A stretch of 38,255 bases of DNA, taken from positions 18,453 through 56,707 of the forward strand of contig JADGCO010000015.1 in assembly GCA_015228935.1 (NCBI GenBank), written 5' to 3'. Below are positions 1 to 38,255 of the stretch, in pieces. Under the pieces are notes generated by a model. The model saw only the letters and a list, made by a program, of their open reading frames with translations. It was not told where the DNA came from and made no database searches. The DNA is from Magnetococcales bacterium (GTDB taxonomy: Bacteria; Pseudomonadota; Magnetococcia; Magnetococcales; DC0425bin3). Position numbers and translations under genes: made by a program. Within the stretch, counting starts at the first letter, position 1. Each line of letters opens with the position of its first letter.

Positions 1-232
1 CGGCAAACAGGGTTTCACAGGCCGGGGCGACCATGCTTTCCACGTACTCTCCCAGACGATTGCCCATGTCGCCGAGCTGTTTGTCCACCCGATCGATCTG
101 GGCATCGAGCCTGATGCTGCTTTCGGCAAGGTAGTCCAATTTTTTTTGAATACGCGCATGTTCAGCCTCTGATTTTTCCGTCACCCGGTCCAGGGTGGCC
201 CAAATCTTGTCGAAAACAGCTTGATAATCCAT
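1..232 (-). CDS. Coiled-coil/PD-(D/E)XK-like protein, copy 1 (3' end outside window)
   Basis: This is the first 77 codons of a gene read leftward off the window edge. It begins MDYQAVFDKIWATLD, like the two neighbouring copies, and continues through a heptad-like coiled-coil stretch rich in E, K, Q and R into the sequence VESMVAPACETLF, where the full copy enters its nuclease-like domain. A strong ribosome binding site (AGGGAGA) lies six bases before the start and is the same in all three copies. Compared with the full copy at 266-943, about 24 residues of coiled coil are missing in frame, so the copies differ mainly in coiled-coil length. Whether the nuclease-like core is intact lies outside the window. 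The function is unknown. Confidence 0.75.
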   Translation of the reverse strand, partial: MDYQAVFDKIWATLDRVTEKSEAEHARIQKKLDYLAESSIRLDAQIDRVDKQLGDMGNRLGEYVESMVAPACETLFA

Positions 233-265
233 AATTGTCTCCCTGGGTTCTTTTTTCGGTTGGGA

Positions 266-943
266 TCATCCATCGACCTGATTCCAGGTGCGTGGCTTGA
301 ATGACATCGAATTGAGAAGGCGTACCGTATCCCCGGATGGGGCAATGACGAAAAGCCCGGCCTTCATGGCCATTTGGGCGACATGGTCCGGAATGACCAT
401 GCCGGCGACGGCACCCATGATGTGCATGTTGGCATAGGTCGGAAAAAAAATGGGTACCTTGGGCAGTTTTTTCAAAAATTTTTTGATATGTTTTTCGGTC
501 AGTTTGGATTTGGTCTCCACCACGACCAGCAGGTGATCGTTGATGACGGTCAGATCCAGTTCCATGCTGTCGCCATGCCGCCGGACACGGCGATTCGGGC
601 TGACTTCATGCACGGGTATGCCGCGCTCGGCAAACAGGGTTTCACAGGCCGGGGCGACCATGCTTTCCACGTACTCTCCCAGGCGATTGCCCATCTCTCC
701 GAGCTGTTTGTCCACCCGGTCGATCTGGGCATCCACTCTGGCGCTACGTTCGGCACTGATTTTGGCGAAGTCGTCCATTTTTTTTTGAATACGAATATGT
801 TCAGCCTCTGACCTGAGTTGACTTGCTGTTATTTGTTTTTGTTCTTCCGTTATCTGGTCAATTTTTTCCGCAATCCGGTCATGTTTTTCCGTCACCCGGT
901 CCAGAGTGGCCCAAATTTTGTCATAAACAGCTTGATAATCCAT
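266..943 (-). CDS. Coiled-coil protein with PD-(D/E)XK nuclease-like domain (DUF3782-like), copy 2, full length
   Basis: This 225-residue protein is the most complete of three tandem paralogues. Residues 1-88 form a charged, heptad-like coiled coil (repeated motifs such as RVTEKHDRIAEKIDQITEE). Residues 90-225 look like a PD-(D/E)XK nuclease-fold domain: D130 in MELDL is followed by ExK at E143-K145 in VVVETKSKL, the expected spacing of the metal-binding residues. Proteins of this design (DUF3782-like) are common and often multicopy in some proteobacteria and cyanobacteria; their role is unproven. The start follows an AGGGAGA ribosome binding site. The short spacer upstream (944-976) is repeated downstream (233-265), so gene and leader were duplicated together. 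Assignment to the fold is by motif only. Confidence 0.75.
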   Translation of the reverse strand: MDYQAVYDKIWATLDRVTEKHDRIAEKIDQITEEQKQITASQLRSEAEHIRIQKKMDDFAKISAERSARVDAQIDRVDKQLGEMGNRLGEYVESMVAPACETLFAERGIPVHEVSPNRRVRRHGDSMELDLTVINDHLLVVVETKSKLTEKHIKKFLKKLPKVPIFFPTYANMHIMGAVAGMVIPDHVAQMAMKAGLFVIAPSGDTVRLLNSMSFKPRTWNQVDG

Positions 944-976
944 GATTGTCTCCCTGGGTTCTTTTTTCGGTTGGGA

Positions 977-1381
977 TCATCCATCGACCTGATTCCAGGT
1001 GCGTGGCTTGAATGACATTGAATTGAGAAGGCGTACCGTATCTCCGGATGGGGCGATGACGAAAAGCCCGGCCTTCATGGCCATTTGGGCGACATGGTCC
1101 GGAATGACCATGCCGGCGACGGCACCCATGATGTGCATGTTGGCATAGGTCGGGAAAAAAAGACGATTGCCCATCTCCCCGAGCTGTTTGTCCACCCGAT
1201 CGATCTGGGCATCCACTCTGGCGCTGCGTTCGGCACTGCTTTTGGCGAAGTCATCCATTTTTTTTTGAATACGAATATGTTCAGCCTCTGATCTGAGTTG
1301 ACTTGCTGTTATTTGTTTTTGTTCTTCCGTTATCTGGTCCAGAGTGGCCCAAATCTTGTCGAAAACAGCTTGATAATCCAT
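977..1381 (-). CDS. Coiled-coil protein, copy 3, internally deleted (nuclease-like core lost)
   Basis: This 134-residue paralogue is nearly identical to the full copy at both ends but carries two in-frame deletions. Residues 16-29 of the full copy (one coiled-coil segment) and residues 89-165 are absent; the second deletion joins MGNRL directly to FFPTYANMH and removes the D130 and E143/K145 residues. The reading frame, ribosome binding site and stop are intact, so a stable catalytically dead product is possible, for example as a coiled-coil partner of the other copies. It may equally be a decaying copy. It lies directly downstream of the GGDEF-EAL gene on the same strand, 33 bases from its stop codon, and could be co-transcribed with it. 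Confidence 0.65.
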   Translation of the reverse strand: MDYQAVFDKIWATLDQITEEQKQITASQLRSEAEHIRIQKKMDDFAKSSAERSARVDAQIDRVDKQLGEMGNRLFFPTYANMHIMGAVAGMVIPDHVAQMAMKAGLFVIAPSGDTVRLLNSMSFKPRTWNQVDG

Positions 1382-1414
1382 GATTGTCTCCCTGGGCTTA
1401 TTTTGTTCACTTCG

Positions 1415-4093
1415 TCAAATGCGACCATTTTGTAAAATTTTTGCAAAATCCATGGCCGGCATGGGTTTGGCGTAATAAAACCCCTGGATTTCATCACAGC
1501 CCATCTCTTTCAAAAACTTCACCTCTTCGCTGGTTTCGGCCCCCTCGGCGACGACCCGCAGGTTCAACTGCCGGGCCATGTGCAGGATGGCGGAAACAAT
1601 GGCCTGGAGATCCTGGTTCGTTCCCAGACCGGAAATAAAGGAACGGTCGATCTTGAGAATCTGAATGGGGAGATTTTTCAGGGAACCAAGGGAGGAATAA
1701 CCGGTGCCGAAATCGTCCACCGAGATCCAGACGCCCAGCCCCCGGATCCGTTCCAGGGTTGTGACGGCATCCTTGATATTTTCCATCATCATGCTTTCGG
1801 TGATTTCCAGTTCCAGATACTCGGGTGGCAATCCTGTTGCAGCCAGTACCCCGCTGATGGTGGCGAACAGTTTTTCACCTTGTTTCAGTTGCCGGACCGA
1901 CAGGTTGACGGAAACACGACACGGTTTGAATCCGGCATCGATCCAGTTTTTGTTTTGTCGGCAGGCCATGGTCAACACCTGGTTGCCGATGGCGACGATC
2001 AAACCGGTTTGTTCGGCCACCGGGATGAATTTGGCGGGCGAGACGATGCCCTCATCTGGTTGTTGCCAGCGTACCAGGGCTTCCATGCCGACCACTTCCC
2101 CGGATACCGGATTGACCTTCGGCTGGTAGTGGAGCAGAAATTCATTCCGTTCCAAACCCTGTTGCAGGGATTTTTCAATTTTCAGTCGTTCCATGGCCTC
2201 GGAGGTCATGGCCGGTTCGAAAAAGCGGAAGGTGGAACGTCCGGCATGTTTGGCATGATACATGGCCATGTCGGCATGGGTGAGCAGGTCATTTGGATCC
2301 ACCGCGTCACGCGGATAAATGGCAACCCCGATGCTGCCGGAGATGCGACCCTCGCCTGCCACCAGAAAAAACGGTCTTGCCAACTCTTCGAGGATGCGCC
2401 GTATGACATATTCCACGTAGAAAAGGTGGGTCAGCTTGGGCAGGATGATGGTAAATTCATCACCACCCAGGCGGGCCACCGTATCGGAGGTGCGCACACA
2501 GGCGGAGATGCGGCGCGCCGCTTCCTGCAAAAGTTGATCCCCCGCCTTGTGGCCCAGGGTATCGTTGACCTTCTTGAAACCATCAAGATCCAGAAACATC
2601 AGGATCACTTCGGTCCGGTTGCGTTTTGCCGTATTGATGGCAAGTTCCAGCCGGTCCCGGAACAAAACCCGGTTGGGCAGCCCGGTCAATTCATCGAGTT
2701 CGGCCTGTTGCTGGATACGGATTTCCAGTTTTTTCCGCTCGATGATCCCTGCCATGGTGTAGGCCACGGATTCCAGAAATTCCAGTTCGTCAGGCTCGGA
2801 GCGATGGTTGGCATTCACATACAGGTTGATGACGCCCAGGATTTGGGTGCCGGATTTGATCGGCACGCAGTAGTGTCCGTGATCGGGCATGCCCGGGTAT
2901 TGGATTTCATGTCGCGCATCGACCTGGGAGCTGAAAAGAAGTTTTCCGCTCAGGGCCGCTTTTCCGCACAGGCACTCTCCGAGACGCAGACGCTGACATC
3001 TGCCCAATAACTCCTGGCCAAAATTCCGGTGCGCGATCAGCTCCAGCATGCCGGTCGCCTGATTCACCAGAAAGACCGATCCCTTGGGGTACAGCGCAAA
3101 CCAGGGCACCGTAAAGATGATGTCCAGCAAGGTGCCCAGCATCTGTTCGAATTTTTGGGAAATCAGCGTGGTCTCCAGCAGTTTATTGATCACCATCCTG
3201 GAGTCGTAATTGCGTTTGATGATCGCGGCCTGTTGCTTGCCGAATGCAATCTCTTTCTGCAACAGTTCGGTCTGGTGGATGATCGTCTCCCGGTATTCCC
3301 GCAAAAGTTCCTGGTGGACGAAAATTTGATGCCGGAGTTCATGAGTATTTTGGAGAGTATGTCGTTGAGCCATGTCCTGACGGTTGGCAATGGCAAACAA
3401 GCCAACCTTGATGTTCAGGGTGATCACCCGGAACAGTTTGGTCGTTTCGATGGGAATCTCCGTCCGGGAAAACAGGATGATCGCAAACAGATTGCCATCG
3501 GGAAGGATGCCTCCAAAACCCAGAACCGACTTGACCTGCATCGGTTCGACAAACTCTTTCTGGGCCGGGATATATTGGCTGCCCAGGGCATTCCTGACAA
3601 AAAAAACACCAAAACTCTGCTGCCCCAGATCCACGAGCAGTTCGGGGTCCGGATTCAGGATGACATCGATGTCCAGGCCGATCTGTTTGAGCAATTGTGA
3701 AATCATGGGAATGTTGGTAATGAATTCCTTGTCGATGAAGGGAATGACCAGATGGTTGAGGGATGCGGCGGGATCGTTCCATGCGGGTCGCAGTCCCCTG
3801 GTCGCCAACAGCGTCAAACATTTCATGTGTGGATCCGGAGTGGCGACCGCCAGGGATCGATTGACGATTTCCTGCACATGTTCATCAAGATGGGCGTATT
3901 GTCTGGTCATGAAAAAACGGGCCAGGACGCATGATCTCTCTTGTGACTGGTCATCGATGAGTTGATCAAAGAAAAATTGTACCAGGGTGTTGGCAAACTC
4001 CCCGGCATCCCGGCACTCTCTGGCAAATTTGTTGACGGCCTGATCCATGTGGCCGATTTCCATGAGTCCCATGTTTTTCAGATTGAACGACAC
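1415..4093 (-). CDS. GAF-GGDEF-EAL c-di-GMP turnover protein
   Basis: This is a large cytoplasmic protein with both cyclic-di-GMP synthesis and hydrolysis domains and no clear membrane segments. Residues 1-290 are a mostly helical region of unknown family. A GAF-like sensor follows at about 318-470. The GGDEF domain has an intact RLGGDEF signature near 543 and an RxxD inhibitory site (RTSD) five residues before it. The EAL domain has EALVRW near 671 and a conserved DDFGTGYSSL loop. Both active sites look complete, so the net activity cannot be told from sequence. The GTG start at 4093 is chosen because GGGAG lies six bases upstream and homology-like sequence starts there; an in-frame ATG at 4171 would add 26 residues but would sit only about 12 bases from the predicted transcript start. 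Downstream lie the three coiled-coil genes on the same strand. Confidence 0.9.
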   Translation of the reverse strand: MSFNLKNMGLMEIGHMDQAVNKFARECRDAGEFANTLVQFFFDQLIDDQSQERSCVLARFFMTRQYAHLDEHVQEIVNRSLAVATPDPHMKCLTLLATRGLRPAWNDPAASLNHLVIPFIDKEFITNIPMISQLLKQIGLDIDVILNPDPELLVDLGQQSFGVFFVRNALGSQYIPAQKEFVEPMQVKSVLGFGGILPDGNLFAIILFSRTEIPIETTKLFRVITLNIKVGLFAIANRQDMAQRHTLQNTHELRHQIFVHQELLREYRETIIHQTELLQKEIAFGKQQAAIIKRNYDSRMVINKLLETTLISQKFEQMLGTLLDIIFTVPWFALYPKGSVFLVNQATGMLELIAHRNFGQELLGRCQRLRLGECLCGKAALSGKLLFSSQVDARHEIQYPGMPDHGHYCVPIKSGTQILGVINLYVNANHRSEPDELEFLESVAYTMAGIIERKKLEIRIQQQAELDELTGLPNRVLFRDRLELAINTAKRNRTEVILMFLDLDGFKKVNDTLGHKAGDQLLQEAARRISACVRTSDTVARLGGDEFTIILPKLTHLFYVEYVIRRILEELARPFFLVAGEGRISGSIGVAIYPRDAVDPNDLLTHADMAMYHAKHAGRSTFRFFEPAMTSEAMERLKIEKSLQQGLERNEFLLHYQPKVNPVSGEVVGMEALVRWQQPDEGIVSPAKFIPVAEQTGLIVAIGNQVLTMACRQNKNWIDAGFKPCRVSVNLSVRQLKQGEKLFATISGVLAATGLPPEYLELEITESMMMENIKDAVTTLERIRGLGVWISVDDFGTGYSSLGSLKNLPIQILKIDRSFISGLGTNQDLQAIVSAILHMARQLNLRVVAEGAETSEEVKFLKEMGCDEIQGFYYAKPMPAMDFAKILQNGRI

Positions 4094-4190
4094 TTTTTTC
4101 TCCCGATTCCTGGTTTGCGCGACCTGTTTTTCGATCCAGCCGCTCAAGCAGCACACTCTCCCCGTTGCCATTCCGACTGCATGCTGACAA

Positions 4191-4219
4191 ATTATACAAC
4201 CGATGGTGATGTCTGCAAA
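4191..4219 (-). promoter_or_regulatory. Sigma70-type promoter for the GGDEF-EAL gene
   Basis: On the minus strand a perfect TATAAT (4191-4196) is preceded, with 17 bp spacing, by TTTGCA (4214-4219), a partial match to the -35 consensus. The predicted start near 4184 gives a leader of about 90 bases to the GTG start at 4093. The divergent nnr gene begins at 4256, so the two genes share this 160-bp region. Confidence 0.5.
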
Positions 4220-4255
4220 ATTTTCAATTTTTCAACCATATTTTCAAGAGGACAC

Positions 4256-5818
4256 ATGGCCAGATTGCTGACAGGGACCCAGATGGCGGCAGCCGACCGG
4301 CGCACGATCGAGGAACTTGGTCTGCCGGGTATCGTGTTGATGGAAAATGCCGGGGCAGGCGTGGTGGAGACCATTTGGCGGCAGGTGTCCGATCTGGCCC
4401 AGCGCCGCGTGGTGGTGGTGGCGGGATTGGGCAACAATGGTGGGGATGGTTTTGTTGTGGCCCGGCGTTTGTTGCAAAGTGGCGTCAGGGTGCGGGTGTT
4501 TCTGCTTGGCGAGGGAGAACGCCTGCGCGGGGATGCCCTGACCAATTATCGGGTCTTTGTCGGTCTGGGTGGACAATGCCAGTCGGTGACGGGTCCGGAT
4601 GGTCTGGCCCTCCTGCAAGGTGCCCTGGCCCACGCCGGGGTGGTGGTGGATGCCCTGTTCGGGACCGGTTTGCAACGGGAGATCACCGGCCTGTTTGCCG
4701 AGGTGATTCAGGCGATCAATCGGAGTGGCAAACCGGTTCTGGCCGTGGATTTGCCTTCGGGGGTGGCGGCGGATGACGGTCGGGTATTGGGGGTGGCGGT
4801 ACGGGCGGATTGGACCGTCACCTTCGCTGCCGAAAAAATCGGCCATCGAACCCATCCCGGGGCGGCCCTTTGCGGCAAGGTGATTTTGATTCCCATCGGT
4901 ATTCCCCAAACATATCTGGAAATTCCAGAACATCGGGTGGGACGCAACCTGCCGGCGGACCTGACGATTCCAGGGCGGGATCCGGATGGCCACAAGGGAC
5001 GCTTCGGACATTTGTTGATTTTTGCCGGTCGCCGTGGCAAGACCGGTGCGGCCATTCTGGCGACCCGGGGGGCGTTACGCACCGGACCGGGACTGGTCAC
5101 CCTCGCCATACCGGAGCCGGTTTTGCCCCTGGTGGCACCCGGTTTGTTGGAAGCGATGACCCTTCCCTTGCCGGTTGTGCCGGCGACCGGGGAGGTTGTC
5201 GGTGCAGCCCTGCCGGAGGTCGTGGTCGCCGCCGGTGTGCGTCCCACCGCCATGGCCATGGGACCGGGCCTGGGGACGGACCCCGAGGTGTTGCAGGGGT
5301 TACGTGCCCTGTGTAGCCATTTTGACGTGCCGGTGGTGCTGGATGCCGATGCCTTGAACCTTTTGGCCGCCTCCCCGGATGGGGTCCACACCCTGACCCG
5401 GGAACGCCGTTCCCCCCTGGTGCTGACGCCCCATCCCGGTGAAATGGCCCGTCTGGTGCAAAGCGATGTTGCCGGGGTGCAGCGTGACCGGTTGGGGATG
5501 GCAACCCGTTGGGCCGTGACCTGGGGGGTCTGGGTGGTCCTGAAAGGGGCCGGCACGGTGATCGCCGCCCCGGATGGCACGGCCTGGATCAACGACACCG
5601 GCAATCCCGGCATGGCCGCCGGGGGCAGCGGTGATCTCCTTACCGGTATTGTGGGTGGTCTGTTGGCACAAGGATGGCCGGTGGCCAGTGCGGTGCGGGG
5701 CGGGGTGTGGTTGCATGGTGCCGCCGGCGATGCCGTGGCCGCCGAATGCGGCAGTGCCGGCCTGCTGGCCTCGGATTTGTTGCCGCATCTGCAACGGTTG
5801 CGTCATGAGATGAAATAA
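4256..5818 (+). CDS. nnr: Bifunctional NAD(P)H-hydrate epimerase / ADP-dependent NAD(P)H-hydrate dehydratase
   Basis: This 520-residue enzyme repairs damaged nicotinamide cofactors. The N-terminal half (about 1-215, YjeF_N/NnrE fold) epimerises NAD(P)HX; it shows GLPGIVLMENAGAGV and the glycine-rich GLGNNGGDGFVVAR loop. The C-terminal half (about 235-510, NnrD, ribokinase-like) dehydrates the S-form using ADP; it shows GRFGHLLIFAGRRGKTGAA, MGPGLG, LDADALN, LTPHPGEMARL and the GNPGMAAGGSGDLLTG loop. The length matches the usual bifunctional protein. The ATG at 4256 is preceded by AGAGGA; the longer open frame to 3962 runs antisense to the neighbouring gene's coding sequence and is unlikely to be translated. 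It faces the vapC gene tail to tail with only seven bases between them. Confidence 0.95.
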   Translation: MARLLTGTQMAAADRRTIEELGLPGIVLMENAGAGVVETIWRQVSDLAQRRVVVVAGLGNNGGDGFVVARRLLQSGVRVRVFLLGEGERLRGDALTNYRVFVGLGGQCQSVTGPDGLALLQGALAHAGVVVDALFGTGLQREITGLFAEVIQAINRSGKPVLAVDLPSGVAADDGRVLGVAVRADWTVTFAAEKIGHRTHPGAALCGKVILIPIGIPQTYLEIPEHRVGRNLPADLTIPGRDPDGHKGRFGHLLIFAGRRGKTGAAILATRGALRTGPGLVTLAIPEPVLPLVAPGLLEAMTLPLPVVPATGEVVGAALPEVVVAAGVRPTAMAMGPGLGTDPEVLQGLRALCSHFDVPVVLDADALNLLAASPDGVHTLTRERRSPLVLTPHPGEMARLVQSDVAGVQRDRLGMATRWAVTWGVWVVLKGAGTVIAAPDGTAWINDTGNPGMAAGGSGDLLTGIVGGLLAQGWPVASAVRGGVWLHGAAGDAVAAECGSAGLLASDLLPHLQRLRHEMK

Positions 5819-5825
5819 AAAAATA

Positions 5826-6230
5826 TTACTGTTCCCAATCTTCCAATGGCAACGCATTGACCCGTTGGAATTCGCGTGTGTTATGAGTGACCAATATGGC
5901 TTCCAGCGACCGGGCATGGGCAGCAATCAGCGTATCATGGTGGCCTATCGGTTGGCCGCTACGAAGCAGATCGCAACGTATCTGGGCTGCCATGATTGAT
6001 TGATCGTTGCCAAAATCCAAAACTCGAATGTGCTTCAGGAAGTTGGCCAAATTGGCACGATTTTTTTGTGGTTGCCTTGAGTTGCAAACACCGAATTCCA
6101 GTTCATACCGGACAATTTGCGATATCGCGATTTCATTGGGGGAAATCTGGAGCAGATGCTGGCGCAAAGAGGGCGGATTGCCGTTGATGATACCGATGCA
6201 GGCATTGGTGTCCAACATGTAGCGAATCAT
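5826..6230 (-). CDS. vapC: PIN-domain ribonuclease toxin, VapC type
   Basis: This 134-residue protein has the PIN-domain layout of type II toxins that cleave RNA. The first acidic residue is in MLDTNACIG (D7), a conserved glutamate sits in VRYELEFG, the third acidic position is in GHHDTLIAAHA, and VTHNTREF near the C terminus carries the usual final Asn/Glu region. The start codon overlaps the stop of the upstream antitoxin gene by four bases (6227-6230), the typical coupled VapBC arrangement. The catalytic acids look intact. The cellular target, often initiator tRNA for VapC, cannot be judged from sequence. Confidence 0.9.
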   Translation of the reverse strand: MIRYMLDTNACIGIINGNPPSLRQHLLQISPNEIAISQIVRYELEFGVCNSRQPQKNRANLANFLKHIRVLDFGNDQSIMAAQIRCDLLRSGQPIGHHDTLIAAHARSLEAILVTHNTREFQRVNALPLEDWEQ

Positions 6231-6463
6231 GGGAATGTTTTTCTGGGTACATCGGCGGACATCTCGCCGGAAATTGTGAAATCAGTACTGAAACCACTGA
6301 ATCCTTCGATAAAACCTTCCCAGGAACTCGTGCAAGGCGTCAAAATAAGTGAGTTGCCGGACTTGGAAATGAAAACCTCATCCGTATCCAGGCGAAACTG
6401 CTCAGGCAAACGGATTGTCTGGCTGCCGCCGCTGATAAACACCTTGGCCATAACGGTTTGCAT
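6227..6463 (-). CDS. vapB: AbrB/SpoVT-family antitoxin, VapB type
   Basis: This is a 78-residue partner of the downstream PIN toxin. Its N-terminal half (MAKVFISGGSQTIRLPEQF) is a swapped-hairpin AbrB-type DNA-binding domain, and the C-terminal tail, rich in F, S, E and D, is the likely toxin-binding segment. The start at 6463 is chosen because AAGGAGG lies five bases upstream; an in-frame ATG at 6499 has no such site. VapB proteins normally bind and neutralise VapC and repress their own operon. The gene overlaps vapC by four bases. The divergent aldo/keto reductase gene begins 60 bases away, so the operator probably lies in 6464-6522. Confidence 0.85.
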   Translation of the reverse strand: MQTVMAKVFISGGSQTIRLPEQFRLDTDEVFISKSGNSLILTPCTSSWEGFIEGFSGFSTDFTISGEMSADVPRKTFP

Positions 6464-6522
6464 CAACGCCTCCTTCCCATTGTGGATGGGCAATGGCATA
6501 CAGTCGGTCTTCTTGTAAAGCC

Positions 6523-7683
6523 ATGGAATATCGATCCTTTGGACACACCGGCCGGACGGTGTCGGTTTTCACTCTGGGTGGCATGCGTTTTTTGCATGTC
6601 TGGGACCAGCCGGCGGAGGTGTTGCCGGACGACAGCCTGGAGAATGCTTTTCAGGTAATTGTAACTGCTATCGAAGCCGGGTGCAATCTGATCGAAACGG
6701 CCCAGGGATATCCCAAAAGCGAGGGGTTGATCGGCCATGCCCTGCGCCATCTGCCACCGCGTATGCGCGGCCGGTACCAACTCATGGGCAAGGGATTGAT
6801 TACAGACCCTCCGGGGGCGATGCGTGACAATCTGGAACTGACCTTGCGGCGTCTGGGAGTGAGTCGTCTGGATTTTTACGCCGTGCATGGCATCAACACG
6901 GCGGCGGATTATCAAAAAACCTTTGCACCCCAGGGGTGCCTGGCTGTCCTGGAACAGGCACGTGCCGAAGGATTGATCGGGCATCTGGGCTTTTCTTCGC
7001 ATGCCCCGTTGCCCTTGATGCTGCAAACCCTGAGTACCGCCGCCTTTGATTTTTTCAATGTGCATTATTATGCCCTGCAATCCGGCAACTGGCCGGCCCT
7101 GGCTTTGGCGGCGGCCCTGGGCATGGGGGTTCTCATCATTTCGCCCAACGACAAGGGGGGGATGCTCTATCAACCCTCCGCACGGCTGCAACGCCTCACC
7201 GCTCCCCTGCATCCGGTCAACTACAACGAACGCTGGCTCCTGGCCCATCCCGAGGTGCATACATTGAGTCTGGGTCTGAGCGATCCGGCCCAGATGGCGA
7301 TTCATCTGCAAAGCCTCACTCCCCAGCCCTGGTGGGGTGCTGCCGAACGGGCCGCCGAGCGTCGTTTGCAAGCTGCCGTGCAGGGGTCTGGCCTGGAACG
7401 GTGCCGGATCCACTGCCAACGCTGTCTGCCCTGCCCGGAAAAAATTGATATTCCGGAGTTGCTGCGGCTTTTGAAACTGGCGGTGTGTTATGACATGGTT
7501 GAATTTGGTCGCTATCGTTATGGCAACATGCAACCCGACAATCGTTGGGTTCCGGGTGCCAAGGGGGTGGCGTGCAACCGGTGTGGGGAGTGTCTGCCCC
7601 GTTGTCCGGAGGGGTTGGCCATTCCGGACCGGATGCTGGAAGTTCACAACCTGCTGACAGGCGACGAAAGGGATGATCCATGA
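6523..7683 (+). CDS. Aldo/keto reductase-like oxidoreductase with C-terminal 4Fe-4S ferredoxin motifs
   Basis: This 386-residue protein pairs an aldo/keto reductase barrel (about 1-280) with a C-terminal cysteine-rich domain (COG1453-like design). The likely catalytic set reads E58, Y63, K90 and H122 (IETAQGY, MGKG, VHGIN); most relatives have Asp where E58 stands. The C-terminal part has HCQRCLPCP and CNRCGECLPRCPEGLAIP, matching one or two iron-sulfur clusters, so electrons may pass between NAD(P)H or a substrate and a cluster. The natural substrate is unknown. The start is set at MEYRSFGHTG, where family similarity begins; no strong ribosome binding site precedes it. Its stop overlaps the trmB start (ATGA), suggesting translational coupling. 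Confidence 0.85.
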   Translation: MEYRSFGHTGRTVSVFTLGGMRFLHVWDQPAEVLPDDSLENAFQVIVTAIEAGCNLIETAQGYPKSEGLIGHALRHLPPRMRGRYQLMGKGLITDPPGAMRDNLELTLRRLGVSRLDFYAVHGINTAADYQKTFAPQGCLAVLEQARAEGLIGHLGFSSHAPLPLMLQTLSTAAFDFFNVHYYALQSGNWPALALAAALGMGVLIISPNDKGGMLYQPSARLQRLTAPLHPVNYNERWLLAHPEVHTLSLGLSDPAQMAIHLQSLTPQPWWGAAERAAERRLQAAVQGSGLERCRIHCQRCLPCPEKIDIPELLRLLKLAVCYDMVEFGRYRYGNMQPDNRWVPGAKGVACNRCGECLPRCPEGLAIPDRMLEVHNLLTGDERDDP

Positions 7684-8435
7684 GCCGTTTTTCCCAGACC
7701 AATGAAGATCTGAGCCAGCCCGGTCCCGGCCCGGGAGAAGCGCTCCGTTCTGCACCGAACCCAGGTCCGGATCTGTGGCGTTTCAAGACCTACGGACGCA
7801 AGCAGGGACATTTGACCGGGTCGGAAAGGGGACGGCTCGAAGAAATATTGCCCGGCCAGTGTCTGGAAGCGGCTTCCGGGCGGGAAATATTTTTGCAACA
7901 ATGGGGGGCGGAACCGGTTGCGGAACATTTGTGGGTGGAGATTGGTTTTGGCAATGGGGATTATCTGGCCCATCTGGCCGGTCGCCATCCCCGGGATGCC
8001 CTGATCGGCATCGAGGTGTTTCTCGAAGGGATTGCCTCCCTGCTGCGCAAACTGGCAGCCAACGGACAGCGCAATGTGCGCGTGGTTCGTGGCCATGCCC
8101 ATCCCATTCTGCGTGACCTGTTGCCGGATGCCAGCATTGACCGGGTGATCATCAACTTTCCCGATCCCTGGCCCAAAAAGCGCCATCACAAACGTCGCCT
8201 GATCCAAACGGAATTTCTTGATTTGTTGGCGTTGAAAATGCGCCCCCAGGGCCGTCTCACCCTGGCGACCGATTGGCAGGAGTATGCCGAATGGATGGCC
8301 GCGACCATCAGTGTTCATCCGGCCTTTGTGGGCGGTCCGTCGGCTCCTCCGGAAGAGTGGATCGTCACCCGCTTTCAGGAAAAAGGCCACCTGGCTGGTC
8401 GCCCGACGTTTTATTTTTCATATGTAAGGAATTGA
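7680..8435 (+). CDS. trmB: tRNA (guanine-N7-)-methyltransferase
   Basis: This 251-residue enzyme would methylate N7 of G46 in the variable loop of tRNAs using S-adenosylmethionine. It shows the SAM-binding motif EIGFGNGDYLAHLA, the acidic IGIEVF strand, the family signature INFPDPWPKKRHHKRRL and the late TDWQEYAEWM motif. The first 80 or so residues are less conserved, with a Pro/Gly-rich start. It overlaps the preceding reductase gene by four bases and converges on the ferredoxin reductase gene, from which six bases separate it. Length and motifs are normal for TrmB. Confidence 0.95.
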   Translation: MSRFSQTNEDLSQPGPGPGEALRSAPNPGPDLWRFKTYGRKQGHLTGSERGRLEEILPGQCLEAASGREIFLQQWGAEPVAEHLWVEIGFGNGDYLAHLAGRHPRDALIGIEVFLEGIASLLRKLAANGQRNVRVVRGHAHPILRDLLPDASIDRVIINFPDPWPKKRHHKRRLIQTEFLDLLALKMRPQGRLTLATDWQEYAEWMAATISVHPAFVGGPSAPPEEWIVTRFQEKGHLAGRPTFYFSYVRN

Positions 8436-8441
8436 AAAGAT

Positions 8442-9257
8442 TCACCAATATTTTTCAACATGCAGATTGCCGGGTTCCTTGCGGCTGCCGGGATCGAAGC
8501 CCCATGCCTGGAAAGTCTGCATGCCATCTTCCACCAGATCGGGATGGCCGCATAAAAAAATGTGGGTGTGGGCCGGATCCGGGGCAAAACCGCTGATTTC
8601 CTGCAAACGTTCCGGGGTGAACCATTCGGTCAGGCGACCGGTGCGACCTTGCCAACCGGTCTCCTCCTGGGGGCGGGAGACGACCGGGGCATAACGAACG
8701 GTGGGACATTTCTGGCTGAGGGCTTCGAGATCGGCGCGATAGCCCAGGTCCCAGGAGTGGCTGGCACCATGCAGAATGGCCAGGGGCATGGCAGGACACC
8801 GGGTGGCCATGGCCAGGGTGCGCACCATGCTGAGATAGGGAGCCAGTCCCGTTCCCGTGGCCACCAACAGAATGTTCTGTCCCGGGGGAACCCGGTCCAG
8901 GGTAAACATGCCCGTGGCTTTGGGTCCCACGAAAAGCCGATCCCCGGTTTTGAGGGCAAAAAGGCGCGGCGTCAATTGACCACCGGTCACCAGGGCAATA
9001 TAAAATTCCAGATAATCGGTCTCGTGGCTGCCGGAACTGATGGAGTAGGCCCGGCGAATCAGGCGGTCGGCCTTCTCCGGCGGGACGGTTTCCGGATCGG
9101 CATCCGCCACCCGGGGGGCAGCCTGCCGCAGACCCAGGACCGTGAATTGCCCCGGTACGAAAGAGATCGGAAAATCCGGTCGAATCCGCAGAATGATCAG
9201 GCGGGGAGAAATGTCCAGTCGTTGGATCAATGTGGCATTGTCGGGTGTGGCGGTCAT
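8442..9257 (-). CDS. fpr: Ferredoxin--NADP+ reductase
   Basis: This 271-residue flavoprotein exchanges electrons between NADPH and ferredoxin or flavodoxin. The FAD-binding motif is RAYSISSG (RxYS), the flavin/phosphate region lies around LVTGGQLTPRLF, the pyridine-nucleotide loop is VATGTGLAPYLS, and FLCGHPDLVEDG matches the CGxP motif. The terminal VEKYW is typical of bacterial Fpr proteins, whose final aromatic residue stacks on FAD. AGGAAA precedes the ATG at moderate distance. It is divergent from the SspB-like gene and convergent with trmB, so it is probably transcribed alone. Confidence 0.93.
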   Translation of the reverse strand: MTATPDNATLIQRLDISPRLIILRIRPDFPISFVPGQFTVLGLRQAAPRVADADPETVPPEKADRLIRRAYSISSGSHETDYLEFYIALVTGGQLTPRLFALKTGDRLFVGPKATGMFTLDRVPPGQNILLVATGTGLAPYLSMVRTLAMATRCPAMPLAILHGASHSWDLGYRADLEALSQKCPTVRYAPVVSRPQEETGWQGRTGRLTEWFTPERLQEISGFAPDPAHTHIFLCGHPDLVEDGMQTFQAWGFDPGSRKEPGNLHVEKYW

Positions 9258-9329
9258 GGTGGCCTGTTTCCTGATGTCTGGTCTCCGAAACCTTGCCGTG
9301 GCGCGGTCGGAATGTTATAGGATGGTCGC

Positions 9330-9908
9330 ATGATACACGATCAACAAGTTGGCAAGGGAGAGGTGATTCGCACCCTGTTGGAACGGGAGGGGCGGGTCAT
9401 GCTCTGTGTGGACGCCACCTGCAAAGGGGTGGAGGTGCCGCGCCGCTTTGCCTCGGACACCGGTTTGCGCCTGGTCCTCAATACCAAAATGCCCCAATCC
9501 ATCGAAATCGGTCTCCGGACCGTCGAGTCCGAGTTGCGCTTTGGCGGCATTCCGCATTATTGCATCATTCCCTATGAGGCGCTGTGGGGGGCGTTCAATC
9601 CCGATTCGGGGCAGGGCATGTTGTGGCCGGAGGCCATGCCGGAACAGCTTCGCAAAGGTTATTTCGCCGCCCAGAATGTCGTCGGTGACAAACAGGGTTC
9701 CAGCCAGGTCACTCCCTTGGGCATCGTGCCGGCGGTGCAGGGTGCTGCAGCCGGGGAGGGGCAGGCCGGGGAAGGTCGCGAACAGCGCGAAAGCGAGGAA
9801 CGACCCAAACTTGCCGTCATTCAGGGGTGCGTCAACCCGGATGCGGCTCCACCACCCGATGGCAAAAAAAAATCCTCTGCCCGCAATCATCTGCGTCTCG
9901 TCAAATAA
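9330..9908 (+). CDS. sspB: SspB-like ClpXP adaptor
   Basis: This 192-residue protein resembles SspB, the adaptor that binds ssrA-tagged peptides and delivers them to ClpXP. The conserved fold is seen in residues 8-105: VMLCVDATCKGVEVPRRFA, LVLNTKMPQSIEIGLRTV and ELRFGGIPHYCIIPYEALWGAF, matching the SspB pattern 'DG.IVLNIS...F.ARFGG....I.VP..AV..I.A'. The remaining 85 residues are low complexity, rich in Q, G, E and A, like the flexible tether that ends in a ClpX-binding tail in known SspB proteins; here the tail ends SSARNHLRLVK, and basic/hydrophobic RLVK-like tails fit that role. It is followed 20 bases later by ruvA. Confidence 0.85.
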   Translation: MIHDQQVGKGEVIRTLLEREGRVMLCVDATCKGVEVPRRFASDTGLRLVLNTKMPQSIEIGLRTVESELRFGGIPHYCIIPYEALWGAFNPDSGQGMLWPEAMPEQLRKGYFAAQNVVGDKQGSSQVTPLGIVPAVQGAAAGEGQAGEGREQRESEERPKLAVIQGCVNPDAAPPPDGKKKSSARNHLRLVK

Positions 9909-9928
9909 ATCATTGAGAGAGTCCTTTC

Positions 9929-10549
9929 ATGATCGCACGGCTGCGGGGTGTGTTGGCGGATAAGCAGCCCAACCAGGTTCTGGTGGATGTGGGAGGGGTC
10001 GGGTATCGGGTTTTCATTCCCTTTTCCACCTACACGCAGTTGCCCAATGTGGGCGAAGCCGCCGAACTGTGGACCGTTACTTTCGTTCGGGAAGATTTGA
10101 TTCACCTGTATGGTTTTGCCACTCAGGAAGAAAAGGTCCTATTTAATTTATTGATCGGGGTTTCCGGGGTGGGGGGTCGCCTGGCCCTGGCTGTTCTTTC
10201 GACGCTTGCCCCTGCCGTCATTCTGGACGCCCTGGCCCGGGAGGATGTGACCACCCTCAGCCGGGTACCCGGCATCGGCAAAAAAACCGCCCAGCGTTTG
10301 GCCATGGAATTGAAAGAGAAGGTGGCCACGGTGGCCTGTTCCATCTCCCCCACGGCCAATCTTCCCGGACCTCCCGGATCCAACACCCCATCGCCTCCCG
10401 CGCTCCTGAAGGCAGAATTGACCTCGGCCCTGATCAATCTTGGCTTCAAGCCCGCCCAGGTCGAACAAACCCTGCGCCGGGTTCTTACCCAGGATACCGT
10501 GCGTCTGGAGGACGGATTGCGTCTGGCCCTGAGGGATTTGTCGGCCTGA
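9929..10549 (+). CDS. ruvA: Holliday junction branch migration protein RuvA
   Basis: This 206-residue protein binds four-way DNA junctions and loads RuvB. The N-terminal OB fold (MIARLRGVLADKQPNQVLVDVGGVGYRVFIP) is followed by two helix-hairpin-helix motifs (LLIGVSGVGGRLALAVLS and LSRVPGIGKKTAQRLAMELKEKV) and, after a Pro/Ser linker, the RuvB-binding domain III (ELTSALINLGFKPAQVEQTLRRVL). All three domains are present and length is normal. GAGAGAG lies eight bases before the ATG. Neither ruvC nor ruvB is adjacent: the next gene is a TA remnant, so the usual ruvABC order is not kept here, or ruvB has been separated. Confidence 0.95.
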   Translation: MIARLRGVLADKQPNQVLVDVGGVGYRVFIPFSTYTQLPNVGEAAELWTVTFVREDLIHLYGFATQEEKVLFNLLIGVSGVGGRLALAVLSTLAPAVILDALAREDVTTLSRVPGIGKKTAQRLAMELKEKVATVACSISPTANLPGPPGSNTPSPPALLKAELTSALINLGFKPAQVEQTLRRVLTQDTVRLEDGLRLALRDLSA

Positions 10550-10651
10550 AAAGCAACCGTACCTCATCCTGTCAAGGATCTTTCTCTCCCCATTCTCAAG
10601 AGTATTGAGCGTCAGACGAAGATGAAAATCAGGTAATGTAGGAGGTGTTTT

Positions 10652-10855
10652 ATGGAAATTCGGCATTACCCGGCCATTCTCTACCGTAGACGCATCCTTA
10701 TCCGAACAGAAATTCCCTGCCGATGGGTTCGGCTTAATCTTTCCATGGCCGAGACCTTGGTATTGCAGGTCGATCATGCTGCCAAGGCATTGGGCATGAA
10801 CCGGTCCGGGTACCTGGCCGAAGCGGCGCGACAGATGCTGTCCAGGAGTACTTGA
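10652..10855 (+). pseudogene. hicB antitoxin remnant with internal deletion
   Basis: The 67-codon frame starts after an excellent ribosome binding site (AGGAGG, six bases before the ATG) with MEIRHYPAILYR, the usual opening of a HicB antitoxin. After about 12 residues it jumps to VRLNLSMAETLVLQVDHAAK and MNRSGYLAEAARQML, the C-terminal ribbon-helix-helix DNA-binding domain of the same family. The whole central UPF0150 (toxin-binding) domain, normally about 60-70 residues, is gone. A short protein that still binds DNA is conceivable, but it should not neutralise a toxin. No hicA lies beside it on the same strand. It runs tail to tail into the intact hicBA pair, three bases away. Confidence 0.65.
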
Positions 10856-10858
10856 TTG

Positions 10859-11077
10859 TCATGATTCGAGGAATGCGTCCACAGGCAGACCTGACTGACG
10901 TATGATGGCCCGCAGGGTACCACGGTCCAGTTGTTTGTGATCGGGCACCACCAGTTGCGAGAAAGGGTTATTCCGTTGCACCACCATATGGCTGCCCTTT
11001 TGGCGCATCAACCGAAAGCCGTAGCGTTCCAATATGGCCAAGCATTCGCGACCGGAAAGTTGTGGCAGTCGGTTCAC
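10859..11077 (-). CDS. hicA: HicA-type mRNA interferase toxin
   Basis: This 72-residue protein has the double-stranded RNA-binding-like HicA (YcfA) fold. SGRECLAILERYGFRLMRQKGSHMVV contains the catalytic histidine in GSH (H30), and the C-terminal LDRGTLRAIIRQSGL motif is standard. HicA toxins cleave mRNAs in a translation-independent manner. The gene starts within the last four bases of hicB, so the order is antitoxin first, the reverse of the classical hicAB operon but common in this subfamily. It is intact, unlike the hicB remnant next to it on the other strand and the hicA relic at 22193. Confidence 0.9.
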   Translation of the reverse strand: MNRLPQLSGRECLAILERYGFRLMRQKGSHMVVQRNNPFSQLVVPDHKQLDRGTLRAIIRQSGLPVDAFLES

Positions 11078-11280
11078 ACAGCTACCAATAGGATTTCAAA
11101 CTGTTCATCTGGTACCGGGGCATGTTTTTCTTCAAGGACTTCAATATATACCTCAATGGCTTCCCGGATATTGACGATGGCATCCCCTCTGGTTTTTCCC
11201 TGACTGACGCAACCGGGCAGGCTGGGGCACTCTGCCACCCAAAAGCCGTCATCACCAGGATAGATGATCACTTGTCGCAT
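11074..11280 (-). CDS. hicB: Short HicB-type antitoxin (UPF0150)
   Basis: This 68-residue protein has the UPF0150 pattern MRQVIIYPGDDGFWVAECPSLPGCVSQGKTRGDAIVNIREAIEVYIE, a partially degraded RNase H-like fold that masks HicA. It has no C-terminal DNA-binding domain, so autoregulation would need another factor; many short HicBs are like this. The start at 11280 is chosen because GGAAGG lies eight bases upstream and the family fold starts there; an upstream in-frame ATG at 11406 runs through a strong hairpin and is unlikely. It is coupled to hicA by an ATGA overlap. Confidence 0.88.
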   Translation of the reverse strand: MRQVIIYPGDDGFWVAECPSLPGCVSQGKTRGDAIVNIREAIEVYIEVLEEKHAPVPDEQFEILLVAV

Positions 11281-11350
11281 GCCGGCATCCTTCCAACGTT
11301 CCGTTCCATTCTCGATACGCAAGTTTGATAAGTCCCAACCGGAACCCTGT

Positions 11351-11384
11351 CCGGGAAGGAAGGGCAACGCCGCTTCCTTCCCGG
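11351..11384 (-). terminator. Strong GC-rich hairpin after the mcp gene
   Basis: A perfect 12-bp inverted repeat (11351-11362 with 11373-11384, core CCGGGAAGGAAG) surrounds a 10-base loop that can pair further (GGC with GCC). It begins 32 bases beyond the mcp stop codon and about 70 bases before the hicB start. There is no clear T-run after it on either strand, so it is either an imperfect terminator or an mRNA 3'-end stabiliser that separates the chemotaxis operon from hicBA. Confidence 0.5.
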
Positions 11385-11415
11385 GTGGATTCACACTCCG
11401 AGTCACCTCGTAGGT

Positions 11416-13179
11416 TCAGAAATTTTCAAACTCATCCTCTTTGCCGGAGCCATGCGCGTCATTCATATCCAGATCAACTCCCGATGCGGCTCCCTTGCCG
11501 TGGGTTGCCGATGCCGCCGGTTTTTTGGTGCCTGGTTTTTTGGCTGCCGGTTTGGCATGGGTGAGTTGCAAGGGGGCGGCTGATTTTTGTGAGGTGGAGG
11601 GCGCTTTTGGGGTGCTGGGCGCTTTTTTGGCCATTTTGGGTTTGGCGGAACCGTGCGACCCTTCGCCGGTCCGGAAAAAGCCGATGGCCTGCGCGAGAAT
11701 ATCGGCCTGGGCAGAGAGTTCTTCGGAGGTGGCGGCCATCTCTTCCGAGGCTCCGGCGTTTTGCTGGATCACCTGGTCCAACTGCTGAATGGCGGAATTG
11801 ATCTGTTGTGCCCCCTGGGTTTGTTCCTGACTGGAGGCGGCAATACCCTGAATCAGTTCCGCAGTCTTGCGAATGTCCGGCACGAGCTTGCTGATGATCC
11901 CACCCGCCCGTTCCGCCACCTGCACGCTGGAAGCGGAGAGCTGACTGATCTCTCCGGCGGCCAGTTGGCTTCGTTCGGCCAGTTTGCGGACTTCCGCCGC
12001 CACCACCGCGAACCCCTTGCCATGCTCACCGGCCCGGGCCGCTTCGATGGCCGCATTCAGGGCGAGGAGGTTGGTCTGCCGGGCAATTTCTTCGATGATG
12101 CTGATCTTGCTGGCAATCTGCTTCATGGCGGTCACGGCTTCGTTGACGGCGTTGCCGCCATCTTCGGCATCCTTGGAGGCAATCCGGGCAATTTTTTCGG
12201 TGGTCTGGGATGTTTCGGTATTGTTGGCAATGTTGGCCGACATTTGCTCCATGGCGGCGGAGGTCTCTTCGACCGAGGCGGCCTGTTCGGTGGCCCCCTG
12301 GGAGAGATTCTGGGCGCTGTCGGAAAGCTCGTTGCTGCCGGCGGCAACATTGTCGGATGCGTTGCGCACATCATTGACCACTTCCCGCAATTTTTCCACC
12401 ATGGCGCGCATTGCCTCAGACAGCTTGCCCAGTTCATCCTGCCGGCGTTCAACGTTGATGTTTTGGGTCAGATCGCCATTGGCCAGGGCCGTGGCCAGTC
12501 TGACCCCGGCATCCAGGGGAGCTGTGATGGAGCGGGAGATGAGGGCACCCATGCCCATGCCCAGAATCACGGCGATGACGATGAGGATGATCATCAGGTT
12601 GCGACTGCTTTCGTATATGACCGTATTTTCATCCGAGACGGCTTTGGCACGCCCTTCCTTCACCTTGGCCAATTCAGCCACCAGACCATCCACCACATTC
12701 AGCTTTTCGCGTCCCTTGCCAAAGCTGAGTTCCACTGCGGCCTTGTTTTTGGCGGCATCTTCGCCTTGTGCCTGACGAATGACTTCCTCATGCACCGCTT
12801 TCCATTCGGAAATGGCAGTATCCAGTTTGGCCAGGAGTTCCTTGCCTTTTTCGGTGTACAACTTGGATTTTGCCGTATTGAAATCATCTTGTAGTGCCTT
12901 GAAAAGCTCGGGCAACCGGGACGTATAGCGATCCTTTTGTTCCTTGCTGGTCGAGAGCAGGTAATTTTTTTCCGCCCGCACAACATTGAGAACATCAATG
13001 TTGATTTCCTTGATGGCGCTCATTCCCAGCAATTCGACTTCATAAAGCCTGGTGTCGGCGGCATCTATTTCGCCCATGTTGCTGATTCCCACCCAGCCCA
13101 CGATGCCCATCATGATGGAGATGAGTAAAAATGCCATGGTCAGTTTGGCACCGACCTTCATGTCCAGAATCCACTGCAT
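11416..13179 (-). CDS. Methyl-accepting chemotaxis protein (4HB sensor, HAMP, MCP signalling domain)
   Basis: This 587-residue receptor begins [31 protein letters not shown] (signal anchor), has a periplasmic four-helix-bundle sensor (about 30-190), a second membrane segment ([20 protein letters not shown]), a HAMP domain and a long cytoplasmic coiled coil. The CheA/CheW-binding hairpin is textbook: [32 protein letters not shown] tail rich in Ala, Pro and Lys (about 85 residues) ends in DEFENF, resembling the aromatic pentapeptide tether that recruits CheR in E. coli receptors. The start at 13179 is chosen for the GGGGAA site upstream and the typical N terminus; the open frame reaches 13266 but that stretch carries no membrane-protein features. 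It is the last gene of the cheV-cheW-mcp group. Confidence 0.93.
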
Positions 13180-13262
13180 GTGTAATTCCCCTGTATTTGG
13201 AATGGCTACAAAAACACCCGGGTTTGGTCTGTGTTGCGATGCATGACCCATGGAGGCTCGAA

Positions 13263-13799
13263 TCAATGCACCGCCTGCTGCATGGACATGAGATCCTCAT
13301 TGGAAAAGACCCGGTTGATGTCGAGGATCATGATGAACTGGTTGTCATGCTTGCCCATGCCCTTGAGAAATTCGCTGCGCAGATTGGTGCCGATTTTGGG
13401 GGCTGGCTCGATTTTGTCATGATCGATGTCCATGACTTCCTTGACGGAGTCAGCCAGGGCACCGATCTGCCGGACCGTCTCGTCCTGGACGATTTCGACG
13501 ATGATGATGCAGGTATTGACGGTCCGTTCGGACTCGGCCATGCTGAATTTCATGCGCATATCGACCACGGGGACCACCTTTCCCCGCAGATTGATGATGC
13601 CGCGCATGAATTCGGGCGTGCGCGGCACATGGGTGATGGCGGTATATTCCAAAACCTCGCGCACCTTGGCAATATCCACGGCAAAAATTTCGTTGTCGAG
13701 GGTGAAGGTCAAATATTGGGTACAGGCCAATTCCTCTCCCCGTGTCCTGCTGGCGTGCATGTCAGTCTTTGCCAAGACGTTGCCTGTTTCTTCGTTCAT
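13263..13799 (-). CDS. cheW: Chemotaxis coupling protein CheW
   Basis: This 178-residue protein links receptors to the CheA kinase. After a 25-residue variable start, the CheW fold is clear: [56 protein letters not shown] and the closing [19 protein letters not shown] ribosome binding site is five bases before the ATG. It lies between cheV and the receptor gene on the same strand, 68 bases after the cheV stop and 83 bases before the receptor start, so the three are probably co-transcribed. No cheA, cheR, cheB or cheY is in the window, so this would be a satellite set feeding a kinase encoded elsewhere. Confidence 0.93.
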
Positions 13800-13817
13800 G
13801 GTTCCCCTCCCTTGTCA

Positions 13818-13920
13818 TTGAATCTTTTTTTGATCCACCTTGGCCAGTTGGTCCGGAATGGCCTGTGTTACTGAATCTCTTTTTGATCCACCTTGGCCAG
13901 TTGATCCAGAATGGCTTGAA
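13818..13920 (-). repeat. Tandem duplication of the cheV 3' end
   Basis: Two copies of about 50 bp, 13818-13867 and 13871-13920, lie 53 bp apart with only a handful of mismatches. The inner copy is the true end of cheV (encoding QLAKVDQKEIQ and a TAA stop). The outer copy encodes AIPDQLAKVDQKKIQ and a TGA stop in a different frame, so it is a non-coding relic or the older gene end. Confidence 0.85.
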
Positions 13921-14809
13921 CAATACGGTCCGGCTGGAATTTCGGGATGAAATCATCGGCTCCCATTTGTTTGGCCTTGTAGGCGTTCGATTGATTGCTC
14001 AAGGAACTGTGCAGGGCCAGATGAATTCCGGCCAGCTTTGGATTGGCCTTGACCTTCCGGGTAAAGGTGAACCCATCCATGATGGGCATTTCGATATCGG
14101 AAAAAATGATGGTATACGGGCATTTTTCCCCGCCGGAGACCGAGCTTTCCAGTTTTTTCAGTGCTTTTTCGGCATTTTCCACCACCGTATGCCGGATGCC
14201 CATTTGACTCAGAGCCGAGCTGATCAGTTGGCGGGCGGCCCGCGAGTCGTCCACGGCCATGATCTGGTGTTCCGTGCGGACGACCTCGGCGGCCTTCTGC
14301 ACCAGATCATCCGATACCTTGTCTTCAATACCGATGATTTCGCTTAAAATTTTCTCCACATCCAAAATCTGGATGGGTTGATCGCCTTCGTAGGTGATGG
14401 CGGTCAGAAAGCTGTCGTCGTACACCTCCCCTTCGGGGCTGATGATGTCGTCCCAGCTTTTGTGGACCAGAAGATTGGGTTGGGAAATCAGGAATCCCTG
14501 GACGGAGGTGCTGTATTCGCACACCATGACGTAACTGATTTCATGTCCAAAATGGATGGGTTCCAATCCCAGGGCCTGGGAAAGGTCAATCAGGGAGATG
14601 GCAGAGCCGCGAAAATCGATGGTCCCCTTGATAGCCGGATGGGATTGGGGAATTCGTGTCACGGTTTTGGGACATTCGAGGAGTTCGATGATCTTGAAGA
14701 CATTGAGGCCGTACAACTGCTTGTCGGTCAGGAAAAAAGTCAGCATCTCCATTTCGTTACTGAAAGCCAGATTGGTCCTCTGGTCAACTTCCGACATCAA
14801 ATCATCCAT
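13868..14809 (-). CDS. cheV: CheV: CheW-like domain fused to a receiver domain
   Basis: This 313-residue protein has an N-terminal CheW-like coupling domain (about 20-165: MLTFFLTDKQLYGLNVFKIIELLE, PAIKGTIDFRGSAISLIDL) and a C-terminal response-regulator receiver (about 185-305). The receiver has the acidic pair in IMAVDDSRAAR, the phospho-acceptor aspartate in IIFSDIEMPIMDG and the lysine in DDFIPKFQPDR. CheV proteins couple receptors to CheA and act as a phosphate-tunable brake in adaptation. A very strong GGGGAGGGG ribosome binding site lies five bases upstream. The last 50 bases of the gene are duplicated immediately after its stop codon (see the repeat at 13818-13920). Confidence 0.93.
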   Translation of the reverse strand: MDDLMSEVDQRTNLAFSNEMEMLTFFLTDKQLYGLNVFKIIELLECPKTVTRIPQSHPAIKGTIDFRGSAISLIDLSQALGLEPIHFGHEISYVMVCEYSTSVQGFLISQPNLLVHKSWDDIISPEGEVYDDSFLTAITYEGDQPIQILDVEKILSEIIGIEDKVSDDLVQKAAEVVRTEHQIMAVDDSRAARQLISSALSQMGIRHTVVENAEKALKKLESSVSGGEKCPYTIIFSDIEMPIMDGFTFTRKVKANPKLAGIHLALHSSLSNQSNAYKAKQMGADDFIPKFQPDRIVQAILDQLAKVDQKEIQ

Positions 14810-15009
14810 GGCATCCCCTCCCCCGAGCGTGGTCTGAAAAATGTGTCTTTGCAGGAGTGTCGAGCATACAAAAAATTTATGGTCGATGCCTGAAAAAATA
14901 TTTTTTCAAACTGGTGGAACCAAATCGCATGTTATCCTTGCCGAGCCATATACACAAGGATGACGTGACCCTGGGTCAGCGACACCGAAAATGAAACATG
15001 GTCAGTTGT
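14810..15009. promoter_or_regulatory. cheV upstream region with an 18-bp perfect palindrome
   Basis: This 200-bp gap separates cheV from the 3' end of the PIN toxin gene. It holds a perfect palindrome, TGAAAAAATATTTTTTCA, at 14891-14908, about 80 bases before the cheV start on the minus strand. This is a plausible repressor or activator site or an AT-rich promoter element. No other gene is visible. Confidence 0.4.
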
Positions 15010-15444
15010 TTATGTTGTCACCACAGACTGCCTCCATTGGTCAAGAGGAATGACCATGGAAGCCCAAGAAGTGCCTGTCAGCTTGGATACCAAACGCCGG
15101 TCTGCTGTGACCATGGGGGCATTTTCACGCTCTGCCAAAGCAAGGTAATAACAGTCATAGGGTGAATGATTCAGTTCCCGGGACAAGCGATAGGCTGAGT
15201 GAGACAACCCGGCCATGGGTACCAGGGAAAAATATATGGGCAGTTCTTTCAACATCCGATGTACGAGTGCGTCAGTGGCCATATCGGCCTTCACCATTTT
15301 CCATGCCACGCTGGTTACTTCGGCCACGAGCCATTCAGGGGCAAGCATCGGCCACCCAGACATCAATACTTTCATGGCGTGTTCGCGATACGAAACATTC
15401 AAGAACCATCCTACACAAACACTGGCATCTACCACAAGCTTCAT
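15010..15444 (-). CDS. PIN-domain toxin (VapC/FitB-like)
   Basis: This 144-residue PIN-domain protein starts MKLVVDASVCVGWFL with the first catalytic aspartate (D6) in VVDAS. It has the conserved glutamate in LVAEVTSVAWK, an acidic position in NHSPYDCYYLALAE and the last in MVTADRRLVSKL. VVDAS rather than VDTN places it in the subgroup usually paired with ribbon-helix-helix antitoxins (FitB-like). It overlaps the upstream antitoxin gene by four bases. All catalytic acids are present, so it should be an active ribonuclease. Confidence 0.9.
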   Translation of the reverse strand: MKLVVDASVCVGWFLNVSYREHAMKVLMSGWPMLAPEWLVAEVTSVAWKMVKADMATDALVHRMLKELPIYFSLVPMAGLSHSAYRLSRELNHSPYDCYYLALAERENAPMVTADRRLVSKLTGTSWASMVIPLDQWRQSVVTT

Positions 15445-15746
15445 CGTCTCTCCCGGTCTTCACGAATCATGGCCACCACATCTACATCAATTTGTTTTGA
15501 TCCCATGGCAGCAATTTGATCAGCAGTACTCACAAGGTAGTCCACACTTGTGAAGGCCATCCTTGCCTCACGCTCAGCATTGATCAAGTGGGCAGATTCT
15601 GGTGCCAAATCTTTCCTGGCAGCGGATAATGCCCCGATCAGGATCTCGCGTAGCGATTGTTCCAATGATTGACATTGCGCTGCCGCCCTGTCCTTGAGCT
15701 GTTTGATCATTTCATCGTCCATATTCCGGATTACCAATTCACCCAT
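15441..15746 (-). CDS. Ribbon-helix-helix antitoxin (FitA-like)
   Basis: This 101-residue protein starts MGELVIRNMDDEMIKQLKDRAAAQCQS, the FitA/Arc-type ribbon-helix-helix signature ('l.iRnlddev...Lk.rAa..grSlEaelReiL'), followed by LEQSLREIL and a charged C-terminal half that would wrap the PIN toxin. GAGGAGG lies seven bases upstream. It should repress its own operon and block the toxin. A very similar arrangement recurs at 35763-36441. Confidence 0.88.
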   Translation of the reverse strand: MGELVIRNMDDEMIKQLKDRAAAQCQSLEQSLREILIGALSAARKDLAPESAHLINAEREARMAFTSVDYLVSTADQIAAMGSKQIDVDVVAMIREDRERR

Positions 15747-15852
15747 ACCCAGCCTCCTCTTTTTGTCACTCTTGCCTGAATCGCATGCTGCCCGGAGCAG
15801 CCATCGAAAAAATCAACCATATTGAGGAGATTCGAGCAAAATTGTCTCCAGG

Positions 15853-18800
15853 TCAACGTGGAACATCAACCGGAACCGATGGTTGCCAGGCCTGGGCGGC
15901 CTGGGCAGCCCGGGCTGCCACCTCCATGGGCAGGATACGGGCCAGTGAAGCCCGGCGGACCATGACATCGACGGTTTTTTTCTCCGTATCTGTCTGTTCG
16001 AAAATGTGCGTGGCAACGGCATAATGAAACAAGGCTTTTTCCAGATCCACGGGCACCACTCCCTCCCGTCCCAGCTCGTAGAGCCAACCCAGCCTCTGGT
16101 GGGCGACAGGATCACCCAGGTCTGCGCCCTGTTGCCAGAGGCGCAGGGCGGTTTGACGCATCTGGGGAACACCTTCGCCATTCCACCACCGGGTTGCCTG
16201 CTGGGTGGCATCGATGGCCTGGGAAGGAATGTGACTCTCTGCATGGGAAAAACGGAAACGGTCTCCGGCCATCTGGTCATGCAGGTGTGCATGATTTTCC
16301 GACCTTCCGGGCGAATCATTTTCGGACTCCCTGGCAAGAAAGTTCAATTTTCGCTCGTTTCTGGTCAAGGGCCGCAGGACGGACACATTGGCAACGCTCA
16401 ACAGATTGGCCAGATTCAATCCCGATACATCCCACACCCGGGTCGTTTTGTCCCAGGAGAATGTGTGTATTTTCGTTCCATCCGGGCTGAAGGTGGCTCT
16501 CAGGACACTTTCCGAATGCCCACGCAATGTGGCAATTTCGGCCCCGCTCTGCACATCCCATACCCGGGCTGTTTTGTCTTCGGAGGCCGTGACCACCTGT
16601 GATCCATCCGGGCTGAACGTGGCGGAATTGACATTTTTTTCATGCCCATGCAGGGTGACGATCCCGGTTCCACTTCTGGCATCCCACACCCGGGCCGTGC
16701 CGTCCCAGGAAGCTGTCACGATCTGTGCCCCATCCGGGCTGAACGCGGCGGAATAGACTTCACCCTCGTGCCCGGACAAGACCACCATCTCGGCACCACT
16801 TTGCACGTCCCATACCCGGGCGGTATTGTCCCAGGATGCCGTGACCACCCGCGTTCCATCCGGACTGAACGCTGCGGATTGAACCGGTTTTCCATGGCCA
16901 CGCAGAACGGCCATTTCGGTTCCGTCCGCCACCCGCCACACCCGGACAGTCCGGTCATGGGATGCTGAAACAACCTGTATGCCATTCGGGCTGAACGCGG
17001 CAAAATGTACCGGATCCGTGTGCCCATGCAGGTGGGCAATCATGGCCCCGCTCTGTGCATTCCATACCCGGACGGTTTTGTCATCGGAGGCCGTGACCAC
17101 CCGCGACCCATCCGGACAGAATGCTGTGGATTTGACCGGCTTTTCATGTCCGCGCAATACGGCGATTTCGGCTCCGTTCTGCACCTTCAATACCCGCAGG
17201 GTATTGTCCTGGGACGCCATGACCACCTGTTCTCCATCCGGGCTGAAGGCAACGGATTCGATGGCAGCCGGGTGTTTGATCGTGGCGGTAATTCTGGAAC
17301 TGCTCTGTACATTCCAGATTCTGACAGTCTTTTTTCCCTTTGAGATGACCCGGGTTCCATCCGGGAAGAACGCGGCGGAGTTGACCGGATTTTCATGACC
17401 GTACAAGGCGGTGATTTCGGTTCCGCTCCTGGCATTCCAGACCCGGACGGTTTTGTCATCGGATGTTGTGACAATCTGTGTTCCATCCGGGCTGAACACG
17501 GCGGAATTGATCCAACCCTTGTGCCCACGCAGGGCCACGATGCCGGTTCCGCTCCGTGCATCCCATACCCGGGCGGTCGAATCATCCGCCGCCGTGACCA
17601 GCATGGTTCCATCCGGGCTGAACTCGGCGGATTTGATCCGTCCTTCATGTCCGTGCAGGAGAACCACCTCGGCCCCGCTCCCGGCATCCCATAACCGGGC
17701 CGTCTTGTCGAGTGAGATGGTAATCACGCGCGTTCCATCCGGGCTGAATGCCGCCGAGATGACCTCTTTTTCATGCCCACGCAAGAGAGCGACCCTGGCC
17801 CCGTTTCCGGCATTCCAGATTCGGGCGGTTTTATCCTGGGACATGGTGACAACTTTTGTACCATCCGGGTTGAATGTGGCAGAGTAGACATCATCCACAT
17901 GTCCACGCAGAACGGCAACTTCGGTCCCGCGCTCCACATCCCACACCCGGGCAGTTTTGTCATGCGATGCCGTCACCACCCGTGTTCCATCCGGGCTGAA
18001 CACGGCAGAGTTGACGCGATCTTCATGTCCACGTATGACAACCATTTCGGTCCCACTCTGCGCATCCCATATTCGGGCCGTTCGATCATGCAACGCCATG
18101 ACGACCCGGGTTCCATCCGGGCTGAACACGGCGGAATTGACCCAATCCTTCAGTCCGTGCAAGACAGCGACCTCGGTTCCGTTCTGCGTATTCCACACCC
18201 GACTGGTGTTGTCCAGAGACGCCGTGATCACCCGCGTCCCGTCCCGGTTGAACACGACGGAGTTGACCCAATGCTCATGTCCGCGCAGCACGACAACCTC
18301 GGCCCCGCTCCGGGCATCCCATATACGGGCAGTCCTGTCCCAGGAGGCTGTGACCACCCATTTGCCATCCGGGCTGAGAGTCGCAAAATCGACCACATCC
18401 TCATGGCCACGCAAAACGGCCAGCGTCGCGTCTTTTTCCCGGATCCTGGAGAGGGCGTTGACCGCCCCGGGAACCAGGGGCCAGTCCGGATTGGACAGGC
18501 CGCGAGGCAGCGCGGCAAGGACCAGGTTCAAGGCCAGGTCAGTCTGGTTTTTTTCCAGGACTGCCAAGGCTCTTTCCGCGAGAAAACTGGACTGATTCTG
18601 CCGCGCTTTGCGCAGTTGATTCTGAATTTCCTGGGAATTTTTTGTCGCCATCCGGGCAAGGTGCCGGGCTTCCCGAAAGTTTTCCGTCGCAATCAGGTAA
18701 TTGCGCCACGCCAGCCATCCCCCGACCATGGCCAGGACCAGCAACACACCCATCGTGGCCATGGTCAGACGTGTCCGCCTGATTTTGCGCTTTTGCGCCG

Positions 18801-21800
18801 CATCTTTTTCTGCCAGCATCCGGCGGCAGGCATGACTGGAACTTTCGATGAAAGTGACAATTCCGCTGCACAGTTCATGGCGCCGCCGATGCAGGAGGTC
18901 TTCGGCCTCGGAAAGCGGCAAACCCGGGGCCAGCAACAGGGCATCCCGGTCTTTTTCCCGGGTTTCATGCCATCGGGTTGCAGCCTGTTCCAGACGTGCC
19001 CGGGTCTGGATGTCCTGCCGGTCGATCTGGATCTGTTTGCGGATTCGCGCCCAATGGGTCAGCAATGCCTCATGGGCAATCCGTATCTGTGCCCGTTCCC
19101 CATTCCCGTATACAACCAACAAGCGGGCAGCCAGGTATGCCTGGACAATCTCACGCCAGGGATGCCTTTCCGGGAATACGCTCATGGCAACCGTGCGGGC
19201 CGTGGCATGGCTTGATTCATCCTGTTCGACAGTCACCAGGATGCGAAAAACCTCGAACAACTTTTCCCGGACGGCGGCTGGCAGGGTGTCATGAACGGCT
19301 TCGGCCCGTTGCCCCAGCGACCCTTCCAGACCACCCATGGCGCGGTAGGCACTCATGGGCAATACCCCCTGTTCAGTTCGCTGTTGCCAAAGCTGTTCCA
19401 GGGTAAACTCCAGCAGAGGCAGGGCATGGGGATTGTCACCCACGGCCTGCAACAAGATTTCATCCAGCGTGGTACCGGTTTCCGGGTCCGTATCGAACCG
19501 CAGTCCCGCCTCCCGGGCCGGATGTCGAATCATCTGACCGATTTCCGCCGCAGCCGGAGGCAGCAGAAGATAACGCGCCTCTTCCGGCAACCATTTTTTC
19601 AGGTTGGGCAAGGCTGCCAGGCGGTGAAAAAAATCACTGCGCATGGTGGCCACGACCCAGCAGAGGCCCGAGCGGGCCAGGGTTTCCAAAACGGCTACGA
19701 AGGCCTCGCGTTCCTGACTGGTGATGCCGTCCAGGGTGAACAGCTCTTCGAACTGATCCACGATGATCAGCAGGACGGCCCTGGCTTTCCGGCTCAGATG
19801 TGCCGTTTCACCAGCCTTGTGCAACCCGAACCGAACGGTTTGGATCACCCCGTCGGGTGCGCCAAGCCGGAGGGCATCGATCAGGGTATTCGGGCTGAAA
19901 TCCGTGGATGCCAGTTCCGGCAGGGCAGTCCTGGACAGCATGGCCGCTGCCAATGCCTCAAGCAGATCGGTTGGATTGTCCCCGGGGCACAGGATGGCGT
20001 AACGACACAGGGCGACATGTTCCACCACCCCGGGTGTCATCAGGTCCGGCAGCAGACCGGCCTTGACCAGGGAAGATTTGCCACTGCCACTGGCCCCCAG
20101 GACCAGGACGAAAGCGCACTGCCGCTCGACCCGGCGGACCAGAATGTCACGCAGTTCATGCCGTGCCTGGGTCCGTCCGTGAAACACCCGCGCATGTTCC
20201 GGATCAAACGACTCCAAACCGCGAAACGGACTCCCTTCGCTCCAGCCTCCCGCCACCTCGTTCGCATCGCCCGCCACCGAACCAAAACGTTCCCGGAGCA
20301 GCTCCCGCAAGCGTTGTTCCAGCATGTCTTCGAACCGGGTCACATGCTCGAAGGGATGCAGTTCCGCCTGGATGGGATCAAGGCTTGCGTCCCGAAACCA
20401 GGTGCCGATGAATTCATCCACCTGGTTCATCCGGGCCTTGATGCGTTGTGCCACCGCCCAGTTTTCCAGGTCGGCCCGGATGGGGACGTTTTTCTTGAAA
20501 ACCAGTAAATCCGGACGACCACGAATCTTTTGCGCGGCCACCGCATCGGCAAATTCCCACTCGGTGCCACTGTCGATGGTACGTTCCCGGACAAGAATTT
20601 TCGACTCTTCGTTGATCCTGGTCGGAATTTCTTCTTCCGTCGGCGCATCGATTCCGGTCTCGGCCAGAACCGGTGCCCGGGATACGACACCTTCCGACTT
20701 CCGTATTCCGGATTCGATGCGCGACCACAAGATGACCACCATGGTGTCGCTTTGCGACGGCCTGACATAGGTTTTCCAGGTCCTCGTGGAAAACAGGGAG
20801 TCCCGTTCCCAGTAAACCGCCTCCAGCAACACCTTGCTGCCAAACTCCTGCTGCAACCGCTCCACCACCCGCTGGACAATCACCCGTTCCGGCGTGACAT
20901 CCCGGGGCGCGGAAATGTAGACCCGATGCAAAACGAGTTCGCCAAACAACTCGGCCTGCCACTGGGAAATGGATTGCGGGCGTTCCCGGGGATGAAGAGA
21001 CAGACCATGTTCCACAGCCCGTAAAAACGCTTCCTGATACCCCTGGTCTCGCCATTCCAACAAGGGAACCAGGGGATCCAGGCTGTTGTCGTTGACGGTC
21101 TGCCAACGAAGCATGGCATCCGGCGGACGTTTGCCGGTGATCACCCAATACAGGACACTGGCCAGGGCATGAATATCTGTCCACGGCCCCTGGTCGAAAT
21201 GGCTGTTCGAATACTGTTCTATCGGGGCAAATCCAGGCGTATAGATGGCTGTGGCATTCTGGATCTGTCCGTGAACCGATTGGCGGGCGGCACCAAAATC
21301 CAGCAAAACCGGCATGCCGTCGCTGCTGCGGATGAATATGTTGTCCGGTTTGATATCCCGGTGGAGAATCTGTGCCTTGTGCATCTTGTCCAGCCCGGAC
21401 AGCAGCGGCTTGAGCAGGCGCAGCAATGCCGCTTCGCTGACCCGTCCGTCCTGGCTCTTCACCCACTCCTTCAGACTGACCCCGTCCTCGAACTCCATGA
21501 CCATGTAGGCCGTGCCATGGGCTTCGAAAAAACGCAATACCCGCACAATATTCGGGTGCTGAAACATGGCCAATATGCGGGCTTCGTCCAGAAACCGTCT
21601 TTTCCACTCCGAAAACATGGTTACGGATGCTTCCGTATTGGGCCAGACGCTGATCCCATCCCGATGGGAAAATTGTCGCGGAAAAAATTCCTTGATGGCG
21701 ACTTTTTTATCCAGATGAATGTCCCGCGCCAGATAGGTCACACCGAAACCACCCTGACCCATGATCTTCAGGATTTCATATTCGTGAAACATGTGCCCTT

Positions 21801-21834
21801 CGGGCAGGGTCAAGGCAGGGGTACCTCTGTTCAT
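15853..21834 (-). CDS. Giant Ser/Thr kinase - TIR/DUF4062-like - STAND NTPase - WD40 - Sel1 protein
   Basis: This 1993-residue protein has several modules. Residues 16-295 are a complete Hanks-type kinase: GQGGFG loop (26-31), lysine in AIKEF (K48), HRDIKPDN, and DFGAAR. Residues about 300-520 (HRVYISAPRDVTPERV, SDTMVVILWSRI, GTEWEFADAV, PDLLVFKK) resemble the DUF4062/TIR-like domains placed before STAND ATPases. Residues about 535-1000 are an nSTAND1-type NTPase with Walker A GASGSGKSS near 580 and Walker B LLIIVDQFEELF near 688. One membrane helix sits near 1025-1048 (MATMGVLLVLAMVGGWLAW). Sixteen WD40 repeats fill about 1136-1805. A Sel1-like helical repeat (RLGWLYELGREGVVPVDLEKALFHYA) lies near 1880-1941. 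STAND proteins sense a ligand through their repeats and oligomerise; here phosphorylation is the likely output. The start lacks a strong ribosome binding site; M15 is an alternative. Confidence 0.88.
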   Translation of the reverse strand: MNRGTPALTLPEGHMFHEYEILKIMGQGGFGVTYLARDIHLDKKVAIKEFFPRQFSHRDGISVWPNTEASVTMFSEWKRRFLDEARILAMFQHPNIVRVLRFFEAHGTAYMVMEFEDGVSLKEWVKSQDGRVSEAALLRLLKPLLSGLDKMHKAQILHRDIKPDNIFIRSSDGMPVLLDFGAARQSVHGQIQNATAIYTPGFAPIEQYSNSHFDQGPWTDIHALASVLYWVITGKRPPDAMLRWQTVNDNSLDPLVPLLEWRDQGYQEAFLRAVEHGLSLHPRERPQSISQWQAELFGELVLHRVYISAPRDVTPERVIVQRVVERLQQEFGSKVLLEAVYWERDSLFSTRTWKTYVRPSQSDTMVVILWSRIESGIRKSEGVVSRAPVLAETGIDAPTEEEIPTRINEESKILVRERTIDSGTEWEFADAVAAQKIRGRPDLLVFKKNVPIRADLENWAVAQRIKARMNQVDEFIGTWFRDASLDPIQAELHPFEHVTRFEDMLEQRLRELLRERFGSVAGDANEVAGGWSEGSPFRGLESFDPEHARVFHGRTQARHELRDILVRRVERQCAFVLVLGASGSGKSSLVKAGLLPDLMTPGVVEHVALCRYAILCPGDNPTDLLEALAAAMLSRTALPELASTDFSPNTLIDALRLGAPDGVIQTVRFGLHKAGETAHLSRKARAVLLIIVDQFEELFTLDGITSQEREAFVAVLETLARSGLCWVVATMRSDFFHRLAALPNLKKWLPEEARYLLLPPAAAEIGQMIRHPAREAGLRFDTDPETGTTLDEILLQAVGDNPHALPLLEFTLEQLWQQRTEQGVLPMSAYRAMGGLEGSLGQRAEAVHDTLPAAVREKLFEVFRILVTVEQDESSHATARTVAMSVFPERHPWREIVQAYLAARLLVVYGNGERAQIRIAHEALLTHWARIRKQIQIDRQDIQTRARLEQAATRWHETREKDRDALLLAPGLPLSEAEDLLHRRRHELCSGIVTFIESSSHACRRMLAEKDAAQKRKIRRTRLTMATMGVLLVLAMVGGWLAWRNYLIATENFREARHLARMATKNSQEIQNQLRKARQNQSSFLAERALAVLEKNQTDLALNLVLAALPRGLSNPDWPLVPGAVNALSRIREKDATLAVLRGHEDVVDFATLSPDGKWVVTASWDRTARIWDARSGAEVVVLRGHEHWVNSVVFNRDGTRVITASLDNTSRVWNTQNGTEVAVLHGLKDWVNSAVFSPDGTRVVMALHDRTARIWDAQSGTEMVVIRGHEDRVNSAVFSPDGTRVVTASHDKTARVWDVERGTEVAVLRGHVDDVYSATFNPDGTKVVTMSQDKTARIWNAGNGARVALLRGHEKEVISAAFSPDGTRVITISLDKTARLWDAGSGAEVVLLHGHEGRIKSAEFSPDGTMLVTAADDSTARVWDARSGTGIVALRGHKGWINSAVFSPDGTQIVTTSDDKTVRVWNARSGTEITALYGHENPVNSAAFFPDGTRVISKGKKTVRIWNVQSSSRITATIKHPAAIESVAFSPDGEQVVMASQDNTLRVLKVQNGAEIAVLRGHEKPVKSTAFCPDGSRVVTASDDKTVRVWNAQSGAMIAHLHGHTDPVHFAAFSPNGIQVVSASHDRTVRVWRVADGTEMAVLRGHGKPVQSAAFSPDGTRVVTASWDNTARVWDVQSGAEMVVLSGHEGEVYSAAFSPDGAQIVTASWDGTARVWDARSGTGIVTLHGHEKNVNSATFSPDGSQVVTASEDKTARVWDVQSGAEIATLRGHSESVLRATFSPDGTKIHTFSWDKTTRVWDVSGLNLANLLSVANVSVLRPLTRNERKLNFLARESENDSPGRSENHAHLHDQMAGDRFRFSHAESHIPSQAIDATQQATRWWNGEGVPQMRQTALRLWQQGADLGDPVAHQRLGWLYELGREGVVPVDLEKALFHYAVATHIFEQTDTEKKTVDVMVRRASLARILPMEVAARAAQAAQAWQPSVPVDVPR
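16423..18450 (-). repeat. Sixteen tandem WD40 repeat units (126-bp period)
   Basis: The coding sequence repeats every 126 bp (42 residues; one unit has 41). Each unit follows the pattern LRGHEx-V-SAxFSPDGTxVVTASxDKTARVWDxxSGAEV. The GH and WD positions are kept in most units; the ninth and tenth units are the most diverged (GH lost, IWN or VLK in place of WD). Sixteen blades suggest two seven- or eight-bladed propellers. High similarity among units at the DNA level suggests growth by unequal exchange. Confidence 0.9.
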
Positions 21835-22192
21835 GCTGGATTCCCGGGAAGGGTTGAATGGTTCTGTTTATTATTTAAAATTTTTTAATTTTAAAAGTAT
21901 CAATTTTAAAAAAATTTATTCAGCATCAATAACATATCAACAAATCAGACCTGATAGATTTAGCAAAGTTTTCTGAATTAACTTAAGAGTTTAAATATCT
22001 TGCCACACAAACCCCGGCGATCCAGTCTCGACATCCCCCGACCGCCAGGAATCAGAACGGCATGAATCATGATACACATCAGGGCGGAAAGTCAAAAGCC
22101 CGCAAGATATCTTCGAAGGACTTAGCCACCTGCAACAAGTAGTGTCAAGGAAAATTTGTTGACGGGATTAACCGTTCTGTTAACATAGACCC
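21835..22192. other. AT-rich gene-free region between the STAND gene and the hicA relic
   Basis: No gene is visible in these 358 bp. The 21870-21920 part is extremely AT-rich, with an imperfect inverted repeat (AAATTTTTT at 21878-21886 and AAAAAATTT at 21909-21917) and a TTGATA on the minus strand at 21899-21904 that could serve as a -35 element for the STAND gene. The right end carries the hicA/hicB promoter. The low GC contrasts with both neighbours. Confidence 0.5.
22159..22186 (+). promoter_or_regulatory. Promoter with internal inverted repeat for the hicA-hicB relic (leaderless)
   Basis: TTGACG (22159-22164) and TAACAT (22181-22186) are separated by 16 bp. The spacer and -10 contain the inverted repeat TTAAC...GTTAA, a likely HicB operator. 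The predicted transcript start falls at or within a base or two of the ATG at 22193, and there is no ribosome binding site, so translation would be leaderless. Confidence 0.5.
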
Positions 22193-22319
22193 ATGAATAG
22201 CAACGAACTCTTGCGAAAGCTCAGGAAGCTTGGACAAGAGGGAGTTGGCCGTCGGCACGGTTCACGCCATATGTTGGCAACTGGGAATCGACCCCAAAGA
22301 CATCCAGGAACGAACATGA
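22193..22319 (+). pseudogene. hicA toxin gene collapsed by internal deletion and frameshift
   Basis: The stretch begins MNSNELLRKLRKLGQE, a typical start for the HicA type paired with HTH-containing HicB. The same DNA read in another frame ends GTVHAICWQLGIDPKDIQERT followed by a TGA that overlaps the hicB ATG, which matches the HicA C terminus. The central part, including the catalytic GSH region, is missing and the two ends are in different frames. About 40 codons appear lost. The toxin must be inactive. The frame that starts here now reads through into hicB (see 22316-22753). Confidence 0.7.
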
Positions 22320-22753
22320 TCAGCCATCACAGCTATCCAGTGCGTTTAATCGAGGAGCCGGAAACTGGGCTGATACGCGCCCAACTCTTGGACTGGGGGG
22401 AAGCGGAGACCTGCGGCAATGATTGTCAGGATGCACTGGCCATGGCTGCTGATCTGCTGGAAACCTTGGTCAGTATTGCGGTGGCGGAAGATACCCCGAT
22501 TCCTGAACCTTCCATTGTCCTGGGAGCGCAAACAGTATCGCTATCCGCTGTGAGTGCCGCCAAGGTGGAACTGTACTTGGCACTACGCGAATCAGGAATA
22601 ACCCAAGCGGATCTGGCGCGACGATTGAGATGGCACCCACCCCAGGTTTTTCGATTATTGGATCTGCGCCATAACTCCAAAATGGACCAGTTGGAGCAGG
22701 CCTTGGCTGCTCTCGGTAAGCGCTTGGTGGTCTCCGTCCAGGACGCAGCGTGA
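22316..22753 (+). CDS. hicB: HicB-type antitoxin with HTH domain
   Basis: This 145-residue antitoxin has an N-terminal HicB fold (HHSYPVRLIEEPETGLIRAQLLDWGEAETCGNDCQDALAMAADLLETLV) and a C-terminal XRE-type helix-turn-helix (LYLALRESGITQADLARRLRWHPPQVFRLLDL). It looks intact and should still repress its promoter. ATG 22316 overlaps the old hicA stop and has AGGAACG upstream. Because the hicA relic is now in frame with it, initiation at 22193 would give a 186-residue protein with a 41-residue N-terminal extension. With its toxin gone it is an orphan antitoxin, possibly protective against related HicA toxins. Its stop (TGATG) overlaps the start of the DUF2442 gene. Confidence 0.85.
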   Translation: MISHHSYPVRLIEEPETGLIRAQLLDWGEAETCGNDCQDALAMAADLLETLVSIAVAEDTPIPEPSIVLGAQTVSLSAVSAAKVELYLALRESGITQADLARRLRWHPPQVFRLLDLRHNSKMDQLEQALAALGKRLVVSVQDAA

Positions 22754-23025
22754 TGGACCGGTTTCAATTCATGACCCCCGAAATTCTGGAAGTGGCACCG
22801 TTACCCGATTATCACCTCGAATTGCGTTTTGCCGATGGTGAGGTACGTTTGTTTGATGCACGTCCCTACCTGGAGCGGGGTATTTTTCAAAAATTGCGCA
22901 ATCCGCACCTTTTTTCCCAGGCGCGGGTGGCGTTGGGTACCGTCACATGGCCAGGCGAGATGGATTTGGCTCCAGAGACTCTTTATTTGCGATCAACGCC
23001 GGTTTCATCATCTCCAAGGCCCTGA
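22753..23025 (+). CDS. DUF2442 domain protein
   Basis: This 90-residue protein has the DUF2442 pattern: PLPDYHLELRFADGEVRLFDARPYL followed by LFSQARVALGTVTWPGEMDLAPETLY. DUF2442 proteins are usually the second gene after a DUF4160 gene in a suspected toxin-antitoxin-like module; here the upstream partner is hicB instead. The ATG shares bases with the hicB stop (TGATG), so translation is probably coupled. The C-terminal STPVSSSPRP tail departs from the family and may mark an altered end. A second DUF2442 gene is at 29064. Confidence 0.8.
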   Translation: MDRFQFMTPEILEVAPLPDYHLELRFADGEVRLFDARPYLERGIFQKLRNPHLFSQARVALGTVTWPGEMDLAPETLYLRSTPVSSSPRP

Positions 23026-23067
23026 TCATCGTTTGGGCCAGCCTGTTCAAATCCATACGATTGTTAT

Positions 23068-23940
23068 TCAGGCCAGAGCAATGAAAAAGACCCCGGCCAG
23101 CATGATGGCCGCTCCGGTCAGGCGCTCGGTCAGCCCGGCTTCGCGCAGGACAAAACCGCCCCAGAGGACCCCCAGCACAATGCTCGTGCGCTTGACGGCA
23201 ATGACGTAGGGAACCAGGGTCACCGCCGTGGCTGTCATCTGGCAAATGATGGAAAAGGTGTTCAAGGTGCCGAGCAGGGCCAGAATCCTGGCATGTCTCG
23301 ACATGTCACCCAGACGATCACGGGCCAACAGAAGGGCAACCGGCGCGGTAAAAAGGGCCATCAGGGTATAGACGGCGATGGAATAGAAAAGAGGGGAAGC
23401 GTACCGGATCGCCATTTTGTCCAGATTGGCTCCGATGCTCCACAAAAGGGTCACCATGAGCATGAGGCGGGGACCGGGAGTCTGGAGCATGGCCCGGAAG
23501 GGTGCCCACGGCCCGGCAGCACGGGAACGCAGGTTGAGAACATAGGAGCCGATCACAATCAACAGGATGCCGATCATGCCGGTCATGGATGGCGATTCGT
23601 CGATCATCAGGGGGGAGGTGAGAAGGAGAAACAGGGGCGAAAAAGCCAGCATCGGAATCGTCAGGGAGAGGTCGGAACGACGCAGGGCATGAATATAGAG
23701 AAACATGGCCACGGTATTCAGCAGGGCGCTCCCGATGACCGTCGGCCAGAAACCCGCCTGCACGGACGGCACGGCGTCAGGCAGGAAAAGAAGCGGCAAC
23801 AGGGTGGGCAGGGCAAACAGATACAGGCCCCAGACCGTCAGCCAGGGGTCGATCCGGGCATGGGTCTGTTTGCCCAGAATGTCCTTGATGGCTTCGGCCA
23901 CCGCCGTCAAGAGAGCCAGGAACAACCAGGAGATGGACAT
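23068..23940 (-). CDS. EamA/DMT-superfamily permease
   Basis: This 290-residue integral membrane protein has about ten hydrophobic helices in two EamA halves. It starts MSISWLFLALLTAVAEAIKDILGKQ and contains IVIGSYVLNL at the end of the first half and RTSIVLGVLWGGFVLREAGLTERLTGAAIMLAGV in the second. Family members export or import small metabolites; the substrate cannot be read from sequence. It starts directly after the stop of the ABC-2 permease gene and ends the three-gene minus-strand group 25493-23068, so it may move the same or a related compound. Confidence 0.85.
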   Translation of the reverse strand: MSISWLFLALLTAVAEAIKDILGKQTHARIDPWLTVWGLYLFALPTLLPLLFLPDAVPSVQAGFWPTVIGSALLNTVAMFLYIHALRRSDLSLTIPMLAFSPLFLLLTSPLMIDESPSMTGMIGILLIVIGSYVLNLRSRAAGPWAPFRAMLQTPGPRLMLMVTLLWSIGANLDKMAIRYASPLFYSIAVYTLMALFTAPVALLLARDRLGDMSRHARILALLGTLNTFSIICQMTATAVTLVPYVIAVKRTSIVLGVLWGGFVLREAGLTERLTGAAIMLAGVFFIALA

Positions 23941-24732
23941 TCAAACCAGAATGCGGCGACGCACCAGGCTCACCGCCAACAGATAGGCCAGAAGCGCAAT
24001 CAAAGTGGGCACGGCCAGATGCATGAAAAGGTGTTCCGGAATCTTTCCCTGCGCCAAAGGCCGAATGAGTGCCACCACATGGGTCAAGGGTAACAGGCCA
24101 ATGGCGGTCCGGGCGACGGCAGGAAATTGATCGATTGGAAAAAAAATCCCACAAAACAAATACATGGGAGATATGATCAGGGTGACATAGTAAAAAAAGA
24201 AATCGTAGCTGGGCGAAATGGCCGTGGCCACCATTCCCATGGCGGCGAACAAGATGCCGGAACCAAGGATGACGGGCAGGATGGCGAGGACCGCCAGCCC
24301 GGAAATGTCCGTCCAGAACATGCCGACCAGCAGGATGCAGAGACCCGCGATGAAAGCCTTGGTTGCCGCCCATAGAATTTCCCCGCTCACCACATCGGCC
24401 ACGCTCAAGGGTGTGATCAGCATGGCATGGAAGGTGTTCTGCCGTGTCATGCGGGTGAAGGCCCCATAGAGCGACTCGAAAGTGGCTGTGTGCATGCTGC
24501 TGGCGGCAACCAGTCCGGTGGTGACAAACAGCCAATAAGACATGCCATCCAGCGAACCGACAAAGCGGCCCATGCCATACCCCATGGCAAGCAGGATCAG
24601 CAGAGGTTCCCCCAGATTGCCCACCAGCGAAGCCTGCGACACCTTGCGCCAGACCAGAAAATGGCGTCGCCAGACCTGAAGAGAACCCCGGCTGGGCAGA
24701 AAGTAAATCCAGGGCATGACGGTTTGCTTCAT
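23941..24732 (-). CDS. ABC-2 type transporter permease (NodJ-like)
   Basis: This 263-residue membrane protein has six likely helices and the ABC-2 pattern of the NodJ/DrrB group: GVSYWLF-like GMSYWLFVTTGLVAASSM, ESLYGAFTRMTRQNTFHAMLITPLSVADVVSGEI near the middle (the coupling region) and YLFCGIFFPIDQFP before the last helices. The start overlaps the ATPase gene by four bases, so the two make one exporter. NodIJ-type exporters move lipo-oligosaccharides or drugs; the cargo here is not known, and there are no nodulation genes nearby. Confidence 0.88.
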   Translation of the reverse strand: MKQTVMPWIYFLPSRGSLQVWRRHFLVWRKVSQASLVGNLGEPLLILLAMGYGMGRFVGSLDGMSYWLFVTTGLVAASSMHTATFESLYGAFTRMTRQNTFHAMLITPLSVADVVSGEILWAATKAFIAGLCILLVGMFWTDISGLAVLAILPVILGSGILFAAMGMVATAISPSYDFFFYYVTLIISPMYLFCGIFFPIDQFPAVARTAIGLLPLTHVVALIRPLAQGKIPEHLFMHLAVPTLIALLAYLLAVSLVRRRILV

Positions 24733-25493
24733 TCGCGCAGTTCACGGTTGGTCAGTTTCAGATAGACATCTTCCAGATCGCCCGGTTTGCCATCCGACCC
24801 CGCTTTTGATCCGATGTGGCGGGCGATCAGTTCCGTCGGGGTGCCGAGATCCAGAATCCGGCCACGATCCATGATCAGGAGTCGATCACAGAGTTGGGCC
24901 GCTTCTTCCATATAGTGGGTGGTGAGAAGCAGGGTCACCCCGCTCTCCTTCAGGGAACGCAGCCGTTGCCAGATGAAATGCCGGGCCTGGGGGTCCAGGC
25001 CGGTGGTGGGTTCGTCCAGAATGACGAGTTCCGGTTTGGCCACCAGACTGCGGGCCAGGACCAGACGCCGTTTCATGCCTCCCGAAAGGGTGTTGACCGC
25101 CTGCCGGCGGCGGTCACGCAACCGGGCGAATTCCAGCAGGTCATCCAGTCGCGACCGGATGGTGTCTTCATCCAGACCAAAATAGCGCCCATAGACAAGA
25201 AAATTTTCCTCCACGGAAAGATCATCGTCCAGATTGTTTTCCTGGGAGACCACACCCAGCCGTCGGGAAACAGCCCGTTGCTCGGGGTGCATGGGCAGGC
25301 CAAAGACTTCCAATCGCCCGCCATCCAGGGGGGTCAGGCCGATCAGCATGCGCAGGGTGGTGGTTTTGCCGGCCCCGTTCGGGCCCAATATGCCAAAACA
25401 CTCCCCGGCCCGGACCTGAAAGGCGATGCGATCCACCACCGGCATACCGTCATAATGTTTGACCAGGTCCTGGACGGTTACAATATCTGCCAT
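24729..25493 (-). CDS. ABC transporter ATP-binding protein (NodI-like)
   Basis: This 254-residue ATPase drives the ABC-2 permease that follows it. Walker A is GPNGAGKTTT, the Q-loop lies in VVSQENNLDDDLSVEENF, the signature is LSGGMKRRL, Walker B is LVILDEPTTGLDP and the switch histidine is in LLLTTHYMEEA. VVSQENNLD is the typical Q-loop of NodI-like exporters. It heads a minus-strand group with the permease and the EamA protein, and is divergent from livK across a 242-bp gap. Confidence 0.92.
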   Translation of the reverse strand: MADIVTVQDLVKHYDGMPVVDRIAFQVRAGECFGILGPNGAGKTTTLRMLIGLTPLDGGRLEVFGLPMHPEQRAVSRRLGVVSQENNLDDDLSVEENFLVYGRYFGLDEDTIRSRLDDLLEFARLRDRRRQAVNTLSGGMKRRLVLARSLVAKPELVILDEPTTGLDPQARHFIWQRLRSLKESGVTLLLTTHYMEEAAQLCDRLLIMDRGRILDLGTPTELIARHIGSKAGSDGKPGDLEDVYLKLTNRELRE

Positions 25494-25735
25494 GTGTCCA
25501 TCACGTCTTGTTCTGCGATATCAAAGCAGCGGGTCGTTTTGTCGCGTTTTCTCATGCATTCCAGGATATACGAAAGCCCACAAAAATCCACCCGCGTTCG
25601 CAGCCATGCCCTTCCTCGTTTTTCATCCTTCCTGGACAGATGCGAGATGAAAAGGTGAATATGGGAGAGCCGGGGCAAGTCGGAGATCCATTCCAACATT
25701 TTGCATATTCGTACCGATCCAGGGAGGGAACACGC

Positions 25736-26866
25736 ATGACCAGTTGGTTCAGGAGTTTCTTTGTCGTGGTTTGGGTGGTCTTGGGGACGGTGGTTGGTGT
25801 GACACCAGCGGCCGGGGCGGAATCGGTCCGGATTGGCGTGGCCGGGCCATTGAGCGGCTCTTATGCCGCATTTGGCGAGCAACTGTGGCGCGGGGCCGAA
25901 CAGGCTGCCAAGGATATCAATGCCGCCGGCGGCATCCATGGCCGCATGATCGAATTGATCAAGGCCGACGATGCCTGCGAACCCAAACAGGCGGTCACCG
26001 TGGCCCATCGACTCGTGGATGCGGATCATGTCAAGGCCGTCATTGGCCATTTTTGTTCCTCCTCGACCATACCAGCCACGGAAGTCTATGCCGAAGCGGG
26101 AATTCTGGGCATCACCCCGGCCTCGACCAATCCCAAGGTGACCGAACGCAAACTTCCCACCGTCTTTCGCACATGCGGGCGGGATGATCAGCAGGGAGGG
26201 ACCGGGGCCGAGTTTGTGGTGAACACCCTCAAGGCCAAACGGGTCGCCATCATCCACGACAAGGATACCTATGGTCAGGGCCTGGCCGATGCCATGAAAG
26301 CGCGTCTGCATGCCCTCGGTTTGAAAGAGGTTCTCTACGAAGGATTGACCCGGGGTGAGAAGGATTTCAATGCCCTGGTGACCAAAATCAAATCCCAGAT
26401 GGCCGATGCGGTCTATTTCGGAGGGCTGCATGCCGAGGCCGGCGTCCTGGTCCGCCAAATGCGGGAACAGGGTCTGCAAGCTCCCCTCATCTCCGGGGAT
26501 GGCATTGTGTCACAGGAGTTTGTGGCTTCGGCGGGCGGTCCCCGCTTTGTGGAGGGGGTTTTCATGACCTTTGGCCGCGATGCACGCAAAATTTATACGG
26601 GGCGGCAGGTCGTGGACAAATTTCGCAAGGCCGGCTATGAACCCGAAGGGTATACCCTCTACTCCTACGCCACCCTGCAAGCCATCGTGGCCGCCATGGC
26701 CAGTACGCGCTCCGAGCAGGGCGATGTTCTGGCCAAATGGTTGCGCAGCAATACCGTGGAGACCATCATGGGTCCCAAGGCCTTCGATGCCAAGGGGGAT
26801 TTGAAAGTTACCGACTATGTCATGTATCGCTGGACACCCGATGGCAAGTATGTGGAAGTCGAATAA
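25736..26866 (+). CDS. livK: Branched-chain amino acid ABC transporter, periplasmic binding protein
   Basis: This 376-residue protein starts with a signal peptide (MTSWFRSFFVVVWVVLGTVV, cleavage likely after AAGA) and then ESVRIGVAGPLSG, the entry motif of LivJ/LivK-type receptors. The family pattern continues with AAKDINAAGGIHGRMIELI, CSSSTIPATEVYAEAGILGITPAST and YSYATLQAIVAAM. It captures leucine-type amino acids or other amides and hands them to LivHM. ATG 25736 is chosen over the longer open frame because AGGGAGG lies nine bases upstream and the signal peptide starts there. It is followed 27 bases later by livH. Confidence 0.93.
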   Translation: MTSWFRSFFVVVWVVLGTVVGVTPAAGAESVRIGVAGPLSGSYAAFGEQLWRGAEQAAKDINAAGGIHGRMIELIKADDACEPKQAVTVAHRLVDADHVKAVIGHFCSSSTIPATEVYAEAGILGITPASTNPKVTERKLPTVFRTCGRDDQQGGTGAEFVVNTLKAKRVAIIHDKDTYGQGLADAMKARLHALGLKEVLYEGLTRGEKDFNALVTKIKSQMADAVYFGGLHAEAGVLVRQMREQGLQAPLISGDGIVSQEFVASAGGPRFVEGVFMTFGRDARKIYTGRQVVDKFRKAGYEPEGYTLYSYATLQAIVAAMASTRSEQGDVLAKWLRSNTVETIMGPKAFDAKGDLKVTDYVMYRWTPDGKYVEVE

Positions 26867-26893
26867 AGACCTCGACCAGTTGCCAACAAGAAC

Positions 26894-27817
26894 ATGGACG
26901 GATACATCATTGCGCAGCAGGTGATCAATGGTCTGGTGCTGGGGTCCATCTACGGGCTGATTGCCGTGGGTTACACCATGGTCTATGGCATCATGGGCAT
27001 GATCAATTTTGCCCATGGGGATATCTACATGATCTCCGCCTATCTGGCCGCCATCTTCATGGCTTTGTTGACCATGGCCGGTCTGCATGGCACGCCCCTG
27101 CTCCTGGTGGTGACCCTGCTGCTCACCATCCTGTTCACCGGACTTTACGGCTGGACCGTGGAGCGGGTGGCCTATCGTCCCCTGCGGCATTCCAATCGTC
27201 TGGCTCCCCTGATTTCGGCCATTGGCATCTCCCTGGTGCTGCAAAATTATGTCCGGATCAGTCAGGGGGCACGCAATCAGGGAATTCCTGCCCTGATCGA
27301 GGGGCATGTGCGGATTTCCGCGACCCATGGTGCCAGTTTTGTGCAGATCACCTACACCCAAATCCTGATCGTCGTGGCGGCCATCGTGAGCATGGGTACG
27401 CTGGCCTGGATCATGCGCTACACGGCCCTGGGCCGCTCCTGTCGCGCCACCCAGCAGGATCGTGTCATGGCCGAACTCCTGGGAATCCATACGGATCGCA
27501 TCATCTCCACGGTTTTTGTCATGGGGGCAGCCATGGCCGCCGTGGCCGGTCTGCTGGTCACCCTGAACTACGGCTCCTTCGATTTTTTCATCGGCTTTGT
27601 CGTGGGCATCAAGGCTTTTACGGCAGCGGTCCTGGGCGGGATCGGTTCCCTGCCCGGGGCCATGCTGGGCGGGGTGATCCTGGGCCTGTGTGAATCCCTC
27701 TTTTCCGGCTTCGTCAACTCCGACTACAAGGATGTCTTTGCCTTTGGCATCCTGATTCTGGTGCTGGTGGTGCGCCCCAGCGGACTGCTCGGCCATCCCG
27801 AGGTGGAAAAGGTATGA
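26894..27817 (+). CDS. livH: Branched-chain amino acid ABC transporter permease LivH
   Basis: This 307-residue inner-membrane permease has about eight helices. The opening QQVINGLVLGSIYGLIAVGYTMVYGI and the loop GIHTDRIISTVFVMGAAMAAVAGLL are standard for LivH, and AVLGGIGSLPGAMLGGVILGL is the coupling-region motif. It forms the membrane channel with LivM. Its last four bases overlap the livM start, so translation is coupled. Confidence 0.95.
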   Translation: MDGYIIAQQVINGLVLGSIYGLIAVGYTMVYGIMGMINFAHGDIYMISAYLAAIFMALLTMAGLHGTPLLLVVTLLLTILFTGLYGWTVERVAYRPLRHSNRLAPLISAIGISLVLQNYVRISQGARNQGIPALIEGHVRISATHGASFVQITYTQILIVVAAIVSMGTLAWIMRYTALGRSCRATQQDRVMAELLGIHTDRIISTVFVMGAAMAAVAGLLVTLNYGSFDFFIGFVVGIKAFTAAVLGGIGSLPGAMLGGVILGLCESLFSGFVNSDYKDVFAFGILILVLVVRPSGLLGHPEVEKV

Positions 27818-29061
27818 ATTTTCGCAAATCCCTCGCGGTCGCTGCCCACTGGGGTGGCCTGGCCCTGCTCCTGTTCGCGCCGCTTTCAGGTTGGATTTTG
27901 CACGGCTATCAGGTCAAGGCGGCCTGGCAGCGTCCCCTGTGGCTGGCCGGAGGGGTGTTTGTGGGAACCCTGGTGATCACCCTGTTCCTCCAGACAACCT
28001 ACGCCACCACCCTGCAACGCCTTTTCGAGCGGATGCAGGCCGGAATCGTCGTCGAACGGCGTCCGGGCCTGCCACTATGGCAGGTATCGCTCCTCCTGGT
28101 GGGGGCTGCCCTCCTGCCCTGGTGGCTGAGCAACTATTGGATCAACGTCCTCATCCTGGCCATGATCTATGCCCTGCTCGGACTGGGACTCAACATTGTC
28201 GTGGGACTGGCCGGACTCCTGGATCTGGGCTATGTCGCCTTTTATGCCGTGGGAGCCTATGGCTATGCCCTGGGCAGCCAGCATCTGGGTCTTGGTTTCT
28301 GGTCGGCCATTCCGTTTTGTGCCGTGCTGGCGGCCAGTTTTGGCACGGTACTCGGATTTCCGGTCTTGCGCATGCGCGGGGATTATCTGGCCATCGTCAC
28401 CCTGGGCTTCGGGGAAATCATCCGCCTGATCCTCAACAACTGGACAGAGGTCACCGGGGGTCCCAACGGGTTGCCGGTTCCGGCCCCGACCTTCCTCGGC
28501 CTGGAGTTTACCCGCATCGCCAAACAGGGAGGCCAACCCTGGCATGAATTTTTTGCCACACCCTACAATGGCAATCTGCGGTCGATTTTCATCTATCTGG
28601 CCTTGCTGATGCTGTTGACCTTGTTGTTCCTGTTCGTGGAACGACTGCAACGCATGCCGATCGGACGGGCATGGGAAGCCCTGCGGGAGGATGAGATTGC
28701 CTGTCGTTCCCTGGGCATCAACCATGTCGCCGTCAAACTCTCGGCTTTTGCCATGGGGGCGGCCGTGGGAGGGATTGGCGGGGTCTTTTTTGCCGCCTCC
28801 CAGGGTTTTGTCAATCCGACCTCCTTCACCTTTTTTGAATCGGCCCTGATTCTGGCGGTCGTGGTCCTGGGGGGATTGGGATCCCATGTCGGCGTGGTGG
28901 TTGCGGCCCTGGTGATCAATATTCTGCACGAACTGCTGCGCGAGTTTTCCGACTATCGGGTGCTGGTCTTCGGTCTGGCCATGGTGGTCATGATGATCTG
29001 GCGTCCGAGGGGATTGTTGCGAATGCGTCGGCAGTTTTTCCCGACGGGCAGGGGATTGTAA
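27814..29061 (+). CDS. livM: Branched-chain amino acid ABC transporter permease LivM
   Basis: This 415-residue permease has the LivM-type N-terminal extension of about 100 residues with two or three extra helices (DUF3382-like), then NVLILAMIYALLGLGLNIVVGLAG, GYLAFYAVGAYGYAL-like GYVAFYAVGAYGYAL, FGEIIRLILNNW and, near the end, LGGLGSHVGVVVAALVINIL. It is complete. In most genomes livG and livF (the ATPases) follow directly; here the next gene, three bases on, is an opposite-strand DUF2442 gene. The ATPases must therefore come from elsewhere. Confidence 0.95.
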   Translation: MNFRKSLAVAAHWGGLALLLFAPLSGWILHGYQVKAAWQRPLWLAGGVFVGTLVITLFLQTTYATTLQRLFERMQAGIVVERRPGLPLWQVSLLLVGAALLPWWLSNYWINVLILAMIYALLGLGLNIVVGLAGLLDLGYVAFYAVGAYGYALGSQHLGLGFWSAIPFCAVLAASFGTVLGFPVLRMRGDYLAIVTLGFGEIIRLILNNWTEVTGGPNGLPVPAPTFLGLEFTRIAKQGGQPWHEFFATPYNGNLRSIFIYLALLMLLTLLFLFVERLQRMPIGRAWEALREDEIACRSLGINHVAVKLSAFAMGAAVGGIGGVFFAASQGFVNPTSFTFFESALILAVVVLGGLGSHVGVVVAALVINILHELLREFSDYRVLVFGLAMVVMMIWRPRGLLRMRRQFFPTGRGL

Positions 29062-29063
29062 CT

Positions 29064-29381
29064 TCAGGACAATATCCATTCACCATTTTGTGCGATTTCG
29101 TCGTGCATGGCGTCTGGAGCCAAATCGATCTCGCCGGGCCAGGTCACGGCTCCATAGTCGAGATACACCCGGGCGAAGAGGACCGGATCGCGCAGTGCCG
29201 CAAAAACGCCCGCGTCCTCGGCCTGTATGAGGCGAGACATCTCGACAATGCCTTCCACACCGTCCAGAAAACGCACTTTCAGTCGGTAGTTCGGCAACGC
29301 CCGCACCTCCGCTACGCGCCAGGGCGCGGTGAGAACTACGGGAGGGACGGGATCCGGAAATTGGGTTGCTTGTTCGCGCAT
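29064..29381 (-). CDS. DUF2442 domain protein
   Basis: This protein of about 105 residues contains the DUF2442 core VRALPNYRLKVRFLDGVEGIVEMSRLI and LFARVYLDYGAVTWPGEIDLAPDAM, close to the one at 22753. The start at 29381 (MREQATQFPDPV) is proposed because it sits inside the end of the upstream DUF4160 relic, the usual coupled arrangement, and has GGAG about 11 bases upstream; the longer open frame begins at 29426. Its natural partner, DUF4160, is truncated (29336-29470). DUF2442/DUF4160 pairs are suspected TA modules but have no settled activity. Confidence 0.75.
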   Translation of the reverse strand: MREQATQFPDPVPPVVLTAPWRVAEVRALPNYRLKVRFLDGVEGIVEMSRLIQAEDAGVFAALRDPVLFARVYLDYGAVTWPGEIDLAPDAMHDEIAQNGEWILS

Positions 29382-29470
29382 CGTTGCCAATTCTCCATCA
29401 GTTCGGATTGGTGGATGGTTGCCCACTCACGTACCAAGGCCATGGCACGGTTGGGCAATTTTCCTTTCCG
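29336..29470 (-). pseudogene. C-terminal half of a DUF4160 gene, 5' part missing
   Basis: Reading straight on from the histidine kinase stop codon in the same frame gives KGKLPNRAMALVREWATIHQ and then SELMENWQRCANKQ, ending in a TAG. This matches the C-terminal pattern of DUF4160 proteins (GKLPRRAL-LVLEWA--H--EL--NW). The N-terminal half with its conserved His residues is absent, replaced by the kinase gene. It overlaps the DUF2442 start, as in an intact pair. No start codon with a ribosome binding site is seen, so it is probably untranslated unless by stop-codon readthrough or reinitiation. Confidence 0.7.
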
Positions 29471-30790
29471 TCATCCTGTCTGCTGCACAGCATGGGGCAA
29501 CTCTACCCGGACTTCCAGACCACCGCCATCCCGACCGAGCAGGACGACTGTTCCGCCGTGCATCTGGGCAATGCGCTCGACAATGGCAAGACCCAGGCCG
29601 GCCCGACCGGCACCACTCCGGGCGGAATCCAAACGGGTGAACGGCTGCAGCATCCGTTCCCGATCCGATGGAGGAATGCCGGGTCCCCGGTCCAGAACAC
29701 ACAGGCGCAATTTGTTGGCGATTGTTTCGGTCTGCACAACAATTTCTCCCTGGCCGCCATATCGCACCGCATTGTCCACCAGATTGGTGACCAGACGTTG
29801 CCAGGCCGAGACCCGCAAGAGGATGGGGGGCATGGATGTCCCGCAGAACCGCACGTTTTTTCCCAGACGAATATATCGGGTACAGATGGCCGCCACGCTG
29901 TCATGGGGATGGATCAGGGTCAGAGCTTCGGACGATTCATTCTTGGCAAAATCCAGAAATTGATCCAGCAGGGCGGTCATCTCCTCGATATCCTGGACCA
30001 TGCCTTCACGGAGTTCGGGATCGTTTTCATCCATTTCCAGGCTCAAGCGCAGTCGGGCCAGGGGGGTCCGCAAATCATGCGAAACACCGGCCAGCAACAA
30101 GGCACGATTGGTTTCCAGGGTTTGCAGGTCGTCTGCCATGCGCTGGAATGCCTGACTCAGGGAACGCAGTTCCGCCGGACCTTCCGTGGGAGTCAGGAGC
30201 GGTTTTTTCCCCTGTCCGAGCCGGGTGGCTGCTTCGGCAAGACGGCGCAGGGGACCATTGACACGCCAGACCACCAGAAAGGCTCCCCCCAGAGAAAGAA
30301 GTCCCATGAGCGCCAGACCGGCAAACCAGTGCCATGGAAAAGGACGTTCCTGAAATTGGCGGGGCGACAGGAGCCAATAGTAGTGTTCGGCAAACCGCAC
30401 CCGCAGCCACAGGCCTTCCCTGGCGGTGCGTACTTCGGTGGGATGGCCGAGAATTTCTTCCAGATTTTCGGATAGAACGTCCGGATGGGCCGTGTGACGC
30501 GGGCGTCCCGGTGGGGTGGCGTTGTCGGGTATCAGGCGCAAATAGCGACCTTGCGTCAGACGCTGCAAAGTGGCTTCCCGACTCTCTTTTTCCATGCCGG
30601 ATAAAATATCCTCCAGCGTTTCGGCCTGGGCCGCCAACCGACCGGCCAGGCGTTGCATCCGGACCGTATCGGTAAACGAGTGGAACATGAAATAGGCGCT
30701 GAGGTCACGAATTCCCATGACCAGAAAAAGCAGAAGGGCCGTGCGTCCAAAAAGAGAACGCGGCAACTGGAAGGTTGGCATACGGGTCAT
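29471..30790 (-). CDS. Sensor histidine kinase (RstB/EnvZ/CpxA-like)
   Basis: This 439-residue inner-membrane kinase has an N-terminal helix (ALLLFLVMGIRDLSAYFMF), a periplasmic sensor of about 120 residues, a second helix (WFAGLALMGLLSLGGAFLVVW), a HAMP linker, the phospho-acceptor motif GVSHDLRTPLARLRLSLEM and an ATPase domain with N-box LVTNLVDNAVRYG, G1 DRGPGIP and G2 AGLGLAIVERIA. Length (439) is close to E. coli RstB. Its start overlaps the response regulator stop by four bases. Periplasmic input is unknown. The C terminus looks complete even though a foreign DUF4160 fragment follows directly after the stop. Confidence 0.92.
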   Translation of the reverse strand: MTRMPTFQLPRSLFGRTALLLFLVMGIRDLSAYFMFHSFTDTVRMQRLAGRLAAQAETLEDILSGMEKESREATLQRLTQGRYLRLIPDNATPPGRPRHTAHPDVLSENLEEILGHPTEVRTAREGLWLRVRFAEHYYWLLSPRQFQERPFPWHWFAGLALMGLLSLGGAFLVVWRVNGPLRRLAEAATRLGQGKKPLLTPTEGPAELRSLSQAFQRMADDLQTLETNRALLLAGVSHDLRTPLARLRLSLEMDENDPELREGMVQDIEEMTALLDQFLDFAKNESSEALTLIHPHDSVAAICTRYIRLGKNVRFCGTSMPPILLRVSAWQRLVTNLVDNAVRYGGQGEIVVQTETIANKLRLCVLDRGPGIPPSDRERMLQPFTRLDSARSGAGRAGLGLAIVERIAQMHGGTVVLLGRDGGGLEVRVELPHAVQQTG

Positions 30791-31521
30791 CCTGGCAGGG
30801 GGGGAGGCGTTTCATCCGGGACAAATACGTAACCAAATCCCCACACTGTCTGAATGAAACGGGGCGTGGAGGGGTCCTCCTCGATCAGACGGCGCAGGCG
30901 GGAAACCTGGACATCGATGCTGCGGTCAAAGGCTTCATGTTCCCGACCCCGGGCCAGATCCAGAAGCTTGTCGCGGGAGAGGGGTTGGCGCGGATGGGTG
31001 GCGAGTACTTTCAACAGGGAAAATTCACCGGTGGTGAGGGTCACCGTTTCCCCATGGGAGAGCAGACGGCGCGTGGTCAGATGCAACACATGGGGACCAA
31101 AGCGAATCTCCTCTCCACCCGGGTCAGGTGCCCCCGGAATCAGAAGCGGACGCCGGCGCAACACGGCCTGGATCCGGGCCACCAGCTCCCTGGGATTGAA
31201 CGGTTTGGGCAGATAATCATCCGCCCCCATCTCCAGGCCAACAATCCGATCCACCTCTTCGCCCTTGGCCGTCAACATGATGATCGGCACCTGGTTGGCC
31301 GTTCCCCGCAGGCGACGGCAATAACTCAGACCGTCCTCGCCAGGCAACATCAGGTCAAGCACCATGAGATTGACCCGGTGTTTGTTGAGAATTTTATCGG
31401 CATCGTCGGTACCGGCTGCAACCTGGACCTGAAATCCCTGTTCGCTCAAATAGCGTTTCAGGAGTTTTTGCAGGCGCAGATCGTCATCGACGACCAGAAT
31501 GGTATGCACAGGATTTGACAT
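30787..31521 (-). CDS. OmpR-family response regulator (RstA/CpxR-like)
   Basis: This 244-residue regulator starts MSNPVHTILVVDDDLRLQKLL, with the phospho-acceptor aspartate in LMVLDLMLPGEDG and lysine in ADDYLPKPFNPREL. The C-terminal winged helix ends RSIDVQVSRLRRLIEEDPS and IQTVWGFGYVFVPD. The start at 31521 is chosen because receiver homology begins there; the upstream extension to 31650 passes through the putative binding sites. It forms an operon with the kinase and is divergent from the Spy/CpxP-like gene. Two matches to the enterobacterial RstA box lie in the shared intergenic region, which suggests self-regulation and control of the divergent genes. Confidence 0.93.
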   Translation of the reverse strand: MSNPVHTILVVDDDLRLQKLLKRYLSEQGFQVQVAAGTDDADKILNKHRVNLMVLDLMLPGEDGLSYCRRLRGTANQVPIIMLTAKGEEVDRIVGLEMGADDYLPKPFNPRELVARIQAVLRRRPLLIPGAPDPGGEEIRFGPHVLHLTTRRLLSHGETVTLTTGEFSLLKVLATHPRQPLSRDKLLDLARGREHEAFDRSIDVQVSRLRRLIEEDPSTPRFIQTVWGFGYVFVPDETPPPLPG

Positions 31522-31597
31522 GACGTGATTCTGGCAGATTTTTTCCTGCATGGAAATCATGCAGGTGTTACCAAATATTTCCCGGCCCGCCCGGGGA

Positions 31598-31611
31598 AAC
31601 ATTTTGTTACA
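31598..31611 (+). promoter_or_regulatory. RstA-box-like site 1
   Basis: AACATTTTGTTACA matches the E. coli RstA consensus TACATNTNGTTACA at all fixed positions except the first. It lies 77 bases before the regulator's start codon on the other strand and 245 bases before the Spy-like gene. Confidence 0.5.
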
Positions 31612-31645
31612 ATTTACCGCTTGCAGGTGCCGGCTCTGGAGTGGA

Positions 31646-31659
31646 AACATCTTGTTACA
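31646..31659 (+). promoter_or_regulatory. RstA-box-like site 2
   Basis: AACATCTTGTTACA has the same single mismatch to the RstA consensus as site 1 and the same flanks (GGAAACAT...ACAATTT). It lies 48 bp from site 1. A degenerate third copy (GAAACACTCTGTTCACAATT) follows 31 bp further on. Confidence 0.5.
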
Positions 31660-31696
31660 ATTTTTTGCCGACAGGAAACACTCTGTTCACAATTCA

Positions 31697-31730
31697 GGCG
31701 TAGGTTCGAGTCCCACGTTCACCGGCACCA
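31697..31730 (+). other. tRNA T-arm/3'-end-like fragment
   Basis: The hairpin has a stem at 31699-31704 with 31712-31717 (one mismatch) around a TTCGAGT loop, the classical T-loop sequence, and the stretch ends in ACCA. No D-arm, anticodon arm or 5' acceptor strand is found upstream, so this is not a tRNA gene. It could be a relic of one, such as an attachment-site scar, or chance. Confidence 0.3.
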
Positions 31731-31812
31731 GGTTTCATGCAATCTGGACGGGACGAACGGTGTTGGCCGAAGGTTTCATGCAACCTGTACGCAGGAAACG
31801 ACCTTGGCCGAA
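31731..31812 (+). repeat. Two tandem 41-bp direct repeats
   Basis: Units 31731-31771 and 31772-31812 both start GGTTTCATGCAA and end TTGGCCGAA, with some differences in between. They lie between the tRNA-like hairpin and the Spy-like gene and are of unknown role. Confidence 0.75.
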
Positions 31813-31855
31813 GGTGTCAGAAAGGAAGCATCACTTCAACGCCGGGAGAAATGCA

Positions 31856-32473
31856 ATGTTGCACCATAAATTCAAATCAATTCTGATGGTTGCCTGTATC
31901 ATGGCCATGGGTGGTTCCTGGAGCGTTCTGCATGCGGAAGAGGCGGCTGCCCCCCAAAAAGCCGCCACCGCCGCCGCCACGCCAGCCCCCAAAGTGGATG
32001 TCTCTTCCAAAGCGGAGGCTCCTGCCAAAGCGGAGGCTCCTGCCAAAGCGGATGCAGCCCAGCCCGGAAAAGAGAGGCATGAATTTCTGAACAAAATTCG
32101 CGGCTTGTTGAAACTGACTCCGGAACAACAACAGCGTTGGCAGGCCCTGGAGCAGGAGACCAAGGCGATGCGCCAGGAGATGGTCAGCAAGGGCAAAGAG
32201 CGGAAAAACATGTTCAAACAGGTTTTGGAACAGGAAAATCCCGATTTGGCCGCCCTGGCAGCCACGCATGACAAGGATGCCGACGAACGCATCCAGGCAG
32301 GCCGACGCATCCGGGACAAATGGATTGCCTTTTACGGGGATCTGACCCCGGAGCAAAAAAAGGAAGTCAAAGGATTTCTCAAGGAAAGAATGGGCAAAAT
32401 GGCGGCACGTTGGGAAAAAATGCGCAACAGGGAAGGGGATCACTTTCCTGGCATGGGTCATGCTGCCGAATAA
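31856..32473 (+). CDS. Spy/CpxP-family periplasmic protein (LTxxQ motif)
   Basis: This 205-residue exported protein starts with a signal peptide (MLHHKFKSILMVACIMAMGG, cleavage after VLHA), then a linker of Ala, Lys, Pro and Glu repeats (AEAPAK units; residues about 27-60), then a helical domain with two LTPEQ motifs (LLKLTPEQQQRWQALEQETK and YGDLTPEQKKEVKGFLKERM), as in Spy and CpxP. Those proteins are periplasmic chaperones or feedback inhibitors of envelope-stress kinases. ATG 31856 follows GGGAGA by seven bases. Its position divergent from an RstBA/CpxAR-like two-component pair fits a stress-responsive role, inferred from context. Confidence 0.82.
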   Translation: MLHHKFKSILMVACIMAMGGSWSVLHAEEAAAPQKAATAAATPAPKVDVSSKAEAPAKAEAPAKADAAQPGKERHEFLNKIRGLLKLTPEQQQRWQALEQETKAMRQEMVSKGKERKNMFKQVLEQENPDLAALAATHDKDADERIQAGRRIRDKWIAFYGDLTPEQKKEVKGFLKERMGKMAARWEKMRNREGDHFPGMGHAAE

Positions 32474-32543
32474 TATGAGAAGGTGGGGCACTTGACGCCA
32501 GGCAGCGGATGGATTTGATGAAGAGAAGCGAGGATATCCAATC

Positions 32544-33116
32544 ATGAACACTTCTTCCCTTTGGCGTTGCGTGCCCCTGGTCACCCTGATTCTTGCCGGT
32601 TGTGCTTCCGCACCGATTGGACCCAGTGTTCTGGCCATGCCCAGGAGTGGCCGGAGTTTTGACCAGTTTCGTTCCGACGATGCCGGGTGCCGTCAATATT
32701 CCCACAGCCTGTCGGGAGGCTCGGAGGTCGTCGATTCCGGAATGCGCAGTGCTGTCGCCGGTACGGTGATGGGGGCCGCCGCCGGGGCTGCCCTGGCCGG
32801 GCAACACGGTGCCGGTGTCGGTGCCGGTGCCGGATTGTTGGTGGGAAGTGTGGCCGGTATCGGAATGGGTCAGGATGCCGGCGAGCAGGCCCAGCGCAGA
32901 TATGATTATTCTTACATCCAGTGCATGTATGCCAAAGGGCACCAGGTTCCGGTGCCAAGTTATGCAGTACAAACCGTTCACATCCCGGCTTATCAAGGTG
33001 CCGTGGCACCGGTGATGCAGATGCCGGTTTATCAGGGTGTCGTGACACCGACGGGGGCTGTCTATCCACCGCCCCCGCCTCCTCCGGGTTATGTATTGCC
33101 ACAGTTCTCTCCGTGA
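32544..33116 (+). CDS. Glycine-zipper lipoprotein
   Basis: This 190-residue lipoprotein has signal peptide and lipobox MNTSSLWRCVPLVTLILAGC, with lipidation at C20. A glycine-zipper region follows (AVAGTVMGAAAGAALAGQHG, then AGAGLLVGSVAGIGMGQDAG), like YMGG/17-kDa antigen proteins that insert into or span the outer membrane. Then come QAQRRYDYSYIQCMYAKGHQVP and a Pro-rich tail ending PPPPPPGYVLPQF. It lies 70 bases after the Spy-like gene and 117 bases before the His-rich gene, probably as part of one envelope cluster. Exact function is unknown. Confidence 0.82.
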   Translation: MNTSSLWRCVPLVTLILAGCASAPIGPSVLAMPRSGRSFDQFRSDDAGCRQYSHSLSGGSEVVDSGMRSAVAGTVMGAAAGAALAGQHGAGVGAGAGLLVGSVAGIGMGQDAGEQAQRRYDYSYIQCMYAKGHQVPVPSYAVQTVHIPAYQGAVAPVMQMPVYQGVVTPTGAVYPPPPPPPGYVLPQFSP

Positions 33117-33233
33117 CAATAAAAAAATCATCATCAATCTTTTGCATGATCCGCGTGGCAGGTCGATCCATGAAACGGACCAATCGTCATCGATCTGTTT
33201 GGGTGATCCACGCGGCATGATGAGGATCTTCAT

Positions 33234-33812
33234 ATGAACATGAAAATAAACAAATTGTCATCGATCCTCTTGATGACAATTCTGGTGTTGCCACTGACAG
33301 CCGGGTCTCTTTTGGCAGGTGATCGTTCCGACAGTCGCAAGTCATGGAGCGGAAAAGATTCCCGCGGGCACGGCCATGGACATGACGGCAGATACAGCCA
33401 TGGACATGACGGCAGATACAGCCATGGACATGGTTCTGCCGGACATTCCTGGAAACATCTGTCCAACTGGCGTTCCGGACACTGGAAACATGGGCACCAC
33501 CATGGGCATTCGGGCTGGTGGTGGGTGGTGGGTGGTATCTGGCACCTCTATCCGCGTGCGGTCTATCCTTATCCCGATCCCTATTATCAGCCGCAGGTTG
33601 TCGTGCAACAGGTCTCCATACCGCCACAGGTTGTCCATACGGTTCAGACTCCCTTGCCCCCTCAGGTAGCCCAGGATTCGCCGACGTATCTGTCCGATAC
33701 CGGACAAACCTGCCGCGAATTCCAGACGACCATCACCATCGATGGCCTGAAATATCCGGGCAGGGGGGTTGCCTGTCAGCAGGCTGATGGTTCGTGGCAG
33801 ATGGCCCGGTGA
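33234..33812 (+). CDS. His/Gly-rich secreted protein with 17-kDa-antigen-type C-terminal motif
   Basis: This 192-residue exported protein starts with a signal peptide (NKLSSILLMTILVLPLTAGS, cleavage near LLAG). It has a His/Gly-rich mid-section (GHGHGHDGRYSHGHDGRYS, then WKHGHHHGHSGWWWVVGG) likely to bind metal, then a YPYPDPYYQPQ stretch and a C-terminal motif CREFQTTITIDGLKYPGRG and ACQQADGSWQ that recurs in outer-membrane surface-antigen-like proteins. Two ATGs (33234, 33240) are possible. A 10-bp inverted repeat covers codons 7-16 (33253-33281), and a 24-bp tandem repeat lies in the His-rich part. Metal binding is inferred from composition only. Confidence 0.75.
   Translation: MNMKINKLSSILLMTILVLPLTAGSLLAGDRSDSRKSWSGKDSRGHGHGHDGRYSHGHDGRYSHGHGSAGHSWKHLSNWRSGHWKHGHHHGHSGWWWVVGGIWHLYPRAVYPYPDPYYQPQVVVQQVSIPPQVVHTVQTPLPPQVAQDSPTYLSDTGQTCREFQTTITIDGLKYPGRGVACQQADGSWQMAR
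33253..33281 (+). promoter_or_regulatory. Strong hairpin at the start of the His-rich gene's coding region
   Basis: AATTGTCATC (33253-33262) and its perfect reverse complement GATGACAATT (33272-33281) flank a 9-base loop. It lies within 20-50 bases of the start codon and could slow translation or respond to a regulator. Confidence 0.4.
33375..33422 (+). repeat. 24-bp tandem repeat in the His-rich gene
   Basis: Two exact 24-bp units (33375-33398, 33399-33422) plus a partial third encode HGHDGRYS twice. It is a slippage-prone repeat in frame, so the number of His-rich units may vary between strains. Confidence 0.85.
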
Positions 33813-33883
33813 GGGTTTTGGCGATGGTTTTTACGCACTTTTTTTCTTGAAAACAGGGATGGCATCTGTCTACGGTAACCGGC

Positions 33884-35752
33884 ATGTCACACTCTCACGA
33901 TCAGGAAATCGGACCTCGGTCCTTTACCGACCTGCGGGAATTCATGCGGTTTTTGGAGTCCTGTGGCGAGCTGGTCCGGGTGGATGTCCCGGTCGATGCG
34001 CGTCTGGAAATAACAGAAATTTCCCGACGCCTGCTGGCGGTGGGCGGTCCGGCGGTGTTGTTCACCCGGGTACGCCATGCCGGCATGCCGGTGTTGGCCA
34101 ATCTGTTCGGCACCCAGCGCCGGGTTGGCCTGGGGATGGGACGCCGGGTGGAAGATTTGACGGAACTGGGTCATTTTCTGGCCACCTTGCGGGCACCGGA
34201 TCCGCCGCAGGGGTTGCGGGAGGGGTGGCAGTTGCTGCGGCGTCTCTCCCGGGTGCGGCATATGCGTCCGGGCTGGTTGCGTCATCCTCCCTGCCAGGAG
34301 GTGGTGTGGAGCGGCCCGGATGTCGATCTGGCCCGCCTGCCGGTCCAGACCTGCTGGCCCGAAGATGCCGGACCTTTGATCACCTGGCCTCTGGTCATCA
34401 CCCAGGGGCCCCAGGGGGGACCGGTCAACATCGGAGTTTATCGCCTGCAGGTGATTGGTCGCAACCGCGTGATCATGCGCTGGTTGCGGCACCGGGGTGG
34501 TGCCCAGCATGCCCGGGAACATGGCCGGACCCTGCCGGTGGCCGTGGCCATCGGCTGTGATCCGGCCACCATTCTGGCGGCGGTGACCCCGGTCCCGGAA
34601 ACCCTGTCGGAATATGCCTTCGCCGGCCTGCTGCGCGACAAGGCCGTCGAGGTGGCACCGGCCCTTTCCGTCCCTCTGCCGGTCCCGGCCCGGGCCGAAA
34701 TCATCCTGGAAGGGCAGGTGGATCTCATGGATCGTGCCATGGAAGGACCCTTCGGCGACCACACCGGCTACTACAACGAAACCGAACGCTTCCCGGTCAT
34801 GACGGTGCATAAGCTCACCATGCGCCGCAACCCGGTTTATCTGAGTACCTTTACCGGTCGGCCTCCCGATGAACCGGCCATCCTTGCCCTGGCCTTGAAT
34901 CGGGTCTTTGTGCCGTTGCTGAAAAAACAGTTTCCGGAGATTGAGGCCTTTCATCTGCCCATGGATGGGTGTTCCTACCGGGTGGCGGTGGTGGGGTTGC
35001 GCAAGCAGTATCCGGGACACGCCTTTCGCATCATGGCTGGAATCTGGGGATTCCTGCGCCAGTTTTTGTATACCAAATACGTGATTGTGGTGGATGCCAG
35101 CGTGCCCGTGGAACGGTGGAGTGCAGTGATCAAGGCCATGGGTCGCCATGTGCATGCGGCCCGGGATCTCAAGGTGATCGAAGCCACTCCCATCGACTAT
35201 CTGGACTTTGCCTCTCCCGAATCCGGTCTCGGTTCCAAGCTGGGCGTGGATGCCACCACCAAGATGGGGGCGGAGTTGGCGGGTGTGGTCGTCTCCCCGG
35301 ACGGTTGGGAACTCCGGGCAGCCGATTGGCCCACCGCCGTGGTGCGGATGGTCCCCTCCCTGCGGCGGGTTTACCGGGTTCCAGAGGCCCCCATGGTGGT
35401 GTTGACCCTGGATAAAAAAGATCCGCATGAGGCCCGCAAGGCAGTAGAAACTTTATGGCGTCTGGTCCCGCAGGGGGCTGGGGCCGAACAGATCCTGGTC
35501 ACCGATCCGGACATCGATCCCGAATCCTGGGCCGATATTTTGTGGGCCTTGGCCACCCGGACCGATCCGGCCCGTGATCTCCTGCGCGAGCGGGACTCGG
35601 GGCGTTTTGCCCTGGACGCCACCAACAAACTGCCGGCAGAGACCAGCCGGGTCTGGGGACGGGTTTTGCAGATGGATCCGGTGACCCGGGATCTGGTCAG
35701 CGGGCGTTGGAGTGAATACGGCCTGCCAGGGTCCGGGAAGACGCCGTTTTGA
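33884..35752 (+). CDS. ubiD: UbiD-family prenyl-FMN-dependent decarboxylase
   Basis: This 622-residue protein matches UbiD decarboxylases, which use prenylated FMN (made by UbiX) to remove the carboxyl group of 4-hydroxy-3-polyprenylbenzoate in ubiquinone synthesis. Motifs seen are [42 protein letters not shown] with the key Arg, and [20 protein letters not shown] with the catalytic Glu. Its length exceeds E. coli UbiD (about 497 residues); the extra C-terminal stretch ([17 protein letters not shown], then [20 protein letters not shown]) is seen in the longer UbiD subgroup, so a menaquinone-pathway or other aromatic decarboxylase role remains possible. No ubiX is adjacent. The start lacks an obvious ribosome binding site. 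Confidence 0.88.
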
Positions 35753-35762
35753 ATTTGAACGA

Positions 35763-36167
35763 TTATCTTGAAGAAGATTCATGCTGACTCAAACGGGCCA
35801 GGTCGTGATCGAAGCTTTCAACAGTCCAGCTATTGGTTTGAGCAGTGGCGATCAGCAGGGCGTCCACCACGTCCACATTATGGTCCCGGAACAGCTTGAG
35901 ACTGTCGCGTAATACAGGAAGAGAGCTGGCCTTCAAGCCTGGCATTTCCAGAAAGTTCAACAGTCGATTTGCCAATTCTGTACGTGGTACGTGATAAACT
36001 TTCAAAAGAACGTAGACGCACTCTACCAAGACCCCTTCCAACAAGTATGCATACTGCTGTCCCTGGCTGACTTTTGCCCAGAAGACCCCGGCGCGAATTG
36101 ACCAGTCTGGATGATCATTCAGCAAATAGCGGAGAATGACGTTGGTATCAACGACAACTGTCAACAT
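35763..36167 (-). CDS. PIN-domain toxin, VapC type
   Basis: This 134-residue PIN protein starts MLTVVVDTNVILRYLL with the catalytic aspartate in VDTN (D7). It has the conserved Glu in EGVLVECVYVL, DVVDALLIATA with further acidic residues and SFDHDLARL near the end. All are consistent with an active RNase toxin. It overlaps its antitoxin gene by 20 bases and is convergent with ubiD, ten bases away. Confidence 0.9.
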   Translation of the reverse strand: MLTVVVDTNVILRYLLNDHPDWSIRAGVFWAKVSQGQQYAYLLEGVLVECVYVLLKVYHVPRTELANRLLNFLEMPGLKASSLPVLRDSLKLFRDHNVDVVDALLIATAQTNSWTVESFDHDLARLSQHESSSR

Positions 36168-36441
36168 TTTGTGCCACCTCTGCCCATAGTCGTTCTCTTG
36201 CGACTTTCAAGGGAATGTAATCCTTCGCATAACGTTGCAGGCAGCCTGCCAGGATTTCTGATGGTACAGGTTCCTGCACAGGGAATGGCTTGTTTTCGGT
36301 CTGGCAGAGGATATTGCGTGTCACAATTTCGACCAGCATTTTCCTCAACGATTCACCCAGGGTCATATGCATCAACGCCGCTTGTTGCTCCAAGTGTTGG
36401 ATGATCGTCTCGTCTACATCAGGAATCACAATTTGGCCCAT
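36148..36441 (-). CDS. Antitoxin of the PIN toxin (ribbon-helix-helix, FitA-like)
   Basis: This 97-residue protein starts MGQIVIPDVDETIIQHLEQQA and continues MTLGESLRKMLVEIVTR, the same FitA-like ribbon-helix-helix architecture as at 15441, followed by a Pro/Glu-rich tail that would bind the toxin. The start at 36441 is chosen for the GGGGAG about six bases upstream; an in-frame ATG lies at 36465. It overlaps the toxin gene by 20 bases. Confidence 0.8.
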   Translation of the reverse strand: MGQIVIPDVDETIIQHLEQQAALMHMTLGESLRKMLVEIVTRNILCQTENKPFPVQEPVPSEILAGCLQRYAKDYIPLKVARERLWAEVAQNVDSCR

Positions 36442-36495
36442 GCTTTTTCTCCCCTGTGCTGGCATTTTCCAGTGGATTCATTCCTGCTCTTGAAT

Positions 36496-37599
36496 TCACT
36501 CCTGCTCTTTTTTTTTGACACAATAGATTCCACCCTCTTTCAGGCCCGGCTTGAAGCAGCCATTGCAGGATTGACAGGTCGATGGTGAGCGATCCCCTCG
36601 TTGCCACCTGTTGGCCAGATCCGGTTCGCGAATGAAAGGACGCGCCAGGGCAATATAATCCGCATCTCCTGATTGCAGGGTTTGTTCAAGCAGTTCCAGG
36701 GTGCGAAAGCCGCCCACCACCAGGATCGGACAACGCGCAACTGCCTTGATTTTGCGGGCCAGATCCCGATGATACCCCTCTTCGGCGAGTGAACCGGCCC
36801 GGCCCCGTACCGGAGTCTGTTTGCCGGATGCCGCCGTTCCTCCACTGACCTCGATGGCATCGATCCCCGCCGCTGCCAGTTTTTCCGCCGCGATCATGGC
36901 TTCGGCCAGCGTCAACCCTCCTGCCAGGAAGTCGTCGCCATTGAGCTTGATCAGCACCGGATAGTTGGGTCCCACCGTCTGCCGGACTGCGGCATGGACT
37001 TCCATTAAAAACCGCTGCCGATTTTCAATGCTGCCGCCATAGTCATCGGTGCGCTGGTTGCTCAGGGGGGAGAGGAACTGGTTGATCAAATAGCCGTGTG
37101 CCGCATGCAGTTGGACCGCATCGAAGCCGGATGCCTTGGCCCGGCGGGCCGCAGCGGCAAAGGCGCTGACCAGGGCGGCAATGTCGTCGCGGGTCATGGC
37201 CGCCGATGGCTCGGGACACAGGTCATTGCGGATTCCAGAGGGGGTCCATGGCAGGTGATTCAAACCGGTGGTGTCGGCCTTGCCTCCCGTATGCACCAGT
37301 TGAACAGCAATGGTTCCCCCTTCGACATGGACGGCTTTTGTCAAACGTTGCAGGGCATCGATCCGCTCATCCGTATGAATACCCATGGCCCCGGCCAGTT
37401 GGCGACCATCGGCCCGTACATGGGCATATCCGGTCACGATCAACCCCACGCCGCCCCGGGCCAGATCCCGATAACAGGTCATGAGTCGATCCGTCGGGCT
37501 TCCATCCTCGGTACACATGCCCTCCCAGGTGGCTGAACGAACCAGACGATTTTTCAACACCATGCCATTGATGACGGTTTTTTCAAAAATGTGTTTCAT
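36496..37599 (-). CDS. NADH:flavin oxidoreductase / Old Yellow Enzyme-family protein
   Basis: This 367-residue FMN-binding barrel matches the OYE family. NRLVRSATWEGMCTEDGSPT contains an early active-site region, VQLVHTGGKAD binds FMN, FDAVQLHAAHGYLINQFLSPLSNQRTDDYGGSIENRQRF is the hallmark stretch, and LVVGGFRT and YIALARPFIREPDL hold the FMN phosphate loops. The C terminus has four cysteines (CQSCNGCFKPGLKEGGIYC), reminiscent of the 4Fe-4S cluster site of 2,4-dienoyl-CoA reductase-type members, though no second FAD domain follows. The substrate is unknown. The start overlaps the upstream Rpn-like gene's stop by four bases. Confidence 0.9.
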   Translation of the reverse strand: MKHIFEKTVINGMVLKNRLVRSATWEGMCTEDGSPTDRLMTCYRDLARGGVGLIVTGYAHVRADGRQLAGAMGIHTDERIDALQRLTKAVHVEGGTIAVQLVHTGGKADTTGLNHLPWTPSGIRNDLCPEPSAAMTRDDIAALVSAFAAAARRAKASGFDAVQLHAAHGYLINQFLSPLSNQRTDDYGGSIENRQRFLMEVHAAVRQTVGPNYPVLIKLNGDDFLAGGLTLAEAMIAAEKLAAAGIDAIEVSGGTAASGKQTPVRGRAGSLAEEGYHRDLARKIKAVARCPILVVGGFRTLELLEQTLQSGDADYIALARPFIREPDLANRWQRGDRSPSTCQSCNGCFKPGLKEGGIYCVKKKEQE

Positions 37600-38255
37600 C
37601 CTGTCACCTCGCCAACTGTATTTCCACCCAAAACCTCAGACAACGAACCACCGTCCAGAACCCGGTCTGTCCACACCTGCAATGTTTCAAGGTTGGCAGC
37701 CTGCACCTGCGCTTCAACCTGGGCAGACAGGTCGGGAAAACGCCGCCGAAGCATTTGGAGTAAAATATTGGCCCTCTCTTCCTTGCGGCCTTTTATCCAT
37801 CCATCTTCCAGGGCCTGCTCGATGGCTCCCCGTTTGTCGGCAATGGCGATTCCGGCATTGTCATAAAATTCCAACTCTTCTGCCGTCATGTTGGCAGCCA
37901 TTGCCTTTTCAAACGCATGCCGAATCGGTGGCCAGGACATTTTTTCCGGAACGATTTCCAGCGATCCGGCATACCGGATGAACCAGATCCATTGATCGAG
38001 AAGACTCTCCACCTCTTCCAGGGATTTTTTGAACTTTGGCAACTCAATGAAATAATAAAGAATTTCTTGCAGGTATGTCTGACCGGTAAGCGTCTCGCGG
38101 TGTTCATGGCGGGAAACGCAATGGTCGAAACCGTCGAACAGAATAAAATCGGTGATCGTGATGGCAATCACCTGGTTGAGTTTCGGGTAATCCTCGCCCC
38201 GGGCGATCTGGTTGGCATAGGTCTTGGCGGCATTGTATTGGATGCGTTTCAACAT
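37596..38255 (-). CDS. Rpn/PDDEXK-family transposase-like nuclease (5' end outside window)
   Basis: This is the C-terminal 219 residues of a Rpn-type (recombination-promoting nuclease, PDDEXK_2, TIGR01784-like) protein. MLKRIQYNAAKTYANQIARG followed by DYPKLNQVIAITITDFILF is the mid-protein motif of the family, and LQMLRRRFPDLSAQVEAQVQ with LDGGSLSEVL is the usual tail. The catalytic N-terminal acids would lie outside the window; the Met at the edge is internal, so the gene is partial. Family members have Mg-dependent DNA nuclease activity and promote RecA-independent recombination. It overlaps the OYE gene by four bases. Confidence 0.85.
   Translation of the reverse strand: MLKRIQYNAAKTYANQIARGEDYPKLNQVIAITITDFILFDGFDHCVSRHEHRETLTGQTYLQEILYYFIELPKFKKSLEEVESLLDQWIWFIRYAGSLEIVPEKMSWPPIRHAFEKAMAANMTAEELEFYDNAGIAIADKRGAIEQALEDGWIKGRKEERANILLQMLRRRFPDLSAQVEAQVQAANLETLQVWTDRVLDGGSLSEVLGGNTVGEVTG

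Follow-up and report, generated by a model that had tools for sequence, protein, structure and literature searches.

The evolution of NLR-like STAND receptors is commonly pictured as a swapping of effectors and sensors about an NTPase that stays the same. To our knowledge, intermediate steps of such an exchange have rarely been seen. The described proteins closest to the one analyzed here join a TIR/DUF4062-like domain, an nSTAND1 NTPase, a membrane helix, and a sensor, and versions with FGE or CLec sensors have been reported (PMC8195603, PMC10907252). Our searches showed that this core with a variable C terminus is a modular family of solitary genes found in many phyla. The C-terminal modules were FGE-sulfatase/CLec (FGE in L046 and L047), WD40 (L050, L052, L053, L054, L060, and L063), TPR, OpgC (L058), and RHS-like repeats (L062), and three FHA domains form the N-terminal front of L055. 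Experiments in a preprint (PMC13174449) showed that DUF4062 proteins form a family of TIR-like NADases that act against phages, and STAND proteins are described as multimerizing upon induction (PMC6468293).

The window analyzed here, a 38,255-nucleotide stretch of Magnetococcales DNA, encodes a 1993-amino-acid protein on the minus strand (15853 to 21834) in a single uninterrupted frame with an ATG start. Judged by its domain score and Walker motifs, this protein is a STAND NTPase of the nSTAND1 clade. Pfam, motif, hydropathy, and modelling analyses confirmed the order of domains that had been read from the sequence in the original prediction: a Hanks Ser/Thr kinase, a TIR/DUF4062-like domain, a STAND NTPase (nSTAND1), a membrane helix, WD40 repeats, and a Sel1-like tail. 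The features, all on the minus strand, are as follows:

20947..21792, residues ~15 to 296: Hanks-type Ser/Thr protein kinase domain (Pfam Pkinase; catalytic motifs complete; tree).
20275..20931, residues ~302 to 520: TIR/DUF4062-like domain, diverged (family alignment; DUF4062 matches of relatives; AlphaFold2 models; TIR fold match of a relative).
20587..20697, residues ~380 to 416: insert of ~30 to 37 residues in the TIR-like domain (family alignment; low-confidence model region).
20554..20556, residue 427: glutamate that is the candidate catalytic residue of the TIR-like domain (alignment column without variation).
18952..20229, residues 536 to 961: nSTAND1 NTPase (Pfam PF20703, E 5.3e-92; Walker A and B intact).
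18712..18768, residues 1023 to 1041: membrane helix, predicted N-in/C-out (hydropathy; K/R bias; position common to most relatives).
16405..18414, residues ~1141 to 1810: 16 WD40 repeats, predicted sensor propellers (repeat register; Pfam WD40; 126-bp DNA periodicity).
16021..16110, residues ~1909 to 1938: Sel1-like repeat in the C-terminal tail (Pfam Sel1, E 1e-7; similar tail in L063).

The nSTAND1 match scored 309.8 bits against a curated cut-off of 27.1, and both its Walker A (GASGSGKS at 580) and Walker B (LIIVDQFEE at 689) motifs are complete. The kinase matched Pfam Pkinase at residues 19 to 239 (E 4.7e-37; 128 bits against a cut-off of 31.7) and has the full set of motifs, GQGGFG at 26, VAIKE at 45, HRDIKPDN at 158, DFG at 179, and PGFAPIEQ at 200; it is therefore, to all appearance, an intact Hanks-type Ser/Thr kinase. 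The WD40 array (Pfam E 3e-153) lies in the C-terminal half of the protein, where the 16 repeats, with a mean identity of 52%, run in register at a spacing of 42 amino acids with one gap of 41, and the DNA encoding them shows a periodicity of 126 bp.

The protein is most hydrophobic at residues 1023 to 1041 (hydropathy 1.97), a stretch with seven K/R residues before it and two after. Most relatives have a helix at the same position with the same charge bias, and in 28 of the 30 family proteins with a clear helix behind nSTAND1, K/R residues were more numerous before the helix than after it; the most divergent members have no helix. This positive-inside bias predicts an N-in/C-out protein with the NTPase inside and the WD40 sensor outside. 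As a prediction, then, the earlier placement of a helix between NTPase and sensor, with the propellers on the far side of the membrane, is supported. The helix is moderately hydrophobic, and its predicted topology would mean export of all 16 WD40 repeats to the periplasm; both points count against the receptor model proposed below. A kinase inside and WD40 repeats outside were likewise predicted for kinases of the planctomycete Ca. Uabimicrobium (PMC11032199).

The TIR-nSTAND1 core is widespread yet patchy. It was found in 6 of 48 genomes of the order (the window genome counted), and in the five others the TIR-like domain always precedes nSTAND1. A class sample gave 11 of 385 genomes at E 1e-20, and a phylum sample gave 19 of 398 at the looser cut-off of E 1e-8. 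Viral contigs yielded five weak matches only, and plasmid matches were almost all to nSTAND1 alone. The original prediction had proposed a search for the same domain order elsewhere and had named a housekeeping distribution as the outcome that would speak against it; what was found was a patchy one. A good example of a relative is L063, from a deltaproteobacterial metagenome-assembled genome, which has the window order without the kinase and is 49% identical in the WD40 repeats and 35% in the Sel1-like tail.

No in-frame kinase was found among ~48 TIR-nSTAND1 relatives, the view being limited by a contig start in a few, and the order with a kinase is thus as unusual as had been suspected. Two relatives in which the TIR-like domain begins only at about residue 285 were considered as carriers of a kinase and rejected as such: the N-terminal extension of L065 is probably an over-read frame, and that of L055 consists of the FHA domains. 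In the kinase tree, the 1993-residue protein and four other kinases encoded by its genome formed one group (support 1.0), and in the nSTAND1 tree the protein nested in the TIR-nSTAND1 clade, beside relatives of the same order (support 0.86). The kinase and the TIR-nSTAND1 core have separate origins. From these placements and the lack of a kinase in the relatives, the fusion is most simply read as independent and local to this lineage. Three of the four grouped kinases are themselves fused to FGE, Sel1, or DUF4384 modules, which points to the kinase as a locally mobile module.

The identity of the domain between kinase and NTPase was less direct. Residues ~302 to 520 alone matched only SEFIR in Pfam, below threshold (E 0.004 to 0.005), with no DUF4062 match. 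SEFIR was rejected as a name, however, since the window protein alone matches it, below threshold, and relatives match DUF4062. In an alignment of 29 rows, assembled from the order search and a scan of GTDB genomes, 23 members matched Pfam DUF4062 (best E 6e-8). A search of PDB chain sequences with the TIR-like and NTPase part gave no credible relative. The AlphaFold2 model of the window domain had a pLDDT of 79, with the insert unstructured (pLDDT below 50 across most of domain-local residues 84 to 118), and its fold search was ambiguous. Because of the disordered insert and this ambiguity, the L063 domain, which lacks the insert, was modelled instead (pLDDT 93.5). Its two best PDB matches, both TIR domains of plant RPS4, had E values of 1e-4 and 6e-4 and modest TM-scores of ~0.4. 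Both models have a beta-alpha topology. The DUF4062 matches of the relatives and the plant TIR matches of the L063 model thus support a TIR/DUF4062-like domain at the level of family and predicted fold. This bears out what had been claimed for the domain; a structure prediction without such a fold in residues 300 to 520 had been named as the result against it, and the fold obtained was TIR-like.

The TIR-like domain of the window protein has diverged far more than its neighbor. When a site was called conserved if 85% or more of the other members agreed there, the domain differed from the consensus of the family at 16 of its 41 conserved sites, compared to 4 of 78 in the adjoining nSTAND1 (Fisher p = 6e-6), and in every other member the change at conserved TIR-like sites is at most 27%. 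A separate count in the TIR-like alignment gave 18 of 47. Because GTEWE was among the GTDB scan patterns, the way in which the relatives were collected accounts for part of its conservation in them; the window domain is changed at other positions. Four of the changes, F306Y, S309A, Q354K, and G374E, fall at positions identical in 28 of 28 aligned relatives, and the insert, absent from relatives, sits directly before the SGTEWEF motif. Q354K, G374E, and the insert are in or beside presumed active-site loops, which would line the pocket judging by the topology. On the nSTAND1 tree, the TIR/nSTAND1 ratio of terminal branches was 2.57 for the window protein (5 to 95%, 1.94 to 3.69), and it was higher only in L038 and L039, close sister sequences with very short branches. 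Retained in the window protein are GTEWEF, W370, R372, and Glu427, whose column is invariant across the family; Glu425 is not invariant (Ala in L054 and L114). By analogy, Glu427 is the candidate catalytic glutamate. Constraint has been lost in the TIR-like domain alone, and the adjoining nSTAND1 is well conserved. With 16 of 41 sites changed against 4 of 78, the TIR-like domain may therefore no longer be a working effector, and the original description of a protein with two effectors is not supported as written.

The gene is flanked by a FitA-like RHH and PIN pair (15010 to 15746) and by an HTH and DUF2442 pair (22193 to 23025). The toxin-antitoxin loci noted earlier are thus real as TA-like pairs, as is the AT-rich stretch upstream. 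The remaining neighbors are chemotaxis, ABC-transporter, and EamA genes. When PADLOC was run on the window, only the kinase part gave a meaningful match, to kinase models (PD-T4-6 and mad6), and no known defence system was recognized; none of 10 neighbors of L063, L053, L054, and L058 (three of them WD40-type) had a defence match. Among 78 neighbors of relatives there were restriction-modification matches, including type I, and some effector matches; these were not counted toward a defence island because the scan had no control set. An all-against-all comparison of neighbors across ~29 loci gave no conserved partner gene, and an operon partner was rejected since shared neighbors were common only to close species or were coincidental transporter matches. 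The proposed defence-island-like setting therefore did not hold, and a defence role is plausible from the family, not from the context. A genome of the same genus has the flanking gene blocks on separate contigs, and a search of it gave no homologue of the gene. The window genome also carries a textbook DGR whose target for diversification is a TIR-NACHT-FGE protein, which means that STAND conflict receptors are part of this genome's biology.

We give about even odds to a membrane-bound N-in/C-out STAND receptor whose output has moved, or is moving, from a TIR-like NADase to the kinase. The WD40 propellers, with the Sel1-like tail, would sense a ligand or damage signal outside the cytoplasm. 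The signal would pass through the single helix to the cytoplasmic nSTAND1, which would exchange nucleotide and oligomerize, thereby bringing the N-terminal domains together. What is clustered in this way would, in the ancestral family, have been the TIR/DUF4062-like NADase; in the window protein, a member of a kinase family resident in the genome has been fused ahead of it. That fusion, together with the loss of conservation in the TIR-like domain, makes the kinase the likely present output, presumably through proximity and trans-autophosphorylation, and the TIR-like domain would be kept mainly as a connector, its NADase activity lost. Similarly high branch ratios in L038 and L039, whose branches are very short, count against the kinase as output. 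The more specific version, an effector swap in progress with the resident kinase as output and the TIR-like domain becoming a pseudo-enzyme that couples kinase to NTPase, falls a little short of an even chance. Glu427 and GTEWEF, both intact, count against loss of the NADase, whose activity may persist, and the rapid change of the domain could reflect a new substrate and not decay. If both domains were active, one signal would lead to phosphorylation and NAD+ cleavage together; the intact kinase motifs, the retained Glu427, GTEWEF, W370, and R372, and the NADase activity found experimentally for DUF4062 domains (PMC13174449) fit this, but the confinement of lost constraint to the TIR-like domain (16/41 versus 4/78) and the position of Q354K, G374E, and the insert at or next to loops presumed to form the active site make it unlikely. 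Somewhat less probable again is a kinase that regulates: it would phosphorylate its own receptor (the TIR-like insert or the NTPase) or a partner and set a threshold, leaving the TIR-like domain as an output of altered specificity. The insert contains Ser/Thr and is unstructured in the model, and the phosphothreonine-reading FHA domains on the same core in L055 tie phosphorylation to this family more than once; however, the strongest changes at conserved sites are in the TIR-like domain, as expected if it is no longer the output.

Whichever domain is the output, the protein is possibly an anti-phage abortive-infection receptor, though we would sooner doubt this than assume it. STAND, TIR, and DUF4062 proteins serve bacterial immunity (PMC13174449; PMC10907252), the single gene is patchily distributed (besides its own genome, 5 of the 48 from the order have it, as do 19 of 398 from the phylum at the looser cut-off), TA pairs lie on both flanks, and type I restriction-modification or other PADLOC matches occur near some relatives (in the scan without a control set). 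Against this, the window has no defence genes beyond the TA-like pairs, the neighbors of L063, L053, L054, and L058 gave 0 of 10 matches, and a sensor that faces outward is better suited to signals from outside than to phage proteins within the cell. An assembly chimera, with the kinase mis-joined to the core, or a decaying gene is very improbable: the genome is a draft of 197 contigs and the fusion was seen in no other genome, but the 1993 codons form one open frame that runs through the junction without a stop or frameshift, the kinase and NTPase motifs are all intact, and nSTAND1 is very well conserved.

Among known STAND receptors, the window protein is a new architecture variant. Of most interest in it, and beyond the reach of the original prediction, is an old effector losing constraint beside an intact new one: new effector, old effector, and constant core stand in one chain, and constraint is lost in the old effector alone. 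If a shift of output to the kinase is correct, this would be a testable case of an NAD+-depleting immune (suicide) receptor turning into a phosphorylation-signalling kinase receptor, and a natural route from STAND sensing into protein phosphorylation.

Compared with known systems, the protein is closest to the TIR-nSTAND1 proteins named at the outset, with which it shares core order, helix position, and a solitary gene, and whose nSTAND1 is up to 54 to 57% identical to its own; those proteins differ in having no kinase (~48 examined) and a conserved TIR-like domain without an insert. In Chloroflexota and Actinomycetota, kinase-nSTAND1-WD40 proteins (L086, L090, L101, L105, L121, L124, and L125) share the kinase front, nSTAND1, helix, and WD40 repeats but have no TIR-like domain. 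Descent from them was rejected: both trees put the window protein apart from them, with their kinase and nSTAND1 in other clades, and the likeness is therefore one of convergence. Ca. Uabimicrobium membrane Ser/Thr kinases have a cytoplasmic kinase, a helix, and a predicted periplasmic WD40 sensor, whereas the available part of PMC11032199 mentions neither a STAND NTPase nor a TIR-like domain lying between the kinase and the sensor. Swarozyc and other DUF4062 NADases share the DUF4062-type TIR-like domain, and TEP1 and NWD1 resemble the window order with TIR-like, NACHT, and WD40 parts (PMC13174449); in the window protein nSTAND1 replaces NACHT, a membrane helix and a front kinase are present, and the TIR-like domain, with only predicted activity, has diverged. 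Finally, STAND receptors of the Apaf-1 and NLR type are soluble and have neither kinase nor membrane helix, but the logic of effector, NTPase, and WD40 sensor is the same.

TA-like pairs lie on both sides of the receptor gene, as follows.

Window 22193-23025, (+) strand: HTH protein and adjoining DUF2442 gene, together a TA-like pair, on the upstream side of the receptor gene
Window 15010-15746: FitA-like RHH and PIN pair, downstream of the receptor gene

Kinases at three other loci of the same genome share 47 to 49% identity with the N-terminal kinase of the receptor, and these sister kinases are fused to an FGE-sulfatase (L010), nine Sel1 repeats (L011), and DUF4384 (L012), respectively. In this kinase family, C-terminal modules are exchanged.

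Another contig of this genome (G000:C115, locus L181) carries a complete diversity-generating retroelement, in which each variable repeat (VR) differs from the template repeat (TR) by 10 mismatches, 10 of 10 at TR adenines in both VRs. Its components on that contig are as follows.

4645-5679, (-) strand: reverse transcriptase (RT)
5760-5877: TR
4277-4394: first VR
7356-7473: second VR
969-4403: target ORF, NACHT-FGE protein
7347-10907: target ORF, TIR-NACHT-FGE protein

Relatives in the TIR-nSTAND1 family vary in their fused domains. In a planctomycete protein (L055:2112-4397), three fused FHA domains precede the TIR-like and nSTAND1 domains, and this fusion is a second link between the family and phosphorylation. 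Long RHS-like repeats are joined to TIR-like and nSTAND1 domains in a Nitrospirales MAG (L062:5974-10515), where the protein possibly ends in a PDZ domain. A Bradyrhizobium relative (L058:5959-9156) has, in place of the sensor, a multi-pass OpgC acyltransferase domain (Pfam E 7e-86), an unusual domain to find joined to a STAND NTPase.
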